Shown here: positions 1-64,000 of the stretch, in pieces
Layout: every line of letters begins with the position of its first letter
Position numbering within the stretch: the first letter of the stretch is position 1
Assembly: GCA_016223165.1 (NCBI GenBank)
Contig: JACRPO010000003.1
Coordinates: 62,001-126,000 of the forward strand
Source: Burkholderiales bacterium
Lineage (GTDB): Bacteria > Pseudomonadota > Gammaproteobacteria > Burkholderiales > Burkholderiaceae_C
Direction of reading: 5' to 3'
Length of the DNA: 64,000 nt
The notes under the pieces: generated by a model
The model's input: the letters and a program-made list of their open reading frames with translations, nothing else
Told to the model about the DNA's origin: nothing
Database searches by the model: none
Program-made: the position numbers and the translations under genes

Positions 1-68
1 AGCGATCTTCGCCCTGGTCCGCGCGCCGGCCCCGGCTTTCACCCCTTGACCTCGGCAGCGCCCACGAC

Positions 69-785
69 TCAGTAGCTCCAGTCTTCGTGCCGCACCGGAA
101 GCCGGTTCAGCAATTCCCGGCGATGAGGCCACCCCGGGAGGAACCGATCCATGAGTGCGACGAATCGCGCGTTGTGCGTCGGCTCCAGCATGTGCACCAG
201 CTCATGCACGACGATGTACTCGAGGCACTCGCCCGGCTTCTTCGCCAGGTCGGCATTGAGGCGGATCGTGCCGGCGGCAGGATTGCAGCTTCCCCAGCGG
301 GTTCTCATGCGCTGGACGAACAAGGCCTTCATCCGCACACCGATCTGCGGCTGCCAATGGGCGGCAAGCGCCTCCGCCTCGGCGCGAAGCCGCTCCCTGT
401 ACCACGCCTCGAGGATCTCCTTGCGCCGCGCAGCGTCGGCTCCGGGCCGCACGAACAGGGTCAGTCGGGCCCGCCGTAACTGCACCGACGGTGCGGCATC
501 CCGCTCGACCACACTCAGAAGGCAACGAGTTCCCCACACGTAGTGGCTCTCCCGCTCGATGTACTCGCGCTCAGTCTCCCTCTCCTGCTCGCGCAGCTTC
601 TTCTGCTGCTGCCTGATCCACCCGAGCTTCGAGATCGCGAACAGGCGGATGGTGTCCAGCTGCATCCTCGCGGGGGCCGCCAGCCTCACCCTCCCGGCGG
701 GCGGATAGACACTCAGATGGACGTTCTTGATGTCCTTCTTCACGACATCCAGAACGATGCCTCCGAGCTCGATCTGCGTGGCCAT
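69..785 (-). CDS. YgjP-like zinc metalloprotease (DUF45/M48-type)
   Basis: A 238-residue protein with the zinc-protease motif HELVH at residues 194-198, a third histidine at 204, and the RWGSC block at 163-167 typical of the YgjP/DUF45 (WLM-SprT-like) family. It is the last gene of the type I restriction operon. Its ATG overlaps the hsdR stop codon (TGATG), so it is probably translationally coupled to hsdR. Reading the frame further upstream gives a longer ORF that only shadows hsdR, so the start at 785 is preferred. Homologues of this family are often found next to hsdR genes; whether the protein helps turn over restriction subunits or does something separate is unknown. No signal peptide is seen, so it should be cytoplasmic. 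Confidence 0.88.
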   Translation of the reverse strand: MATQIELGGIVLDVVKKDIKNVHLSVYPPAGRVRLAAPARMQLDTIRLFAISKLGWIRQQQKKLREQERETEREYIERESHYVWGTRCLLSVVERDAAPSVQLRRARLTLFVRPGADAARRKEILEAWYRERLRAEAEALAAHWQPQIGVRMKALFVQRMRTRWGSCNPAAGTIRLNADLAKKPGECLEYIVVHELVHMLEPTHNARFVALMDRFLPGWPHRRELLNRLPVRHEDWSY

Positions 786-3700
786 CAGTACTCTTTCCGC
801 GCCTTGATGATGAGGAAGATGCGCTCGACTTCCTGGGCGTCGTTGCGGAGCAGCGGCAGCAGGGCGCGCTTGATCTCGTTCTCGCGCGCTTGATGGCCGC
901 GCCAGTCGTCGGGCCGCACCCGCCGCACGGTCGCGTCGATGGACAACGCCAGCGCGAGCCTGGGATCCCCCGCGGTCGCGAGCTTCCCGGCCGGCTCCTG
1001 CAGCACAAGTGCAGGAGTCGCCGCCGGCGCTCCCGATGGCAGGTTGTCGAACAGCGCCCTCAGCCACGGCCTGCTCTTCAGCGCCTCGGGCGTGTCGTCT
1101 GCCTGCCCGCTTTGCACTTGCTTCGCCAAGTCGGCGATCCGCTTCAGGTAAGCCTCGTAGTCGAGCCGCTTCGCCTTCAGGTCGGCCAAGATCTCTTGCA
1201 GCAACTTCGACATCCGTTCGTAGTAGGCCGGGTTGTTCAGGTGCTCCTGCAAGATTCGGCTGCGCACGTTGTTGGCGATCGTCTCGGCCACGGCATCCTT
1301 GTTGCCCTTGATACCGCTGGGCAGGCTGTCCACCGCACTGGCGATGCCGGCCTTCACGATCAGCTCCAGCAGCGGCATGTCGCCGAACGCCGAGATCGAC
1401 CGCGGTTCGTCGGCCTCGATGTAGGTGTCGATGAGGTGCCGCATGTCGGCCTCATACGCCTTGAGGTCGATCGTCTCGCCGCTGGCCTTGCGGATGATCT
1501 CGCGCAGGTCCAGGTATCGCTGCAAGTCCTTCTTGACGCGGCCGATGTCATCGGCGCTGTACTTGGCCGCCTCCAGGTCATCGGCGATGGCCGCATAGGC
1601 CCGCACTAGCGAAACAGCTGCGGTGTACAGCGCCACCCGCTGCGGCTCATGCACGGCCAGATCGGCAGAAACTTCGACATTGCCGCAGAAGTAGTGGATG
1701 TGCTCCAACTCGCCCTTGGGCGGCAGCACGGGCTCGCAGATCAGGGCCAGGGCTTCGAGGGCGTTGTCCAGCCGTTCCCGGCCCTTGGCCAGTCGATCCT
1801 GCATCAGGACATCGGGGCTCGCGCCAGGCGCGCTGTGATCCAGCTCCGACGAATAGACCTGCAGCGCCCCGGTCCCCTTGTCGTTGACCAGCTTCTTGAA
1901 CAGGTCCTTGTAGTCCACGATGTTGCCGACGGCCTTGTCGTCGCCGTCCAGCCGGTTCACGCGGCAGATCGCCTGGAACAGGCCGTGGTCCTGCATGCTC
2001 TTGTCGATGTAGAGGTAGGTGCAACTCGGTGCGTCAAAGCCGGTGAGCAGCTTGTCCACCACCACCAGCAGCTTCATGTTGGCGGGCTGCTCCTTGAACA
2101 GCTTCTTGGCGTTGTCCTCGTAGGTCTCGGTCTTGGACTTGCCAGGCTGTGCGTCCGCGCCCTTCAGCAGCGCGGTGTAGGTGTCGTAGAGAAACTGCTT
2201 GTCAGTCTGCGTGTTGGCGCCGGTCTCCTCCAGCGTCACGTCCTTCGCGAGCGGGTTGTACGACGTGACCACCGCGCACTTGCCCTTGAAGGCGGTCTTC
2301 TGGAACACCTCGAAGTACTTGCACGCCTCGTAGATGCTCGAAGCCACGAGGATCGCGTTGCCTCGCTGGCTGGAGAGGCGCGGCTTCACGCCGAAGTCGA
2401 ACACGATGTCCTCGACCACGCGCTCCATGCGCGAGCGCGAACTCAGCACGTTCTGCATTGTGCCCCACTGCTCGCGCAGCGCAGCCTTCTGCCAGCTGTT
2501 CAGGGCCTTGGTCTTGGCATCGAACCACTTGTCGATCTTGTCCTGCGAGCCAAGGCTCTGCTCGATGTCGCGCGCCTCGTAGACCAGGTCGAGCACGACG
2601 CCGTCTTCCACGCCCTCGCTGAACTTGTAGGTGTGGATGTAGTCGCCGAAGACCTCTCGGCTGGTCTGCGCGTCCTGCTTCAGCAGCGGCGTGCCGGTGA
2701 AGCCGATGAACACCGAGCCGGGCATCAGCGCCTTCATCGTCTTGTGCAGCTTGCCGCTTTGCGTGCGGTGGCACTCGTCGACGAAGACGAACACCTCGCC
2801 CACGGTGGGGCTGGGCTGCGCGCCGAGTTCCTTGATGAAGGCGTCGAAGTCGTCCACGCCCTTGCGGCCGAACTTGTGGATCAGCGAGCACAGCAGACGC
2901 GGCTTGGCTTGGCCGAGCTGGCTCATCAAGTCCTGGCCGCTGCTGGTGCGCTTGATGGGTTCGCCGGCTTCGGTGAACACGCCCTCGATCTGCTTGTCCA
3001 GTTCGTCGCGGTCGGTGACGATCACCACGCGCGCGTTGGGCAGGTTCTCCAGGATCCACTTCGCCAGCAGCACCATCACGAGGCTCTTGCCGCTGCCCTG
3101 CGTGTGCCAAAGGATGCCGCCCCTTCGCGCGTTGACCCGCTCCTGCGCCGCCTTGATACCGAAGTACTGGTGCACGCGCGGCAGCTTCTTCACCCCCCCG
3201 TCGAACAGCACGAAGTCGTGCATCAACTCGACCAGCCGCGCCTTGGCGCACATCTTCAGCAGGTACTTGTCGAGCTTGAAGCGGCTGTTGTCGGCCTCGT
3301 CTTCCTTCCACTTCAGGAAGTACTTCTCCGGCGTGCCGACGGTGCCGTACTGCAGCCCCTCGGAGTCGTTGCCAGCAAAGACGAACTGCACTGTGCTGAA
3401 GAACCAGGCGTTGAACTCCGGCGACTGGTTCGACAGGTTCTGCCGGATGCCGTTGCCGGTGGAGGTGCGGCTGTTCTTCAGCTCAACCACGCCCACCGCG
3501 ATGCCGTTGACGTACAGCACCAGATCGGGCCGCCGCTCGTGCCCGCCCAACCCGCCGCGTAGCGTCACTTCCTCGGCAATGGCGAAGTCGTTGGCCAGCG
3601 GCTGCGCCCAGTCGACAAGTTTGACCGTCTCGGTCACCTTGCCGGCCTCGATCTTCACCGGCACGCCGTAGCGCAGCAGGCTGTAGACAGCCTTGTTGTT

Positions 3701-3937
3701 GTCGTAGAGGCTGCGGTTTGGGTTGTTGGCCTCGGTGCGAAGCAGGTGGAGGGCGCGACCAATCTGGTCCGGCGAACAGCCCACCTTCTCCAAGTGAGCC
3801 GTGAGCAAGCTCTCCTCTATGTTGCTGTTGCCGGCGCGGTCAGTCCAATCACCCAGCGCGCGATAGCCGAGTTCGTCTCGGAACAGGCCCAGCACGCGGT
3901 TCTGGGTCGCGCGCTCAGGGGCGCCGATCCCGTTCAC
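785..3937 (-). CDS. hsdR: Type I restriction enzyme subunit HsdR
   Basis: A 1050-residue restriction and translocation subunit of the HsdRMS complex, which cuts unmodified DNA after ATP-driven translocation. The N-terminal endonuclease domain contains the PD-(D/E)XK region around LVLYVNGIAVGVVELKN. The superfamily 2 motor follows, with Walker A GSGK (residues 281-284), DECH (387-390) and a downstream FTGTP. A long helical C-terminus follows. The GTG start at 3937 overlaps the upstream stop as GTGA, which decides the start; reading further upstream only shadows the previous gene. Length is normal for HsdR. Confidence in function is high; DNA specificity is set by hsdS. Confidence 0.96.
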   Translation of the reverse strand: MNGIGAPERATQNRVLGLFRDELGYRALGDWTDRAGNSNIEESLLTAHLEKVGCSPDQIGRALHLLRTEANNPNRSLYDNNKAVYSLLRYGVPVKIEAGKVTETVKLVDWAQPLANDFAIAEEVTLRGGLGGHERRPDLVLYVNGIAVGVVELKNSRTSTGNGIRQNLSNQSPEFNAWFFSTVQFVFAGNDSEGLQYGTVGTPEKYFLKWKEDEADNSRFKLDKYLLKMCAKARLVELMHDFVLFDGGVKKLPRVHQYFGIKAAQERVNARRGGILWHTQGSGKSLVMVLLAKWILENLPNARVVIVTDRDELDKQIEGVFTEAGEPIKRTSSGQDLMSQLGQAKPRLLCSLIHKFGRKGVDDFDAFIKELGAQPSPTVGEVFVFVDECHRTQSGKLHKTMKALMPGSVFIGFTGTPLLKQDAQTSREVFGDYIHTYKFSEGVEDGVVLDLVYEARDIEQSLGSQDKIDKWFDAKTKALNSWQKAALREQWGTMQNVLSSRSRMERVVEDIVFDFGVKPRLSSQRGNAILVASSIYEACKYFEVFQKTAFKGKCAVVTSYNPLAKDVTLEETGANTQTDKQFLYDTYTALLKGADAQPGKSKTETYEDNAKKLFKEQPANMKLLVVVDKLLTGFDAPSCTYLYIDKSMQDHGLFQAICRVNRLDGDDKAVGNIVDYKDLFKKLVNDKGTGALQVYSSELDHSAPGASPDVLMQDRLAKGRERLDNALEALALICEPVLPPKGELEHIHYFCGNVEVSADLAVHEPQRVALYTAAVSLVRAYAAIADDLEAAKYSADDIGRVKKDLQRYLDLREIIRKASGETIDLKAYEADMRHLIDTYIEADEPRSISAFGDMPLLELIVKAGIASAVDSLPSGIKGNKDAVAETIANNVRSRILQEHLNNPAYYERMSKLLQEILADLKAKRLDYEAYLKRIADLAKQVQSGQADDTPEALKSRPWLRALFDNLPSGAPAATPALVLQEPAGKLATAGDPRLALALSIDATVRRVRPDDWRGHQARENEIKRALLPLLRNDAQEVERIFLIIKARKEY

Positions 3938-5886
3938 GAGATAGCCTCCCCCGCAAGAATCTCGCTGTTCACGTACTGCCGGAACTCGTCGGCGTTCATG
4001 AAGCACCGGTAGCCCGCTTGACTGGCAACCGCGATCGTCTCGGTGCTCTCGTTCAACAGCAAGGCGACAGGCTGGCTGAGCTCCTCCTGGATGCCATTCG
4101 GCCACGCTAAGTCAAACACCGCTTTCTGTTCGCCAGTAGCCTCATCGGCAAAGTCATACGCAAGGAGCCCGCGGGGCAAGCCCTGCGCCTCCATCCAAGC
4201 ATTGAGGGCCTCCAAATGCTCCTCCTCTTCCTCGCTGCTGATGCCGCCAATCAGGGCGCCAGCAACGGCCACCGCCGCCGCTGGGCCGGCCAGCCAGCGC
4301 GCATCGCCATGCAGCAGATCCTCCATTCGCCGGTTCAGCTCGGCCGAGAGCAGCGTCTTCCGAGCCTCGAGGAACTCGCGGAAGTTCTTGATCTTCCACA
4401 ACTCAGGATCAGTGGGGATCCATTGGGAAGCCAACACGCCTGGATGGCGCGCCTCGAACTTCGGGAAGTATTCCTCCGGCAGCCGATCGCTGATCTCCAG
4501 GTTGGTTTCCTTGGTCTGGAAGCAGAAGTTCGCCAGCGCGTTTACCTCCGGTCGCTTGAGCTTGCGCTTGTAGAGTTGCGCCTTTGGAAAGATGTGGTGA
4601 ACCTCGAGCCGGCTCATCTTGCCCAGCATGCTGGACTTCAGTGGGATGCCAAGCCCCCAGTCCTTGGCTTCCCCCATCCGCGTCAGCATGTAGAGCACAG
4701 GATAGAACCGGGCGCCGAGGCTCCAACCCGTGAAGTGCCCGGGCTCCGCCCGCAATCCCCCGTGCCACAGCCTCAGCTGTTCCAGCAGCTTGTCGAGGCC
4801 ACCGTCCGGCCCTTCCAGCGCGGCCAGGTCCTGGTCGATGAAGGACTCCGTCGAGCCCGAGAACCGGCCCCACATGCCGGCCTGCACAAACCAGAACAGC
4901 AGCTTGTCGCGGTCCTCGGCCGTCATCGGCCCGGTGCGACGATCCAGGTAACGCACCATCACCGGCACGCCGAAGCGGCCGAAGAAGACCTGGTCGTGAT
5001 CCAGCCCCAGCCGCCCGCTGATTAGGTTGAGGCTGGTGTCCACATGCTTGGTCGCGCGCTTCAGCCCGTCCTGGATCTCCTCTGCGCTCTTCTCGTGCAG
5101 GAACTGAAACTTCGCCTCGCCCGTGAGCGCCGTGTTCACCGAACGCAGCAGCCAGTCGAGGTTGAAGTGGAAGTCCGCCTTCGCCCATACCTTGAGCTTG
5201 TCTTTCATCGTGTCGCGGGCCTCGGGCCAGTCGGCGCAAATCTTGGCCAGCGCCAGGTCGCCCTTGGAGAGCTTGGTGCCGCCGCTGTTGACCATGTTGA
5301 AGATGTCGACGACGACATCCAGCGTCTTGTCGACGCCAGTGACTTCCTCGGTGTGCAGCTCAATGTCCAGGATGCCCAGGATGCGTGAGATTCGCGCGGA
5401 GTACTTGACTGCCTTGACGCCGACCCTGGGATCCTCCGAAAGCCGTTCGACCAAGGCTTCGTGCCCAGCCTGCCCGTGGCTCATCAGCGCAGTCACGTCG
5501 ATCCACAGCGGCTCGTCCTTCATCGTCACCGGCTGGTAGAAGGCGAAGGCTTCCTGATCCAGGTGGAAGCGCAGCCCTGTGAATGCCTTGGCGTTGCCAT
5601 CAAAGAACTTCGGCGGCTTGCCGCGCACCACGCCGTAGAGCGACGTCATGCGTTGCTGCCCGTCGAGCAGCAGCTTCACTACGCCGGCCGCCAGCTGCCC
5701 GTCGCCGCGATGCGCCGCCGACTTTGACTCCGTGGCCCAGACCAGCAGCCCGCCCACCGGCCGGCGCAGGTAGAGCGACGTGAACAGCTTGCGGACCTGA
5801 TCGCTGTTCCAAACATAGCCGCGCTGAAACTCGGGCAGCGCCATGTGGCCGCTGTCGATATGGTCCAGGATGGTGGAGATCTTCAT
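3934..5886 (-). CDS. DUF262 / HNH (GmrSD-like) protein embedded in the hsd operon
   Basis: A 650-residue protein. The N-terminal DUF262 domain (about residues 1-230) carries the ParB-like motif DGQQR at 75-79, which in this superfamily hydrolyses or senses nucleotides. The C-terminal half has a DUF1524-type HNH nuclease core, EVHHIF at 428-433 followed by NALANFCFQTKETN. The layout resembles GmrS-GmrD fusions of type IV restriction, which attack modified phage DNA. It starts with ATGA overlapping the hsdS stop and ends with GTGA overlapping the hsdR start, so it is a fixed member of the operon. Its last roughly 100 residues, after the HNH part, are acidic and I do not recognise them. Function within the RM complex is inferred only. 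Confidence 0.88.
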   Translation of the reverse strand: MKISTILDHIDSGHMALPEFQRGYVWNSDQVRKLFTSLYLRRPVGGLLVWATESKSAAHRGDGQLAAGVVKLLLDGQQRMTSLYGVVRGKPPKFFDGNAKAFTGLRFHLDQEAFAFYQPVTMKDEPLWIDVTALMSHGQAGHEALVERLSEDPRVGVKAVKYSARISRILGILDIELHTEEVTGVDKTLDVVVDIFNMVNSGGTKLSKGDLALAKICADWPEARDTMKDKLKVWAKADFHFNLDWLLRSVNTALTGEAKFQFLHEKSAEEIQDGLKRATKHVDTSLNLISGRLGLDHDQVFFGRFGVPVMVRYLDRRTGPMTAEDRDKLLFWFVQAGMWGRFSGSTESFIDQDLAALEGPDGGLDKLLEQLRLWHGGLRAEPGHFTGWSLGARFYPVLYMLTRMGEAKDWGLGIPLKSSMLGKMSRLEVHHIFPKAQLYKRKLKRPEVNALANFCFQTKETNLEISDRLPEEYFPKFEARHPGVLASQWIPTDPELWKIKNFREFLEARKTLLSAELNRRMEDLLHGDARWLAGPAAAVAVAGALIGGISSEEEEEHLEALNAWMEAQGLPRGLLAYDFADEATGEQKAVFDLAWPNGIQEELSQPVALLLNESTETIAVASQAGYRCFMNADEFRQYVNSEILAGEAIS

Positions 5887-7085
5887 ACGAGGCGCGTCCT
5901 TCCAGTGAGCAGTTCCTGGATCATGGCCTGCTTGAGGTCGCGGGTCTTGTCGCGGCGTTGGTCCAGTACCAACAACTCGGCATCCATGTCGCCTAGCGCA
6001 TCGGCAATCGCACCTTGTTCCGGGAGTGGTGGCAGCGAGAACTCGAAGTTTTTCACGATGTTCCAGTCAGACCGAGGCATGTGGGTGCCGTATGAATTGC
6101 TCGCGGCTTCGATGAACTCGTCGGTCTTGATGAGCTGAAATAGAAACCCGGTTGTCACCAGCCGGTCCTTCGGCGCGAGCACCCAGACTTCCGTCGAGCA
6201 AACGCCAGCGCGGGTCGCCAACCAGTACTTGCGAAGGTACGCGCGAAGCTTTCCGAAGAGCACGTCGCCGGCCCGGAACACCGACTTGAGCGAGGACTGA
6301 TCGCCCGTGGTGGTGCTTCCAAGTAGTTCGCCACTTTCTGATTCGATGTGCTCCAGCTCGATGCAGAAGTCCTGAACGCCTGCCCTTCTCGGATCCACTC
6401 TGTCACGGCGGGGAAGTGCCACCTCTCCGAACCGCCTCACCTCCCACTCGTCGTGGAAGCTGGGGAGGCGAGTTTGGCCAGTGAGGAGTTGCTGCATGGC
6501 GGCCTGTTTCAGGTCGCGCTTCTTGGCGATAAGCCGGTCCAGCGCGCCCAGCAGCGCATCCACATCGCTCAACGCCGCCGCGATGGCGCGTTGTTCGGGT
6601 ACGGGTGGAACGGGTAGGTCCACCTTCACGAGGTCAGACTTCTTGACGTGGACGAATGAGGCTTTGAAGCCGTGAGCTTGCTTCGCAATGTCCTCTTCGA
6701 CTCTGGCGAACACCAGGAGAGAAAACGGCAGCGTTATCTGCTCCTGATCCATGTGCACCTTGAAGATGTGCTGGTTCAGGACGCCAGATGGACCTGCCCA
6801 AACACGCGCACCAAAAGAGGTTCCTATCGTTCCTGACCACGCGAACAGGAGGTCACCAGGCTCTACGCGGTTTCTCTCCGGAACTGGGGCTTGGGAGAAG
6901 TTGAACGGGGCATACGGGTCGTTCAGATTCTGGATTCGGATGATTGGCGTGCCGCTCTGCTTCCAGTCGGCGGGCTTGAATGGGCATCCGTTGACAAGCC
7001 GAAACATCTGACCAATAGAGCGAACGCCCCACTCGGCCGGGATCACGCCGATGTCGGTCTGCTTGTAGCCGGGCCTCACGCCCAT
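5883..7085 (-). CDS. hsdS: Type I restriction specificity subunit HsdS
   Basis: A 400-residue DNA-recognition subunit. It has two target-recognition domains, each followed by a conserved helical spacer. The two spacers are near-repeats: PPVPEQRAIAAALSDVDALL near residue 165 and PPLPEQGAIADALGDMDAEL near 355. Both end in a stretch like RDLKQA-LLTG-TRL. This two-TRD layout predicts recognition of a bipartite asymmetric target. The start overlaps the end of hsdM by 10 bases and the stop overlaps the next ATG as ATGA. The target sequence cannot be predicted from the protein by eye. Confidence 0.96.
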   Translation of the reverse strand: MGVRPGYKQTDIGVIPAEWGVRSIGQMFRLVNGCPFKPADWKQSGTPIIRIQNLNDPYAPFNFSQAPVPERNRVEPGDLLFAWSGTIGTSFGARVWAGPSGVLNQHIFKVHMDQEQITLPFSLLVFARVEEDIAKQAHGFKASFVHVKKSDLVKVDLPVPPVPEQRAIAAALSDVDALLGALDRLIAKKRDLKQAAMQQLLTGQTRLPSFHDEWEVRRFGEVALPRRDRVDPRRAGVQDFCIELEHIESESGELLGSTTTGDQSSLKSVFRAGDVLFGKLRAYLRKYWLATRAGVCSTEVWVLAPKDRLVTTGFLFQLIKTDEFIEAASNSYGTHMPRSDWNIVKNFEFSLPPLPEQGAIADALGDMDAELLVLDQRRDKTRDLKQAMIQELLTGRTRLV

Positions 7086-9541
7086 ACCGCCCCCATCTTC
7101 TTGAGATGTTCATCGACGCAGGCAGCGAGGGCAGCGACTTCACTGGTGAGTTTCGGCAGCGGTGTGGCGTAGCGTTCGGCGAGCTGACGAATGCGGCCGG
7201 TGAGCGTTTGCGACACACGGTCCAACTCGCCCTGCACCGCAGCGGCCAGGGTGGCCAGCCACTTGTCGTCCACGACCAGGGTCTTGACCTCGTCCTCGGT
7301 GAGCTGGCCGTACTTGGCGGCGACCTTGGCCATCAGCGCGTCCTGCGCAGCCTTGAGCTTGGCGCAGGTGTCGGCGTCCTGCTCGATGAGCGCCAGGTAG
7401 TCTTGCAGCAACTGGCGCTCGTCGGCGGTGTCGGGGTCGGCCTTGCCGATCTCCATCAGCCGTGCGGCGACGCTGGCCTTGGTGAGCTTGTCCTTGTCGC
7501 TCTTGGCGTCATCCAGCAGGCTGCCTTCGCCACCGTGCTCCTCAGCCATCTCCTCCATCTGCTGCGCCAGAGCGGCAAGCTGTGCCTCCAGCGCGTCGAT
7601 GGCGGCCTGCTCCTTGGCGAAGTAGCGGGCAATGACGAGGGCCGGCGGGATCAGCTCGGCGGCGTACTTCTTCTTGCCCAGAGCGAAGTCGGGCCGGGTC
7701 TTGGTCTTGCCCGCCTTGTCCTCGACGATGAGCCGCGGCTGGGCCGCCGCCACCCAGCCATCATCGGCTATGAGGTAGCAGTCGTCCTGCATCGCCTCGC
7801 CCCAGTAGTCCAATAGATGCTGGTAGATGTCGTAGGCGTCGAGCAGCGGGGCGTGCTCGAAGCTGGCGAGCAGCGCCTCGGCGATGGTCTCGATCAGGGC
7901 CTTGGGGTGGCCGTCCTGGGCAAAGCCGCGCAGGTGTGGGCTGTTTGCAGCCTTCCACGCCGCGAATAGCTCGGTGGCGGTGGCGATGAAGGCGGTGAAC
8001 TCGGCGTGGCCGAAGATGGTGGGCTTGATGTCGGTGGACGCGACGCGAAGCTGGCTGTAGCCGGGGCGACCGGCCGGCTGGAACAGCGCGGCGCGCACGG
8101 CGGGAAAGACCTGCCAGTAGGGGGCCAGCGCGTCGAGGTCGCGGTCGGGGATGCCGCCGCGCAGGTGGGCGTCGATGTCCTGCAGGTCCTCGGGCTCGGT
8201 GCTGTCGATATAGCGCGGCAGGTTGAGGTTGAAGTCGTTCTTCGGGTCGCTGATCTCGGCCAGGGGCACCCGGCGCGCGTAGCCGGGCACGTGCACTTGC
8301 CGGGTGAAGGTGTCGACGATGCGATGGATGTCCTGCTCGCGCAGGCGGTTCTTCGGGCCGTCCTTCCGGAAGCCCTTGCTGGCGTCGACCATGAAGATGC
8401 CACCCTGGGCCGATGCGCGGGCCTGGGCGTCCTCCTTGTCGAGCACGATGACGCAGGCGGGGATGCCGGTGCCGTAGAACAGGTTCGCAGGCAGGCCGAT
8501 GATGCCCTTGATGTATCCGCGCAGGACGAGGTTCTTACGGATCACGCCCTCGGCATTGCCGCGGAACAGCACGCCATGCGGCAGGATGCAGGCGCCCTTG
8601 CCGGTGCTCTTGAGCGAACGCAGGATGTGCAGCAAGTAGGCGTAGTCGCCCTGCTTGGCCGGCGGCGTGCCGAAGTGTTTGAAGCGCGCGTGCGGGTCGT
8701 TCGCAGGGTCGAGGCCGGTGCTCCAGCGCTTGTCGCTGAACGGCGGATTGGCGACGACGTAGTCGAAGGTCTTGAGCTGGCCGCTGGCGTCGGTGAACAG
8801 CGGGTTGGCCAGCGTGTTGCCCTGCCTAACGAGTGCCGTGGGGTTGTCGTGCAGGATCATGTTCATGCGCGCCAGGCCAGCGGTGGCGGAGTCTTTCTCC
8901 TGCCCGTAGAGCGTGACCTTGGCCTTCGCGGCGTCGCCCACCTTGAGCAGCAGTGAGCCTGAGCCGCAGGCGGGGTCGTAGACGGTGGTGGCGCTGGTGG
9001 TATCGGCGCGGCCGATGCCCAGGATGCTGGCCATGATGCGGCTGACCTCGGCCGGCGTGTAGAACTGGCCCTTGCTCTTGCCACTCTCGGTGGCGAAGTG
9101 GCGCATCAGGTATTCGTAGGCGTCGCCGAGGATGTCGTCGCCGTCGGCGCGGTTCTTCGAGAAGTCCAGCGCCGGGTTCTCGAAGATGGCGATCAGGTCG
9201 GTGAGCCGGTCCACCAGCTCCTTGCCGGTGCCGAGCTTGGTGGCGTCGGCAAAGTCCGGCATGTCCGAGAGCTTGTTGGCCGCGGCCAGCGGCCCGAGGA
9301 TCTTCTTGTTGATCTGGTCGCCGATGTCGCTCTTGCCCTTGAGCGCGACCATGTCCACGAAGCCGGCGCCGGGCGGGATGGTGATGGGCGCGAAGGGCTG
9401 GCCGGCGTACTTGTCGCTGATGTACTTCACGAACAGCAGCACGAGGACATAGTCCTTGTACTGGCTGGCGTCCATGCCGCCGCGCAGGGCGTCGCAGCTT
9501 TGCCAGAGGGAGGAGTAGAGCTCGGATTTCTTCAGGGCCAT
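7076..9541 (-). CDS. hsdM: Type I restriction DNA methyltransferase HsdM
   Basis: An 821-residue N6-adenine methyltransferase subunit. The SAM-binding motif DPACGSGS is at 189-195 and the catalytic NPPF at 265-268. An N-terminal helical bundle (from about MALKKSELYSSLWQSCDALR) precedes the catalytic domain. The protein is clearly longer than classical HsdM (about 500 residues). The extra C-terminal 300 residues are rich in charged helices and look coiled-coil-like around residues 640-800. First gene of the operon, divergent from the QueC-like cassette; the shared intergenic region must hold its promoter. No strong ribosome-binding site is visible at this start. Confidence 0.96.
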   Translation of the reverse strand: MALKKSELYSSLWQSCDALRGGMDASQYKDYVLVLLFVKYISDKYAGQPFAPITIPPGAGFVDMVALKGKSDIGDQINKKILGPLAAANKLSDMPDFADATKLGTGKELVDRLTDLIAIFENPALDFSKNRADGDDILGDAYEYLMRHFATESGKSKGQFYTPAEVSRIMASILGIGRADTTSATTVYDPACGSGSLLLKVGDAAKAKVTLYGQEKDSATAGLARMNMILHDNPTALVRQGNTLANPLFTDASGQLKTFDYVVANPPFSDKRWSTGLDPANDPHARFKHFGTPPAKQGDYAYLLHILRSLKSTGKGACILPHGVLFRGNAEGVIRKNLVLRGYIKGIIGLPANLFYGTGIPACVIVLDKEDAQARASAQGGIFMVDASKGFRKDGPKNRLREQDIHRIVDTFTRQVHVPGYARRVPLAEISDPKNDFNLNLPRYIDSTEPEDLQDIDAHLRGGIPDRDLDALAPYWQVFPAVRAALFQPAGRPGYSQLRVASTDIKPTIFGHAEFTAFIATATELFAAWKAANSPHLRGFAQDGHPKALIETIAEALLASFEHAPLLDAYDIYQHLLDYWGEAMQDDCYLIADDGWVAAAQPRLIVEDKAGKTKTRPDFALGKKKYAAELIPPALVIARYFAKEQAAIDALEAQLAALAQQMEEMAEEHGGEGSLLDDAKSDKDKLTKASVAARLMEIGKADPDTADERQLLQDYLALIEQDADTCAKLKAAQDALMAKVAAKYGQLTEDEVKTLVVDDKWLATLAAAVQGELDRVSQTLTGRIRQLAERYATPLPKLTSEVAALAACVDEHLKKMGAVWA

Positions 9542-9693
9542 GGGTCTGTTCTTGTCGGGCCGCCGGCATGTGCAGCGCCGGGGTCGCCGTGGAGCGGCGG
9601 CCAGTCGCGGCGCGGCCGGTCAGGCGCTCGGGGCCCTCCTTCTAGCAGAGCTGGGGGTGTCAGGCGCTGGCGCAGGGGTCCTGCCGCCGGGCA

Positions 9694-9722
9694 TTGTTCC
9701 TTTCGCGCCGCGTTTGTACATT
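9694..9722 (+). promoter_or_regulatory. Possible sigma-70 promoter for the QueC-like cassette
   Basis: TTGTTC at 9694-9699 and TACATT at 9717-9722 are separated by exactly 17 bases. They lie 85 bases before the ATG at 9807, inside the intergenic region between hsdM and the forward cassette. Each hexamer matches the consensus only partly, so this is a suggestion. Confidence 0.3.
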
Positions 9723-9806
9723 AGGCGCGACGCCCAAGGACGCTCGGGCTGCGCCAGCCTCGTGCATGGCGCCCATTCGATCCGGGCATGGCGTGGAGGG
9801 GAGACG

Positions 9807-10586
9807 ATGGGACACGTCCGCCTCGGGACACTTCCTCGAACACGGAACTGGATTCAGGTTCTTGACCTCGTGGGCAGCGGCGCCGGGGCGCCTCACATCG
9901 CCGCTGCGACGATGGAGGCGTCGCAACGCGGCCTGGCCAAGGCCGCGCAGGACCCGGGCCTCGTCTACACCGTCTGGCTCCTGACTCAGGTGCCGCTGGC
10001 GGCCCGAAGCAAGGACTTCGTCGCCCGCCTTCACAAGCTTGGCCTTCAGGTGTCGGACTCACCCAGCCTGTTGGAGGTGACGGGGGCGTTCGCCGATGCG
10101 GTGGACGCGCACTTGCGTCGCACCGGGGGGCGCACCGACCTGGGCGAGATGGCGCAGATGGCGGCCTCCGAAGCGCTTACCGCACTTGGGACGCCCGCGA
10201 ACGCGAGTCTGTTCGAGACCACCACGCCCACTGCGCAGCAGACCATCGGGTCGTTTACCACCGCCCGGCGATTCAGCGCGCTCGCAGCGGAGTTCTTCAC
10301 CCGCCTGACGAGGAAGTACCTCACCTACTTCCTCAGCCGCGAGCTCTCCAACTACGTCGGCGTGGATGGCCGCTTCCCCAACGTCGACCGACACGCCGAG
10401 TTCAACAGCGCTCTGGATCTCCACTGCCGCCAAGCCTCGCTGATCATCGAGGAGTTCTCCGGAGGCTGGTTCTCGAAGGGCAACTTCAAGGGTCCGATCA
10501 CTCAGAAGAACGCCGCCGGCTACGTTCACGTCGCCCTGAAGAAGCTTCGCGCCGAGCTCGCCAAAGGGACTCCCGGTGGCGAGTAA
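9807..10586 (+). CDS. QatB-like partner of the QueC-like enzyme (candidate modified protein)
   Basis: A 259-residue protein with no catalytic motif I recognise. The ATG at 9807 is chosen because GGAGGGGAG (9795-9803) sits just upstream and the frame before it is low-complexity. It begins MGHVRLGTLPRTRNW, so Met removal would expose an N-terminal glycine. The C-terminal half is helical, with FFTRLTRKYLTYFLSRELSN at about residues 152-171. That resembles in layout, though not in identity, the C-terminal helices of QatB. It overlaps the next gene by 11 bases, which suggests the two products act together. In Qat systems QatB is the partner of the QueC-like QatC. Assignment as QatB-like is inferred from gene pairing and architecture. 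Confidence 0.7.
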   Translation: MGHVRLGTLPRTRNWIQVLDLVGSGAGAPHIAAATMEASQRGLAKAAQDPGLVYTVWLLTQVPLAARSKDFVARLHKLGLQVSDSPSLLEVTGAFADAVDAHLRRTGGRTDLGEMAQMAASEALTALGTPANASLFETTTPTAQQTIGSFTTARRFSALAAEFFTRLTRKYLTYFLSRELSNYVGVDGRFPNVDRHAEFNSALDLHCRQASLIIEEFSGGWFSKGNFKGPITQKNAAGYVHVALKKLRAELAKGTPGGE

Positions 10587-12528
10587 TGAGCGCGTCATCC
10601 TTTGTGGGGGCCTGACCGCCACCGGCAAGGCACGAGGGCAGGAGGTGGTGCCCCTGTTGCTATGGGGCAAGGATTACAACGTCACGCTCAAGGTCAGCGA
10701 CATCAGCCAGAAGATGGTGGCCAACGTCGCGCCGGAACTGATCGACCTCCTCGAGATCGCCACCTACGTGTACTGCGCCGATCAGGCCACCACTCGAGGC
10801 GGCAACAGCTCACAGGACTATGGTGCGAAGTGGAGGCGACAGCTTCAGTTCCACATCCCCGTGCGCGAGCCCGAGCTGTGGTCCTCCAAGCCAGTTCGCA
10901 CGGCACTGTGCGCCACGCTGGGGTTCCTGTCGGACGATGAGTATGAGTTCACGTTCAAGAAGCTGGCCAGGCCACCCCCCGCAGACCAGTACCTGGACTT
11001 CGGTGCAGGCGGGGCATCGGGCTTTCAGGCGGAGGAGGTCGTCTTGTTCTCGGGCGGGCTCGACTCACTCGCCGGCGCGGTGCAGGAGGCCATCATCAAC
11101 AAGAGGTCGGTTGCACTGGTCAGCCACCGATCCTCGCCGAAGATTGACAGCAAGCAGAAGGCGCTCGTACAGGATCTTCTCGCCCGCGGCCAGGCCAGGC
11201 AGCCCTTTCATGTGCCGGTCTGGGTCAACAAAGAGAAGGCGCTTGGCAAGGAATACACACAGCGCACGCGCTCTTTTCTCTTCGCCTCCCTGGGAGCCGT
11301 CGTCGCGCGCATCTTTGATCTATGGAGGATTCGCTTCTACGAGAACGGGGTCGTCAGCATCAACCTGCCGATTTCGCCTCAGGTGGTCGGTGGACGGGCA
11401 ACACGGACCACGCACCCTCAGGTGCTGAACGGGTTCGCCGAGATCTTCTCCGCCATCTTTCAGAAGCCATTCGCGGTCGAGAATCCGTTTCGCTGGATGA
11501 CTAAGGCCGAGGTCGTGAAGTCCATTCGAGATGGCGGGGGCGGTGACCTCATCAAGCACACGGTGAGCTGCACCCACGTGTGGGAGATGACGACGCTGAA
11601 GACCCACTGCGGCACCTGCTCGCAGTGCATCGACCGGCGCTTCGGGACGCTTGCTGCTGGGTGCCCGGATTCGGAAGATCCGGAAGAGATGTACGCCGTC
11701 GACCTGATGCGTGGGGAACGACCACCCGGAGACAGCCGCACGATGCTTGAGTCCTACGTCGGTACTGCAAAGCGGGTCAGGGGTATGACCGACACCGCCT
11801 TCTTCACAGAGTTCGGCGAGGCACATCGTGTGACCCGGCACATTCAGGGCATGAAGGCGGATGACGCCGCGACCGGAATCCTGGGCCTGTACAAGCGGCA
11901 CGCATCTCAAGTGGCCGAGGTCATTGCCAGGGGGATCCGGGAGCACGCGCAAGACATCAGTGACGGCAAGGTGCCCAGCGATTGCCTACTGATCCTCGCC
12001 TTGCCGGACGAGTACAAGAGGCCGGCAACGTTTGCCGACGAGGCGCCGACGCCACTGCTGATCCTCGACGAGATCAAGGATGGCGAGACCAATCGGGGAT
12101 TGCTGGCAAGAGTCGTGGGGAACGGGCGCTTCGAGGGGGTCAACAAGAAGATCGGCTCACGCGAACTCTTCTTCGTCGCTCTGCTCTTCGGGTCGACTCG
12201 CGCCCACAACTTTGCCGGCTACCACGTCACGGTGGTTCCAGAGGGGGAGGTCTCACGGGAACTGCTGAAGTGGAGCGACGATGGCTACTTGAAGTTCGCC
12301 GGAAAGGACAGAGCCGCGCCAAGCCATCGAGTCCTAAAGATGTGGGGCGAATTCGTTCGCCAGATCGAGATGGAGAGCAACCTCAGGAACCTCTTCACCA
12401 ACATGCACAAGAGCCTCGAAGGCGAGCGGCTCTATGGGATCCGCCTGCGACCGAAGGAGAAGCGGGTGTTGGTTACCAGCATCCCTGCGCTCTTCCGAAA
12501 GCCCGCTGCAAAGGTGCCAGTTCGGTAG
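10576..12528 (+). CDS. QueC-like PP-loop ATPase (QatC/Cap9-like defence enzyme)
   Basis: A 650-residue protein with a GTG start inside the end of the previous gene; AAAGGGA lies 7 bases upstream. The N-terminal part (1-130) has DLLEIATYVYCADQATTRG and IPVREPELW, which recall the N-terminal domain of QatC and Cap9. The PP-loop SGGLDS is at 159-164. The QueC zinc-type cysteines are C332, C345, C348 and C351 (CGTCSQC). WMTKAEVV also matches the QueC family. Housekeeping QueC (about 225 residues) makes preQ0; this long form with a dedicated partner is typical of phage-defence loci. Residues beyond about 420 form a C-terminal extension I do not recognise. No other preQ0 genes lie nearby, so biosynthesis of queuosine is unlikely. 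Confidence 0.85.
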   Translation: MASNERVILCGGLTATGKARGQEVVPLLLWGKDYNVTLKVSDISQKMVANVAPELIDLLEIATYVYCADQATTRGGNSSQDYGAKWRRQLQFHIPVREPELWSSKPVRTALCATLGFLSDDEYEFTFKKLARPPPADQYLDFGAGGASGFQAEEVVLFSGGLDSLAGAVQEAIINKRSVALVSHRSSPKIDSKQKALVQDLLARGQARQPFHVPVWVNKEKALGKEYTQRTRSFLFASLGAVVARIFDLWRIRFYENGVVSINLPISPQVVGGRATRTTHPQVLNGFAEIFSAIFQKPFAVENPFRWMTKAEVVKSIRDGGGGDLIKHTVSCTHVWEMTTLKTHCGTCSQCIDRRFGTLAAGCPDSEDPEEMYAVDLMRGERPPGDSRTMLESYVGTAKRVRGMTDTAFFTEFGEAHRVTRHIQGMKADDAATGILGLYKRHASQVAEVIARGIREHAQDISDGKVPSDCLLILALPDEYKRPATFADEAPTPLLILDEIKDGETNRGLLARVVGNGRFEGVNKKIGSRELFFVALLFGSTRAHNFAGYHVTVVPEGEVSRELLKWSDDGYLKFAGKDRAAPSHRVLKMWGEFVRQIEMESNLRNLFTNMHKSLEGERLYGIRLRPKEKRVLVTSIPALFRKPAAKVPVR

Positions 12529-12570
12529 CTCGCCGAGCGCAAGAGTGAACCCAGGCTTCCCATGATCCGA

Positions 12571-14034
12571 TCACTCCTGGGGCGCTTGCTCCGCCAAGCC
12601 TTCTGCCAGAAACGACTGAAGAGACTCAAGCTTGGCCAGCAGTTCATCGAAGGTCACTACCTGCACGCCATGCATCGATCGTCGCGCGAGCTCGAAGGAC
12701 TTCAAGAGTGCTTCTGACGTGCGCGAGGGAAGGACTCCGGCAATCAAGACGCAGTCCACAGCGTAAGCCTGGAGGTCGCGTATGCCGGAGTTGTCTTTGA
12801 GCAGTGAGATGCTGCGCTGAAGCTGATATCGCTGGTCAAGTAGCTGCTGCACTCCGCCGGCGAGCTCCGGTGACATCGGGTAGACGCCGCCACGGTACTC
12901 CTTCTTAGACAGAAGGTCAGTCCCTGGTCTCTTGATCTCCACGATAGCGAGATTGCCGCTTGAAGCATGGCGAGCGGCAAAATCCGCGAACTTGGTGCCC
13001 CCGCCAGACAACTTGGTACCGCCAACAGCGATTTGCTCGCCGATCTTGATGACGGGATAGCCGAACGCCATCGACAGCACGAACGCGTTGTCCGCGAGGA
13101 ACGCCTGCCAGTCGGCCTCTGATAGAGGCTGGCCAAGCCGCGACTTGAACTTCTCGATCAACTGCGACAGCGTCACGAGCTCGAGTTCGCTACGCAGCCG
13201 CAAGACCTTCTTCGGCTGGTCTCTTGCGATGGTCTCCTTGCACTTGGCAACGAGTTCAACCGCTGCGGACTGATCCTTTGCAGTCAACCCCGTCGACGCA
13301 GTAGCAGCCACGACGCGGTACACGGCATCGCGCCTGTACCGAGGAGGCGTCTCCGGGAACATCTTCGGGTCGATCGCTTGCAGCATCTGGTTGTGGACCA
13401 AGTCTCGCTTGTCCGAGGCTGCTTCCGTTCGGTAGTGCACTGTGATGCGCTCGAGCGCGCGCCTCATTCCATCGAAGAAGTCCGCCGGCAGGATGAAAGT
13501 CGATCCTTCGACTCGAGGTGCTGAAATGTCTCCTCGCCTAATGACAAGGGTTTCGACATTCGGTACGTCAGTGGCAGCATGAACGATGGCCAAGTTCTTC
13601 TTGTGCATGCCAAGTCCGAACTGGTATCCCTTGACGAACCCCGCCGGCAGTCCATCGAGGATGTCAGCGGCCTCTCCCGCAGAGTTGGGGAAGCCTAGGC
13701 CGAAACCCTCGAAGACAATCGACTTCAAGCCTGGATGCTTGGGCTGCAAGAAGTCGTGCTCTGTCTTGTAGGGTCGCAACGGGAACGTCTCAAGCACATC
13801 AGGGTTCGCGTGAAACTTCGCCAACAGGGCCGACTTCTTCACGAGCCGCTTGGGTTCCATGAAAGCGGCCTCGTTCGCGAAGTCGACGAAGTAGATCAGC
13901 GCGTTCCCCGCCTCGTCTACCTCCAGTTCCAGTTGGGCCGTGTCACGCACACCGGGGACCCCGGTTTCGGCACCTTCCTCGCGCTCACGATCCTCGAGGC
14001 CTTCGGGGGTGGAGTCGTTGTCGTCGGTTGGCAT
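12571..14034 (-). CDS. sduA: Shedu anti-phage nuclease SduA (DUF4263)
   Basis: A 487-residue protein. The C-terminal DUF4263 nuclease domain (about 300-440) has W309-AFLADN, D351 after KFADF, the E366-I-K368 motif within VEIKRP, and Q396-Q397 followed by YQLQRS. These are the PD-(D/E)XK-type residues of Shedu. The first roughly 290 residues form the variable sensor/regulatory part and are not recognisable by motif. Shedu is a single-gene defence system; family members assemble as oligomers and nick or degrade phage DNA. The gene lies tail-to-tail with the QueC-like gene, 42 bases apart, and carries its own promoter region upstream of 14034. Confidence 0.9.
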   Translation of the reverse strand: MPTDDNDSTPEGLEDREREEGAETGVPGVRDTAQLELEVDEAGNALIYFVDFANEAAFMEPKRLVKKSALLAKFHANPDVLETFPLRPYKTEHDFLQPKHPGLKSIVFEGFGLGFPNSAGEAADILDGLPAGFVKGYQFGLGMHKKNLAIVHAATDVPNVETLVIRRGDISAPRVEGSTFILPADFFDGMRRALERITVHYRTEAASDKRDLVHNQMLQAIDPKMFPETPPRYRRDAVYRVVAATASTGLTAKDQSAAVELVAKCKETIARDQPKKVLRLRSELELVTLSQLIEKFKSRLGQPLSEADWQAFLADNAFVLSMAFGYPVIKIGEQIAVGGTKLSGGGTKFADFAARHASSGNLAIVEIKRPGTDLLSKKEYRGGVYPMSPELAGGVQQLLDQRYQLQRSISLLKDNSGIRDLQAYAVDCVLIAGVLPSRTSEALLKSFELARRSMHGVQVVTFDELLAKLESLQSFLAEGLAEQAPQE

Positions 14035-14439
14035 TCGGTCGGTTGCTAGAGGCAGCCCTGAGATGGTAAGTCGTCGCCGACATGCCTGAGGCTAGCCGAG
14101 GACGAAGGGGCATCTTGGAAGGCAGGAGTTCCTGTTCTCGTTCTTTCGGTCACCCTGACAGCTTTCGAAGCAGGCGTTTGCGGCGCCCAAGCGTGTTCTT
14201 CAGGAGCGCCCAAGGCTTGCGGCCATCCCTCGCGCCGCCTTGAGGCCCCCGAGCCCGCTCTTGGATGGGCGGCTCTTTCTTGCTCGGAGGGTGTGAAACC
14301 TTCACACCCCGGTGCTCTGCCAAGTCCTTGTCGGACAAGGCTTTCCGGCCTCATGCCGTGCTCCCTTCACAGGGATCAATGAAACCTCTCGCTCCACAAC
14401 ACTTCCGTGGAGTTCAAGTTCACCCAGAGAGGCTCGAGC
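14035..14439. other. 405-base gap upstream of sduA and alpA-like genes
   Basis: This stretch separates divergent sduA and the AlpA-like gene and must contain both promoters. It holds a perfect inverted repeat (14289-14309) and a weak hairpin, CTCCAC at 14392-14397 with GTGGAG at 14407-14412. A 62-codon basic reading frame on the minus strand (14150-14338) is possible but unsupported. Confidence 0.6.
14289..14309. promoter_or_regulatory. Perfect 9+3+9 inverted repeat, candidate operator
   Basis: GGGTGTGAA, three bases (ACC), then TTCACACCC: a perfect palindrome with a 3-base centre. It lies 131 bases before the AlpA-like ATG and 255 bases before the sduA ATG. There is no T-run, so an operator is more likely than a terminator. 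It resembles the CRP half-sites TGTGA/TCACA but with 5 rather than 6 bases between them. Confidence 0.5.
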
Positions 14440-14682
14440 ATGACCCACACGATCCTGCGGCTTCCCGCCGTACTCAAGCGCCGAGGCAAGTCGCGTAGCG
14501 CGCACTACGCCGACATCAAGGCAGGCCTCTTCGTCAAGCCAGTGAAGCTTGGTCTGCGAGCCCGCGGCACGCCAGAGGACGAGGTCGAAGTGCTCAACGC
14601 TGCGACGATCGCTGAGAGGTCCGAGGACGAGATTCGCACCCTGGTGCAGAAGCTGGAAGCGGCTCGCAAGGCGGCGAAGTAG
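14440..14682 (+). CDS. AlpA-like phage/island regulator
   Basis: An 80-residue protein starting MTHTILRLPAVLKRRGKSRS, typical of AlpA (Phage_AlpA) excisionase-type regulators: a short winged-helix DNA-binding fold with ADIKAGLFVKPVKLGLRA in place of the usual recognition segment. The ATG at 14440 follows AGAGAGG; an in-frame GTG at 14407 would add 11 residues but has poorer spacing. Such proteins control excision and integrase expression in genomic islands. It sits just 5 bases before the primase gene, so the two are likely co-transcribed. Confidence 0.8.
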   Translation: MTHTILRLPAVLKRRGKSRSAHYADIKAGLFVKPVKLGLRARGTPEDEVEVLNAATIAERSEDEIRTLVQKLEAARKAAK

Positions 14683-14687
14683 CGGGT

Positions 14688-17264
14688 GTGGCGGTGAATG
14701 CGCCCGTGACAGTTTCGCCAACTCGCGCCATGCAATCCGACGCAACCGACGGAACCTACTCCGTCGGCAACGGTGAGTTCCTGGCCACCGTGTTCGGCGC
14801 CGGGCTCGCCGACGCGCGCCCGGTCGTGGTGAGCTTCAGCGGCGACCCTGCCAAGGTTGCCGGCGGCGCGTGGTCTGGGCAGCCTTGGTCACCCCATCAG
14901 CCTGCGGTGCCCGCGAGTCTGCCGGCTGGCGCCAACAACTACTTCAGCCTCGCCGCATTCAAGCCCGACGCTGCAGGTCACTGCCGCCGACAGAAGGCGC
15001 GTTTCGCGGCCCTGTACGCGGTGATGCTGGATGACGTGGGCACCAAGGTGGCCATGGAGCTGCTGCCACTGCCACCGTCGTGGCTGCTGGAGACATCGGC
15101 GGGCAACCACCAGGCCGGGTACCTGCTTCGCCAGCCACTCGAGGACGGCGATGCGGCCGATCGACTGATGAACGCCATCGTCGCCGCGGGGCTGTGCGAC
15201 CCCGGTGCCAACGGCCCGCGCGCGCGGTTGGCTCGGCTGCCTGTGGCGGTGAACGGCAAGCACACGCCGCCCTTTGTTTGCCGATTGGTCGAGTGGCAGC
15301 CCGACCTGCGCTACTCGACCGAGGAACTGGTCGATGGCCTCGAGCTGGAGATGCCGGCCGCGGGGCGGCCGCAGCGGCGGAAGACGCGCGCCGCGCAGGA
15401 GCGCCCGGGCGACGGCGATCCGGTGTGGATCCCTCGCCCCGACGAGAACGGCGTGCTGGTCACGTTGCGTGGCCGCGGCCTGTACAAGGCGCCGCTCGGC
15501 GACGGCAAGCACGACATCACTTGCCCCTGGGTGCAGGATCACACCGGCGCGGCCGACGGCGGCACCGCCTACTTCGAGCCTGACGACAGTTGGCCGATCG
15601 GCGGCTTCAAGTGCCTCCATGGCCACTGCGCCGAGCGGCACGTGCGCGACCTGCTGCGCTTCGTGGGCATCGAGGTCAGCGAAGCGCGCATGAAGCCGAC
15701 GATCCGCGTCGTGGCCGGTGAGATCCACCGCGTGGTGGATGCGGCCGAGCGCGAACTCGCCCAATCGAGGCGGCACTACCAGCGCGGCGGGCTGATCGCG
15801 ACCGTGGTCACCGACCCCGGCACGCGCGAGAGCCGGGTGCAAGACATCGGCCCGCCAGCCTTGGTGCGGGCGCTCTCCGGCGCCGCCACCTGGGAGAGGT
15901 TCGATGGGCGCGCGCAGGACTGGGTGCGCATCGACCCGCCAGCGCGGCACGCAGCGGTGCTGTTCGACTCGACCAGCTACCGCCATCTGCCTGTGCTGAA
16001 CGGACTCACACGCCAACCCTATGTGCGAGCGGACGGCAGCCTGATGACAGCGGCCGGCTACGACACAGCCACGGGCATGTTCGGCGTGTTCGACGCGCGC
16101 GAGTTCTCCATCCCGGCGAGGCCGACCCGCACGCAGGCCGAAGGGGCACTGGCCCTGCTGAAGGATCTTCTGGCCGAGTTCAGTTTCGCGGCCGACACCG
16201 ACTTGGCAGCGGCCCTGGTCGCGATGCTCACCGCGGCTGTCCGCCCGACCCTCCCCCACGCGCCGATGTTCCATGTGCGGGCGCACATGGTCGGTTCCGG
16301 CAAGTCCTATCTGTGTGAGCTGATCACCGGCTTCGCCACGCCCCAGCGCGGCACGCCCACCACTTTTCCCGGCGACGACGAGGAGTGCCGCAAGCTGCTG
16401 CTCGCCGAGATGCTGCGGGCGCCGGCGGTGATCGAGTTCGACAACCTCACCGGCGACCTGGTGGCGCACAAGAGCCTGTGCACCGCGCTGACCTCGGAGC
16501 ACATGAGCGGCCGCATCCTGGGCGTGTCCAAGACGGCCACCGTCAGCACGCGCACCTTGTTCCTCTCGAGCGGCAACAACGTGGGGCCCGTGCAGGACAT
16601 GAGCCGGCGGTGCATCACGATCCATTTGACCCCCGATTGCGAGGTGCCGGCAGCGCGCAGCTTTTCGCGGCCCGACCTGGTGCGGGAGGTGCTGAGCGAA
16701 CGCGGCCGTTACGTCTCGGCAGCGCTGACCATCGTTCGCGCCTGGATCGATGCCGGCAGGCCGATGACCGAGTGCAAGTCGCTGGCGGGATTCGGCGAGT
16801 GGTCTGCGCTTTGCCGGCAGCCCCTGATGTGGCTCGGCCTCCGCGACCCGACGGCATCCGTGTTCAAGGCCATGGCCGAAGACCCGGATCGCGAAACGCT
16901 CGGGCGCCTGTTGATTGCGTGGCAGCGGGCCTTCGGCAAGACCGCGGCGATGGTGCGCGATGCCGTGAAGGAGGCATCGGCCTTCCACGACGGACACGCC
17001 GAGCTGCGGGAGGTGCTGCACGACATCGCCGCCGAACGTGGCGAGGTCAACCGGCGCAAGTTGGGGTGGTGGATTCGCAGGCATGCCGGCCGCATCGTCG
17101 ATGGCCTGCGGTTCGCGCGCGCCAGCGGCAACCGCTCGGCCGAGGCTTGGCAGGTGGAATCGGTTTCGCCGGTTTCATCGGTTGCCGCAGCCGCGAAGGG
17201 GAAAGGTGTCAGCGCCGCAGCCAGCGGTGCCAACACCTACGCCCTGGCCAGCCGAGGCGCCTGA
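14688..17264 (+). CDS. RepB-type DNA primase/helicase of an integrated element
   Basis: Up to 858 residues. The N-terminal part shows the RepB-like primase features NNYFSLAAF, ALYAVMLDDVGTK and AGYLLRQPLED, followed by a GLCDPGANGPRARLARLPV block. A zinc-type cluster GGFKCLHGHCAERH lies near residues 305-320. The C-terminal half is a P-loop motor with GSGKS at 536-540 and EFDNLTGDL. This primase-plus-helicase form is common in phage-like plasmids and integrative elements, where it primes element replication. The GTG at 14688 is used; an ATG at 14730 is an alternative start. Without the GTG the gap to the AlpA-like gene would be 47 bases. Confidence 0.85.
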   Translation: MAVNAPVTVSPTRAMQSDATDGTYSVGNGEFLATVFGAGLADARPVVVSFSGDPAKVAGGAWSGQPWSPHQPAVPASLPAGANNYFSLAAFKPDAAGHCRRQKARFAALYAVMLDDVGTKVAMELLPLPPSWLLETSAGNHQAGYLLRQPLEDGDAADRLMNAIVAAGLCDPGANGPRARLARLPVAVNGKHTPPFVCRLVEWQPDLRYSTEELVDGLELEMPAAGRPQRRKTRAAQERPGDGDPVWIPRPDENGVLVTLRGRGLYKAPLGDGKHDITCPWVQDHTGAADGGTAYFEPDDSWPIGGFKCLHGHCAERHVRDLLRFVGIEVSEARMKPTIRVVAGEIHRVVDAAERELAQSRRHYQRGGLIATVVTDPGTRESRVQDIGPPALVRALSGAATWERFDGRAQDWVRIDPPARHAAVLFDSTSYRHLPVLNGLTRQPYVRADGSLMTAAGYDTATGMFGVFDAREFSIPARPTRTQAEGALALLKDLLAEFSFAADTDLAAALVAMLTAAVRPTLPHAPMFHVRAHMVGSGKSYLCELITGFATPQRGTPTTFPGDDEECRKLLLAEMLRAPAVIEFDNLTGDLVAHKSLCTALTSEHMSGRILGVSKTATVSTRTLFLSSGNNVGPVQDMSRRCITIHLTPDCEVPAARSFSRPDLVREVLSERGRYVSAALTIVRAWIDAGRPMTECKSLAGFGEWSALCRQPLMWLGLRDPTASVFKAMAEDPDRETLGRLLIAWQRAFGKTAAMVRDAVKEASAFHDGHAELREVLHDIAAERGEVNRRKLGWWIRRHAGRIVDGLRFARASGNRSAEAWQVESVSPVSSVAAAAKGKGVSAAASGANTYALASRGA

Positions 17265-17285
17265 CCCGTTGTCGCCGAGTCGACC

Positions 17286-17789
17286 ATGCGCAAGCGCCAC
17301 CCGAACCATCGCCTGGCCAAGATCCACCGGAACTACACGGTGGACGAGGTCGCCGGCTTGTTTGGCATTCACAAGAACACCGTGCGGGAGTGGGTCAAGC
17401 GCGGCCTGCCGACCAGCGACGACAGGCGGCCGATGCTGATCCTGGGTAGCGAGCTGGTCACGTTCCTGCGAGCCAAGCGAGAGAAGAACAAGCGCACCTG
17501 CAAGCCCGGCGAGATCTACTGCGTCCGCTGCCGGGCACCGAAGTCACCGGCGGGCCAGATGGCGGACTACATGCCCTTGACTCAGACCCAGGGCAACCTG
17601 GTCGGCATCTGCCCCGACTGCGAAACGATGATCTTCCGGCGCGCCAGCCTCGCCAAGCTGGCGCTGGTTCGCGGGAAACTGGACCTCAGGCTGCCGCAAG
17701 CACTGCAACACATAGTCGAGAGCGCCGAGCCCTCCGTGAACAGTGACTTCGCAAAGGACGCACGAGACCATGGCGACGCACAACGCTGA
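17286..17789 (+). CDS. HTH / zinc-ribbon protein upstream of the integrase
   Basis: A 167-residue protein. Residues about 15-55 form an excisionase/MerR-like helix-turn-helix (YTVDEVAGLFGIHKNTVREW). A zinc ribbon follows, with cysteines in IYCVRCRAPKS and GICPDCETM. Its end overlaps the start of the integrase gene by 20 bases, indicating coupled expression. The pairing suggests an accessory role in recombination, such as a recombination directionality factor or a DNA-bending partner, but this is inferred. The last 20 residues lie over the integrase start and may be disordered. Confidence 0.8.
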   Translation: MRKRHPNHRLAKIHRNYTVDEVAGLFGIHKNTVREWVKRGLPTSDDRRPMLILGSELVTFLRAKREKNKRTCKPGEIYCVRCRAPKSPAGQMADYMPLTQTQGNLVGICPDCETMIFRRASLAKLALVRGKLDLRLPQALQHIVESAEPSVNSDFAKDARDHGDAQR

Positions 17790-18876
17790 GAACGAACGGA
17801 TCAAGCGCAGCTACTTCGTCTTCCTGAAGGAAGCCAAGCGGCAGAGCGAGGACTCGGTGGACGCGGTGGCAAAGGCGCTGGCGCGGTTCGAGGCCGACAC
17901 GCGCCACCGGGACTTCAAGGCCTTCCACTTCGAGCAGGCCATCGCATTCAAGAAGCACCTGAGTGAGCAGGACAGCCGGGCCACCGGCGGCAAGCTCAGC
18001 AAGGCGACGTTGAACGCGACGCTCGCGCACCTGAAGCGGTTCTTCCAGTGGATGGCAGACAAGCCGGGCTACAAGTCGCGGCTGCAGTACTCGGACGCCG
18101 AGTACTTCAACCTGTCGGAGAAGGACACCAGGGTGGCGACCGCGCGGCGCGAGCGGCCGGCGCCGACGCTCGAGCAGATCCGGCACGTGATCGCGCTGAT
18201 GCCGAGCCAGACTGAGATCGAGCGGCGCGATCACGCGCTGGTGGCCTTCGCGTTGCTCACCGGCGCGCGGGACAGCGCCATCGCCTCGATGAAGCTCAAG
18301 CACGTGGACCTGGCCGCAGGCAGCGTGTTCCAGGACGCGCGGGACGTGCAGACCAAGTTCAGCAAGACCTTCACGACGTACTTCTTTCCGGTCGGTGGTG
18401 CGCCTCGAGAGATCGTCGAGGCCTGGGTCACGTACTTGCGGCAGGAGAAGCTGTGGGGCAATGACGACCCGCTGTTCCCGGCAACCCTGGTGGAGCTCGG
18501 CGAAGCGAGGCAGTTCGAAGTCACGGGCCTGGCGCGGCGGCACTGGAGCAGCGCGTCGCCAATTCGCACGATCTTCCGACGCGCGTTCGAGTCCGCGGGT
18601 CTGCGCTACTTCAACCCGCACAGCTTCCGCACGACCCTGGTTCAACTCGGCCAGACCCTGTGCCGCGACGCCGAGCAGTTCAAGGCGTGGAGCCAGAATC
18701 TCGGACATGAAGGCGTGCTGACGACGTTCCTGAGCTACGGGAGCGTCGCGCAGGGGCGGCAAGGGCAGATCATTCAGGCGCTGGCGACGACCGATCCCCA
18801 CCCGAGAGGGAGTGTCGAGGCGCTGGAGCGTGCGGTGATGGATGCGATTCGTGGTGCCAAGCTGCTCTCCGGCTAA
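17770..18876 (+). CDS. int: Tyrosine site-specific recombinase (integrase)
   Basis: A 368-residue integrase from the ATG at 17770; an in-frame start at 17743 would add nine residues. The N-terminal SAM-like core-binding domain (1-110) precedes the catalytic domain. Catalytic residues visible are R167 in LTGARDS, H284 and R287 in HSFR, H313 in LGHEG and Y323 in LSYGS; a lysine near 196 or 199 fits the beta-strand position. It would insert or excise the element that carries the AlpA-like and primase genes. No obvious attachment-site repeat was found next to the gene. Confidence 0.92.
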   Translation: MATHNAENERIKRSYFVFLKEAKRQSEDSVDAVAKALARFEADTRHRDFKAFHFEQAIAFKKHLSEQDSRATGGKLSKATLNATLAHLKRFFQWMADKPGYKSRLQYSDAEYFNLSEKDTRVATARRERPAPTLEQIRHVIALMPSQTEIERRDHALVAFALLTGARDSAIASMKLKHVDLAAGSVFQDARDVQTKFSKTFTTYFFPVGGAPREIVEAWVTYLRQEKLWGNDDPLFPATLVELGEARQFEVTGLARRHWSSASPIRTIFRRAFESAGLRYFNPHSFRTTLVQLGQTLCRDAEQFKAWSQNLGHEGVLTTFLSYGSVAQGRQGQIIQALATTDPHPRGSVEALERAVMDAIRGAKLLSG

Positions 18877-18938
18877 GGCGATACGCGCCGCAACCGTGGG
18901 CCGGCCAATTGGCTGGTGCGAACGCCGCGCTTCGGGGT

Positions 18939-19205
18939 TCAGTGCAGCCATTCGACGGTGATCACCTTGTCGGTCGACGGATCCACAATCAACGCTGCGC
19001 ACAGATACTTCGACATCAACGACACCGCGCGCCGGCCTACGTCGCGCGAGAGCTCCTTCCGCGACCGGCGATCGAAGCGCACCTTGATGGCTCCGAACGA
19101 CTTCTCTCGGCTGCCATACGAGAGGAGCCAGTCAACTACGAGTGGCGGGATGCAGCGTTGCTGCTGCCGCACGGCAGCGTGCCGGGTCATCTCCTGCGCG
19201 CTCAC
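18939..19205 (-). CDS. Small conserved protein, second gene of an unknown coupled pair
   Basis: An 88-residue protein starting at GTG 19205 (VSAQEMTRHAAVRQQQRC). The GTG overlaps the upstream stop as GTGA, and GAGGAGGG lies just before it. The pattern 'T-H-A-x-R-x-Q-Q-R-x-I-P-P' followed by 'GAIKVRFDRRSRK' and a C-terminal 'VDPSTDKVITV' matches a widespread small-protein family, somewhat like DUF4258 toxins. Function is unknown to me. Coupling to a larger upstream gene with a DNA-binding-like start would fit a toxin-antitoxin or regulatory pair, but this is not established. Confidence 0.75.
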   Translation of the reverse strand: MSAQEMTRHAAVRQQQRCIPPLVVDWLLSYGSREKSFGAIKVRFDRRSRKELSRDVGRRAVSLMSKYLCAALIVDPSTDKVITVEWLH

Positions 19206-19930
19206 TTGAGGCCCTCCTCGTCTGAATCGACTTCGCCCGAGAGCGAGGCCAGCAGTTCATCACTCTGCCGCTGCCATTCCTGGTTCTCGGCAGTGCCAGG
19301 TACGTACTTGTCTTCGAGGTAGGCGGTGAAGCCCGCCAAGCCGCGGGCTCGGGGCGTATCGCCAATCGGGGACCCGAGCGGGATCGCATGAAGTGCCCCA
19401 CCGTCGTCCGGATAGGCGCTTCTGAGGGCCGCGCGGATCCCCAAGAACGGGTCATCGTTGATGAACCTGCGGATCGCCGTGAGTCTTGGTCCCAGCAAGA
19501 GCGCTTTGATCTCCCAACCGTCTTCGAAGATCGCCCCGCCGTGATCCTTGAACAGGAAGTCGAACTCTCGCTCGATGGCCGAGGACTTCGCGACAAGGAG
19601 AAAGATCACTCGGTTGACGAACACGTCGCGCCAAACGTTCACCTCGTCGCAGGCCTTGGTGAGGACTTCCGCCGTCTCCCGAGTCAGCGTGAAGCTAACA
19701 GGGCGCAGATCCTTCAACTCGGCGAAGCACCTTCTGATGAACGCCCGCGCCGGGTCGGAGTTCTTCTGTCCGTCGAGTTCGGCCACCAGCATCGGCGCCT
19801 CGTTGGCGAGGACCACATCCAGATAGGCGTCCCGATTCAGGCATGCCGCGCCAGTCAGTTCATTGAGTTTCTTGAGAAGCGGCGCCCAGAGCTGCACCGT
19901 GATCTTCCCCTTGTCGGCCTTCGTCTTCAT
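19202..19930 (-). CDS. Conserved protein of unknown function, first gene of the pair
   Basis: A 242-residue protein starting MKTKADKGKITVQLWAPLLK. ATG 19930 has GAGGG six bases upstream; a GTG at 19942 would add four residues. Family members I recall also start MKTK-DKGKITV and carry repeated blocks about contacts of short helices (residues 10-40 and about 80-120, RPVSFTLTRETAEVLTKAC). Those blocks look like ribbon-helix-helix-type or sensor repeats. No enzyme motif is seen. It is translationally coupled to the 88-residue gene. It sits directly beside the integrase, so it probably belongs to the element's cargo. Confidence 0.7.
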   Translation of the reverse strand: MKTKADKGKITVQLWAPLLKKLNELTGAACLNRDAYLDVVLANEAPMLVAELDGQKNSDPARAFIRRCFAELKDLRPVSFTLTRETAEVLTKACDEVNVWRDVFVNRVIFLLVAKSSAIEREFDFLFKDHGGAIFEDGWEIKALLLGPRLTAIRRFINDDPFLGIRAALRSAYPDDGGALHAIPLGSPIGDTPRARGLAGFTAYLEDKYVPGTAENQEWQRQSDELLASLSGEVDSDEEGLK

Positions 19931-20267
19931 CGTTGCCCTCACTTCAGTGTGATTGAAGAATAGGCAAACGGCATGACTACTTCAAGCCATGTGGCGCGAT
20001 GGTTTCACGGGAATTCCTTTGCAATAGGTGGCGGCCGTTCAAGCCGCAACTCCCGCCAGTCGCAGCGCCGCCGTTCAGGGTGGGGCAACCAGGAAGCGAG
20101 TCTTCATACCATCTTCATACAGCTATACAGCTGGCGGCGCAGGTCGTTGATTCGCAAGGCGGGCAGCGCAGGATCCGGGCGCAGATCCCTGCCCTACGAG
20201 GGCAGGGCCCTTTTGAGCTACCGCGGCGCCGACGCCCCTGGCGGCAGCAGCCTGCCTTTTGCGGCAA
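19931..20267. other. 337-base gap with no gene seen
   Basis: Between the start of the unknown pair and the end of the SRAP gene. It must carry the promoter of the pair. A short direct repeat, CTTCATAC, occurs twice close together at 20102 and 20113. No terminator with a T-run or coding frame could be supported. Confidence 0.5.
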
Positions 20268-21209
20268 TCAGGCAGCCAGGCGGTGCTCGTAGAAGGGCCG
20301 GTCTCGATCGTCGAGGATCGCGTAGAGCTCACTGAGCGGCTTGCCCGCTGGCGCAAGCCAGGAATCCAGCTGCTCTTCCTTGATCGGAACGATGCAGCGA
20401 TCGTGCCCTGCCGCCGCGACCTCAGAAGGCGGGTCGTCGGTGATGGCTGCGAACGACAGCAACTCTTCACCATCAGGGCCGGCCCAGCACGACCACAGGC
20501 ATGCGACAAGCATCTCGTGTCGCGGCCGCGGTCGGAACTCCAGAACGACGTTCTGTTTGGAGCCGTCCGAGCCTTCGCGAGCGACGTTCTCGAAGAACGC
20601 ATCGACCACAAGAATGCCGTGCTTGCGGCCGAAGAGCGGCTTCCAGAAGCTGCCCTCGAGGTTGTCGCGTCTGGCGTTGTAGGTGCCCGGAAACTTGGCG
20701 TCGTAAGAGGCGGGCTTGCCCTCCGGCCGGCATTGGTACCGCATCGGCTTGATCACCCGGCGCCCTTTGTCGAGAACCATCACCGGCGCATACCAGCCAG
20801 GGAAGATTCGGGCATCTTCGTCGCTCAGGGTGTGCGACTTCAGGCCCTGGAGCTTGGTCATCGCGCGCTCGATCTTGGTCGACGCGATGCGCTGGCTCTC
20901 GGTGGCCGCCTTGGTGGTCTTGGTCTGCAGGGTCCGCTCCGCATCGGCCAGGCGCTTGCGCTGCCGGAACAGCTCCTGCTCGAGCTCGACCACCAGTCGG
21001 GCGTCGTGCTCGTCGATCTGCCGCTTGATCTCGCGCTCCTCGTCGGTGGCCGGCTCCGCGAAGATGGCATCCATCACGCGGGGGATCTTCAGCTTGGCCT
21101 CCTGGGTCCGATGCCAGTAGATGCGCACGAAGTCGCCCAGGGAGAGGGTCGCGCCGAACCTGCGGACGAAGCGGTAGTAGCTCGCCGTGATCTGCGCGGA
21201 GTAGCACAT
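20268..21209 (-). CDS. Divergent SRAP (HMCES/YedK-like) DNA-protein crosslink protein
   Basis: A 313-residue protein starting MCYSAQ, with Cys2 the conserved nucleophile of SOS-response-associated peptidases, which crosslink to abasic sites in single-stranded DNA. The conserved NAR is at 178-180, and E207 in VVDAFFE stands for the usual FYEW glutamate. A conserved-type PIKEEQLDSWL follows near the C-terminus. A charged, helical, coiled-coil-like segment at about 52-125 is inserted between the N-terminal strand and the APV/NAR core. Classical YedK is about 220 residues. The longer upstream frame is rejected because Cys2 must be N-terminal. It may be part of the accessory region; SRAP genes are common on mobile elements. 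Confidence 0.88.
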   Translation of the reverse strand: MCYSAQITASYYRFVRRFGATLSLGDFVRIYWHRTQEAKLKIPRVMDAIFAEPATDEEREIKRQIDEHDARLVVELEQELFRQRKRLADAERTLQTKTTKAATESQRIASTKIERAMTKLQGLKSHTLSDEDARIFPGWYAPVMVLDKGRRVIKPMRYQCRPEGKPASYDAKFPGTYNARRDNLEGSFWKPLFGRKHGILVVDAFFENVAREGSDGSKQNVVLEFRPRPRHEMLVACLWSCWAGPDGEELLSFAAITDDPPSEVAAAGHDRCIVPIKEEQLDSWLAPAGKPLSELYAILDDRDRPFYEHRLAA

Positions 21210-21440
21210 GGGCCGACGATACCGCCGGAGGCAGCTTCGCCGCCGGCCGATCTCGCGTTGAGCTTTGAGCAATAGGCTCCGCAAGCAGCGCTGATTCCGG
21301 ACATGCACCCCTGCCATCCGACGTGGGTACTAGAGTGATCAGCGCCTAGTCAGTACGCTACGGCGAATACGCTCGCACAGCGGAAACGCATGGGGTCAGA
21401 TTCGGGGCTGCTCAACGCCATGAATCGACGCGCGTCGGCA

Positions 21441-24400
21441 TCAGAACCCGACCTCGGACTCCACGAGCGTCCACACCGGTAGCGTCCTAGGCGCCGAGTA
21501 GGTCTTCTGCGGATCACCGAACCCGAGGGCACCGCCTTCGTTGTTGCCGGCCACCCAGAGCCGCCCGTCGGCAGTGATTACGAGCGACTTGTGGCAGTCG
21601 GTGTGCATGGCCACCACCGGTGGCAGGCTGCGCACCTGCTGCCAGGCATCGAGCTGCACAGGGGCACCCGCTCCCAACCCGGAAGCAGAGTACTCGAACA
21701 GGCCCGCCACCCACAGCGAACCGTCCGCCTTCAGCGCCATCGAGCAGAAGTTCGCCGCGACCACGGCGCGCACGCCGGTGATGCCGGGCACCTGCGCGAA
21801 CGATGACTGCGGCGTCCAACCAAACGAGCTGCGGCGCGTCGAGGGAGCATCGCCCGTGGCCCACAGGTTGCCGTCTTCCGTCACGGCCAACGAGTGCGCG
21901 AATCCGGTCGCCACGTCCACCACGTTCGTCAGCCCAGGCACAGGGGTCCACAACGAGATGTTGCCGATTGATCCGAAGCCGAGGATGCTCTCGCTGCCGC
22001 GGCTGTTCACACCCGCGGCCCAAACCGTGCGGTCAGCGCGCAGGACCAACGTGTGCACACCATCCGAGACCACCGCGTGCGCGTCGACCAGCCCGGGCAC
22101 GGGAATCCAGAAGTTCTGGAAGATCTGCGCGTTCGGTGGCTGGAAACCCAACTGACCAAAGATGTTGGGGCCGGCCACCCAGAGCTGCCCGGCACCGGTC
22201 ACTGCATACGAGGCCACGCTGCTGCCCTGGACGAAGCGCACGTCCGCCAGGCCGGCTACGGGGGTCCAGGTCTCGACCGTCACTGCGCCGTTGCCAAGCG
22301 AGCCGAAGTCGCCGTTGCCGGTGACCCACAGCGCTCCATCCTGCGCGATCACGAAGGTGTTGCCGCTGCCCATGTCGACGAATCGCGCGCGCGGAGCGGC
22401 CGAGAGCGCGAACCACGGGCCCGAGGTCGTGCCCGGACTGCCGAGCGAGTGGTAGTTGTTGACGTCAGGATCTCGCCCCGCGGCAACGAGGGCGCCGCTC
22501 GCCTTCAAGCCAATAGCGCAACTGCCGGAGCACGTGGCAAGCCGCCCCTTCGTGGCCGCCGGCTCCACAGCGGGCGGCGCCTGCGCCGTCGTCACGGTCA
22601 GTAGCGCCGCCCGGCTGACCGCATCCTGGCCAACACCATTGCTGACGACGACATCGAAACGCGCCCCGTTGTCGGCCGGAGCCACGGCATCGAGCTGCAA
22701 AGTAGCTCCTATGGCATCGCCCCAAGGGTCTCCGTCTCGCCGCCACTGGTACTTCGGGCTCGGGACACCGATGGCAAGCACGCGAAAGCCCGCGGACCGG
22801 CCCGCCTCCACACTCAGGTCCGCCGGCTGGACCACGATCGTCGGAGCGATCGGACACCCAGTGTCGAGCAGGGCCGAGCTCACGAGCCTGAAGGTGGGAT
22901 GGTCGGCCGAGTCGACACTGGCCTGCAGCCGATTGACCGATCGGTCACGCACGAGCATCTGGGCGCCGGAGTGGAGATACCCGACAACCGCCGCCGCCGC
23001 GTCATCGCCAGGCAGCGCATTGGCCACGGCCAGTACCTCTTCCTGAACCACACCGCCTTCGACCGTTCCATTGCATGTCAGGAAATTGCGCGTGTACGGC
23101 TTCGAGGCGGCGAGGTCGGGCCTGAACCGCTGGCCGCTGAACGACAGCAGCCCATCGCCTTCAGCAAAGGCCAACCTGTTCGACGACGACTCGAGGGCGA
23201 GCCCGATGCCGACCTTGAACGGGACAAGCGCTTGCGGGAAGGGCTGCGTCGCGAGCTTGGCCAACAAGGAGCCTTCCTCGAGCTCGACGCCGACCAGTTC
23301 GGCCTCGCCACTGGTCAGCGTCGACTCACCCGCCTGGTGGCAGGAGACTTGGCCGCAACCGTTGATCAAGGCGCTGCCGAGCGCCGGGTCACGTCCTTGC
23401 GGCAAGGCGACGCCGCCGATCGTCTTCGCGCTGGCGAGGATTCCCGAATGTGGCGTGCCGATGGTGACAACCTGCCGGATCTTTCCCGCCACCTGCAATG
23501 CGTCGAACCGGCCACGCTTGCCGAGGCCCTGGAGCATCGTGCGTGCCAGCAGGCCCCCGAAGGAGTGGGCGACCACGGTGACGGGCTTGCCGGTCTTGGC
23601 GTGCACCCTGTCGATCGCCTCTGCGAGCTCGTCGGCCACCACTTCAAACGGCGCGTTCGTCGCCCATTGGAACTCGAAGGGCACCACCACCGGACTGCGG
23701 ATCTGCATGAGCAGGGTTGGCAACGCGCCCCAGGTGTTGCAGGGCAGCCCGAGCGAGGTCTGAACAACGCACCCGGTGGAGGTCGGATCCGCCGACCCGC
23801 CGCCCAGCTCCTGGCCCGGCGTGTATCCGTGTACGAGCACGACGGGTTCGGCAACGTTCGCCGGGAGGGCAGCCTCGGGAAACGGCGCGCTCAACCGCCA
23901 AGCCGGCGCACTGTAGACACAGACCACGTCCAGCCGCTGACCCGGCGCCGGCGGCAACCAACCCGGCAAGCACGATCGCGCAAGCACATGGAGCGGGCGC
24001 GAGAATTCGCCGAGCCTGTAGCCCCCGGCCGCGGAGAACCAGCCGTTGCCCGTCGCCCACTCGTGGAAGCCCGGGCTCATGTCGAGCCGCCTGCTGGTCC
24101 CCTCCTTGCGACGCTGGGCAGTGGACGCGCCGGAAAGGGCGGTGGCACCGCCCCACTCGAAGCGCACAGGGCGCATGTCGCCCGACACGTCGCGATCGAA
24201 CCGCAGACGTAGCTGGCGCCCCTCGTGGGTGGTCCCTTCCATGAGTGTCACGTCCGCCGTCGGCACGCCGGGAGACGGATCGAAGGCGACGCGGACGTCG
24301 CCATTGGGGCTGGTCAGCGTGCCGCCGGCCTCGCCGATCTGCGCGCCGGCAAGCACCGTCACCGCGACCACCTGGATCGGACCTCGCAGCTCGGAGACCG

Positions 24401-24803
24401 ACCCGTTCGCACGGTGGCGGATCTGCAAGCGATAGAGGTGAGAAGAGCCGGCCGCCAATGCGCGCGCATCGACCTGCAGGAACCACCGACCCGATGCCTC
24501 GACCGCGGCAAGAAATGCTGCGCCATCCAGCACCGTCACCTCGTAGCGTGACGCGAGGTCCTTGGTCAGCAGCGTCAGCGCCTGCGTGCTGCGCTCGCCC
24601 GCGAGCACCTTGACGACGTACTGGGTGTCGCCAAAGCCTATGGCGGCCAGTTCGCTGGCCGGTGCGACCGTGGCCGTGCCTGTGGCCGGGACCGGCGCAG
24701 GACTAGGTGGGGTGACCTCAGCCCCGCCGTCCCCGCCACCCCCACCACCGCAACCAGCCAATGCGGCAGCACACAGCACAAGGCAGGCCAGCGCGACTCG
24801 CAT
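21441..24803 (-). CDS. Large lipoprotein: lipase-like domain, Ig-like domain, RCC1-like repeats
   Basis: 1120 residues. The start at 24803 gives a lipoprotein signal, MRVALACLVLCAAALAGC, with lipobox LAGC followed by a glycine-rich linker. An alpha/beta-hydrolase domain has VVLVHGY near residue 320 and AHSFGG at 412-417 (nucleophile Ser414), like lipases and PGAP1-type esterases. After about residue 680 an Ig-like segment appears (VQPADLSVEAGRSAGFRV). The C-terminal 350 residues hold RCC1-like repeats of the type 'LWVAGNNEGGALGFGD', predicted to fold as a beta-propeller. It is probably anchored in the outer membrane. Substrate unknown. It lies 31 bases after a small lipoprotein gene, so the two may share a transcript. 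Confidence 0.85.
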   Translation of the reverse strand: MRVALACLVLCAAALAGCGGGGGGDGGAEVTPPSPAPVPATGTATVAPASELAAIGFGDTQYVVKVLAGERSTQALTLLTKDLASRYEVTVLDGAAFLAAVEASGRWFLQVDARALAAGSSHLYRLQIRHRANGSVSELRGPIQVVAVTVLAGAQIGEAGGTLTSPNGDVRVAFDPSPGVPTADVTLMEGTTHEGRQLRLRFDRDVSGDMRPVRFEWGGATALSGASTAQRRKEGTSRRLDMSPGFHEWATGNGWFSAAGGYRLGEFSRPLHVLARSCLPGWLPPAPGQRLDVVCVYSAPAWRLSAPFPEAALPANVAEPVVLVHGYTPGQELGGGSADPTSTGCVVQTSLGLPCNTWGALPTLLMQIRSPVVVPFEFQWATNAPFEVVADELAEAIDRVHAKTGKPVTVVAHSFGGLLARTMLQGLGKRGRFDALQVAGKIRQVVTIGTPHSGILASAKTIGGVALPQGRDPALGSALINGCGQVSCHQAGESTLTSGEAELVGVELEEGSLLAKLATQPFPQALVPFKVGIGLALESSSNRLAFAEGDGLLSFSGQRFRPDLAASKPYTRNFLTCNGTVEGGVVQEEVLAVANALPGDDAAAAVVGYLHSGAQMLVRDRSVNRLQASVDSADHPTFRLVSSALLDTGCPIAPTIVVQPADLSVEAGRSAGFRVLAIGVPSPKYQWRRDGDPWGDAIGATLQLDAVAPADNGARFDVVVSNGVGQDAVSRAALLTVTTAQAPPAVEPAATKGRLATCSGSCAIGLKASGALVAAGRDPDVNNYHSLGSPGTTSGPWFALSAAPRARFVDMGSGNTFVIAQDGALWVTGNGDFGSLGNGAVTVETWTPVAGLADVRFVQGSSVASYAVTGAGQLWVAGPNIFGQLGFQPPNAQIFQNFWIPVPGLVDAHAVVSDGVHTLVLRADRTVWAAGVNSRGSESILGFGSIGNISLWTPVPGLTNVVDVATGFAHSLAVTEDGNLWATGDAPSTRRSSFGWTPQSSFAQVPGITGVRAVVAANFCSMALKADGSLWVAGLFEYSASGLGAGAPVQLDAWQQVRSLPPVVAMHTDCHKSLVITADGRLWVAGNNEGGALGFGDPQKTYSAPRTLPVWTLVESEVGF

Positions 24804-24834
24804 CCTCTCGGCCCCTGGGCGCACAAGGCTCGGA

Positions 24835-25119
24835 CTAGTTCGGCGCAGACGCTGCCCCGGACGCGGCCTGGGCCGGCGGGCACGGCTTCTTGTTGGCGTC
24901 CGAGGCGCCGGATTCGCCTTGGAGTCCGCATCCGACGCTCGTGTAGACGCCGCCTGCGACGCCAGCGGCGCGACCGATGAACCCGTCGTTCGTCTTGGAG
25001 TAGTCGGAGAGGCCGTCACCTACCCGCTGCATCAGCCGCCCCCCGGCGGCACAGGCCGTCAGTGATGCGGCGGCGAGAACGGCAAGCCCAAGGAGCAACG
25101 CTCTGTTCGGCACCTTCAT
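24835..25119 (-). CDS. Small lipoprotein of unknown function
   Basis: 94 residues starting MKVPNRALLLGLAVLAAASL with lipobox LTAC. The mature part is short and Ser/Ala-rich at its end, with two cysteines (VGCGL and PCPP). The ATG at 25119 is preferred over one 33 bases upstream because it gives a standard lipoprotein signal and has AAAGGGGGA before it. It precedes the RCC1-lipase gene by 31 bases, suggesting an operon. No family recognised. Confidence 0.75.
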   Translation of the reverse strand: MKVPNRALLLGLAVLAAASLTACAAGGRLMQRVGDGLSDYSKTNDGFIGRAAGVAGGVYTSVGCGLQGESGASDANKKPCPPAQAASGAASAPN

Positions 25120-25185
25120 TGGATCCCCCTTTCGAAACAGACAGGCAACCAAGCTGTAGAGGCCACGGTTAGGCTCCTAGTCTTG

Positions 25186-28100
25186 TCACCTGATCACTGT
25201 CAATCCGTTGGAGCTTGCCGAGCATGAGCCCGCGCTGTTGCACACGCGGAAGAACAGCGTGTCGTTGACGGTGCCCGGGTTGATCGACACCGTCAGCCTG
25301 GTGGCGCTGACGATGCTCGGTGAGCCGTTGGTCGTCACCCAGGTGCCGCTGGCGTTGCCGTGCCACTGCACGTAGTTGCCGCTGGCGAAGCCGCTGCCGT
25401 TGATCGTCAGCGTCTGTGCGTTGCCGTTGGCCGTCATGCTCGTCGGGCTGATCGAGCTGATCGTGGGCGTGGTCACCACAGCGGTCACGGTCAGTCCGTT
25501 TGAGCTTGCCGAGCATGAGCCAGCGCTGTTGCACACCCGGAAGAACAGGGTGTCGTTGACGGTGCCCGGGTTGATCGACACCGTCAGTGCGTTGCCGCTG
25601 ATGATGTTCGGCGAGCCGTTGGTGGTCACCCAGGTGCTGCCGTGCCACTGCACGTAGTTGCCACTGGCGAAGCCGCTGCCGTTGATCGTCAGCGTCTGTG
25701 CGTTGCCGTTGGCCGTCATGCTCGTCGGGCTGATCGAGCTGATCGTGGGCGTGGTCACCACGGGCGGCGCGTTACCGCCGAAGGAGACAGAGAAGGTCTG
25801 GATCTGCTTTCGACCAAGGTGATCGATGAGGCTAAGCGTCCAGACAGCGTCGCCGCTCCAGGAGTCACCAGCCGCGACAACCGTGGGCTTCAGCCTAAGC
25901 AGGTCCGGCTTCTGGTCAAGCACCCGACTCAGCCATCTTGCATCACCGCGGGTCCACGATTGCTCACCCGTGGTCGCACCGCCCCACTTCCATTGAATGG
26001 TGTTGATGAGGTCCAGATGGAGGCCCTTCACGTACAAGTCAACCTCAAACGGAGCCGCAGTCGCACGAACACTTCTTCCAGGAGGAGTGAACGCGCCCGA
26101 CGACAGTTCGGTCACAACCGGCGTGGGGAGTTCTGGTGGACGGTACTCAACGTCAACATATCGCAGAACAGACGACCCATTGTTCGATGCGAGGGTGATC
26201 GCCCAACGGTAGACCCCATAAGCGCCGGCGCTAGCGGTGCCGAGCACGACCGGCCGAACAATTGCCGAGCTCCCTGACCTGACCTCAACTCGCCTATCCC
26301 AGTCACCCGGGGTCCACACTTGTCGCGCCGTCGGGCAAGGCGCGCCGTTCGGATCGGTACAGACCAACTCCACTCTGGAGAGCGACTTCAGACCGACGCC
26401 GGTGAACTCGATCTCAGCTTGGTAGGGAACTACCGACGCGACAAGACTTGGTTGAACCAGATCCGCTCGAATCGGGGTTGAGTCAATCGTTGGCGCAGAA
26501 ATTGACCCTGCGTCACATACGGCGTCATCGCAGACCTTCCGCCCGTAGTCGAGAACCTTCGCTACCGCGTCCGAGCCGTGTGCCGCAAAAGCCCCAGCGG
26601 CCGGATTGGTCCAGGCCACAGGTGCAGTGAACCAGTCGATTCGGCCCGGCCGATAGCCGCCCACGAAGGCGGTCGCCGTCACCACCTCGCCTATGAGGAC
26701 CACATGCCAAACGTTCTTGAATGACTGCGGATCGGCACCTCGGAAGTACTGGTCCCACATGCCGCCCACTCCGCAGAGCGGCGCAGAGTTGAATCCGATT
26801 GCGGTCGAGACGCGGTCTGGGCGCCTCAACGCAATATAAGAGGCGAGCCCTCCACCGAGTGAGTGACCTGTAGTCAGGATGGTGTAGCCTGCGTATGGCG
26901 TCTGCGGCAGCGCGTCCACAATCGTGTCAAACGCATTCAAGGCTCCGTGATACTGGGACTCCTTTGTCTTTCCGCAAAAGAACGTGTTAGCCACGTCCAC
27001 CTTGAGGTCAGCAAAGATTTCCCAATCGGTCTGTGTTCCTCGGTATGCGAAGACGACCTGTTGCGACCCGTCATGGACGAACACGTTGAACGCAAGGCCA
27101 CCGACCTGAAATTCGGTCGGGCGGGCAGACGCTGGGAACTTCGTCCAGTCGACTATTCGCCAGCCTCCGGGAAGCGCACGGCCGAGGCTGTCAGTTCGAC
27201 CCTTTAGCGGTTCCGTATCCGAGTCGCCAGGGTCAATCTCATACATGAGCTTGCTGAGATGCGCATAGACGTGCGTCCTGCTGGCAACCACCTGGAGATC
27301 GACATTCGCATCGATGTCAGCCTTGGCCCTCTGCCAAGCGGCATCTGCGGTAAGCGGATACGTAGCCGAACCAACAAAGCTGACGACCGACCTGCTCGCC
27401 GACCCGACCGCCGACGTGACCGCTTCGACACCGGCCACCATCGCTTGAACGAGCGTTGGAGACGAACTGACAGTCGCCACTGTCGAGCCAGCGGTCTGCA
27501 GACTCACATGATTCGGCAGGGCTGCGACAGTGCAACCGATCTGCGCGCCGTAGGACTGGGAGGCGCCGCATCCCAGCGCGTCGGTGGCTGCTAGTTGGGA
27601 GACTGCAGCGTTCATCACTGACAGGCGCTGCTCCGCCAGAGTTGGCTGTGCAGTCGCGAGATCACCAACTTGAATCGGTTTCGTCGACACCGGGTCGGCG
27701 CCGATCAGCGAGCCGACGCCGGCGTTGGCGACCGCGATGTTCGCGCTCGTCAGCCCGCCCGTGCGCTCTGCCAGGGTCGTAGCCAGTTCGGAGAATGGCG
27801 TGAGGTTCGCGGAGAAGGTCGTCGAAGCCGGCGACGTGGTATCTAGCGCGGCACGGAGTACCAGGCCCGACGAGATCGGCACCTCGGCGCCTGTCGCCTC
27901 ATCTCGAGATGTCGTTGCATTGGTGGGCAACAGTTCGAGAAGGGTCACGCCACGGGGCATGCGAAGCGAGAACGCGCCCGAAGAGGAAACGTCCACCTGC
28001 CGAGTGGTCTGGGTCCGTCTTCCAGTTCCATCCAGAAGGGTCGCCCTGACGGCGGCACCAGAAATGGTCCCTTTGGCCGCAGCACCGCTCAACGTGATCT

Positions 28101-28221
28101 CGGCCTCGCCGGGGGGCGGGGTCGCGCCGGGCTGCGCGTCGCCGCCGCCACCGCCACCGCCGCAAGAGAGTAGCGTGGCCAGGACGAAGCCCAGCAACGC
28201 ACAGCCGAGATAACGCCTCAT
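25186..28221 (-). CDS. Lipoprotein with class 3 lipase domain and C-terminal TIG-like repeats
   Basis: 1011 residues. The lipoprotein signal MRRYLGCALLGFVLATLLSC is followed by a run of glycines. GGGAGGA lies just before the ATG. The N-terminal 250 residues contain a carboxypeptidase-like/CalX-like 'ISGAAVRATLLDG' region. The lipase_3 core has VFAYRGTQTDWE and the nucleophile motif GHSLGG at 452-457 (Ser454). The C-terminus has two near-identical 91- to 94-residue repeats with TPTISSISPTSMTANG, similar to IPT/TIG domains. Likely surface-anchored, acting on lipids or esters. No cognate foldase is seen. The repeats at DNA level suggest recent duplication. Confidence 0.85.
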   Translation of the reverse strand: MRRYLGCALLGFVLATLLSCGGGGGGGDAQPGATPPPGEAEITLSGAAAKGTISGAAVRATLLDGTGRRTQTTRQVDVSSSGAFSLRMPRGVTLLELLPTNATTSRDEATGAEVPISSGLVLRAALDTTSPASTTFSANLTPFSELATTLAERTGGLTSANIAVANAGVGSLIGADPVSTKPIQVGDLATAQPTLAEQRLSVMNAAVSQLAATDALGCGASQSYGAQIGCTVAALPNHVSLQTAGSTVATVSSSPTLVQAMVAGVEAVTSAVGSASRSVVSFVGSATYPLTADAAWQRAKADIDANVDLQVVASRTHVYAHLSKLMYEIDPGDSDTEPLKGRTDSLGRALPGGWRIVDWTKFPASARPTEFQVGGLAFNVFVHDGSQQVVFAYRGTQTDWEIFADLKVDVANTFFCGKTKESQYHGALNAFDTIVDALPQTPYAGYTILTTGHSLGGGLASYIALRRPDRVSTAIGFNSAPLCGVGGMWDQYFRGADPQSFKNVWHVVLIGEVVTATAFVGGYRPGRIDWFTAPVAWTNPAAGAFAAHGSDAVAKVLDYGRKVCDDAVCDAGSISAPTIDSTPIRADLVQPSLVASVVPYQAEIEFTGVGLKSLSRVELVCTDPNGAPCPTARQVWTPGDWDRRVEVRSGSSAIVRPVVLGTASAGAYGVYRWAITLASNNGSSVLRYVDVEYRPPELPTPVVTELSSGAFTPPGRSVRATAAPFEVDLYVKGLHLDLINTIQWKWGGATTGEQSWTRGDARWLSRVLDQKPDLLRLKPTVVAAGDSWSGDAVWTLSLIDHLGRKQIQTFSVSFGGNAPPVVTTPTISSISPTSMTANGNAQTLTINGSGFASGNYVQWHGSTWVTTNGSPNIISGNALTVSINPGTVNDTLFFRVCNSAGSCSASSNGLTVTAVVTTPTISSISPTSMTANGNAQTLTINGSGFASGNYVQWHGNASGTWVTTNGSPSIVSATRLTVSINPGTVNDTLFFRVCNSAGSCSASSNGLTVIR
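25198..25761 (-). repeat. Tandem duplication of the TIG-like module
   Basis: Two near-identical copies, about 25198-25479 and 25489-25761. The identical 39-base block at 25441-25479 recurs at 25723-25761, 282 bases (94 codons) away. The copy nearer the stop has a 9-base in-frame insertion coding Ala-Ser-Gly. Confidence 0.85.
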
Positions 28222-28869
28222 CGTGCATCCTCCCTCGCTGATCCTTGCTGGATCTAGTTTGGCGCGAGTCCAACCGAGTGTGCCCGCTACGCGGCGCTAG
28301 CGCCACTCACTTCGGGATCGGCATGCACCCCTCATTTCGGCGGCAGGAGTTACCCGGGCACTCCATCCGAACGCCTCGCCGATCGACCTGCCTCACACAC
28401 AAAGCCGGAGCACGGCGGCCTGGACGGCTGTCTGACGGCGGCTACGGCATCCAGCCCTCAGTGCACGAGGATCTTCGCGATTCACGGACGCTCTGGGATC
28501 GCCGCATTGGCTGCAACTCGGGCAGCGCTGCATATCGATGTCAATACGGGCTCAAGCGGTCGGGCCACCGATACGGGCCGTCCGGCCCTGGGCGAGCGCG
28601 GCCTCGCCATCGTTGCGGCTGCGACACCCGGTCGCCTCTTCTGCCTGCGCTGGTACTTGGGGAGTCAGCAGCGCCCGCAGCTTGGCCTTGGGCACAAGCA
28701 CCCCATGAAACGGATCAGGTGCAGGCGGTCGTGCTCAGCGGCGCCCAGAGCGGCCACGTTTCGCGGAGCTGTCGTTCATTGGCTCGGCGACGCAAGGGCG
28801 CGATTCCATACTTTCTTCATACCATGAACGAAAACGGCGCCAAGAAGCGCCGTAAGTCGTTGATCCTGC
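28222..28869. other. 648-base gap between the accessory region and tRNA-Val
   Basis: The right end of the accessory region. It contains the promoter of the class 3 lipase lipoprotein and the tRNA-Val terminator (28829-28853). No coding frame is convincing. A plus-strand frame that runs through the tRNA and ends in GAGFEPATPAV is the well-known artefact of translating a tRNA in antisense. Confidence 0.6.
28829..28853 (-). terminator. Rho-independent terminator after tRNA-Val
   Basis: Read on the minus strand: ACGGCGC, six-base loop, GCGCCGT, then TTTTC. The 7-bp GC-rich stem (28834-28853) followed by Ts lies 16 bases past the tRNA 3' end. Confidence 0.8.
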
Positions 28870-28944
28870 TGGTGGGCGGTGCAGGGTTCGAACCTGCGAC
28901 CCCTGCCGTGTGAAGGCAGTGCTCTACCGCTGAGCTAACCGCCC
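28870..28944 (-). tRNA. tRNA-Val (anticodon CAC)
   Basis: 75 bases including an encoded CCA. The acceptor stem is GGGCGG/CCGCCC, the D-arm contains TAGCTCAGCGGTAGAGC, the anticodon stem CTGCC/GGCAG frames loop TTCACAC (anticodon CAC, reads GUG), and the T-arm contains GGTTCGAACC. Its 3' end points into the accessory region. tRNA 3' ends are common integration sites, but no second copy of the 3' end was found in the window. Confidence 0.97.
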
Positions 28945-29116
28945 GGTGGTGCCGGCGCTGCGTGGCGCAGTGCGGCCTCCGGAAGAGGCGCGCATTATGC
29001 CATGCGGTCCGCGGCGCACTGCGCGAGCCGCCGGCCTGCCACCGGCCGGCTCACCCAGGCTTCACCCCGCTCGCGCAGGCTCCACGCGGGCTCCGCGCGC
29101 CGGCTCCACACCGCCT

Positions 29117-29824
29117 TCACGCCGGCACGAGCGCTCGATAAAGCGTCTTGCCGCCGCAGGCCTTGTCGAGGTCGGCGAGCAGCGCCTCGTGCAGGGCCTC
29201 CTCGTCGGCGCTCGGCTCGATCACCGGCAGGATCAGCGTCGACAGGTCGAGCTGCGGCAGGGCCACGGCGCCACCGGTCTCGTCGCCGGCGTCGATGACG
29301 AGCGACTTCTGCCCGCGCGTCATGCGCACGTAGACCTCGGCCAGCAGGCCGGCGTCGAGCAGCGCGCCGTGGTACTCGCGCGCCGAGTTGTCGACCTCGA
29401 GGCGCTTGCACAAGGCGTCGAGCGAGTTGCCTTTGCCCGGGAACAGCTCGCGCGCCATGAGCAGGCTGTCGGTGACGGCACCGACGACCTCGGCCACGCG
29501 CGGGTGGCCGAGCCGCTCGAACTCGGCATCGAGAAAGCCGGTGTCGAACTCGGCGTTGTGGATGACGAGTTCGGCGCCGGCGATGAAATCGGCCAGTTCC
29601 TGCGCGATCTGCGCGAAGGTCGGCTTGTCGGCGAGGAACTCGTCCGTGAGGCCGTGCACCTTGAGCGCGTCGGGGTGGCTCGACCGGCCGGGGTTCACGT
29701 AGTGGTGCAGCGTGCGGCCGGAGAGCCGCCGGCCCACCATCTCGATGCAGCCGATCTCGACGATGCGGTCGCCCTGCTCGGCGGAGAGGCCGGTGGTTTC
29801 GGTATCGAGAAAGACCTGGCGCAT
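29117..29824 (-). CDS. dnaQ: DNA polymerase III epsilon subunit (3'-5' proofreading exonuclease)
   Basis: 235 residues. DEDDh exonuclease residues are D7 and E9 in DTET, D94 in HNAEFD, H152 and D157 in HGALLDAGLLAEVY. It proofreads DNA in the Pol III core with alpha and theta. The neighbouring minus-strand tRNA-Val immediately downstream matches the common betaproteobacterial arrangement. Length and motifs are normal. Confidence 0.97.
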   Translation of the reverse strand: MRQVFLDTETTGLSAEQGDRIVEIGCIEMVGRRLSGRTLHHYVNPGRSSHPDALKVHGLTDEFLADKPTFAQIAQELADFIAGAELVIHNAEFDTGFLDAEFERLGHPRVAEVVGAVTDSLLMARELFPGKGNSLDALCKRLEVDNSAREYHGALLDAGLLAEVYVRMTRGQKSLVIDAGDETGGAVALPQLDLSTLILPVIEPSADEEALHEALLADLDKACGGKTLYRALVPA

Positions 29825-29833
29825 GCGCTCGGC

Positions 29834-30667
29834 TCAGGCTTTCGGCGCGCGACCGCGCTGCGCCGGCTGCGGATCGGGGTTGCGCCCGAACCACCACCAC
29901 AGGCCGGCACCCAGCAGCATCATCGGCACGCACAGCCACTGCCCCATGCTGAGATTGAGCGCCAGCAGGCCGAGGAAGACATCGGGCTCGCGGAAATACT
30001 CGACGACGAATCGCATCAGGCCGTAGAGGAAGACGAAGGCCGAGGCCACCTGGCCGCGTGCGCGCGGCTTGCGGCCGTACAGCCACAGCAGCACGAAGAG
30101 CAGCAGGCCCTCGAGCGCGAACTGGTACAGCTGCGAGGGATGGCGCGGGATGTCGGTGCGGCTTTGCGGGAACATCATCGCCCAGGGCAGCGAGGGGTCG
30201 GCCGCGCGCCCCCAGAGCTCGCCGTTGATGAAGTTGCCGATGCGCCCCGAGGCGAGGCCTGTGGGGATGCACGGCGCCGCGAGGTCCATCACGTCGAGGA
30301 AGGAGCGGCCGCGCATCTTCGCGTAGCCGGCCATCGCCAGCGTCACGCCGATGAGGCCGCCGTGGAACGACATGCCGCCTTTCCACACCGCGAAGATCTC
30401 GAGCGGGTTGGCCAGGTAGTGGCCCGGCTTGTAGAAGAAGACGTAGCCCAGGCGCCCGCCGATGACGACGCCGAGCACGCCCCAGAAGAGCAGGTCGTCG
30501 ACATCGGGCCGCACCCAGCCCCGGCTGGCGAACTGCGGCATCTTCACCCGCAGCGAAGCGAGCCACAGGAAGAGCACGAAAGCGACGAGGTAGGTGAGCC
30601 CGTACCAGTGGATCTGGATGGGCCCGAGCGAGAGCGCGACGGGGTCGAACTGCGGGTGCACGAGCAT
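29834..30667 (-). CDS. lgt: Prolipoprotein diacylglyceryl transferase
   Basis: 277 residues, inner-membrane enzyme that transfers diacylglycerol from phosphatidylglycerol to the lipobox cysteine. Signature pieces are [22 protein letters not shown] and RHPSQLYQF, with several hydrophobic segments (for example [14 protein letters not shown]). Nine bases separate its stop from the dnaQ start. It would process the three lipoproteins at 21-28 kb. Divergent from ilvD. Confidence 0.97.
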
Positions 30668-30711
30668 GGCGGCGCATCATAAGCGGCGCCCTCGCCGCGG
30701 CCGGGGCGCGC

Positions 30712-30738
30712 CGTGGCCGCCGTGGCCGCCGTGGCCGC
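30712..30738. repeat. Three tandem 9-base units between lgt and ilvD
   Basis: CGTGGCCGC occurs three times in a row, followed by two copies of CGCGACCCC-type sequence. Simple GC-rich tandem repeat upstream of both divergent genes; a TATAGT at 30765-30770 could be the ilvD -10 box, without a convincing -35. Confidence 0.6.
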
Positions 30739-30814
30739 CGCGACCCCCGCCGCGACCCCACCGCTATAGTGCGCAGTCCCCGTCCCGCCTCTCCCGCAGC
30801 CAGATCGCCCGACC

Positions 30815-32497
30815 ATGACCACCCCCGCCAACCGCCGCAGCCGCAACATCACCGAAGGGGTGGCCCGCGCGCCCAATCGCAGCATGTACTACGCGATGGG
30901 CTACCAGGAAACGGACTTCGGCAAGCCGATGATCGGCATCGCCAACGGCCACAGCACGATCACGCCGTGCAACAGCGGCCTGCAGCGGCTGGCCGACGCG
31001 GCCGAGGCCGAGCTCAAGGCGAGCGGCGCCAACCCGCAGGTCTTCGGCGTGCCCACCATCAGCGACGGCATGGCCATGGGCACCGAGGGCATGAAGTACA
31101 GCCTCGTGTCGCGCGAGGTGATCGCCGACTGTGTGGAGACCTGCGCCGGCGGCCAGTGGATGGACGGCGTGCTCGTCATCGGCGGCTGCGACAAGAACAT
31201 GCCCGGCGGCATGATGGGCATGCTGCGCGCCAACGTGCCCGCGGTCTACGTTTACGGCGGCACCATCCTGCCCGGCAAGTACAAGGGGCAGGACCTCAAC
31301 ATCGTCAGCGTCTTCGAGGCCGTCGGCCAGTTCAGCGCCGGCAAGATGAGCGAAGAGGACTTCTGCCAGATCGAGCGCCGCGCCATCCCGGGCAGCGGCA
31401 GCTGCGGCGGCATGTACACGGCCAACACGATGAGCAGCGCCTTCGAGGCGCTCGGCATGAGCCTGCCCTTCGCGAGCACGATGGCCAACGTCGAGGACCC
31501 CATCGTCGAGCACACGAAGGCGGCGGCGCGCGCGCTGGTGGCCGCGGTGAAGGCCGACCTGAAGCCGCGCGACATCGTCACCCGGCAGAGCATCGAGAAC
31601 GCGATCGCGGTGGTCATGGCCACCGGCGGCAGCACGAACGCGGTGCTGCACTTCCTGGCCATCGCGCATGCCGCGGGGGTGCCCTGGAGCATCGACGACT
31701 TCGAGCGCGTGCGCCGCAAGGTGCCGGTGCTGTGCGACCTGAAGCCGAGCGGCAAGTACCTCGCCATCGACCTGCACCGCGCCGGCGGCATCCCGGTGGT
31801 GATGAAGGGGCTGCTGGAGGCCGGGCTGCTGCACGGCGACTGCATCACCATCACCGGCAGGACGGTGGCGCAGAACCTCGCCGAAGTGGCGCCGCTGCGC
31901 GCCGACCAGGAGGTGATCCGTCCGCTCTCGAAGCCGCTGTACGCGCAGGGCCACCTCGCCATCCTCAAGGGCAACCTGAGCCCCGAGGGCTGCGTGGCCA
32001 AGATCACCGGCCTCAAGAGCCCGGTGATGACCGGCCCGGCGCGCGTGTTCGACGACGAACAGAGCGCGCTTGCCGCCATCATGGAAGGCCGCATCAAGGC
32101 CGGCGACGTGATGGTGCTGCGCTACCTCGGCCCGCAGGGCGGCCCCGGCATGCCGGAGATGCTGGCGCCGACCAGCGCCCTCGTCGGCCAGGGCCTGGGC
32201 GAGAGCGTCGGTCTCGTCACCGACGGCCGCTTCTCCGGCGGCACCTGGGGCATGGTGGTCGGGCACGTGGCGCCCGAAGCCTACGCCGGCGGGCTCATCG
32301 CCTTCGTGCGCGAGGGCGACACGATCACCATCGACGCGCACGAACTGCTGCTGCAGCTGAACGTGGACGAGCCCGAGATCGCGCGCCGCCGCGCCGCCTG
32401 GAAGCAACCTGCCCCGCGCTATACGCGCGGCGTGCTCGCCAAGTTCGCGCGCAATGCCACGAGCGCCAGCCGCGGCGCGGTGCTCGACGGCGAATGA
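30815..32497 (+). CDS. ilvD: Dihydroxy-acid dehydratase
   Basis: 560 residues. Catalyses dehydration of dihydroxy acids to 2-oxo acids in isoleucine and valine synthesis. Iron-sulfur cluster cysteines and signature blocks are seen: [15 protein letters not shown] near residue 127 and [20 protein letters not shown] near 194. [20 protein letters not shown] near 470 is the second signature. Full length. Single gene, divergent from lgt. Confidence 0.98.
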
Positions 32498-32519
32498 GCG
32501 GCGCGATTGAGCAGCGCAA

Positions 32520-32542
32520 CTGAGCGGCGCCGCGCCGCTCAG
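32520..32542. terminator. Hairpin between convergent ilvD and Trp-rich gene
   Basis: CTGAGCGGCG, loop CCG, CGCCGCTCAG: a perfect 10-bp stem that overlaps the stop of the Trp-rich gene and lies 22 bases after the ilvD stop. No T-run on either side, so intrinsic termination is uncertain. Confidence 0.5.
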
Positions 32543-32910
32543 AGCGTCGGGTCCTGGCGCCGGCCGAGGTCGCGGTCTTCGCTCTGCTCGAGCGCGCCGG
32601 CGCTGGTGCGCACGGCCGAGTCGCTCGGCGAGTGGCCGCTACTGCGGCGCGACTTGCGGCCCTTCGGGCCGAGGCCCAGCGCCTCCATCGCCTTGTCGCG
32701 CCGGTCGATCTTGCGCTGCTCCATGCGCTCGATGGCCTTGCGCTGGGTGCGGCCGGTCGCGTCGGACCAGCTCCACCAGACGAGTGCGGCGAAGAACGGC
32801 AAGCCGAACTTCCACAGGTCGCCGAGCAGGTCGAAGTTCCAGCTCGCCGGAGGCCCGATGCCGGTCCAGTTCATCACCAACAGGATGACGCCGATGACGG
32901 CGAACAGCAT
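32539..32910 (-). CDS. Small Trp-rich protein (TIGR04438 family)
   Basis: 123 residues: an N-terminal membrane segment (MLFAVIGVILLVMNW), then WNFDLLGDLWKFGLPFFAALVWWSWSDATGR, rich in tryptophan. A charged tail follows, with RRDKAMEALGLG and a poorly conserved Ser/Arg-rich end. This family is known mainly from betaproteobacteria; its function is unknown. The start codon shares two bases with the start of the divergent cytochrome gene. Confidence 0.9.
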   Translation of the reverse strand: MLFAVIGVILLVMNWTGIGPPASWNFDLLGDLWKFGLPFFAALVWWSWSDATGRTQRKAIERMEQRKIDRRDKAMEALGLGPKGRKSRRSSGHSPSDSAVRTSAGALEQSEDRDLGRRQDPTL

Positions 32911-33287
32911 GGCTCAACGTTCCGCGCAGGAGGAGGCTTCACTCTACCGCATCGCCGCCGCGGCGGTGGCGCTGTTCGCCAGCGCTGCAGCGCTGTGGAC
33001 CACCCCGCTGCCCGCGCGGGCCTCCGAGGCGCTGGCGCGCCAGCGCAACTGCCTCAACTGCCACGGCATGGAGCGCAAGATCGTCGGCCCGGGCTTCAAG
33101 CAGGTGGCCGAGCGTTATTCTGGCAAGAAGGAAGCGCCGGTCTACCTCGCCGAGAAAATCGTCAAGGGCGGGGCAGGTGCCTGGGGGCCGGTGGCGATGG
33201 CGGCCAACCTGCAGGTTTCGCGCCAGGAGGCCAGAGCGTCTCGCGCTCTGGGTGCTGTCGTTGAAGCCGGCGCCGGCCGGGCGCTGA
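32909..33287 (+). pseudogene. Frameshifted class I c-type cytochrome
   Basis: Signal-like N-terminus (IAAAAVALFASAAALW, cleavage near ARASEA), then the haem motif CLNCH, VGPGFKQVAERYSGKK, and a WGPVAMAANLQV block with the expected Met ligand. After QVSRQEA the frame breaks. A single extra A at 33233 shifts it, and the neighbouring frame restores ERLALWVLSLKPAPAGR and a stop at 33285-33287, exactly the C-terminus expected of this family. Intact it would be about 125 residues. Either a true mutation or a sequencing error. The start overlaps the divergent gene's start and the ribosome-binding site is unclear. Confidence 0.75.
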
Positions 33288-33464
33288 GGCGCTCGGCCGG
33301 GCGACCACAGGCTGGGCCTCTGCCGAGCCTGCGAAGCTCAAGACGCGAAGCCACGGCCGCACAGTTCGCACTCGGGACAGGCCGCAACCATAGCCTCGGC
33401 GGTGGCACGCCCGGCGATCCCCCTCGTTGGGACGGGTCGAAGGGCCGGAATTGGCGGCGGCCCA

Positions 33465-34457
33465 TCAACCCCGCCAGCGCGACGGCGCGGCGCGCATGTG
33501 CCGGACAAACCAGCGCGAGAAAGAGCTGAGCGTCGCGAACCCGAGCAGCCCGGCGATCTGCGTCATGCTCAACGCGCCGCCGGCCAGATACTGGCGTGCG
33601 AGTTCGAGCCGCGCCTGTGCCAACAGCTCGCCGTAGCGTTCGCCGCCGGCGGCCAACTGGCGGGTGAGCGTGCGCCGGCTGACGCCGAGTTCGGCGGCCA
33701 CCGCGCTCGAGGTGCACGAGCCGGCCGGCAGCAACCGGTTGATCGCGCTGCGCACGCGGTGCGCATCGGTCTTGCCGACCCCGGCATCGCGCAGCGCAGG
33801 CATGTTGGCGTAGCGCCGCAGCCGGCTGTCGGCCAGCGGCACCGGCTGGTCGAGGGCGCTGGAGGGCAGCACCACGGCGTTGCTGTCCATCTCGAAATGC
33901 ACCGGGCAGCCGAACAGGCGGCGGTGCGGCCGGTCGGTGGCCGCGCAGCGATGGATGAACATCACTCGGGTGGGCCGCCAGGCCGTGCCCATGAAGCCGC
34001 GCAGCAGGTGCACCAGCCCGCCCAGCGCCGACTCGGTGGCCTGGCGCACCAGCAACTCGCCACCGCTGTGGACGTCGATGCGAACGACGGCGAGTCCAGG
34101 CGATTCGTGCAGGTTCAACTCGATGCAGGTGCTATGCATCGACAGGTTGCCGGCCAGGCGCTGCAACGCCGAGCGCACGTTGGGTTCGTCGCGGATCAGC
34201 GCCCCCAGCGCCCCCAGCGAAGACAGCTGCGAGCCTCGCTGCGAAAGGCGCAGGCCCAGGTCCGGCGTGCCCGAGATCGCCGCCGCCAGCTCGAGCAGGC
34301 GATACGCTTTCACCGCCGGGATCACCATGTCGGGCGAGCGCAAGCAACGCGGCGCCAGCCCGACGCGGCGCACGAGCGCGAGTGCATCGAGTTGCAGGTC
34401 GGCGGCCAGGCGTTCGAAGCCTGCCAGCACCGCGGCGCGCACGACAGGGGGGTTCAC
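33465..34457 (-). CDS. AraC-family transcriptional regulator (Arabinose_bd/OruR type)
   Basis: 330 residues from the GTG at 34457 (VNPPVVRAAVLAGFERLAAD), which gives the usual length and leaves room for the divergent gene. The N-terminal effector/dimer domain of the Arabinose_bd type is followed by a C-terminal double helix-turn-helix, SCTSSAVAAELGVSRRTLTR and LSMTQIAGLLGFATLSSFSR. Likely regulates the divergent TctC-hydrolase pair. Longer upstream frame is rejected because it overlaps the tctC gene. Confidence 0.88.
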   Translation of the reverse strand: MNPPVVRAAVLAGFERLAADLQLDALALVRRVGLAPRCLRSPDMVIPAVKAYRLLELAAAISGTPDLGLRLSQRGSQLSSLGALGALIRDEPNVRSALQRLAGNLSMHSTCIELNLHESPGLAVVRIDVHSGGELLVRQATESALGGLVHLLRGFMGTAWRPTRVMFIHRCAATDRPHRRLFGCPVHFEMDSNAVVLPSSALDQPVPLADSRLRRYANMPALRDAGVGKTDAHRVRSAINRLLPAGSCTSSAVAAELGVSRRTLTRQLAAGGERYGELLAQARLELARQYLAGGALSMTQIAGLLGFATLSSFSRWFVRHMRAAPSRWRG

Positions 34458-34514
34458 CGTGGCCCGGAATGCTAATCGCGTGGCGCGATCCGACAAGTGC
34501 GCCGCGGTGAACAA

Positions 34515-34545
34515 GCGCACTGTGCGACACAGCGCAACAGTGCGC
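34515..34545. promoter_or_regulatory. Inverted repeat between the AraC gene and tctC
   Basis: Perfect 9-base arms GCGCACTGT (34515-34523) and ACAGTGCGC (34537-34545) with a 13-base spacer. They lie between the divergent regulator and TctC starts, 61 bases before the TctC ATG. A further GTGCGC upstream may form part of the same site. Candidate operator. Confidence 0.45.
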
Positions 34546-34605
34546 GCAGCGGGCGCCCGAACTTCGCCACCACGCGCCGGCGCAGTGCCCAGCAGGAGAC
34601 AAGCG

Positions 34606-35634
34606 ATGAAGCAAGTGATCAAGCAAGCGATGAAGCGTTCGATGCGAAGGCGCACTGCCTTGCTCGGCGGCGCCCTGTGCCTGGTCGCCATGCCGCCGAC
34701 GGGTATCGCGCAGACCACACCGCCCGCGCAGCCACGCGCGCCCTGGCCCGCGCGCGCCGTGCGCATCGTGCACGCGTACCCCGGGGGGCCGCTGGACGCC
34801 GCGATCCGCTTCATGGCCGAACGGCTCTCGGCAGCCTGGGGGCAACCAGTGCTTGTGGATCCGAGACCGGGAGCCAACGAGATCCTGTCGGCCGACGTGG
34901 TGGCCAAGTCGGCGCCCGACGGCTACACGCTGCTCATCGGCACCGAGGCGACCTTCGCGAACAACCCCTACCTGTACCGCAAGCTGCCATACGAGCCCAA
35001 CGACCTGGTGCCGGTGAGCGAACTGTTCGCCATCAATTTCGGCCTCATCGTGCGCGGCGACTTGCCGGCCAATACGGTGGCGGAGCTAATCGCCGCGCTC
35101 AAGGGCGGCGCACGCTACAGCTATGCGTCGGTCGGGCTCGGCAATCCGCTGCATCTGGCGATGGAGAACTTCAAGCGCGTGGCCGGTGTCGAGATGCTGC
35201 ATGTTCCCTACCGCACCACGCCGCAGGCAATCCAGGACATCCTCGGCGGGCGCATCGACGCCTGTTTCGGCAGCGTGCAGATCGCCACACCCTTCCTCGC
35301 GAGCAAGCAGATGAAGCTGCTGGCCATGACGGGCAGCACGCGCTTGAAGGCGGCTCCCGTGGTACCCACCTTCACCGAGCTGGGCCTGGCCGCGGTCGAC
35401 TATCGCACCTTCGTCGCTGTCGCCGTCCCCAGGGGCACGCCGGCCGACGTGGTGCAGCGGATCCACGAGGGGTTCAGTCAGGTGCTGGGCACGCGCGAAA
35501 CGCTCGACAAGGTCCTGGACCCGAACGGCTATGAAGGCGCCGCCAGCGATCCGGCGAAATTTGCCGCGTCGCTGGTGGCGCGCCGCGCTGCCGCCCAGCG
35601 CCTGATCCGCGCGCTCGACGTGCGCCTCGATTGA
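34606..35634 (+). CDS. Bug-family (TctC) periplasmic solute-binding protein
   Basis: 342 residues. ATG 34606 has AGGAG 8 bases before it. The signal peptide follows basic MKQVIKQAMKRSMRRRTALL; mature part starts near AQTTPP. Bug-family features: VRIVHAYPGGPLDAAIRFMAERL, DPRPGANEILSADVVAKSAPDGYTLL, VPYRTTPQAIQDILGG. It captures a carboxylate or similar ligand. No TctA/TctB membrane partners are in the window, as for many orphan Bug proteins. Divergent AraC regulator and the downstream hydrolase suggest an ester or carboxylate catabolic role. Confidence 0.93.
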   Translation: MKQVIKQAMKRSMRRRTALLGGALCLVAMPPTGIAQTTPPAQPRAPWPARAVRIVHAYPGGPLDAAIRFMAERLSAAWGQPVLVDPRPGANEILSADVVAKSAPDGYTLLIGTEATFANNPYLYRKLPYEPNDLVPVSELFAINFGLIVRGDLPANTVAELIAALKGGARYSYASVGLGNPLHLAMENFKRVAGVEMLHVPYRTTPQAIQDILGGRIDACFGSVQIATPFLASKQMKLLAMTGSTRLKAAPVVPTFTELGLAAVDYRTFVAVAVPRGTPADVVQRIHEGFSQVLGTRETLDKVLDPNGYEGAASDPAKFAASLVARRAAAQRLIRALDVRLD

Positions 35635-35673
35635 GCATCGAGCGCTTTGCGCCCGACCCACTGGACCCTTGCA

Positions 35674-36612
35674 ATGACCCTGCACCGCGTCGTAGTCGGC
35701 TCCAGCGCCGCCGACCTTCGCCTCATGGCCCAGGCCGTCGGCAACGCGCAACTGGGCCGCCTGTATACCGGCGGCACCACGGTCGATGAGATGCGGGCGG
35801 CCACTGCCGCGCTGCTGGCGCATCCGCTGGTTCGCAAGCCGCTGCCCGGGGTCGCCGTCAGCGCGGCCGAACTGGGCGGCGTGCCGGGCGAATGGGTCGG
35901 CCGCCCGCCGCGGCCGGGCGATCCGATCGCCTTGTTCCTGCCCGGCGGCGGTTATGTGCGGGGCGGTCTCGCGCTCGGACGCATCGACGCCTCCGAACTG
36001 GCGCACCTGGCCGACGCCCCGGTCTTCAACCTCGCCTATCGCCAAGCACCCGAACACCGCTTCCCGGCGGCCTTCGACGATGTCGTCTCGGCCTATGAAG
36101 CGTTGCTCGCAACGGGGTTCGACACAGGCAAGATCCTGCTGGTCGGCGAATCGGCGGGAGCGGGGCTCGCGCTCGCGTTGGCGATGCACACGCGCGACCA
36201 GCGCAAGCCCGTGCCGGCCGGGGTGGTCGCGATCAGCGCGCTGGTGGACATGACGATGAGCGGCGCCTCGTGGCACGAGCACGCCGCTGGCGACCTCGTC
36301 ACGCGCGCGATGGGCGAGCAGCTGCTCGCCCTGTACATGGCCAATGGAGACCGGCGCGATCCGCGCGCTTCACCGGCGTTCGGGCGCTTCGAAGGCCTGC
36401 CGCCGCTGATGTTGCACACCGGCGGGGCCGAACTGCTGCTGTCCGACGTCGAGGCGCTGGCCGAGCGGGCCGCGCTCGCCGCTGTCGAGGTGAGCCATTG
36501 CATCTACGGCGGCATGCCGCACGGCTTCACCAAGTTCAACATCGACGCGGCCAGCGTCGTGATCGGCCATGCCGCGCGGGCACTGAAGGCGTTGCGCGGG
36601 AATCCGGGCTAG
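35674..36612 (+). CDS. Alpha/beta hydrolase (HSL-type esterase)
   Basis: 312 residues from ATG 35674; a TTG at 35647 is also in frame. Oxyanion motif PGGGYVRGG near residue 90 (HGGG-like) and nucleophile motif GESAGAG near 157-163. The acid and histidine fall near LLLSDVEAL and GGMPHGF. This is the hormone-sensitive-lipase type found with short acyl esters. Starts 39 bases after the tctC stop, so likely same operon. Substrate unknown. Confidence 0.9.
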   Translation: MTLHRVVVGSSAADLRLMAQAVGNAQLGRLYTGGTTVDEMRAATAALLAHPLVRKPLPGVAVSAAELGGVPGEWVGRPPRPGDPIALFLPGGGYVRGGLALGRIDASELAHLADAPVFNLAYRQAPEHRFPAAFDDVVSAYEALLATGFDTGKILLVGESAGAGLALALAMHTRDQRKPVPAGVVAISALVDMTMSGASWHEHAAGDLVTRAMGEQLLALYMANGDRRDPRASPAFGRFEGLPPLMLHTGGAELLLSDVEALAERAALAAVEVSHCIYGGMPHGFTKFNIDAASVVIGHAARALKALRGNPG

Positions 36613-36641
36613 GTCTGGGCTAGGTCCGGGCCAAGTCCGGG

Positions 36642-37640
36642 CTACTTCTGCGCCGCGCTCCAGATCGCCTCAGTGGTGGCACCGGCCGGCTTCTTGGTGA
36701 TGACGGGGTCGCTCTTGCCCGACATCAGCGTGGTCACGGTGCGCTCGTAGGCCTTGGGGTCGAGCTTGCCGAGCGTGCCGCCCGCCACCAGCTTGGCGAT
36801 CTCGCCCATCATGCGCGCCTGGTGCTTCTCGGTCTGCGCGCCCGAGGCATCGTTCTTCAGCACGATCTTCACCGCCTCGGTCTGGTTCTTGATGGCGTAG
36901 TCCCAGCCCTTCAGCGAGGCCTTGACGAACTTGGCCAGGTTGGCGGCCGCCTTCGGGTCGGCGAGCGTCTTCTCCAGCGTATACAGGCCGTCTTCGAGCG
37001 TGGCCACGCCCTGGTCTTCGTACTTGAAGACGATGAGGTCGTCGGCCTTCATGCCGGCGTCGATGAGCTGCCAGTATTCGTTGTAGGTCATCGTGCTGAT
37101 GCAGGCGGCCTGCTTCTGCAGCAGCGGGTCGACGTTGAAGCCCTGCTTGAGCACCTTCACGCCGTCGGCGGCGCCGCTGGTCTTGAAGCCGAGCTTGTCC
37201 ATCCAGCTCATGAACGGATATTCGTTGCCGAAGAACCAGACGCCGAGTGTCTTGCCCTTGAAGTCGGCCGGCTTGGCGACGCCGCTGTCCTTGCGGCAGG
37301 TGAGCTGCATGCCCGAGCGCTGGAAGACCTGCGAGATGTTGACCAGCGGCACGCCTTTCTCGCGCGTGGCCAGCGCCGAGGGCATCCAGTCGACGACCAC
37401 ATCGGCGCCGCCGCCGGCGATGACCTGGCTCGGGTTGATGTCGGGCCCGCCGGCCTTGATGGTCACGTCCAGGCCCACGTCCTTGTAGAAGCCCTTCTCC
37501 TTGGCCACGTAGTAGCCGGCGAACTGCGCCTGCGTCACCCACTTGAGCTGCAGCGTCAGCTTGTCCTGCGCTTGCGCGGCAAAGGCGCTGGCCAGCACGG
37601 CGGCGGCGAGCAGGGGCTTGAACATGTTCTTCGGGGTCAT
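36642..37640 (-). CDS. ABC transporter substrate-binding protein (NMT1/THI5-like), pyrimidine locus
   Basis: 332 residues. The start at 37640 has AGGAG upstream and a signal peptide MTPKNMFKPLLAAAVLASAF, cleaved near AQAQD. NMT1 fold features: LKWVTQAQFAGYYVAKEKGF and KAGGPDINPSQVIAGGGAD. Last gene of the pyrimidine-degradation operon; the ligand is likely a pyrimidine or related ring compound, inferred from the neighbours. Confidence 0.92.
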   Translation of the reverse strand: MTPKNMFKPLLAAAVLASAFAAQAQDKLTLQLKWVTQAQFAGYYVAKEKGFYKDVGLDVTIKAGGPDINPSQVIAGGGADVVVDWMPSALATREKGVPLVNISQVFQRSGMQLTCRKDSGVAKPADFKGKTLGVWFFGNEYPFMSWMDKLGFKTSGAADGVKVLKQGFNVDPLLQKQAACISTMTYNEYWQLIDAGMKADDLIVFKYEDQGVATLEDGLYTLEKTLADPKAAANLAKFVKASLKGWDYAIKNQTEAVKIVLKNDASGAQTEKHQARMMGEIAKLVAGGTLGKLDPKAYERTVTTLMSGKSDPVITKKPAGATTEAIWSAAQK

Positions 37641-37681
37641 CGAACTCACTCCTGTGGTGTTGGTCGGTGTTGGTCGGGACT

Positions 37682-38713
37682 TCACTTGCGGTAGGAAGGG
37701 TGCCAGAAAGTGGTGCCGCGTTCCACTAGGGCAATCAGGCCGTAGAAGGCCGAGCCGGCGAGCGCGGCGATGGTGATGGCCGCCCACACGACATCGACGT
37801 TCATGCGCGCCACCTCGGCGCTGATGCGAAAGCCCAGGCCGTAGATCGGCGAGCCGAAGAACTCGGCCACGATGGCGGCGATCAGCGCCAGCGTCGAGTT
37901 GATCTTGAGCGCGTTGAAGATGAAGGGCAGCGCGCCCGGCAGCCGCAGCTTCAGCAGCGTGGCCGCGTGGCCGGCGGCATAGGTGCGCATGAGGTCGCGG
38001 TGCATCGCGTCCACCGCCTGCAGGCCGGCCAGCGTATTGACGAGCATCGGGAAGAAGGTGACCACCGCCGCCACCGCGGCCTTGCTCTGCCAGTCGAAGC
38101 CGAACCACATCACCATGATGGGCGCGATGCCGACGATGGGCACCGCGCCGGCCAGGTTGGCCAGCGGCAGCAGGCCGCGGCGCAGGAGGCCGAAGCGGTC
38201 GGCCAGCAGCGCCACCGCGAGCCCGGTGCCGCAGCCGGCCGCATAGCCTGCCAGCACCGCGAGGGCGGTCTGCATGAAGTCGGGCCATAGCACCTCCCAG
38301 CGCGACACCAGCGCCTGCGCCACCGCGTGGGGCGCGGGCAGCAGCACACGCGGCACCTCGAAGCCGACCACCAGCAGTTCCCACAGGTACACGATGGCTG
38401 CACCAAGCAAGGCCGGGGCCAGCCATTGCGCGCCGCCGCGCGCCGGCAACGCCGCGAGCCGGTGCAAGACGAACCACAGCAGCGCGAGCCACGGCACGAG
38501 CAGGCCCCATACCTGCACGGCGGCTGCGCCGCGCGCTGCGCCCTCGGGCGCCACCGCTTGCAGCATCCAGGTGCCCAGGCCCACCAGCATCGCCGCGGCG
38601 AACGCGGTGCCGGCGTGGCGCCGCAAGGGCCGCCTCTCGTCCGGGTGGCGCGAGTGGCCCGCACTGACGTGGCTGCTCGCGCTGCCGCGGCCGGCCGGCC
38701 GGCCCGCGTTCAC
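37682..38713 (-). CDS. ABC transporter permease (second)
   Basis: 343 residues. GTG start at 38713 overlaps the previous stop as GTGA. Binding-protein-dependent permease with EAA-like loop AAGHAATLLKLRLPGALPFI and multiple membrane segments. Pairs with the permease upstream as a heterodimeric channel. The first 120 residues have low-complexity Gly/Ala regions and extra hydrophobic segments. Confidence 0.9.
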   Translation of the reverse strand: MNAGRPAGRGSASSHVSAGHSRHPDERRPLRRHAGTAFAAAMLVGLGTWMLQAVAPEGAARGAAAVQVWGLLVPWLALLWFVLHRLAALPARGGAQWLAPALLGAAIVYLWELLVVGFEVPRVLLPAPHAVAQALVSRWEVLWPDFMQTALAVLAGYAAGCGTGLAVALLADRFGLLRRGLLPLANLAGAVPIVGIAPIMVMWFGFDWQSKAAVAAVVTFFPMLVNTLAGLQAVDAMHRDLMRTYAAGHAATLLKLRLPGALPFIFNALKINSTLALIAAIVAEFFGSPIYGLGFRISAEVARMNVDVVWAAITIAALAGSAFYGLIALVERGTTFWHPSYRK

Positions 38714-39660
38714 GGCCGCGCTCCCATCAGCCGCGCCACGAATTTCTCCGCCAGCCCCACCGCCGCCACCAGGGCCACGCCGAGCAACGCGGCCATTGAC
38801 AGCGCCGACCAGATCTGGATCGTCTGCCCGAAATACGAGCCCGACAGCAGCCGCGCGCCGAGGCCGGCCTGCGCGCCGGTGGGCAACTCGCCGACGATGG
38901 CGCCGACGAGGCTGGTGGCGATCGCCACCTTGGCGCTGGCAAAGAGAAAAGGCACCGCGGCCGGCAGGCGCAGCTTGGCCAGCACCTGCGCGCCATGCGC
39001 GCTGTAGGTGCGCATGAGGTCGAGCTGCAGCGGGTCGGGCGAGCGCAGGCCCTTGACCATGCCGATGGCCACCGGGAAGAAGCACAGGTACATCGAGATC
39101 ACCGCCTTGCTCACCAGCGGCGGATAGCCCAGGCTGCCGAGCACCACCACGACCATCGGCGCGATGGCGAGGATGGGGATGGTCTGCGAGGCGATGATCC
39201 ACGGCAGCAGGCCGCGGTCGAGCACGGCGCTGTGCACGACACCGATCGCCAGCGCCACGCCGAGCCCCATGCCGAGCACGAAGCCCAGCAGCGTGGCCGT
39301 GAGCGTGACGCCGGCGTGGAAGACGAGGCTGCGCGGGCTGTCCACCTCGGTGGCGAAGACGCTCGCCCACCAGTTGGCGGCAATCTGGTGCGGCGCCGGC
39401 AGCACCGGGCGCTCCATGCTCCAGGCGCCGGCCGCAAGCTCACGCCAGCCCCAGGGGGTGCCGAGGCCCTCGAGGCGCTCGCTGACCTGCGGGGCGTTCA
39501 GCGCCACGGCGCCGCCGTACCAGGCGAGCAGGATCAGCAGCACCATCAGCGCGACCGGCGCGCCGTGCTGCCAGGCGCGCAGCGGCCAGCCGGCGCCCGC
39601 CACCGCACCCGCCGCAGCCGGCACGCCGCGCTCGGGCCGCAGGCCGGCCGCCTCAGTCAT
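38710..39660 (-). CDS. ABC transporter permease (first)
   Basis: 316 residues, several membrane segments. The cytoplasmic EAA-type loop is RTYSAHGAQVLAKLRLPAAV near 210. The ATG overlaps the ATPase stop by 8 bases. With the second permease it would form the channel for the nucleobase-like ligand of the NMT1-like binding protein. Confidence 0.92.
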   Translation of the reverse strand: MTEAAGLRPERGVPAAAGAVAGAGWPLRAWQHGAPVALMVLLILLAWYGGAVALNAPQVSERLEGLGTPWGWRELAAGAWSMERPVLPAPHQIAANWWASVFATEVDSPRSLVFHAGVTLTATLLGFVLGMGLGVALAIGVVHSAVLDRGLLPWIIASQTIPILAIAPMVVVVLGSLGYPPLVSKAVISMYLCFFPVAIGMVKGLRSPDPLQLDLMRTYSAHGAQVLAKLRLPAAVPFLFASAKVAIATSLVGAIVGELPTGAQAGLGARLLSGSYFGQTIQIWSALSMAALLGVALVAAVGLAEKFVARLMGARP

Positions 39661-40432
39661 AGCTGTGCCCGGCGCGCAGCGCCTCGCGCACGCGGTGCGC
39701 CACCGCCACGAACTCGGCGCTCTCGCGCACGTCGAGCCGGCGCCCCGGCGGCAGGGCGTTGTCGATGACCTCGATGATGCGCCCCGGCCGCGGGCTCATC
39801 ACGACGATGCGGTTGGACAGGAACACCGCCTCGCTGATGCTGTGCGTGACGAAGACTACCGTCTTGCCCGTGCTCTCCCACAGGCGCAGCAGCTGCTCGT
39901 TGAGGTGGTCGCGCGTGATCTCGTCGAGCGCGCCGAAGGGCTCGTCCATCAGCAGCAGCTCGGGCTGCAGCGCCATGGCGCGCGCGATCGACACGCGCTG
40001 CTGCATGCCGCCGGAAAGCTGCCAGGGATATTTCCTCTCGAAGCCCTCGAGGCCCACCAGCGCCAGCTGCGCGCGCGCCCGTTCGCGCCGCTGCTCGGGC
40101 GCGAGGCCGATGATCTCGAGCGGCAGCATGACGTTGCGCAGCACGTTGCGCCAGGGGTACAGAGCCGCGGCCTGGAAGATGTAGCCGTAGGCGCGCTGCC
40201 GGCGCGCCTGGTCGGGGCTGACGCCGTTGACGAGGATGCGCCCCGAGGTCGGCTGCTCGAGGTCGGCGATGACGCGCATCAGCGTCGTCTTGCCGCAGCC
40301 CGAGGGGCCGATGAAGGAGACGAACTCGCCGCGTGCGATCGTCAGCTCGACGTTCGCGAGCGCCGTCACCGGCGTGTCCGCGGTCTGGAAGACGAGCGAC
40401 AGGTCCTGCGCGTGGACGGCCGGTGAATTCAT
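39653..40432 (-). CDS. ABC transporter ATP-binding protein
   Basis: 259 residues from ATG 40432, which overlaps the upstream stop as ATGA. Walker A GPSGCGKTT near 45-53, Q-loop FQAAALYPW, signature LSGGMQQR, Walker B LLLMDEPFGALD, and switch histidine in FVTHS. It belongs to the nitrate/taurine/pyrimidine-type importer ATPases. Energises uptake of the ring substrate. Confidence 0.95.
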   Translation of the reverse strand: MNSPAVHAQDLSLVFQTADTPVTALANVELTIARGEFVSFIGPSGCGKTTLMRVIADLEQPTSGRILVNGVSPDQARRQRAYGYIFQAAALYPWRNVLRNVMLPLEIIGLAPEQRRERARAQLALVGLEGFERKYPWQLSGGMQQRVSIARAMALQPELLLMDEPFGALDEITRDHLNEQLLRLWESTGKTVVFVTHSISEAVFLSNRIVVMSPRPGRIIEVIDNALPPGRRLDVRESAEFVAVAHRVREALRAGHSYD

Positions 40433-41715
40433 CCTCTCGCCGGGTTCGCCGGGTTCGCCAGGCCCACGACGCCGGCGTGCTCGAGCATCGCGTGCAGCAG
40501 CACGTTGCAGCCGGCGGTGATGTGCTCGGGCTTGGCGTCCTCGATCTCGTTGTGGCTGATGCCGTCCTTGCAGGGGATGAAGATCATGCCCGCCGGCGCC
40601 AGGCGCGCCATGTACACCGCGTCGTGGCCGGCGCCGCTGACGCAGGGCATGTTGGAGTAGCCGAGCTTGGCCGTCGCCTTGGCGACGCTGCCGATGCACT
40701 CGGGGTGGAAGGGCTGCGCCGGGTAGTGCGAGACGAGCTCGATGGCGATCGGCAGCCCCGTCTCCTTCGTCAGGCGTTCGGCGACGCCGCGGATGTCGGC
40801 GTCCATCGCGTCGCACAGCGCGTCGCTGGCGTTGCGCAGGTCGATGCTGAACTTCACGCGCCCCGGGATCACATTGCGGCTGTTCGGGTGCACCTGCACC
40901 ATGCCCACCGTGCCGCGGCCGTGCGGCGGGTGGCGGTGCGCACAGGCCACCACCTCCTGCATCAGCTTCGTGGCCACCTGCAGCGCATCCTTGCGCAAGG
41001 CCATCGGCGTCGGGCCGGCGTGCGCTTCCATGCCGGTGACGGTGCAGTCGTACCAGCGGATGCCGAGCACGCCGCCGACCACGCCGATGGTCTTGTCGTG
41101 GTCCTCGAGCACCGGGCCCTGCTCGATGTGCGTTTCGAAGTAGGCGCCGATCGGGTGCGCGCCCGGCTCCTCGGTGCCGATGTAGCCGATGCGTTCGAGC
41201 TCGCCCTTCACCGTCTTGCCCTCGGTGTCCTTGGCGGCATAGGCATGCTCGAGCGTGAAGGCCTTGGCGAAGACGCCCGAGCCCATCATCACCGGCACGA
41301 AGCGCGAACCTTCCTCGTTGGTCCAGAAGGCGACCTCGATCGGCGCCTCGGTCTCGATGCCGTGCTCGTTGAGCGTGCGCACGACCTCGATGCCGGCGAG
41401 CACGCCGTAGTTGCCGTCGAACTTGCCGCCGGTGGGCTGCGTGTCGATGTGGCTGCCGGTGACGATGGGCGGGCGGCTGTTGTCGCGCCCGGCCCGGCGC
41501 ATGAAGCCGTTGCCGATCTTGTCGATGGTGACCGTCATGCCGGCCGCGCGTGCCCAGCCGAGCACGAGGTCGCGGCCCTGCTTGTCGAGGTCGGTGAGCG
41601 TGAGGCGGCAGACACCGCCCTTGGGCGTGGCGCCGATGGCGGCCAGCTCCATCAGGCTGGCCCACAGGCGCGCGCCGTCGACGCGCAGGTTGTCGACCGA
41701 GGTCTTCATGTCCAT
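40429..41715 (-). CDS. pydC: Zn-dependent N-carbamoyl-amino-acid hydrolase, probable beta-ureidopropionase
   Basis: 428 residues from ATG 41715 with GGAG upstream; ATG 41709 is two codons inside. M20/hydantoinase-carbamoylase family metallopeptidase: TGSHIDTQPTGGKFDGNYG near 92-110, FWTNEEGSRF near 133, ETHIEQGP near 190, GAGHD near the C-terminus. In this operon it most likely hydrolyses N-carbamoyl-beta-alanine or beta-aminoisobutyrate, the last step of reductive pyrimidine degradation. Allantoate or carbamoyl-amino-acid hydrolases share the fold; the assignment rests on context. Confidence 0.9.
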   Translation of the reverse strand: MDMKTSVDNLRVDGARLWASLMELAAIGATPKGGVCRLTLTDLDKQGRDLVLGWARAAGMTVTIDKIGNGFMRRAGRDNSRPPIVTGSHIDTQPTGGKFDGNYGVLAGIEVVRTLNEHGIETEAPIEVAFWTNEEGSRFVPVMMGSGVFAKAFTLEHAYAAKDTEGKTVKGELERIGYIGTEEPGAHPIGAYFETHIEQGPVLEDHDKTIGVVGGVLGIRWYDCTVTGMEAHAGPTPMALRKDALQVATKLMQEVVACAHRHPPHGRGTVGMVQVHPNSRNVIPGRVKFSIDLRNASDALCDAMDADIRGVAERLTKETGLPIAIELVSHYPAQPFHPECIGSVAKATAKLGYSNMPCVSGAGHDAVYMARLAPAGMIFIPCKDGISHNEIEDAKPEHITAGCNVLLHAMLEHAGVVGLANPANPARG

Positions 41716-41728
41716 GGCGCGGCTCCTT

Positions 41729-43210
<1,482 letters not shown>

Positions 43211-43238
43211 CTACTGCCGTCAATGATGCGCCCGCGGT

Positions 43239-44543
43239 TCACGCCACGCGCATCGGATTGTTGGGATGGTGCGTCCACGCCAGCGGCTCGGCGCGCACCG
43301 CCTGCCCGGTGCGGGCATCGAGCTCGCCCGCCGGCAGCCGGCGCATCGTGATGCACTCGGGCACCGGGCACACGGTGGTGCACAGGTTGCAGCCGACGCA
43401 CTCGCTGTCGATCACCTCGAAGTGCCGCCGCCCGTCCTTGACGGCGCTGATCGCCTGGTGCGAGGTGTCCTCGCAGGCGATGTGGCAGCGCCCGCAGCGG
43501 ATGCACAGGCTCTGGTCGATGGCCGCCTTCTCGGTGTAGTGGAGGTTCAGGTGCTGCCAGTCGGTGACGCTCGGCAGCGCCCGGCCGCGAAAGGCGTCGA
43601 CGCTCGCGTAGCCCTGCCCGTCCATGAAATTGGCGAGGCCGTCGATCATGTCCTGCACGATCTTGAAGCCATAGACCATCGCCGCCGTGCACACCTGCAC
43701 GTTGCCGCAGCCGAGCGCGATGTACTCGGCGGCGTCGCGCCAGCTGCCGATGCCGCCGATGCCGGAGACCGGCAGCGCGCGCGTGGCGGCGTCGCGGCCG
43801 ATCTCGGCCACCATGTTGAGCGCGATCGGCTTCACCGCCGGCCCGCAGTAGCCGCCGTGCGAGCCCATGCCGTCGATGGTGGGGCTCATCGCCATGCGCT
43901 CGAGGTCGACGCCCATGATCGAGCTCACGGTGTTGATCAGGCTCACCGCGTCGGCGCCGCCGGCCTGGGCGGCGCGCGCGGGCTGGCGGATGTCGGTGAT
44001 GTTGGGCGTGAGCTTGACGATCACCGGCAGCCGGCCATGCTGCTTGCACCAGGCCGTGACCATCTCGATGTACTCGGGCACCTGGCCGACGGCCGAGCCC
44101 ATGCCGCGCTCGCTCATGCCATGCGGGCAGCCGAAGTTGAGCTCGACGCCGTCGGCACCGGTGTCTTCGACCCGCGGCAGGATGCTCTTCCAGGCCTTCT
44201 CCTCGCAAGGCACCATCAGAGAGACGACCAGCGCCCGCTCGGGCCAGGCGCGCTTGACCTCGCGGATCTCGTCGAGGTTCGTTTGCAGCGGCCGGTCGGT
44301 GATGAGCTCGATATTGTTGAAGCCGATCAGCCGCCGGTCGGTGGCATGCAGCGCGCCGTAGCGCGGGCCGCTCACGTTGACGATGGGCGGCCCGTCTTCG
44401 CCGAGCGTCTTCCAGACCACGCCGCCCCAGCCGGCCTCGAAGGCGCGGTGCACGTTGTAGGCCTTGTCGGTGGGCGGCGCGCTGGCCAGCCAGAAGGGAT
44501 TGGGGCTCGCGATGCCGGCAAAGGTGGTGCGCAGGTCGGCCAT
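43239..44543 (-). CDS. preA: NAD-dependent dihydropyrimidine dehydrogenase subunit PreA
   Basis: 434 residues. The FMN-binding dihydroorotate-dehydrogenase-like domain (1-330) has ELNFGCPHGMSERGMG and the active C113 neighbourhood VPCEEKAW. The ferredoxin part has two 4Fe-4S motifs: C347, C350, C353, C357 and C382, C385, C388, C392. It works with PreT to reduce uracil and thymine with NADH. Sits 12 bases after the preT stop, as in E. coli. Confidence 0.97.
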   Translation of the reverse strand: MADLRTTFAGIASPNPFWLASAPPTDKAYNVHRAFEAGWGGVVWKTLGEDGPPIVNVSGPRYGALHATDRRLIGFNNIELITDRPLQTNLDEIREVKRAWPERALVVSLMVPCEEKAWKSILPRVEDTGADGVELNFGCPHGMSERGMGSAVGQVPEYIEMVTAWCKQHGRLPVIVKLTPNITDIRQPARAAQAGGADAVSLINTVSSIMGVDLERMAMSPTIDGMGSHGGYCGPAVKPIALNMVAEIGRDAATRALPVSGIGGIGSWRDAAEYIALGCGNVQVCTAAMVYGFKIVQDMIDGLANFMDGQGYASVDAFRGRALPSVTDWQHLNLHYTEKAAIDQSLCIRCGRCHIACEDTSHQAISAVKDGRRHFEVIDSECVGCNLCTTVCPVPECITMRRLPAGELDARTGQAVRAEPLAWTHHPNNPMRVA

Positions 44544-44555
44544 GTCAGGGCTCCT

Positions 44556-46139
44556 TCAGTCGCCGGCCTTCGAGAACTCGCCGGCCGGCAACGGACGTTG
44601 ACCGGCCTGGTCGGCCGGGTCGGCCCGGCCGGCGCGGCCTGCCTGGGCCGCGAGCGCCGCGTCGATGGAGCGCGCGGCCACCTTGCCGTCCTCCACCGCC
44701 TCGACGGTGAGGTCGCGCCCGCCGGCGCGGCAGTCGCCGCCGGCCCACACGCCGGCCAGGCTGGTGCGGCGCTCGGCGTCGGTGGCGATGCAGCCGCCCT
44801 TGCCACTGTCCAGCGCGATGGCGGCGCCGGCCGGCTCGGCCAAATAGGTCTGGCCGATGGCGCGCAGCACGCGGTCGGCGGCCAGTGTGAAGGTCTCGCC
44901 GGTCTCGACGAGGCGGCCTTCGTGCAAGGCGGTGACCGCGAAGCGCACGCCGCTCACCCGGCCCGCCTCGGCCAGCACGGCGAGCGGCGCCGCCCAGTGG
45001 CGGATGAGCACGCCCTGCGTCTGCGCCCAGGCCTGCTCGTGGCGCGAAGCCGGCATCGACTCCGCGCCGCGGCGGTAGACGATGGTGGCGGTGTCGGCGC
45101 CGAGCATCTTCGACTGCACGGCGGCATCCACCGCCGTCATACCGCCGCCGATGACGACGACATGGCGGCCGGGGCTCAGGCGCGAGAGGTCCTCGGCCTG
45201 GCGCAGCTCGGCGATGAAGTCCACGGCCGCCGCCAGCCCGGTGGCTTGCGGCTCGGGCACGCCGAGCGCATTGACGCCGGCCAGGCCCAGGCCCAGGAAG
45301 ACGGCGTCGAAATCGGCACGCAGGCCGTCGAGCGTGAACTCGCGGCCGAGCGCCTGGCTGCAGCGCACCTCGATGCCGCCGATGGCGAGCAGCCATCGCA
45401 CTTCGGCCTGCGCGAAGCCGTCGGTAGCCTTGTAGGCGGCGATACCGTACTCGTTGAGCCCGCCGAGCTTGGGGCGGGCGTCGAAGATCACGACATCGTG
45501 CCCGCGGCAGGCGAGCCCGTGCGCGCAGGCCAGGCCCGCCGGGCCGCCGCCGACGACGGCGATACGGCGGCCGCTACGCGGCGCGCGCGTGAAGAGCGGG
45601 CGGGCGTGTCTTTCGCTGTCGCCCTCGCGTTTGCCCTCGCGTTTGCCTTTGCCTTCGGCAGCGCGTGTGCCGTCGCCTTCGCCTTCGCACGCGGCGAAGA
45701 AGGCATCGGTGGCGTGGCGCTGCAGCAGGCCGATCTCGACCGGCTTGTCCTCGGCGGCATGGCGCACGCACGCGTCCTCGCACAGCACCTCGGTCGGGCA
45801 GACGCGCGCGCACATCCCGCCGAGCGGGTTGGCCGACAGGATGGCCGCGGCGGCGCCGCGCAGGTTGCCCTGCGCGATGCGCGCGATGAACGAGGGCACG
45901 TCGATGCCGGTCGGGCAGGCCGCGACGCAGGGCGCGTCGTGGCAGTAGTAGCAGCGTTCGGCCTCCACGAGCGCCTGCGCATGCGTCAGCGGCGGGTGCG
46001 CCTGCGCGATGCGGCGCTCGATCTCGGCGCGCGGCGGGCGGACGCCGGGCGCGTCCGCGGCCGGTGCATGGCCTGTGCGGGCCGTGTGGGCTGTGCGGGT
46101 CGCGGGTGGGGCGGGCGTGTTGGGGATCGTGCTCGTCAT
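44556..46139 (-). CDS. preT: NAD-dependent dihydropyrimidine dehydrogenase subunit PreT
   Basis: 527 residues from ATG 46139. N-terminal double iron-sulfur region: C63, C66, C71, C75 and C110, C114, C120, C124. Then FAD-binding VVGGGPAGLACA near 196 and NAD-binding VIGGGMTAVDAA. Passes electrons from NADH to PreA. A charged, low-complexity insert (about 153-182, with repeated GKREGKRE) separates the two cluster domain and FAD domain; it is not usual for the family. The N-terminus (1-35) is also Ala/Thr/Pro-rich. Confidence 0.95.
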   Translation of the reverse strand: MTSTIPNTPAPPATRTAHTARTGHAPAADAPGVRPPRAEIERRIAQAHPPLTHAQALVEAERCYYCHDAPCVAACPTGIDVPSFIARIAQGNLRGAAAAILSANPLGGMCARVCPTEVLCEDACVRHAAEDKPVEIGLLQRHATDAFFAACEGEGDGTRAAEGKGKREGKREGDSERHARPLFTRAPRSGRRIAVVGGGPAGLACAHGLACRGHDVVIFDARPKLGGLNEYGIAAYKATDGFAQAEVRWLLAIGGIEVRCSQALGREFTLDGLRADFDAVFLGLGLAGVNALGVPEPQATGLAAAVDFIAELRQAEDLSRLSPGRHVVVIGGGMTAVDAAVQSKMLGADTATIVYRRGAESMPASRHEQAWAQTQGVLIRHWAAPLAVLAEAGRVSGVRFAVTALHEGRLVETGETFTLAADRVLRAIGQTYLAEPAGAAIALDSGKGGCIATDAERRTSLAGVWAGGDCRAGGRDLTVEAVEDGKVAARSIDAALAAQAGRAGRADPADQAGQRPLPAGEFSKAGD

Positions 46140-46203
46140 ACGCGCCCTCCGGGAAGACAGGCTTGGCGACAGCGGCTGCGGCGGGCTACGATGCTCACCA
46201 ACC

Positions 46204-46217
46204 GGTAAAACTTTACC
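46204..46217. promoter_or_regulatory. Palindrome between preT and the TetR gene, candidate operator
   Basis: GGTAAA, two bases, TTTACC: a perfect 6+2+6 inverted repeat at 46204-46217, AT-rich in an otherwise GC-rich spacer. It sits 65 bases upstream of the preT ATG and about 45 bases before the likely TetR start. It differs from the RutR consensus (TTGACC-GGTCAA type) in the half-site but has similar geometry. Confidence 0.6.
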
Positions 46218-46261
46218 AATCCGTGGTTTCCCGATCGAGACGCCAGGGCGCCGACCCAGAG

Positions 46262-46984
46262 GTGAAAGCAGGAGCCGCGCCAGCCCCCGGCGCAGCGGCT
46301 CGCACGCCCCGGCGGTCGCGGCCCGCACCCCCCGCGCCACCGGCCCCGCCACCGATCACCCGCCCGCCGCGCGCCGCCCGCCTCGACAAGGAGCAGCGCA
46401 TCCTGCGCGAGGCCGAGGCCCAGTTCGCCCGCTACGGCTTCGAGGGCGCCTCGCTGGAGAACATCGGCGTTGCGGCGGGCATGAGCAGGCACGCGCTGCT
46501 GTACTACTTTCCGAGCAAGGAGGCGCTGTACCGGCGCGTGCTCGACGAGGTGCTGTCGCACTGGCTGTCGGGCATGGGCGAGCTCGCGCGCGCCGCCGAT
46601 CCCGCCGCCGGCCTGCGCACCTACATCGCGGCCAAGCTGAAGAGCTCGCGCAGGCACCCCGACGGCTCGCGCCTCTTCACGAAAGAGGTGATGGCCGGCG
46701 CGCCCCACTACGGGGAAGCGATCACCAAACGGGTGCTGCCGGTGCTGCAGGCCGATATCGATGCGTTCCGGCGCTGGGCGCGCGCGGGCCAGGTGCGGCG
46801 AATCGACTTCCGGCACCTGATCTTCATGATCTGGGCCATGACGCAGGCCTACGCCGACCACGCGTCGCAGTTCGCGCTGCTGCTGGGCCGCCCGGCGCTC
46901 GGCGACGCCGAGTTCAAGGCGGCGCAGCGCGTCATCGAGCAGCTCGTCTGGGGGGCACTCGCGCCGACGCCGGCGCCGGCCTGA
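46262..46984 (+). CDS. TetR/AcrR-family regulator, RutR-like
   Basis: About 240 residues if it starts at GTG 46262 (46223 is another). The N-terminal 40 residues are Pro/Ala-rich. The TetR DNA-binding helices follow: LREAEAQFARYGFEGASLENIGVAAGMSRHALLYYFPSKEALYRRV. The C-terminal domain has an adjacent RLFTKEVMAGAP motif as in RutR/YcdC, which sense pyrimidines. Divergent from preT, so it most likely regulates the pyrimidine operon by binding the palindrome between them. Ligand inferred from the family. Confidence 0.88.
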   Translation: MKAGAAPAPGAAARTPRRSRPAPPAPPAPPPITRPPRAARLDKEQRILREAEAQFARYGFEGASLENIGVAAGMSRHALLYYFPSKEALYRRVLDEVLSHWLSGMGELARAADPAAGLRTYIAAKLKSSRRHPDGSRLFTKEVMAGAPHYGEAITKRVLPVLQADIDAFRRWARAGQVRRIDFRHLIFMIWAMTQAYADHASQFALLLGRPALGDAEFKAAQRVIEQLVWGALAPTPAPA

Positions 46985-47051
46985 AGCGCCGGCGGGGCCC
47001 GCAAGCCCCGCCAAGAAGGCCGCTCGAGCGTCGCCGCCCGAGCGCGCCCCG

Positions 47052-49028
47052 TCAGAGCGACTGCGCCAACTGCTCCAGGATGGCCGGGTTCTCGAGCGTC
47101 GAGGTGTCCTGCGTGATCGCCTCGCCCTTGGCGATGCTGCGCAGCAGCCGGCGCATGATCTTGCCGCTGCGTGTCTTGGGCAGGTTGTCGCCGAAGCGGA
47201 TGTCCTTCGGCTTGGCGATCGGGCCGATCTCCTTGGCCACCCAGTTGCGCAGCTCGGCGGCGATCTTCTTGGCCTCGTCGCCGGTGGGGCGCGGGCGCTT
47301 GAGCACGACGAAGGCGCAGATGGCCTCGCCGGTGGTCTCGTCCGGGCGACCCACCACCGCGGCCTCGGCCACGAGCTCGGTGTGGCTGACGAGCGCCGAC
47401 TCGATCTCCATCGTGCCCATGCGGTGCCCGGAGACGTTGAGCACGTCGTCGATGCGGCCGGTGATGGTGAAGTAGCCCGTGGTCTTGTCGCGGATGGAGC
47501 CGTCGCCCGCGAGGTAGTAGCCCTTCAGCTCCGGCGGGTAGTAGCTCTTCTTGAAGCGCTCGGGGTCGCCCCAGATCGTGCGGATCATGCTCGGCCAGGG
47601 CTTCTTGATGACGAGGATGCCGCCCGAGCCGTTGGACACGTCGGCGCCGGTCTCGTCGACGACGGCCGCGGTGATGCCCGGGAAGGGCAGCGTGCACGAG
47701 CCCGGCACCATCGGCGTGGCGCCCGGCAGCGGCGTGATGACGTGGCCGCCGGTCTCGGTCTGCCAGAAGGTGTCGACGATCGGGCAGCGGCCGCCGCCCA
47801 CGTGCTTGTAGTACCACTCCCAGGCGGCCGGGTTGATGGGCTCGCCCACCGTGCCGAGGATGCGCAGGCTCGAGAGGTCGCTCTTCTTCGGGTGCACGGC
47901 CTCGTTGCCTTCGGCCGCCTTGATGAGCGAGCGGATGGCGGTGGGCGCGGTGTAGAAGATGGTGACCTTGTGCTTCTCGATCGTCTTCCAGAAGCGTGCC
48001 GCGTCCGGGTAGGTCGGGATGCCCTCGAAGACGACCTCGGTGCCGCCGAGCGCGAGCGGGCCGTAGGTGATGTAGCTGTGGCCGGTAACCCAGCCGATGT
48101 CGGCCGTGCACCAGAAGACGTCGTTGTCCTTGAGGTCGAAGGTCCAGGCGGTCGTCAGCGCCGCATGCAGCAGGTAGCCGCCGGTGCTGTGCTGCACGCC
48201 CTTGGGCTTGCCCGTGCTGCCGCTCGTGTAGAGCAGGAACAGCGGGTGCTCGGCGCCCACATACTCGGGCTCGCAGGTGGTGGGCTTGCCGGCCAGCTCT
48301 TCGTGCAGCCAGCGGTCGCGCGCCGGGTTCCAGGCGATCTTGCCGCCGGTGCGCTTGTAGACGATGACGTTGGCGATGCTGTCGCAGCCGCCGAGCGAGA
48401 TCGCCTCGTCGACGATGCTCTTGAGCGGCAGGTGCTTGCCGCCGCGCGCCTGCTCGTCGGCGGTGATGACCATCACGGCGCCGGCGTCCTCGATGCGGTC
48501 GCGCAGGCTCTGCGCGCTGAAACCGCCGAAGACCACCGAATGCGTGGCGCCGATGCGCGCGCAGGCCTGCATCGCGGCCACGCCCTCGACGCTCATCGAC
48601 ATGTAGATGACGACGCGGTCGCCTGATCTGACGCCGCGTGCGCGCAGCGCGTTGGCGAACTGGTTCACCTTGGCCAACAGCTCGCGGTAGGTGACCTTGC
48701 TGACGGCGCCGTCGTCGGCCTCGAAGATGATGGCGACCTTGTCGCCGAGCCCACGCTCGACGTTGCGGTCCAGGCAGTTGACCGAGGCGTTGAGCGTGCC
48801 GTCCTCGAACCACTTGAAGAACGGCGCGTTGCTGGAGTCGAGCACCTTGGTGAAGGGCTTCTTCCAGGTCACGAACTCCTTGGCCAGGCGCCCCCAGTAA
48901 CCCTCGTAGTCGCGCTCGGCCTCGTCGACCAGCGCCTGGTAGGCGGCCATGCCCGACACCCGCGCCCCGGCAACCAGCGAGGCCGGCGGCTGGTGGGTCT
49001 TGAGTTCGGTCGCGTGTTCTGTGCTCAT
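47052..49028 (-). CDS. acs: Acetyl-CoA synthetase
   Basis: 658 residues from ATG 49028. AMP-forming ligase that makes acetyl-CoA from acetate. Motifs: [13 protein letters not shown] near 267, WQTETGG near 410, and the C-terminal acetylation lysine in TRSGKIMRR (last about 30 residues). Normal length. Its upstream region is shared with the divergent membrane protein gene. Confidence 0.97.
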
Positions 49029-49240
49029 GCCTCGTGTCTCCTGGGTGCGTGGGTTGGCTTGCTGCACGCCGGTGCACTGAAAACGCCGGACAGCTGCAAT
49101 TTGCGCAAGCTTGGTGCCAAGCTCTGACAGACCCCTTACGGATCGCCCCGGGGGCGCCCTCCGGGGTATTGCCAGGCCGTCATGGTGGCACCACTAGAAT
49201 TTCCTGCAAACCGGGGCCGCCCCGACAACACCTCGAACGA

Positions 49241-49846
49241 ATGTCCACCGACCCCTTCCCGGCCGAAAAGACCCGCCTGCGCGCCCTGCCTCGGTTCATC
49301 TTTGCCAGCCGCTGGCTGCAGCTGCCGCTGTACCTCGGCCTGATCGTCGCGCAATGCGTGTACGTCTTCCACTTCTGGGTCGAGCTCGTGCACCTGGTGG
49401 AGGCGGCCTTCGGCAACCCGGGGGCGCTGGCCAAGCTCGTCGTCAGCATCGGCTACAAGAGCGACGCGCCGGTCGGCTCGCTCAACGAGACGGTGATCAT
49501 GCTCGTCGTGCTCGCCCTCATCGACGTGGTGATGATCAGCAATCTGCTCATCATGGTCATCGTCGGCGGCTACGAGACCTTCGTCTCGCGCCTGGACCTC
49601 GAGGGCCACCCCGACCAGCCGGAGTGGCTCTCCCACGTCAACGCCTCGGTGCTGAAGGTGAAGCTGGCCACCGCCATCATCGGCATCAGCTCGATCCACC
49701 TGCTGAAGACCTTCATCAACGCCGCCAACTACACCGACAAGGTGCTGCTGTGGCAGACGGTGATCCACATCACCTTCCTGCTCTCGGCGCTGGCCATCGC
49801 GCTCACCGACCGCCTGATGGCGCCGGTGCCCAAGGCCGCCCATTGA
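49241..49846 (+). CDS. YqhA/UPF0114-family membrane protein (TIGR00645)
   Basis: 201 residues with four hydrophobic segments: about 25-50 (LYLGLIVAQCVYVFHFW), 85-110 (IMLVVLALIDVVMISNLLI), 140-160 and 170-190. Conserved family block SNLLIMVIVGGYETFVSRLD. Function unknown. ATG 49241 is preferred over the longer frame upstream. Starts 213 bases from divergent acs; ends 64 bases before fumarase, so a shared transcript is possible. Confidence 0.92.
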   Translation: MSTDPFPAEKTRLRALPRFIFASRWLQLPLYLGLIVAQCVYVFHFWVELVHLVEAAFGNPGALAKLVVSIGYKSDAPVGSLNETVIMLVVLALIDVVMISNLLIMVIVGGYETFVSRLDLEGHPDQPEWLSHVNASVLKVKLATAIIGISSIHLLKTFINAANYTDKVLLWQTVIHITFLLSALAIALTDRLMAPVPKAAH

Positions 49847-49910
49847 GGCGGGCACGGCCGCGCCGTCCGCCCCATCCGCCCCCAACCGCCCCAGCCGGCT
49901 CGATCACCCC

Positions 49911-51440
49911 ATGAGCACCACCACCGTCACCCGGGCCGACCTCGTCGAGAGCGTCGCCGCCGCGCTGCAGTACATCAGCTACTACCACCCGGCAGACTAC
50001 ATCTCGCACCTGGCGCGCGCCTACGAAAGCGAACAGGGCCCGGCGGCCAAGGACGCGATCGCGCAGATCCTCACCAACAGCCGCATGTGCGCCGAGGGCC
50101 ACCGACCGATCTGCCAGGACACCGGCATCGTCAACGTCTTCCTGAAGATCGGCATGGACGTGCGCTTCGCCGGCTTCACCGGTTCGATCGAAGACGCCGT
50201 CAACGAAGGCGTGCGCCAAGCCTACCTTCACCCGGAGAACAAGCTGCGCGGCTCGGTGCTGGCCGACCCGCTGTTCGAGCGCAGGAACACCCAGGACAAC
50301 ACGCCGGCCGTCGTGCACATGAGCGTGGTGCCCGGCCACACCGTCGACGTGACCGTCGCCGCCAAGGGTGGCGGCAGCGAGAACAAGAGCAAATTCGTCA
50401 TGATGAACCCGAGCGACAGCCTCGTCGACTGGGTGATGAAGACGGTGCCGACGATGGGCGCCGGCTGGTGCCCGCCGGGCATGCTCGGCATCGGCGTGGG
50501 CGGCACGGCCGAGAAGGCGATGCTGCTGGCCAAGGAAGTGCTGATGGAGCCGATCGACATGTTCGACCTGCTCGCCCGCGGGCCGCGCGACAAGCTCGAG
50601 GAGCTGCGCATCGAGCTGTACGAGAAGGTCAACGCGCTCGGCATCGGCGCGCAGGGGCTGGGCGGCCTCACCACCGTGCTCGACGTGAAGATCGCCACCT
50701 GGCCCACGCACGCGGCGAGCAAGCCGGTGGCGATGATCCCCAACTGCGCCGCCACGCGCCACGCGCACGTGGTGCTCGACGGCTCGGGCCCGGCCTACAT
50801 GGAGCCGCCGAGCCTGGACCTGTGGCCCAAGGTGAACTGGGCGCCCGACGCGAAGAAGAGCAAGCGCGTCGACCTGAATGCGCTCACGCCGGCCGAGGTG
50901 GCGAGCTGGAAGCCGGGCGACACGCTGCTGCTCAACGGCAAGATGCTCACCGGCCGCGACGCCGCGCACAAGCGCATCCAGGACATGCTCGCGAAGGGCG
51001 AGAAGCTGCCCGTGGACTTCAGGAACCGCGTCATCTACTACGTCGGCCCGGTCGACCCGGTGCGCGACGAGGTCGTCGGCCCGGCCGGCCCGACCACGGC
51101 CACGCGCATGGACAAGTTCACCGAGATGATGCTGGCGCAGACCGGCCTCATCGCGATGATCGGCAAGGCCGAGCGCGGCTCCGTCGCCATCGAGGCCATC
51201 CGCAGGCACAAGAGCGCCTACCTCATGGCCGTGGGCGGCGCCGCCTACCTCGTGGCCAAGGCCATCAAGGGCGCCAAGGTGCTGGGCTTCGCCGACCTCG
51301 GCATGGAGGCGATCTACGAGTTCGACGTCAAGGACATGCCGGTGACCGTGGCCGTGAGCGCCGACGGCACGAGCGTGCACGACACCGCGCCGCGCGAGTG
51401 GCAGGCGAGGATCGGCAAGATACCGGTGGCGGTGGCGTAG
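49911..51440 (+). CDS. fumA: Fumarate hydratase, class I
   Basis: 509 residues. Iron-sulfur fumarase (fumarate to malate). N-terminal hydratase domain with CQDTGIVNVF near residue 65 and HLTNSRMC-type cysteine segment. KGGGSENKS near 155 and MLGIGVGGTAEKAM near 190 are typical. The beta-domain begins near 300 with NGKMLTGRDAAHKR and ends with the catalytic-loop region GPTTATRMDKF. Full length. Confidence 0.96.
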   Translation: MSTTTVTRADLVESVAAALQYISYYHPADYISHLARAYESEQGPAAKDAIAQILTNSRMCAEGHRPICQDTGIVNVFLKIGMDVRFAGFTGSIEDAVNEGVRQAYLHPENKLRGSVLADPLFERRNTQDNTPAVVHMSVVPGHTVDVTVAAKGGGSENKSKFVMMNPSDSLVDWVMKTVPTMGAGWCPPGMLGIGVGGTAEKAMLLAKEVLMEPIDMFDLLARGPRDKLEELRIELYEKVNALGIGAQGLGGLTTVLDVKIATWPTHAASKPVAMIPNCAATRHAHVVLDGSGPAYMEPPSLDLWPKVNWAPDAKKSKRVDLNALTPAEVASWKPGDTLLLNGKMLTGRDAAHKRIQDMLAKGEKLPVDFRNRVIYYVGPVDPVRDEVVGPAGPTTATRMDKFTEMMLAQTGLIAMIGKAERGSVAIEAIRRHKSAYLMAVGGAAYLVAKAIKGAKVLGFADLGMEAIYEFDVKDMPVTVAVSADGTSVHDTAPREWQARIGKIPVAVA

Positions 51441-51583
51441 CGGCAGGCCGGCTTCAACAACCTCGTCGGGCGACGCTCTTCAACCGGGCAACCGGCGTGG
51501 TCTTCCTGGTCGCCGCGGGATTCGTCGCGACGACGAAGCGAAGCGCCGCGTAGCCACTCTCACCCCGATCGATCGGACCGCAC

Positions 51584-51913
51584 ATGCAGATCAACGACTT
51601 GCCCTTCGGCACCACCGACTGGTCATCCGTGCCTGTTTCCGAGCACAAGGGAGACCAAGGCATGGCGTACTGGCGCACCCGCCAGTTCGGCGACATCCGG
51701 GTGAGGATGGTCGAGTACTCGCCGGGCTACGTCGCCGACCATTGGTGCGTCAAGGGCCACGTCCTGCTCTGCCTCGAGGGCGAGCTTGAGACCGAGCTGG
51801 CGGACGGCCGGCGGTTCACTCTGGCCCCCGGCGCCTCCTACCAGGTTGCCGACAACGCCGAACCGCACCGATCGTCCACCGTGACGGGCGCCAGACTGTT
51901 CATCGTCGACTGA
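51584..51913 (+). CDS. Small cupin-fold protein ('DHCW motif' family)
   Basis: 109 residues with the family blocks TEHKG-like (SEHKGDQGMAYWRTRQFG), VRMVEYSPGYVADHWCVKGH and GARLFIVD. The conserved AD-H-W-C-x-K-G-H segment, with a metal-binding-type histidine, gives the family its name. A one-domain cupin beta-barrel. Function unknown. Isolated, 143 bases after fumarase. Confidence 0.9.
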   Translation: MQINDLPFGTTDWSSVPVSEHKGDQGMAYWRTRQFGDIRVRMVEYSPGYVADHWCVKGHVLLCLEGELETELADGRRFTLAPGASYQVADNAEPHRSSTVTGARLFIVD

Positions 51914-52045
51914 ACCGAGAAGCCCGACTTCATCGAGGCCCGCCTCGACGCACCCGACACATCGCATGCGGCCGCGAGCGGGCGCCTGAACAGCTCTGAA
52001 CGGGTGCCCGACCATGTCGAACGAAACTCGCCCTTGCGGCCATCG

Positions 52046-52960
52046 TCACGCCCTGCCGATCGCGCCCGTGCCCTCGAGCAACCGCACGAGCCCGGCTGCC
52101 TCGGCGGAGAGGTCGCCCCGCCGCCGCATCGCGACCAGCAGGCGGCGTTCCACCTCGAGCCCCTGCAAGGTCAGCACGGCCAGCTCCAGCGCCCGGGCAT
52201 AGAGCGGCGCACTCGCGCGCGGCAGCACGGCCAGGCCCAGCCCGCAGGCCACCATGCGGCACATGGCGTCGAAGCTGCGCACCTGCACGCGGATGCGCGG
52301 CGTGCGGCCGACGGCTTCGGCGGCGGCCATGATCTTGCGCGTCAGCGACGCACTGCGCGGCAGGGTCACGAGGTCGTGGTCGAGTGCGCGCGCGATCGGC
52401 AGCTCCGCCTCGCCGGCGAGCGGATGGCCGGCGGGCACGAGGAGCACCAGCTGGTCGACGTCGCAGACGAAGGTCTCCAGGCCCTCGCACGGCACGTTGT
52501 CACCGATGATCGCCAGCTCGGCGGTGCCCTTGTGCACGGCGCGGATCGCGTCTTCGCTCAGCGCCTCCTCGAGGTCGATGCGCACGTTCGGGTGCAGCGC
52601 CGCGTAGTGCGCGAGCACGCGCGGCAGGAAGCCGCCGAACGCTGAAGGATTGGCCCACAGGCGCAGGTGTCCGCCCGCACCCGAGCGGAAGTCGTCGACC
52701 GCCAGCGCGAGCTGCTCGAGCCGCGCGATGACCTCGATCGCATGCCGGTGCAGGGCCTGGCCGTGCGGCGTGGTGGTCACACCGCGCTGTCCGCGCTGCA
52801 GCAGCGCGGCGCCGCAGTGCTGCTCGAGCTCGCCGATGCGCTTGCTCGCCGCGGCGAGCGAGATGCCGAAGCGGTCGGCCCCCGCCGTGAGGCTGCCGGC
52901 ATCGACCACCGCGACATACAGGCGCAGGGTCACGAGGTCGAAGCGGTTCAGGTTGATCAC
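52046..52960 (-). CDS. LysR-family transcriptional regulator of the malonate locus
   Basis: 304 residues from GTG 52960 (VINLNRFDLVTLRLYVAVVD). N-terminal LysR winged helix with GSLTAGADRFGISLAAASKRIGELE; C-terminal effector-binding domain with LRLWANPSAFGGFLPRVL. Divergent from the tctC-mdc operon by 157 bases, so likely its activator (MdcR-like), with malonate as possible ligand. The longer upstream frame overlaps tctC and is rejected. Confidence 0.9.
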   Translation of the reverse strand: MINLNRFDLVTLRLYVAVVDAGSLTAGADRFGISLAAASKRIGELEQHCGAALLQRGQRGVTTTPHGQALHRHAIEVIARLEQLALAVDDFRSGAGGHLRLWANPSAFGGFLPRVLAHYAALHPNVRIDLEEALSEDAIRAVHKGTAELAIIGDNVPCEGLETFVCDVDQLVLLVPAGHPLAGEAELPIARALDHDLVTLPRSASLTRKIMAAAEAVGRTPRIRVQVRSFDAMCRMVACGLGLAVLPRASAPLYARALELAVLTLQGLEVERRLLVAMRRRGDLSAEAAGLVRLLEGTGAIGRA

Positions 52961-53117
52961 GCGGGCAGTCCCCTCAGTCCCCTCAACCCGGACCGAAGGC
53001 CGCCTCAACGCAAGGCGAATGGCGCGCCGGGCCGGCACGGCCGACGATGCACGCACGGCCGCCGAAGCGATTGAAGCGATCGTAGCCGCCGGCCGGCAAA
53101 CCCCCAGGAGACAACCG

Positions 53118-54128
53118 ATGCCCTTGCCCGTCGCCCCCCGCCGTCGCGTGCTCGCGGCCCTGGCCGCGCTGACCCCCGCGTTGACCGCGGCGTTGACTGC
53201 CGCCTTGCCCACGCCCGGCTGGGCCCAGGCCTGGCTGGCCAAGCCGGTGACGATCGTCGTGCCGTTCCCGGCCGGCGGCGGCACCGACGCCTTCGCGCGC
53301 CCGCTGTTCGCCACGCTGACGAAGAACACCGGCAAGCAGTTCATCATCGACAACAAGGGCGGTGCGGGCGGCACGCTGGGCGCCGGGCTCGCCTCGCGCG
53401 CGGCGCCGGACGGCTACACGTTCTTCATGGGCGCGGTGCACCACGCAATCGCGCCGGCGGTCTATCCCAAGCTCGACTACAACCTGCAGGCCGACTTCGT
53501 GCCGGTGGGGCTGATCGCCAGCGTGCCGCAGGTCATCGTCGTCAACCCGCAGCGCGTGGCGGCCAACACGCTGCCCGAGTTGCTCGAGCACCTGCGCAAG
53601 AACCCAGGCAAGGTGAACTTCGGCTCGGCCGGCAACGGCACCTCGCACCACCTGGCCGGCGAGCTGTTCAAGCTGCAGACCAAGACCTTCATCACGCACA
53701 TCCCGTACCGCGGCGCGGGGCCGGCGCTGCAGGACCTGGCGGCCGGGCAGGTGGACCTGATGTTCGACGGCCTGGGCTCCTCGGCCACGCACATCAAGTC
53801 CGGCCGCATCAAGGCGCTCGCGGTGGCGGCCGACAAGCCCGCGCCGGGCTTCGGCCAGGTGCCGCTGGCCAAGGACGGCGGCGCGCCGAACTACCTGGTC
53901 TCGACCTGGTACGGCCTGTGGGCGCCGAAGAACACGCCCAAGGAGATCGTCGCGGCGATGGCCGCCGAGATGAAGAAGGCGCTCGCCAGCGAAGAGCTGA
54001 AGGCCCTCTGGACCGGGCTCGGCGCCGAGACGCCGAACCTGTGGGGCGACGACTTCGGCAAGTTCGTCGGCGCTGAAACCAGACGCTGGGGCGAGGTGGT
54101 CAGGGCGGCCCACATCAAGCTCGACTGA
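53118..54128 (+). CDS. Bug-family (TctC) binding protein of the malonate locus
   Basis: 336 residues. ATG 53118 follows AGGAG by 7 bases. Signal peptide MPLPVAPRRRVLAALAALTP, cleaved near GWAQA. Bug features: VTIVVPFPAGGGTDAFARPL, NKGGAGGTLGAGLASRAAPDGYT, IPYRGAGPALQDLAAGQVD. It sits directly before the malonate decarboxylase genes, so it may bind malonate. Classical transporters for this pathway (MdcLM or MdcF) and TctA/TctB are not present in the window. Confidence 0.93.
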   Translation: MPLPVAPRRRVLAALAALTPALTAALTAALPTPGWAQAWLAKPVTIVVPFPAGGGTDAFARPLFATLTKNTGKQFIIDNKGGAGGTLGAGLASRAAPDGYTFFMGAVHHAIAPAVYPKLDYNLQADFVPVGLIASVPQVIVVNPQRVAANTLPELLEHLRKNPGKVNFGSAGNGTSHHLAGELFKLQTKTFITHIPYRGAGPALQDLAAGQVDLMFDGLGSSATHIKSGRIKALAVAADKPAPGFGQVPLAKDGGAPNYLVSTWYGLWAPKNTPKEIVAAMAAEMKKALASEELKALWTGLGAETPNLWGDDFGKFVGAETRRWGEVVRAAHIKLD

Positions 54129-54185
54129 AGCGCACGCCGGAGAGAGACCCGACAGACGCCCGAGAGACACCCGAGAGACGCCGAC

Positions 54186-55865
54186 GTGGACCCCCGGACC
54201 TGGAACACGCGCGCCGCCAACCGCGAACGGCGCCTGGCGCGCGCTGCCGAGCGCCTCGGCAGCCTGGGCCCGAAGCTGCAGGGCCGCTGCGTGGCGGCCG
54301 AGGCGATCGGCGAACTGCTCGCCTCGGTCATCGAGCCGGGCGACCGCGTCTGCCTCGAAGGCAACAACCAGAAGCAGGCCGACTTCCTGGCCCGCGCGCT
54401 GGCCGCGCTCGACCCGGCCGAGGTGCACGGCCTGCACATGGTGCAGTCGGTGCTGGCGCTGCCCGAGCACCTGGACGTGTTCGAGAACGGCATCGCCTCG
54501 AAGCTCGACTTCAGCTTCTCGGGACCGCAGGGGGCGCGGCTGGCGCGGCTGGCCGCCGGCGGCCGCATCGCCATCGGCGCGATCCACACCTACCTGGAGC
54601 TCTTCGCGCGCTACTTCGTCGACCTGACACCCAACGTCGCGCTCGTCTGCGCACAAGCGGCCGACCGCCAGGGCAACCTCTACACCGGCGGCAACACCGA
54701 GGACACGCCGGCGATCGTCGAGGCCACGGCGTTCCGCAGCGGCATCGTGGTGGCGCAGGCCAACGAGATCGTCGACGTGCTGCCGCGCGTGGACATCCCG
54801 GCCGGTTGGGTCGACTTCGTCGTGCAGAGCCCGAAGCCGCATTTCGTCGAACCCCTGTTCACGCGCGACCCGGCGCAGATCTCCGAGATCCAGGTGCTGA
54901 TGGCGATGATGGCCATCAAGGGCCTCTACGCCGAATACGGCGTGCAGCGGCTGAACCACGGCATCGGCTTCGACACGGCGGCGATCGAGCTGCTGCTGCC
55001 GACCTACGGCGAGTCGCTGGGGCTGAAGGGCAGGATCTGTCGCCACTGGGCGCTGAACCCGCACCCGGCGCTGATCCCGGCGATCGAGGCCGGCTGGGTC
55101 GAGTCGGTGCACTCGTTCGGCTCCGAGGTCGGGATGGAGGCCTACGTGCGCGCGCGGCCCGACGTGTTCTTCACCGGCCGCGACGGCAGCATGCGCAGCA
55201 ACCGCGCGTTCTGCCAGGCCGCCGGCCACTATGCGTGCGACCTCTTCATCGGCTCGACGCTGCAGATCGACCTCGCCGGCAACAGCTCGACCGCCACGCT
55301 CGGGCGCATTGCCGGCTTCGGCGGCGCGCCCAACATGGGCGCCGATGCGCGCGGCCGCCGGCATGCGAGCGACACCTGGCTCAAGGCCGGCCGCGAGCGG
55401 CGAGAGGGCTTGCGCGGCGCAGCCGCGACGCCGCGTGGCCACAAGCTCGTGGTGCAGGTGGTCGAGACCTTTCGCGAGCACATGCAGAGCGCGTTCGTCG
55501 AGCGCCTGGACGCCTGGCCGCTCGCCGAGCAGGCCGGCATGGCGCTGCCGCCGATCATGATCTACGGCGACGACGTCACACACATCCTCACCGAGGAAGG
55601 CATCGCCAACCTGCTGCTCGTGCGCAACGACGAAGAGCGCGAGCAGGCGGTGCGCGGCGTCGCCGGCTACACCGCGGTGGGCCTGGCGCGCGACCACCGC
55701 ATGGTCGAGAACCTGCGCGACCGCGGCGTCATCCGGCGCCCCGAAGACATCGGCGTCGATCCGCGCCTGGCCACGCGCAACCTGCTGGCCGCGCGCTCGA
55801 TGCGCGAGCTCGTGCAGGCCTCGGGCGGCCTCTATGCGCCGCCGGCGCGCTTTCGCAACTGGTGA
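54186..55865 (+). CDS. mdcA: Malonate decarboxylase alpha subunit
   Basis: 559 residues, GTG start with GAGAG upstream. MdcA is an acyl-carrier-protein transferase that swaps acetyl for malonyl on MdcC. CoA-transferase-like fold; conserved GVGYDTAA-type segment appears here as HGIGFDTAAIELLLPTYGE. FEGNNQKQADFLARAL near 60 is typical. First of a tightly coupled series: its TGA overlaps the mdcC ATG. Confidence 0.96.
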   Translation: MDPRTWNTRAANRERRLARAAERLGSLGPKLQGRCVAAEAIGELLASVIEPGDRVCLEGNNQKQADFLARALAALDPAEVHGLHMVQSVLALPEHLDVFENGIASKLDFSFSGPQGARLARLAAGGRIAIGAIHTYLELFARYFVDLTPNVALVCAQAADRQGNLYTGGNTEDTPAIVEATAFRSGIVVAQANEIVDVLPRVDIPAGWVDFVVQSPKPHFVEPLFTRDPAQISEIQVLMAMMAIKGLYAEYGVQRLNHGIGFDTAAIELLLPTYGESLGLKGRICRHWALNPHPALIPAIEAGWVESVHSFGSEVGMEAYVRARPDVFFTGRDGSMRSNRAFCQAAGHYACDLFIGSTLQIDLAGNSSTATLGRIAGFGGAPNMGADARGRRHASDTWLKAGRERREGLRGAAATPRGHKLVVQVVETFREHMQSAFVERLDAWPLAEQAGMALPPIMIYGDDVTHILTEEGIANLLLVRNDEEREQAVRGVAGYTAVGLARDHRMVENLRDRGVIRRPEDIGVDPRLATRNLLAARSMRELVQASGGLYAPPARFRNW

Positions 55866-56218
55866 TGAGCACGACGATGAGCACAGCGCCACCCGGGCTG
55901 GAAACCCTGGACTTCGAGTTCGCGGGCTCGAAGGCGGCCGGCACGTTCGCGCCGATCCTGGCCGGCGTCGTCGGCTCGGGCAACCTCGAGGTGCTGCTCG
56001 AGCCGGCCGCACATGCGGCGTGCCGCTTCCGCGTGCAGACCTCGGCGCGCGGCTTCGGCCCCATCTGGGAAGCGGTGCTGCGCGACTTCCACCGCCGGCA
56101 CGACTTCGCGGGCCTGTCGGTCTCGATCAACGACATGGGCGCCACGCCGGCGGTGGTGGGCCTGCGCCTGGCGCAGGCGGCGGCGGCACTGCCGGCATCG
56201 CCAGGAGCGCGGCCATGA
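55865..56218 (+). CDS. mdcC: Malonate decarboxylase acyl carrier protein (delta subunit)
   Basis: 117 residues. The prosthetic group 2'-(5''-phosphoribosyl)-3'-dephospho-CoA attaches to the serine in VVGSGNLEVLLEP, S38 here. A second ATG at 55877 would shorten it by four residues and put that serine nearer the known position. Ends overlapping mdcD as ATGA. Small ACP that carries malonyl and acetyl between subunits. Confidence 0.95.
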   Translation: MSTTMSTAPPGLETLDFEFAGSKAAGTFAPILAGVVGSGNLEVLLEPAAHAACRFRVQTSARGFGPIWEAVLRDFHRRHDFAGLSVSINDMGATPAVVGLRLAQAAAALPASPGARP

Positions 56219-57120
56219 CGAGCACGCCGCCCAGCCGGGCCAGCTATGCCGAATGCAGCGCGCGCGAACGGATCGCGCGGCTCTTCGACGCGGGCAGCTT
56301 CCACGAATGGCTGCCGCCGCAGGCGCGCGTCACCAGCCCGCACCTGGCGCAGCTGGGTGTGCCCACCGCTTTCGACGACGGCGTGGCCATCGGCCGCGCC
56401 CGGCTGGCCGGGCACCACGTGTTCGTCGCCGCGCAGGAGGGCGCGTTCATGGGCGGCGGCGTGGGCGAGATCCACGGCGCCAAGCTGGTCGGCCTGCTGC
56501 GGCGTGCGCTGCGCGACCGCCCCGTGGCCGTGCTGCTGCTGGCCGAGTCGGGCGGCGTGCGGCTGCACGAGGCCAACGCCGGCCTGATCGCGGTGTCGGA
56601 GGTGATGCGGGCGCTGCTCGACCTGCGCGCCAGCGGCGTCCCGGTGGTCGTGCTCATCGGCGGCGCCAACGGCTGCTTCGGGGGCATGGGCATCGTCGCG
56701 CGCTGCGCCGATCACGTCGTGATGAGCGACAGCGGCCGGCTCGCGATGTCGGGGCCGGAGGTGATCGAGGCCTCGCACGGCGCCGAGGAGTTCGACGCCC
56801 GCGACCGCGCGCTGGTGTGGCGCACCACCGGCGGCAAGCACCGCTGGCTGATGGGCGACTGCGACCAGCTCGTCGACGACGACGTGGCCGAGTTCCGCGA
56901 AGCCGCGCTGCGCGCGCTCGCTGCGCACCGGCCGCTCGGCTTGCAGGCGCTGGAGGACGAGCACGCGCTGCTGGCGGCGCGTGCGCGCGCGGCGCAGGGT
57001 GCGGGCGACGCGGTCGAGCTGTGGCAGCGCATCGGCATCGTGGACAGCGGCGCCGTGCCGGACATGGGCGTGGCGCAGGTGCGTGCGTTGCGCCGCGGCC
57101 CGGCGGAGACGGCATCATGA
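56215..57120 (+). CDS. mdcD: Malonate decarboxylase beta subunit
   Basis: 301 residues. Carboxyltransferase-type crotonase fold; decarboxylates malonyl-ACP together with MdcE. Blocks seen: FVAAQEGAFMGGGVGEIHG near 70-90, LLAESGGVRLHEANAGLIA near 118, GGANGCFGGMGIVA near 150. Starts inside the mdcC stop and ends overlapping mdcE as ATGA. Confidence 0.96.
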   Translation: MTSTPPSRASYAECSARERIARLFDAGSFHEWLPPQARVTSPHLAQLGVPTAFDDGVAIGRARLAGHHVFVAAQEGAFMGGGVGEIHGAKLVGLLRRALRDRPVAVLLLAESGGVRLHEANAGLIAVSEVMRALLDLRASGVPVVVLIGGANGCFGGMGIVARCADHVVMSDSGRLAMSGPEVIEASHGAEEFDARDRALVWRTTGGKHRWLMGDCDQLVDDDVAEFREAALRALAAHRPLGLQALEDEHALLAARARAAQGAGDAVELWQRIGIVDSGAVPDMGVAQVRALRRGPAETAS

Positions 57121-57890
57121 AGTGGACCGACCTGGTCGAGGCGCTGTTCGGAACGCGGCACGACATCGTCGCGTATGGGGCGGATGGCACGTGTGGCGCG
57201 GAAGGCGCCGGTGCCGACTTCCTCTGCGGCAACGCGTTCCTGGACGGCCACCCGATCGCCATCGTCGGCACGACGAACCACGCACCGATCGGCTACGCGC
57301 TCGCGTTGGTGCAGGCGCGGGCGATCCTCGACACGATCGCGCGCCACCCGCGCCGGCCGATCCTGCTCTTGATCGACACCCAGGGCCAGCAGCTGCGCCG
57401 CCACGACGAGCTGCTGGGAATCAACCGCGCGATGGCGCACCTGGGCTGCTGCATCGATCTCGCACGCCGGCGCGGCCACTGCGTGCTCGGGCTCGTCTAC
57501 GACCAGGCACTGTCCGGCGGTTTCATCACCTCGGGCCTGATGGCCGACGCCTGCCACGCCTTGCCCGAGGCCGAGATCCGCGTCATGCGCCTGCCGGCAA
57601 TGGCCCGCGTGACCAAGCTGCCCGAGGCCCTGCTGGCCGAGCTGTCGCTGGCCAACCCGGTGTTCGCGCCGGGCGTGGAGAACTACGTCGCGATGGGCGG
57701 CGTGCGCTCGCTGTGGCGGGGCGACCTGGCTGCGGCGCTGCGCGAAGCGCTCGGCGCACCCGGTGAACTCGACGCCCCCGGCGCAGGCGAGGCAACAGGC
57801 ACCGACGACACGCGTGCGCAGGACGGTGCCGAGCGTGGCGGCCGCCGCCATGCCGCGGTGACGATCCAGCGCGTGCTCGACGCGGTGTGA
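57117..57890 (+). CDS. mdcE: Malonate decarboxylase gamma subunit
   Basis: 257 residues. Partner of MdcD in the biotin-independent decarboxylase; crotonase-like. Features: CGNAFLDGHPIAIVGTTNHA near 36, ILLLIDTQGQQLRRHDELLG near 82, LVYDQALSGGFITSGLMAD near 125. The C-terminal 45 residues are Gly/Ala/Asp-rich and lower in conservation. Followed by a short upstream ORF before mdcG. Confidence 0.95.
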   Translation: MKWTDLVEALFGTRHDIVAYGADGTCGAEGAGADFLCGNAFLDGHPIAIVGTTNHAPIGYALALVQARAILDTIARHPRRPILLLIDTQGQQLRRHDELLGINRAMAHLGCCIDLARRRGHCVLGLVYDQALSGGFITSGLMADACHALPEAEIRVMRLPAMARVTKLPEALLAELSLANPVFAPGVENYVAMGGVRSLWRGDLAAALREALGAPGELDAPGAGEATGTDDTRAQDGAERGGRRHAAVTIQRVLDAV

Positions 57891-57897
57891 GATCAAC

Positions 57898-57963
57898 ATG
57901 ACGCCATTGCGCCGCGAAGCGACCGAGCGTGGCGCCATGCGTCTTGTCGTGAGCTTCGCATGA
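57898..57963 (+). CDS. Possible 21-codon leader ORF before mdcG
   Basis: ATG 57898 opens a 21-residue frame, MTPLRREATERGAMRLVVSF plus Ala. Its TGA overlaps the mdcG ATG (ATGA). Its first six residues MTPLRR repeat the first six of MdcG. This looks like a local duplication of the mdcG start that now forms a coupled leader. Expression is unproven. Confidence 0.35.
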   Translation: MTPLRREATERGAMRLVVSFA

Positions 57964-58715
57964 CGCCGCTGCGCCGCCACCAGATCGCCCGGCTCTCCAG
58001 CGCGGCGTGGCACGAGATCCTGGGGCAGCCATGGGATGCGCAGGCGCGCGGTTGCCTTCGGCACTGGGCCGAGCGCCGCCTGCCGCTGGTGGTGACGCGG
58101 CAGGACGAGGCGAGCCGAAGAGCCGGCCGCGTGGCCCTGGGCCTCGCGGCGCCGCTGGCATGGGGTCGCCGCCGCATCGCCTTGCACGCCGCGCACGCGG
58201 CGATCGCGTGCTTCGACGAGTTTCCGGCGGTGTCCGGCGGCGCGTCGGATCATGCCTGCGACCACGCGTCCAAGCTGCTGCGCCAGCTGCCCGACCACGC
58301 CCGCGCCGCGTTCTCGGCGCTGCTGGCGCGCCTGGACGCGCAGCACGTGCAGGCACGCGTGTACGGCAGCCACGGCTGGCAGCTGTTGACCGGCGAGCGC
58401 TACGTGCACGCGGCGTCGGACATCGATCTGTGGGTCGCCGTCGACGACACGGCCGCGGCCGACGCGGCTGCGCAGGGCCTCGCCGCCGACGTGATCGCCC
58501 GACCGCGCCTGGATGGCGAGCTCGTGTTCCCCGACGGCAGCGCGGTGGCGTGGCGTGAGTGGGCGGCGTGGCACAACGGCCGCGCGCGCAGCCTGCTGGT
58601 CAAGCGGCTTTACAGCGTTGCGATCGAGTCGAGCCCGCACTTCGGCGCGGCGGCGGCCGCATGCGGCTCGCGCGGGCCGATGACATTGCGCACCGGCGCG
58701 GCGGTCGCGGCATGA
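57960..58715 (+). CDS. mdcG: Phosphoribosyl-dephospho-CoA transferase
   Basis: 251 residues. Nucleotidyltransferase that loads the prosthetic group onto MdcC. Visible motifs: YGSHGWQ (G136-S137) and SDIDLW (D154 and D156) of the nucleotidyltransferase superfamily. Its stop overlaps the mdcB ATG as ATGA. Start may be coupled to the leader ORF. Confidence 0.93.
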   Translation: MTPLRRHQIARLSSAAWHEILGQPWDAQARGCLRHWAERRLPLVVTRQDEASRRAGRVALGLAAPLAWGRRRIALHAAHAAIACFDEFPAVSGGASDHACDHASKLLRQLPDHARAAFSALLARLDAQHVQARVYGSHGWQLLTGERYVHAASDIDLWVAVDDTAAADAAAQGLAADVIARPRLDGELVFPDGSAVAWREWAAWHNGRARSLLVKRLYSVAIESSPHFGAAAAACGSRGPMTLRTGAAVAA

Positions 58716-59629
58716 ACGCCGCGGCCGCCGTCGCCTTGCGGCCGCGGGTGGTGCTGCCCGCAGCCACGGCCGGCGTGGGCCGCGCGGCCGTGGTGGCGCT
58801 GTACGACGAGCTGGCGCTCGCACCCAAGCCCGGCCTCGTGTCGTTCGCCGACAGCGGCAGTCACCGCGACATGGACGCGCGCACCTTCATGCGCAGCCTG
58901 TTCGCGCTGCGCCGTGCGTTCCCCGGGTTCGCCGTGCTCGGCGCGCAGGACATGCCGTTCGAGTGGCTGGAGCACGAGGGCATCCTGGCCGAGGCGCGCA
59001 TGCTGCAGGCCACCGGTGGCATCAACACCCATCGCGGCGCGATCTTCACGCTCGGCCTGCTGTGCGCCTGCGCGGGCCGCCTGCTCGCCGAGGGGCGCAC
59101 GCTCGACGCGACGAGCATCCGCCGCACGCTGCTCGTCACCTGGGGCGAGGCCCTGGCGCAGCGCGCGCATCGGCCGCGGCCCTCGAACGGCGCGTGTGCC
59201 GCACGGCGCCACGGCCTGCGCAGCGCGGGGGTCGAAGCGGCGCTCGGCTTTCCGGCGCTGTTCGAGACCGCGTGGCCGACCCTGCGCGATGCGCTGGCGC
59301 GCGGCATGCCCGAGCCTGCGGCGCGGCTGGACACGCTGTTCGCGACGATGGCGGTGCTCGACGACACGAACCTCGTCCACCGCGGTGGCATCGAGGCGCT
59401 GCACGACGTGCAGCGTGCCGCGGCCGCGTATCTGGCCGCCGGTGGCTCGGCGCGACCGGATGCGCTGGCCCATGCGCGCTCGCTGCACCGGGCGTTCGTC
59501 CGGCGGCGCCTGTCGCCCGGCGGCTCGGCCGATGTGCTGGCCGCGGCCTGCTGGCTGCAGCGCGTGTGCGCGGCGACGTCTGCCGGAGCCTGGGCTGGGC
59601 CGAGGCTGGCCCCGGCTGAACCTCGCTGA
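58712..59629 (+). CDS. mdcB: Triphosphoribosyl-dephospho-CoA synthase
   Basis: 305 residues. Makes the precursor of the MdcC prosthetic group from dephospho-CoA and ATP. CitG/MdcB features: LAPKPGLVSFADSGSHRDMD near 35, ATGGINTHRGAIFTLGLL near 104, DDTNLVHRGG near 216. Gene order A-C-D-E-G-B-H matches the Acinetobacter type as I recall. Low-complexity tail after about 290. Confidence 0.94.
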   Translation: MNAAAAVALRPRVVLPAATAGVGRAAVVALYDELALAPKPGLVSFADSGSHRDMDARTFMRSLFALRRAFPGFAVLGAQDMPFEWLEHEGILAEARMLQATGGINTHRGAIFTLGLLCACAGRLLAEGRTLDATSIRRTLLVTWGEALAQRAHRPRPSNGACAARRHGLRSAGVEAALGFPALFETAWPTLRDALARGMPEPAARLDTLFATMAVLDDTNLVHRGGIEALHDVQRAAAAYLAAGGSARPDALAHARSLHRAFVRRRLSPGGSADVLAAACWLQRVCAATSAGAWAGPRLAPAEPR

Positions 59630-59655
59630 ACCTCGGCAGAACCCTCGGCGAGGCG

Positions 59656-60573
59656 ATGCTCGCGCTCATGTTCCCGGGCCAGGGCACGCTGCATCCCGCC
59701 GCGCTGCCCTGGCTCGAGAGCCGCGGCGAAGCCGCGGAGATGCTCGAGCGGCTGTCGGCGCTGGTCGGTCCCTGGCGCCCGACGCTGGACGACGCGCAGC
59801 GCGCCGCGCTCAATCGCCACGCCCAGCCCTTGATCACCGGCCTGTCCATCGCGGCGTGGCAGTGTCTGGCGGCAGCGCTGCCGTCGCCGGCGGCGGTGGT
59901 CGGGTACAGCGTGGGGGAACTGGCGGCGTTCTGTGCCGCCGGCGTGCTGGACGCGGCCACGGCGCTGGCGCTGTCGTGTGACCGCGCCGAGGCGATGGAG
60001 CGGGCCACGGCCGGGCTGGCCACGGGGCTGCTGGCCGTGCGGGCGGTGCCACCGCCGAGACTGGCGAGCGTGTGTGAGCGCCACGGCCTGGCGCTGGCGA
60101 TCCGCCTGGGGCCGGACAGCGCCATCGTCGGTGGCCCGGCATCCGCGCTCGATGCCGCCGGCGCCGAGCTCGCGGCCGGCGGCGTGCGCAGCACGCGCCT
60201 CGCCGTCCAGGTGGCTTCGCACACGCCATGGATGGAGCCCGCCGCGCAAGCGCTGGCGGAGCGCCTCGAGGCGCTGAGCTTCTCGCCGCCCAGGGCGCCG
60301 GTGATCTGCAACTTCACGGCCGCCATGGCGCGCACCCCGAGCGAACTCAAGCGCTGCCTTGCGGGGCAGCTCGCGCGACCGATCCTCTGGGATGCCTGCA
60401 TGGACGCCGCTGCCGAGAGGGGCGTGCGCTGCGTGCTCGAGGTGGGACCGGGCACGACGCTGGCCAGCCTGTGGCGCGGCCGTCATCCCGACATCGCCGC
60501 ACGTTCGCTGGACGACTTCCGCTCGCCGCACGCCGCCGCGGCGTGGGTCGCGAGGACGCTCTCGGCAGGGTAG
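59656..60573 (+). CDS. mdcH: Malonyl-CoA:ACP transacylase of the malonate decarboxylase system
   Basis: 305 residues. FabD-like: MFPGQGTLHP at 5-14, nucleophile Ser85 in GYSVGE (83-88), and VASHTPWMEPAA with the catalytic His near 194. It charges the ACP with malonyl from malonyl-CoA to start the cycle. 26 bases after mdcB; last gene of the operon. Confidence 0.94.
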   Translation: MLALMFPGQGTLHPAALPWLESRGEAAEMLERLSALVGPWRPTLDDAQRAALNRHAQPLITGLSIAAWQCLAAALPSPAAVVGYSVGELAAFCAAGVLDAATALALSCDRAEAMERATAGLATGLLAVRAVPPPRLASVCERHGLALAIRLGPDSAIVGGPASALDAAGAELAAGGVRSTRLAVQVASHTPWMEPAAQALAERLEALSFSPPRAPVICNFTAAMARTPSELKRCLAGQLARPILWDACMDAAAERGVRCVLEVGPGTTLASLWRGRHPDIAARSLDDFRSPHAAAAWVARTLSAG

Positions 60574-60778
60574 GAACGCCGACGCGGCGCCGGGTGCCGG
60601 CGCTGCGCCTCGAGTTGGACCTGCTCGCCGAGGCGCTCGGTGCCGAGTCGGAGGCTGTGGCTTGAGGTGAGTGGGCGCGCAGCAGGTCGCGGCTCAGGCG
60701 GCCCGCCCGCAGAGACCCGGCGCGCCGAACGTCGGCGTGTCTCGAACCTTCATCGTGCGATGCCGGCGAGCGCCAATG

Positions 60779-61336
60779 TCAAGTCGCGGCGCGCAGCCGC
60801 GGCACCGTCAGGAACCCGGCCTGCCGGTAAGGCAGCTGCACGCGCCGCACGCCGGCGATACGGCGCGCCAGCGTGCGCACCTCGTTCACCAGTTGCAGCG
60901 CCAGGTCGAACTCGGCATGGTGCCCGGTCTGCTCGTAGGCCGGGTGCACGGCCAGGTGCAGGATCTGCAGCAGCTCGGCGCTCGTGCGCAGATAGACCAC
61001 CACGCCCACCGGCACGCCCGGCCGCCGCTCGCGGTGGCAGGCGAAGAGGCACTGGGCACCGTTCTTCGGGATGCCGACGCGGATGCGCTCGCCGCCCTGC
61101 AGGATCTCGGGCGCGCCGAACTCGTCGACGCAGGCCTTGATCGAGTCGATCAGCAAGGGCTGCCTCGGGTGGAAGTAGAACAGCGCCTCGACGTCCTTCC
61201 ACAGGTTCGCATCGACGCTGGAGACGAAGTCGAACGGGCTCGCAACGCCGCGCGCGGCGGGCCGCGAGGTGGCTGTTGCGCGCGGCGTCGGCGTGTTCAG
61301 CGTGAGCAGCGTGTTCGGCGTGGTGGAGGGCGTCAT
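60779..61336 (-). CDS. GNAT-like protein of unknown role
   Basis: 185 residues from ATG 61336. After a variable first 30 residues come an acetyltransferase-like central part, GVPVGVVVYLRTSAELLQIL and HLAVHPAYEQTGHHAEFD, which fits GNAT beta-4 and the following acetyl-CoA region loosely. The C-terminus is RVQLPYRQAGFLTV. Convergent with mdcH. Function cannot be assigned; the resemblance is weak. Confidence 0.6.
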   Translation of the reverse strand: MTPSTTPNTLLTLNTPTPRATATSRPAARGVASPFDFVSSVDANLWKDVEALFYFHPRQPLLIDSIKACVDEFGAPEILQGGERIRVGIPKNGAQCLFACHRERRPGVPVGVVVYLRTSAELLQILHLAVHPAYEQTGHHAEFDLALQLVNEVRTLARRIAGVRRVQLPYRQAGFLTVPRLRAAT

Positions 61337-61493
61337 GGCTCCAGCGGGAGTCCGGCGCGGCAAGAGGCCGGTGCGGCGCATGTTCCCGCCCGCCGCCCCC
61401 GGCGGGCAAGCGCGCGCGCTGCGCCCGCGCGGCATTGCGTGACGTTTGCGACCACCCGATCCCGGGGGGAGCACCGCCGCGTTCGTGACCTCG

Positions 61494-62051
61494 TCAGCGC
61501 GCCGGGCCCTCGCCCGTGCCGGCGCCGAACAACCCGCGCAGCCAGGCGAGCAGGCGCGCCAGCACCCCCGGGCGGGCCGCCGCCGCGGCGGGCACGGGCA
61601 CGCCGTAGCGCTCGACCAGCCTGGCGCTGAAGGCGGCGAAGAATTCGCCCGCCATCTTCTGCGCGGCCATGTCGACGAGGCGCGAGCCCACTTGCGCCAG
61701 GCGGCCGCCGACGGAGGCCTTCGCCGTGTAGTGCAGCAGCGTCCCGGCCGCGCCCTGCGCCTCGAGGCGGATGGCGGCCTGGCCTTTGCCGTGGCCGGCC
61801 GCCCCGCCCTGCCCCTCGAAGTGCAGCGTGTACGACACCGGCGGCACGATGTCGGCCAGACGCAGCTTGCCCTTGAAGCGCGCCTTCACCGGGCCGACGG
61901 CGGCGGTGACATGCACCTCGTACTCGTTCTCGCCGGTGGCGGTGATGGTCTCGCAGCCGGGGATGGCCGAGCGCAGGAGCTCGACGTCGTTGAGCGCGGC
62001 CCAGGCCTTGGCCTGGTCGACGGGCAGGACCTGGGTGCTGTTCAGTTCCAT
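61494..62051 (-). CDS. coxG: CoxG-like SRPBCC protein (carbon monoxide dehydrogenase subunit G family)
   Basis: 185 residues. SRPBCC fold: MELNSTQVLPVDQAKAWAAL, then LNDVELLRSAIPGCE and a KMAGEFFAAFSARL helix near 135-150. The last 30 residues are a Gly/Leu-rich tail (LARLLAWLRGLFG), possibly a membrane-binding helix. Typical neighbour of CoxD and CoxE near molybdenum hydroxylases. Confidence 0.9.
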   Translation of the reverse strand: MELNSTQVLPVDQAKAWAALNDVELLRSAIPGCETITATGENEYEVHVTAAVGPVKARFKGKLRLADIVPPVSYTLHFEGQGGAAGHGKGQAAIRLEAQGAAGTLLHYTAKASVGGRLAQVGSRLVDMAAQKMAGEFFAAFSARLVERYGVPVPAAAAARPGVLARLLAWLRGLFGAGTGEGPAR

Positions 62052-62082
62052 GGCGGGGTCGAGTGGTGCCTCGAGAGGTGTT

Positions 62083-63384
62083 TCACGACGGCGCAAGCGG
62101 CCGCGGTGGCGTGGGCGAGGGAGGTGCAGAACGTGAGGCAGGCGAAGCCGCTGAAGCCGCAGAAGCAGCCGAAGCCGGCGAATCACGCGAAGCCTGCACG
62201 GCGGACCCCGGCCGTGCCAGCGCCTGCACCAGTTGCGTCAGCGCCTCCAGGTTGTGCACGGGCAGGCACTGGCTCACGTGCGGCAGCATCGCGCGCATGC
62301 CGGCGGCGCGCGGCTCGAAACCGGCGTAGCGCAAGAGCGGGTTGAGCCACAGCACGCGCCGCGCGCTCTTGGCCAGGCGTTCCATCTGGAAGGCGAGCTC
62401 GGGCGCGTCGCCGCCGTGCTCGAGGCCGTCGCTCACGAGCAGCACGGTGGCGCGGCTGCCGAGCACGCGGCGCGCCCAGCGCTGGTTGAACTCGCGCAGG
62501 CAGGCGGCGATGCGCGTGCCGCCGGCCCAGTCGTGCACGCCGGCCATGGCGCGCGCCACGGCGAAATCAGGGTCCTTGCCGCGCAGCCAGGGCGTCAGGC
62601 GCGTCAGGCGCGTGCCGAAGACGAAGCTCTCAACGCGCGGGTGCGCCACCGAAAGCAGGTGCGCGAAGTGCAGAAGTACGCGCGAGTAGCGCGACATCGA
62701 GCCCGAGATGTCGGCCAGCAGCACGAGCGGCGGCGCCACCTCGACCGCGGCGCGCCAGCGCGGAAGCGCGAAGTCGCCGCCGTGCCGGCCGGCCTCGCGC
62801 AGCGTGGCGCGCATGTCGACACGGCCGCGGTGCGATGGCCGCTGCCGCCGCGTCGGCAGCGGCGGGAAGACGAAGCGCAGCTGCGCCAGCTCGCGCAGCG
62901 CGCTGCGGTACTCGTCGGCGCTCATCGTCTCGAAGTCGGCGCGGCGCAGGTGCTCGCGCGCGCTCGCGGTGAGCGTCGCCTCGAGCTCGAGCTCCTCCGG
63001 CGGCGGTGGCGGCGGCGGCGCATGCGGCGCGGGCGGGAACAGCGCCTCGCCCAGGCGCCGGTTCTCGCGCACCGGGGGCGGCGCCTGGCTGCGCACTTTG
63101 GGCAGCAGCAGCGCGCGCATGCGGCCGGCGAGGTCGGGGTCGCGCCAGAAGAGCGCGAAGGCCTGGTCGAAGAGGTCCTGGTGCGCGTGCCGCTCGACGA
63201 AGCAGGCGGCGAGCACGGCATGGAAGTCGGTGCGGCTCTCGAGCCCGGCCAGCGGCAAGGCCTTCAACGCGAGCTGGATGCGGTCGCTGCCCACCGGCAT
63301 GCCGGCGGCGCGCAGCACGCGGGCGAAGTGCATCACGTTGGCGGCCAGATGGCCGGGCCGCCCGGCCAGCATGCTGCCATTCAT
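62083..63384 (-). CDS. coxE: CoxE-like VWA-domain protein
   Basis: 433 residues from ATG 63384. C-terminal von Willebrand A domain with MIDAS D225-I-S227-G-S229 and TVLLVSDGLEHGGD. The N-terminal helical domain is joined by a Pro-rich linker (118-130). In molybdenum-hydroxylase clusters CoxE works with the AAA+ protein CoxD to insert or mature the metal centre. The last 50 residues are Ser/Ala/Pro-rich. 26 bases after the coxD stop. Confidence 0.92.
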   Translation of the reverse strand: MNGSMLAGRPGHLAANVMHFARVLRAAGMPVGSDRIQLALKALPLAGLESRTDFHAVLAACFVERHAHQDLFDQAFALFWRDPDLAGRMRALLLPKVRSQAPPPVRENRRLGEALFPPAPHAPPPPPPPEELELEATLTASAREHLRRADFETMSADEYRSALRELAQLRFVFPPLPTRRQRPSHRGRVDMRATLREAGRHGGDFALPRWRAAVEVAPPLVLLADISGSMSRYSRVLLHFAHLLSVAHPRVESFVFGTRLTRLTPWLRGKDPDFAVARAMAGVHDWAGGTRIAACLREFNQRWARRVLGSRATVLLVSDGLEHGGDAPELAFQMERLAKSARRVLWLNPLLRYAGFEPRAAGMRAMLPHVSQCLPVHNLEALTQLVQALARPGSAVQASRDSPASAASAASAASPASRSAPPSPTPPRPLAPS

Positions 63385-63410
63385 GCCCGCACCCGCAGCC
63401 ACACCGGCAC

Positions 63411-64000
63411 TCACACCGCGGCGGCCTGCTGGCGCACGTGCTCGAGCAGCCGCTGCACCTCGTCGCCGTTGACGCGCGCGATGTCGTCCTGGTACTTCAG
63501 CAGCAGGCCGAGCGTGCTCTGCACGATCTCGGGGTCGAGCTGGATGGCGTCGAGCTCGCGCAGCGCGCGCGCCCACTCGATCGTCTCGGCCACGCCGGGC
63601 AGCTTGTAGAGGTCGAGCGTGCGCAGCCGCTGCACGAAGGCGACGACCTCGCCGGCCAGGCGCTCGCCGGCGCCGGGCACGCGCCGGCGCAGGATCTCGG
63701 CCTCGCGCGCCGCATCCGGAAAGCCCACCCAGTGATAGAGGCAGCGGCGCTTGACCGCGTCGTGGATCTCGCGCGTGCGGTTGCTCGTCAGCACGACGAT
63801 CGGCGGGCGCACGGCACGCACCGGGCCGAGCTCGGGAATGGTGATCTGCCACTCCGAGAGCACCTCGAGCAGGAAGGCCTCGAAAGGCTCGTCGGCACGG
63901 TCGAGTTCGTCGATGAGCAGCACCGGCGGCACCTCGCGCGCCGGGTCGATGGCCTCGAGCAGCGCGCGCTTGATGAGGAAGCGCTCGTCGAACAGGCGCG
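63411..64000 (-). CDS. coxD: CoxD/MoxR-type AAA+ ATPase, partial at window end
   Basis: The last about 196 residues of an AAA+ protein; the 5' end lies beyond the window. Walker B VLLIDELDRADEPFEAFLLE, sensor 1 VVLTSNRTREIHDAVKRRC, and the sensor 2 lid region with DAAREAEIL are visible. MoxR-type chaperone partner of CoxE. The walker A would lie outside the window. Confidence 0.93.
   Translation of the reverse strand, partial: RLFDERFLIKRALLEAIDPAREVPPVLLIDELDRADEPFEAFLLEVLSEWQITIPELGPVRAVRPPIVVLTSNRTREIHDAVKRRCLYHWVGFPDAAREAEILRRRVPGAGERLAGEVVAFVQRLRTLDLYKLPGVAETIEWARALRELDAIQLDPEIVQSTLGLLLKYQDDIARVNGDEVQRLLEHVRQQAAAV

What the first reader, a model, noticed from the sequence alone, without database searches (positions are those of the whole stretch)
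9807..12528. Reduced Qat-like cassette: a Met-Gly protein with a QueC-like enzyme and no QatA or QatD
Seen: a 259-residue protein beginning MGHVRLG overlaps, by 11 bases, a 650-residue enzyme with PP-loop SGGLDS (159-164), the QueC cysteines C332, C345, C348, C351, and a QatC-like N-terminal domain. Known, from memory: QatC in Qat and Cap9 in type IV CBASS are QueC-like, and QueC-like enzymes of this kind have been reported to attach a deazaguanine to the N terminus of a partner protein. Inference: the small protein is the modified partner. A Met-Gly start would expose a free N-terminal glycine, and no ATPase (QatA) or TatD nuclease (QatD) is present, so this would be a minimal two-gene system, possibly undescribed. 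It lies between a type I RM operon and Shedu.
Basis: partly seen in the sequence, partly recalled or inferred. Interest (0 to 1): 0.87.

Follow-up and report, generated by a model that had tools for sequence, protein, structure and literature searches.

The report
Two-gene sister of Qat phage defence
Two overlapping genes encode a small protein with a strongly conserved Met-Gly start and a QueC-like enzyme carrying an extra, interchangeable tail; they form a widespread mobile pair that looks like a natural two-gene relative of the Qat anti-phage system, and may work by chemically tagging the small protein.

The parts
9795..9803 (+). Shine-Dalgarno-like GGAGGGGAG in front of the small gene
   Evidence: sequence; 7 nt from GGAGG to ATG
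9807..10586 (+). QatB-like partner protein, 259 aa, all-alpha, starts MGHVRLGTLPRTRNW
9807..9851 (+). conserved N-terminal motif MGHxRLGxLPRTRxW; Gly2 would be exposed after Met removal
   Evidence: most conserved 15-residue window, rank 1 of 245; Gly2 invariant in the 80-row alignment A3
10576..12528 (+). QatC-like enzyme, 650 aa, GTG start
   Evidence: ORF; PADLOC QatC 1.1e-54; NCBIfam QatC 205.6 bits, below cut-off 280; PDB QatC chains 9vlk, 9zee
10576..12006 (+). complete QatC fold (N-terminal extension, QueC-type PP-loop core, C-terminal helices), residues 1-477
11050..11067 (+). ATP PP-loop SGGLDS, residues 159-164
   Evidence: sequence; S159, D163, S164 in 58 of 58 relatives
11401..11418 (+). 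TRTTHP, residues 276-281: counterpart of QatC T278/T280, which replace the Tyr/Asp substrate-reading pair of QueC and Cap9
   Evidence: aligned; residue 276 is T in 46 and S in 12 of 58, residue 278 is T in 56 of 58
11569..11628 (+). zinc cysteines C332, C345, C348, C351
12007..12525 (+). added C-terminal domain, residues 478-650, at a place where relatives carry unrelated domains; fold of this type not settled (strand/helix order resembles a winged helix)
12571..14034 (-). neighbour: Shedu SduA, 487 aa
   Evidence: PADLOC SduA 5.5e-140
785..9541 (-). neighbour: type I restriction-modification operon with an inserted GmrSD_N/DUF262 gene
14407..18876 (+). mobile-element module: AlpA-like, 858-aa protein, HTH protein, tyrosine integrase
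   Evidence: Pfam; the same four genes follow the cassette in L001 and the end of the enzyme gene in L002, at 58-81% identity

Best explanation
A mobile two-gene immune cassette, sister to the QatBC core of qatABCD. The QatC-like enzyme binds the QatB-like protein, uses ATP to activate a small carboxylic acid (identity unknown) and joins it to the freed N-terminal glycine (Gly2) of the partner. The conjugated complex then blocks phage growth. The added C-terminal domain of the enzyme does a job that separate proteins do in qatABCD: it places the complex on nucleic acid (winged-helix-like types) or cuts it (nuclease types). Shown here by computation: conserved pairing, separate clade, QatC fold with intact ATP and zinc sites, QatB-like predicted fold of the partner, conserved Met-Gly start, swapped C-terminal domains. 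Inferred: complex formation, N-terminal conjugation, defence, role of the C-terminal domain.
For: Pairing: 74 of 74 loci retrieved by the enzyme alone with 800 nt upstream (69 distinct enzymes); 82 of 83 distinct enzymes overall, gap -11 in 39 and -4 in 17 of 82. Clade 100/94. ATP-site and zinc residues kept in 58 of 58. QatB-like fold. N-terminal 15 residues are the most conserved window, rank 1 of 245. The one small protein found without an enzyme (L055, 1 of 24 loci) begins Met-Asp, so it has lost Gly2; G2D is the change that kills QatB function (PMC13279940). QatB plus QatC alone defend against lambda in E. coli, and QatA binds DNA (PMC13279940). Tail swap at 72% core identity (P0217); a Trans_reg_C and two nuclease matches above Pfam cut-offs in single tails. 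Gained by transfer: 0 of 24 same-genus genomes carry it (some of these are incomplete), and it lies near an integrase module that recurs with it.
Confidence: 0.6

Rival explanations
1. The two proteins form a QatBC-like defence complex, but the small protein is not covalently changed; its N terminus only gates the enzyme's ATP site.
For: No N-terminal product has been identified for QatB itself (PMC13279940); the substrate-reading residues of QueC and Cap9 are absent.
Against: Gly2 is invariant in A3 and the start is the best-kept stretch of the protein; the orphan without an enzyme has lost Gly2 (one case).
Confidence: 0.15
2. It is a regulator of a mobile element rather than a defence system: a winged-helix-like tail binds DNA and the enzyme modifies a co-regulator.
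For: One tail of the group of six matches the OmpR-type Trans_reg_C (33.1 bits, cut-off 26.2) and one of the group of 25 weakly (14.6 bits); 10 of the 108 nearby ORFs scanned are serine recombinases and the window's copy lies near an integrase module.
Against: Two relatives carry nuclease domains in the same place; the core is QatC, whose known role is defence; the window's copy sits between restriction-modification and Shedu genes.
Confidence: 0.13
3. A decayed qatABCD operon that lost qatA and qatD.
For: Both Qat core functions are present and the two other genes are absent.
Against: A single separate clade of 58 sequences (12 of the 58 were protein entries without context), none of those with context having qatA/B/D by BLAST; the partner is not sequence-related to QatB; ATP and zinc residues are intact.
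Confidence: 0.02
4. A queuosine (preQ0) biosynthesis enzyme with a chance neighbour.
For: Pfam QueC match above its cut-off (33.6 bits, cut-off 22); source databases name some relatives 7-cyano-7-deazaguanine synthase.
Against: QueC's Tyr/Asp replaced; E. coli QatC could not replace QueC (PMC13329287); paired with the small gene in 82 of 83 cases; three carrier genomes have no recognisable QueE.
Confidence: 0.01

Closest known systems
Qat (qatABCD) anti-phage system, QatB-QatC core
   Same: QatC fold with both extensions, PP-loop, zinc cysteines, Thr/Thr pocket, the ENG...RTTHP loop that binds QatB; helical partner with Met-Gly start encoded just upstream.
   Different: No qatA, no qatD; partner not sequence-related to QatB, with MGHxRLG instead of MGTS and a tail of about 10 rather than 30-90 residues; enzyme carries an extra, swapped C-terminal domain; separate clade.
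Type IV CBASS Cap9 with CD-NTase
   Same: QueC-like enzyme beside a protein with an N-terminal Met-Gly; Cap9 is the case in which conjugation to that glycine is reported (PMC11996544 abstract; PMC13279940).
   Different: Partner has no CD-NTase match; no tRNA-transglycosylase-like Cap10 among the flanking genes scanned; Tyr/Asp pocket replaced; enzyme about three and a half times longer than the Cap9 median of ~185 aa (PMC13329287).
Canonical QueC (PF06508)
   Different: N- and C-terminal extensions, partner gene, substituted substrate pocket, no queuosine genes among the flanking genes scanned.

Membership tests
Qat (qatABCD) system | QatC-fold QueC-like enzyme with intact ATP and zinc sites | tested here: met
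Qat (qatABCD) system | QatC by curated NCBIfam cut-off (NF041925, 280 bits) | tested here: not met
   205.6 bits
Qat (qatABCD) system | KAP ATPase QatA in the operon | tested here: not met
   none among the window's flanking genes; 0 of 89 distinct relatives' loci by BLAST, 74 of them with at least 2800 nt upstream; the same BLAST found qatA in 12 of 12 ordinary Qat loci, one of them the source of the query
Qat (qatABCD) system | TatD-type nuclease QatD in the operon | tested here: not met
   0 of 89, 72 of them with at least 900 nt downstream; found in 11 of 12 ordinary Qat loci
Qat (qatABCD) system | QatB partner by sequence | tested here: not met
   no PADLOC or NCBIfam match; hhalign probability 2.3% against a 10-sequence QatB profile; the BLAST for qatB is weak (7 of 12 ordinary loci)
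Qat (qatABCD) system | QatB-like fold of the partner | tested here: met
Qat (qatABCD) system | N-terminal Met-Gly on the partner | tested here: met
   motif MGHxRLG, not MGTS
Qat (qatABCD) system | protects against phage | not testable with these tools
   needs plating
Type IV CBASS Cap9 | CD-NTase substrate and Tyr/Asp base-reading pair | tested here: not met
   partner has no CD-NTase match; T276/T278 at the pocket
Canonical QueC | curated QueC equivalog score | tested here: not met
   TIGR00364 24.7 bits against cut-off 150.3; the broader Pfam PF06508 is met (33.6 against 22) but only over profile positions 148-205 of 210
OmpR-type winged helix (the window's own C-terminal domain) | profile or fold match | tested here: inconclusive
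   no Pfam match; hhalign 0.1-1.1% to the other tail groups; strand/helix order resembles it; the domain was not folded alone

The most novel reading that the evidence does not exclude
A separate branch of protein-conjugating immunity in which a QueC-derived ligase attaches something other than 7-deazaguanine to the N-terminal glycine of its partner, and in which the ligase itself carries an exchangeable effector or DNA-reading domain (winged helix, DpnII-type nuclease or pPIWI-associated nuclease) that is switched on or aimed by that modification.
Probability: 0.3. Interest if true: 0.85.

Novelty: new variant of a known kind. Interest (0 to 1): 0.66.

Why it matters
Experimenters had to delete qatA and qatD to learn that QatB and QatC alone can defend against some phages (PMC13279940). 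Here is a natural lineage with just those two, and it hints at what the missing parts do: where qatABCD has separate QatA and QatD, this enzyme carries a tail that in relatives is DNA-binding-like or a nuclease. It makes two open questions directly testable: what the QatC reaction attaches (some carrier genomes appear unable to make the deazaguanine precursor), and how a modified partner leads to phage arrest. The family is common in metagenomes, yet its members are named hypothetical protein or 7-cyano-7-deazaguanine synthase where a name is given, and no PADLOC model matches the partner.

Tried and rejected
Tried without result: the small protein against Pfam, PADLOC, NCBIfam and PDB sequences, single and profile: nothing. 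hhalign of its profile against QatB: 2.3%. The five multi-member tail groups against each other: best 26%, so no common origin is claimed. A viral-contig scan with a canonical QatC (L013) confirmed nothing. Defence-neighbourhood test: PADLOC matches in 108 (of 263) nearby and 108 (of 133) distant ORFs of the same loci showed no excess near the cassette; only the first 25 families of each are shown, and the far set is rich in methyltransferases, perhaps of phage origin. I therefore do not use relatives' neighbours as evidence of defence. Phage records: 2 of 50,697 match, both distant. Plasmid records: 141 of 72,556 match, none over 80% of the query; of the three opened, one is ordinary Qat, one a two-gene pair, one an interrupted locus.

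Rejected readings: decayed Qat (tree); queuosine enzyme (pocket, pairing, missing pathway).

Rows dropped before counts, and biases: six of the 80 loci had under 800 nt upstream (five show no partner there, L082 with 775 nt does). The 74 hold 69 distinct enzymes, several near-identical. The 82-of-83 count also includes loci fetched with the small protein, which favours pairing; its exception, L015, has IS3 transposase genes upstream. One of the 82 partners (L109) shows no Met-Gly start, and the motif match LGGGRVG is spurious. In one search locus-derived small proteins had been trimmed at an MG or VG followed by H, N or T, so the 54-of-54 for Gly2 there is partly by construction; A3 (80 of 80; chosen from the 120 listed, mostly by length) and the 106 of 120 listed proteins that start MG as predicted are the fairer figures. 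The 33 same-contig pairs rest on equal contig lengths. Tail groups: 224 of 228 enzymes had a definable tail, 202 distinct. The tree kept one row per 72% identity group.

Full report
OBSERVATION. The frame of the first is open from 9540, but GGAGG stands 7 nt before the ATG at 9807 and 106 of 120 listed relatives start Met-Gly. The simple scan found no sigma-70-type promoter in 9500-12700, which says little. SGGLDS (159-164) and the cysteines 332, 345, 348, 351 align with S156-S161 and C334, C354, C357, C360 of the QatC chain 9zee_B; its numbers agree with those of P. aeruginosa QatC in PMC13279940, from which the residue roles come.

PAIRING AND CLADE. 1477 relatives of the small protein (E up to 1) and 4358 of the enzyme (E up to 0.001, of the 8000 candidates scored) were found; 33 of the 120 listed small proteins share an exact contig length with one of the 120 listed enzymes, against 0-2 in 20 controls with lengths shifted by 1-10. 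A viral-contig scan with the enzyme profile kept the best 80 of 161 loci: all 74 with at least 800 nt upstream have the small gene there (69 distinct enzymes). A scan with the small protein gave 24 loci, of which 23 have the enzyme. Together 82 of 83 distinct enzymes with room upstream are paired. BLAST with one set of Qat proteins found qatA, qatB or qatD in none of 89; 74 had 2800 nt upstream, 72 had 900 nt downstream, 57 both. The same BLAST found qatA in 12, qatD in 11 and qatB in 7 of 12 ordinary Qat loci, one of these being the source of the queries. L043 is a divergent outlier with none of them. In the tree of 71 cores the two-gene enzymes are one side of a branch with support 100/94 and the ordinary QatC with 98/98; L043 and the Leptospira protein L014 are on long branches whose placing is unsure. 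In samples of whole genomes the two-gene form occurs in 4 of 369 of the class (G000, G342, G134, G332) and 3 of 398 of the phylum (G000 again, G680, G716), as typed; it also occurs on a Leptospira noguchii plasmid (260 + 621 aa). The G342 copy (L001/L027) has an in-frame TAG in the enzyme gene after an open frame of 448 aa. Named sources of relatives include Gamma- and Deltaproteobacteria, Binatia, Bryobacteraceae and Zixiibacteriota.

THE SWAPPED TAIL. C-terminal stretches of 202 distinct enzymes fall by BLAST into five groups of 98 (the window's type, over-represented because the protein search used it as query), 57, 25, 8 and 6, plus eight singletons. Ten were scanned with Pfam: above cut-off are Trans_reg_C in the member of the group of six, DpnII-MboI nuclease in the Leptospira protein and pP_pnuc_1 (pPIWI-associated nuclease) in P0217, the last two being single cases; the member L015 of the group of 25 matches Trans_reg_C only weakly (14.6 bits); the other six, the window's type among them, have nothing above cut-off. 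P0217 is 72% identical to the window's enzyme over the core and unrelated in the tail: an outright swap, although its partner gene was not seen. The window's type was found only fused to this enzyme (the 87 hits with region 478-650 carry PF06508; proteins of 0.55-1.75 times its length searched). Its order of strands and helices in the model resembles an OmpR-type winged helix; that is my reading, not a match, and profile comparison does not support it.

SUBSTRATE. Cap9 joins 7-carboxy-7-deazaguanine (CDG) to a glycine; QatC's reaction is unknown and its altered pocket suggests another substrate (PMC13279940), while PMC13329287 takes it to be deazaguanylation. CDG needs QueE. Among six genomes with the two-gene form, G000, G342 and G680 show neither a full-length QueC nor a credible QueE (best QueE matches are weak and in open frames of 436-612 aa, or absent), while G134, G332 and G716 have both. 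G342 is the genome with the interrupted enzyme. Of 11 genomes with ordinary Qat, G265 and G453 lack both. G000 is 99% complete and has a QueD-like PTPS. Sensitivity: three same-genus genomes (G748, G750, G752) have QueE at 342-352 bits with TIGR04508, so that type would have been seen in G000; but G757, G762 and G764 have full-length QueC and no clear QueE by either model, so a QueE may also be missed or really be absent there. QueC is patchy in the genus (6 of 18 relatives; some incomplete). So in some hosts the pair would have to use another molecule, imported CDG, or be idle. This is a lead from a small sample, not proof.

MOBILITY. 0 of 24 same-genus genomes carry the enzyme. In the window an AlpA-like gene, an 858-aa protein, an HTH protein and a tyrosine integrase follow Shedu; the same four follow the cassette in L001 and the contig-edge remnant of the enzyme in L002, at 58-81% identity, and the other side of L001 is different (a helicase-NOV_C gene). 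Of 108 ORFs scanned near relatives, 10 are serine recombinases.

A NATURAL LOSS. The one small protein without an enzyme, L055, begins M-D-H instead of M-G-H and aligns over the full 259 positions (49% identity). G2D in QatB abolishes defence (PMC13279940). One case, but it is what N-terminal modification predicts.

MECHANISM. Most likely the enzyme adenylates a small acid and ligates it to Gly2 of the partner held against its loop and C-terminal helices; the tail then supplies DNA contact or cleavage. Steps shown: folds, residues, pairing, swap. Steps inferred: all chemistry, complex, phage effect. In qatABCD, QatA binds DNA and QatD is a predicted nuclease; both can be dispensed with against lambda but not against Bas25 and Bas39 (PMC13279940). 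That the tail types stand in for these two roles is my inference.

LITERATURE. Searches: QatC/QueC/CBASS, QatB or QatC, deazaguanylation, QueC-like with defense. I read parts 1-3 of 6 of PMC13279940 and parts 1-3 of 5 of PMC13329287, searched both for two-gene, fused and winged (none), and saw the abstract of PMC11996544. None of what I saw describes a natural two-gene form or the added domain. PMC13329287 reports qatA beside 34% of its QatC cluster, which leaves room for it. The library holds open-licence papers only, and the two concurrent E. coli QatBC studies cited in PMC13279940 were not seen.

VERDICT. A real, conserved two-gene sister of Qat, not described in what I could search. New variant of a known kind; interest 0.66, higher if the conjugate is new.

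Noticed in passing
L055:10001-10765: Orphan relative of the small protein with no enzyme beside it begins Met-Asp instead of Met-Gly, the substitution that inactivates QatB.
   Followed up: partly
3934-5886: A GmrSD_N/DUF262 protein (also like PADLOC HEC-05) lies between hsdS and hsdR of the type I RM operon; a YgjP-like metallopeptidase gene (69-1067) follows hsdR, overlapping its ORF.
   Followed up: no
14407-18876: AlpA + 858-aa protein without Pfam match (it holds a GSGKS motif) + HTH + tyrosine integrase form a module that recurs with this enzyme in two other MAGs (L001, L002).
   Followed up: partly
L043:5802-7170: A QatC-related protein (G032) whose PP-loop Asp is Gly in the alignment, with no qatA/B/D by BLAST and no MGHxRLG partner, on a very long branch; perhaps another QueC-derived system.
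   Followed up: no
21441-28221: Two very large lipase/esterase-like ORFs, one with RCC1 repeats and Ig-like domains, one with IPT/TIG domains, near tRNA-Val (28870-28944).
   Followed up: no
genus of G000 (G747-G764): Full-length QueC in only 6 of 18 relatives and QueE (TIGR04508) in 3 of 18, with three genomes having QueC but no QueE found: queuosine synthesis seems patchy or partly dependent on salvage in this genus.
   Followed up: partly
L014:4974-6839: Leptospira noguchii plasmid member of the pair whose enzyme ends in a DpnII-MboI-type nuclease domain.
   Followed up: partly
L001:6309-8273: The closest genome relative (G342) has an in-frame TAG that splits the enzyme gene into frames of 448 and 180 aa; the small gene beside it is intact.
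   Followed up: no
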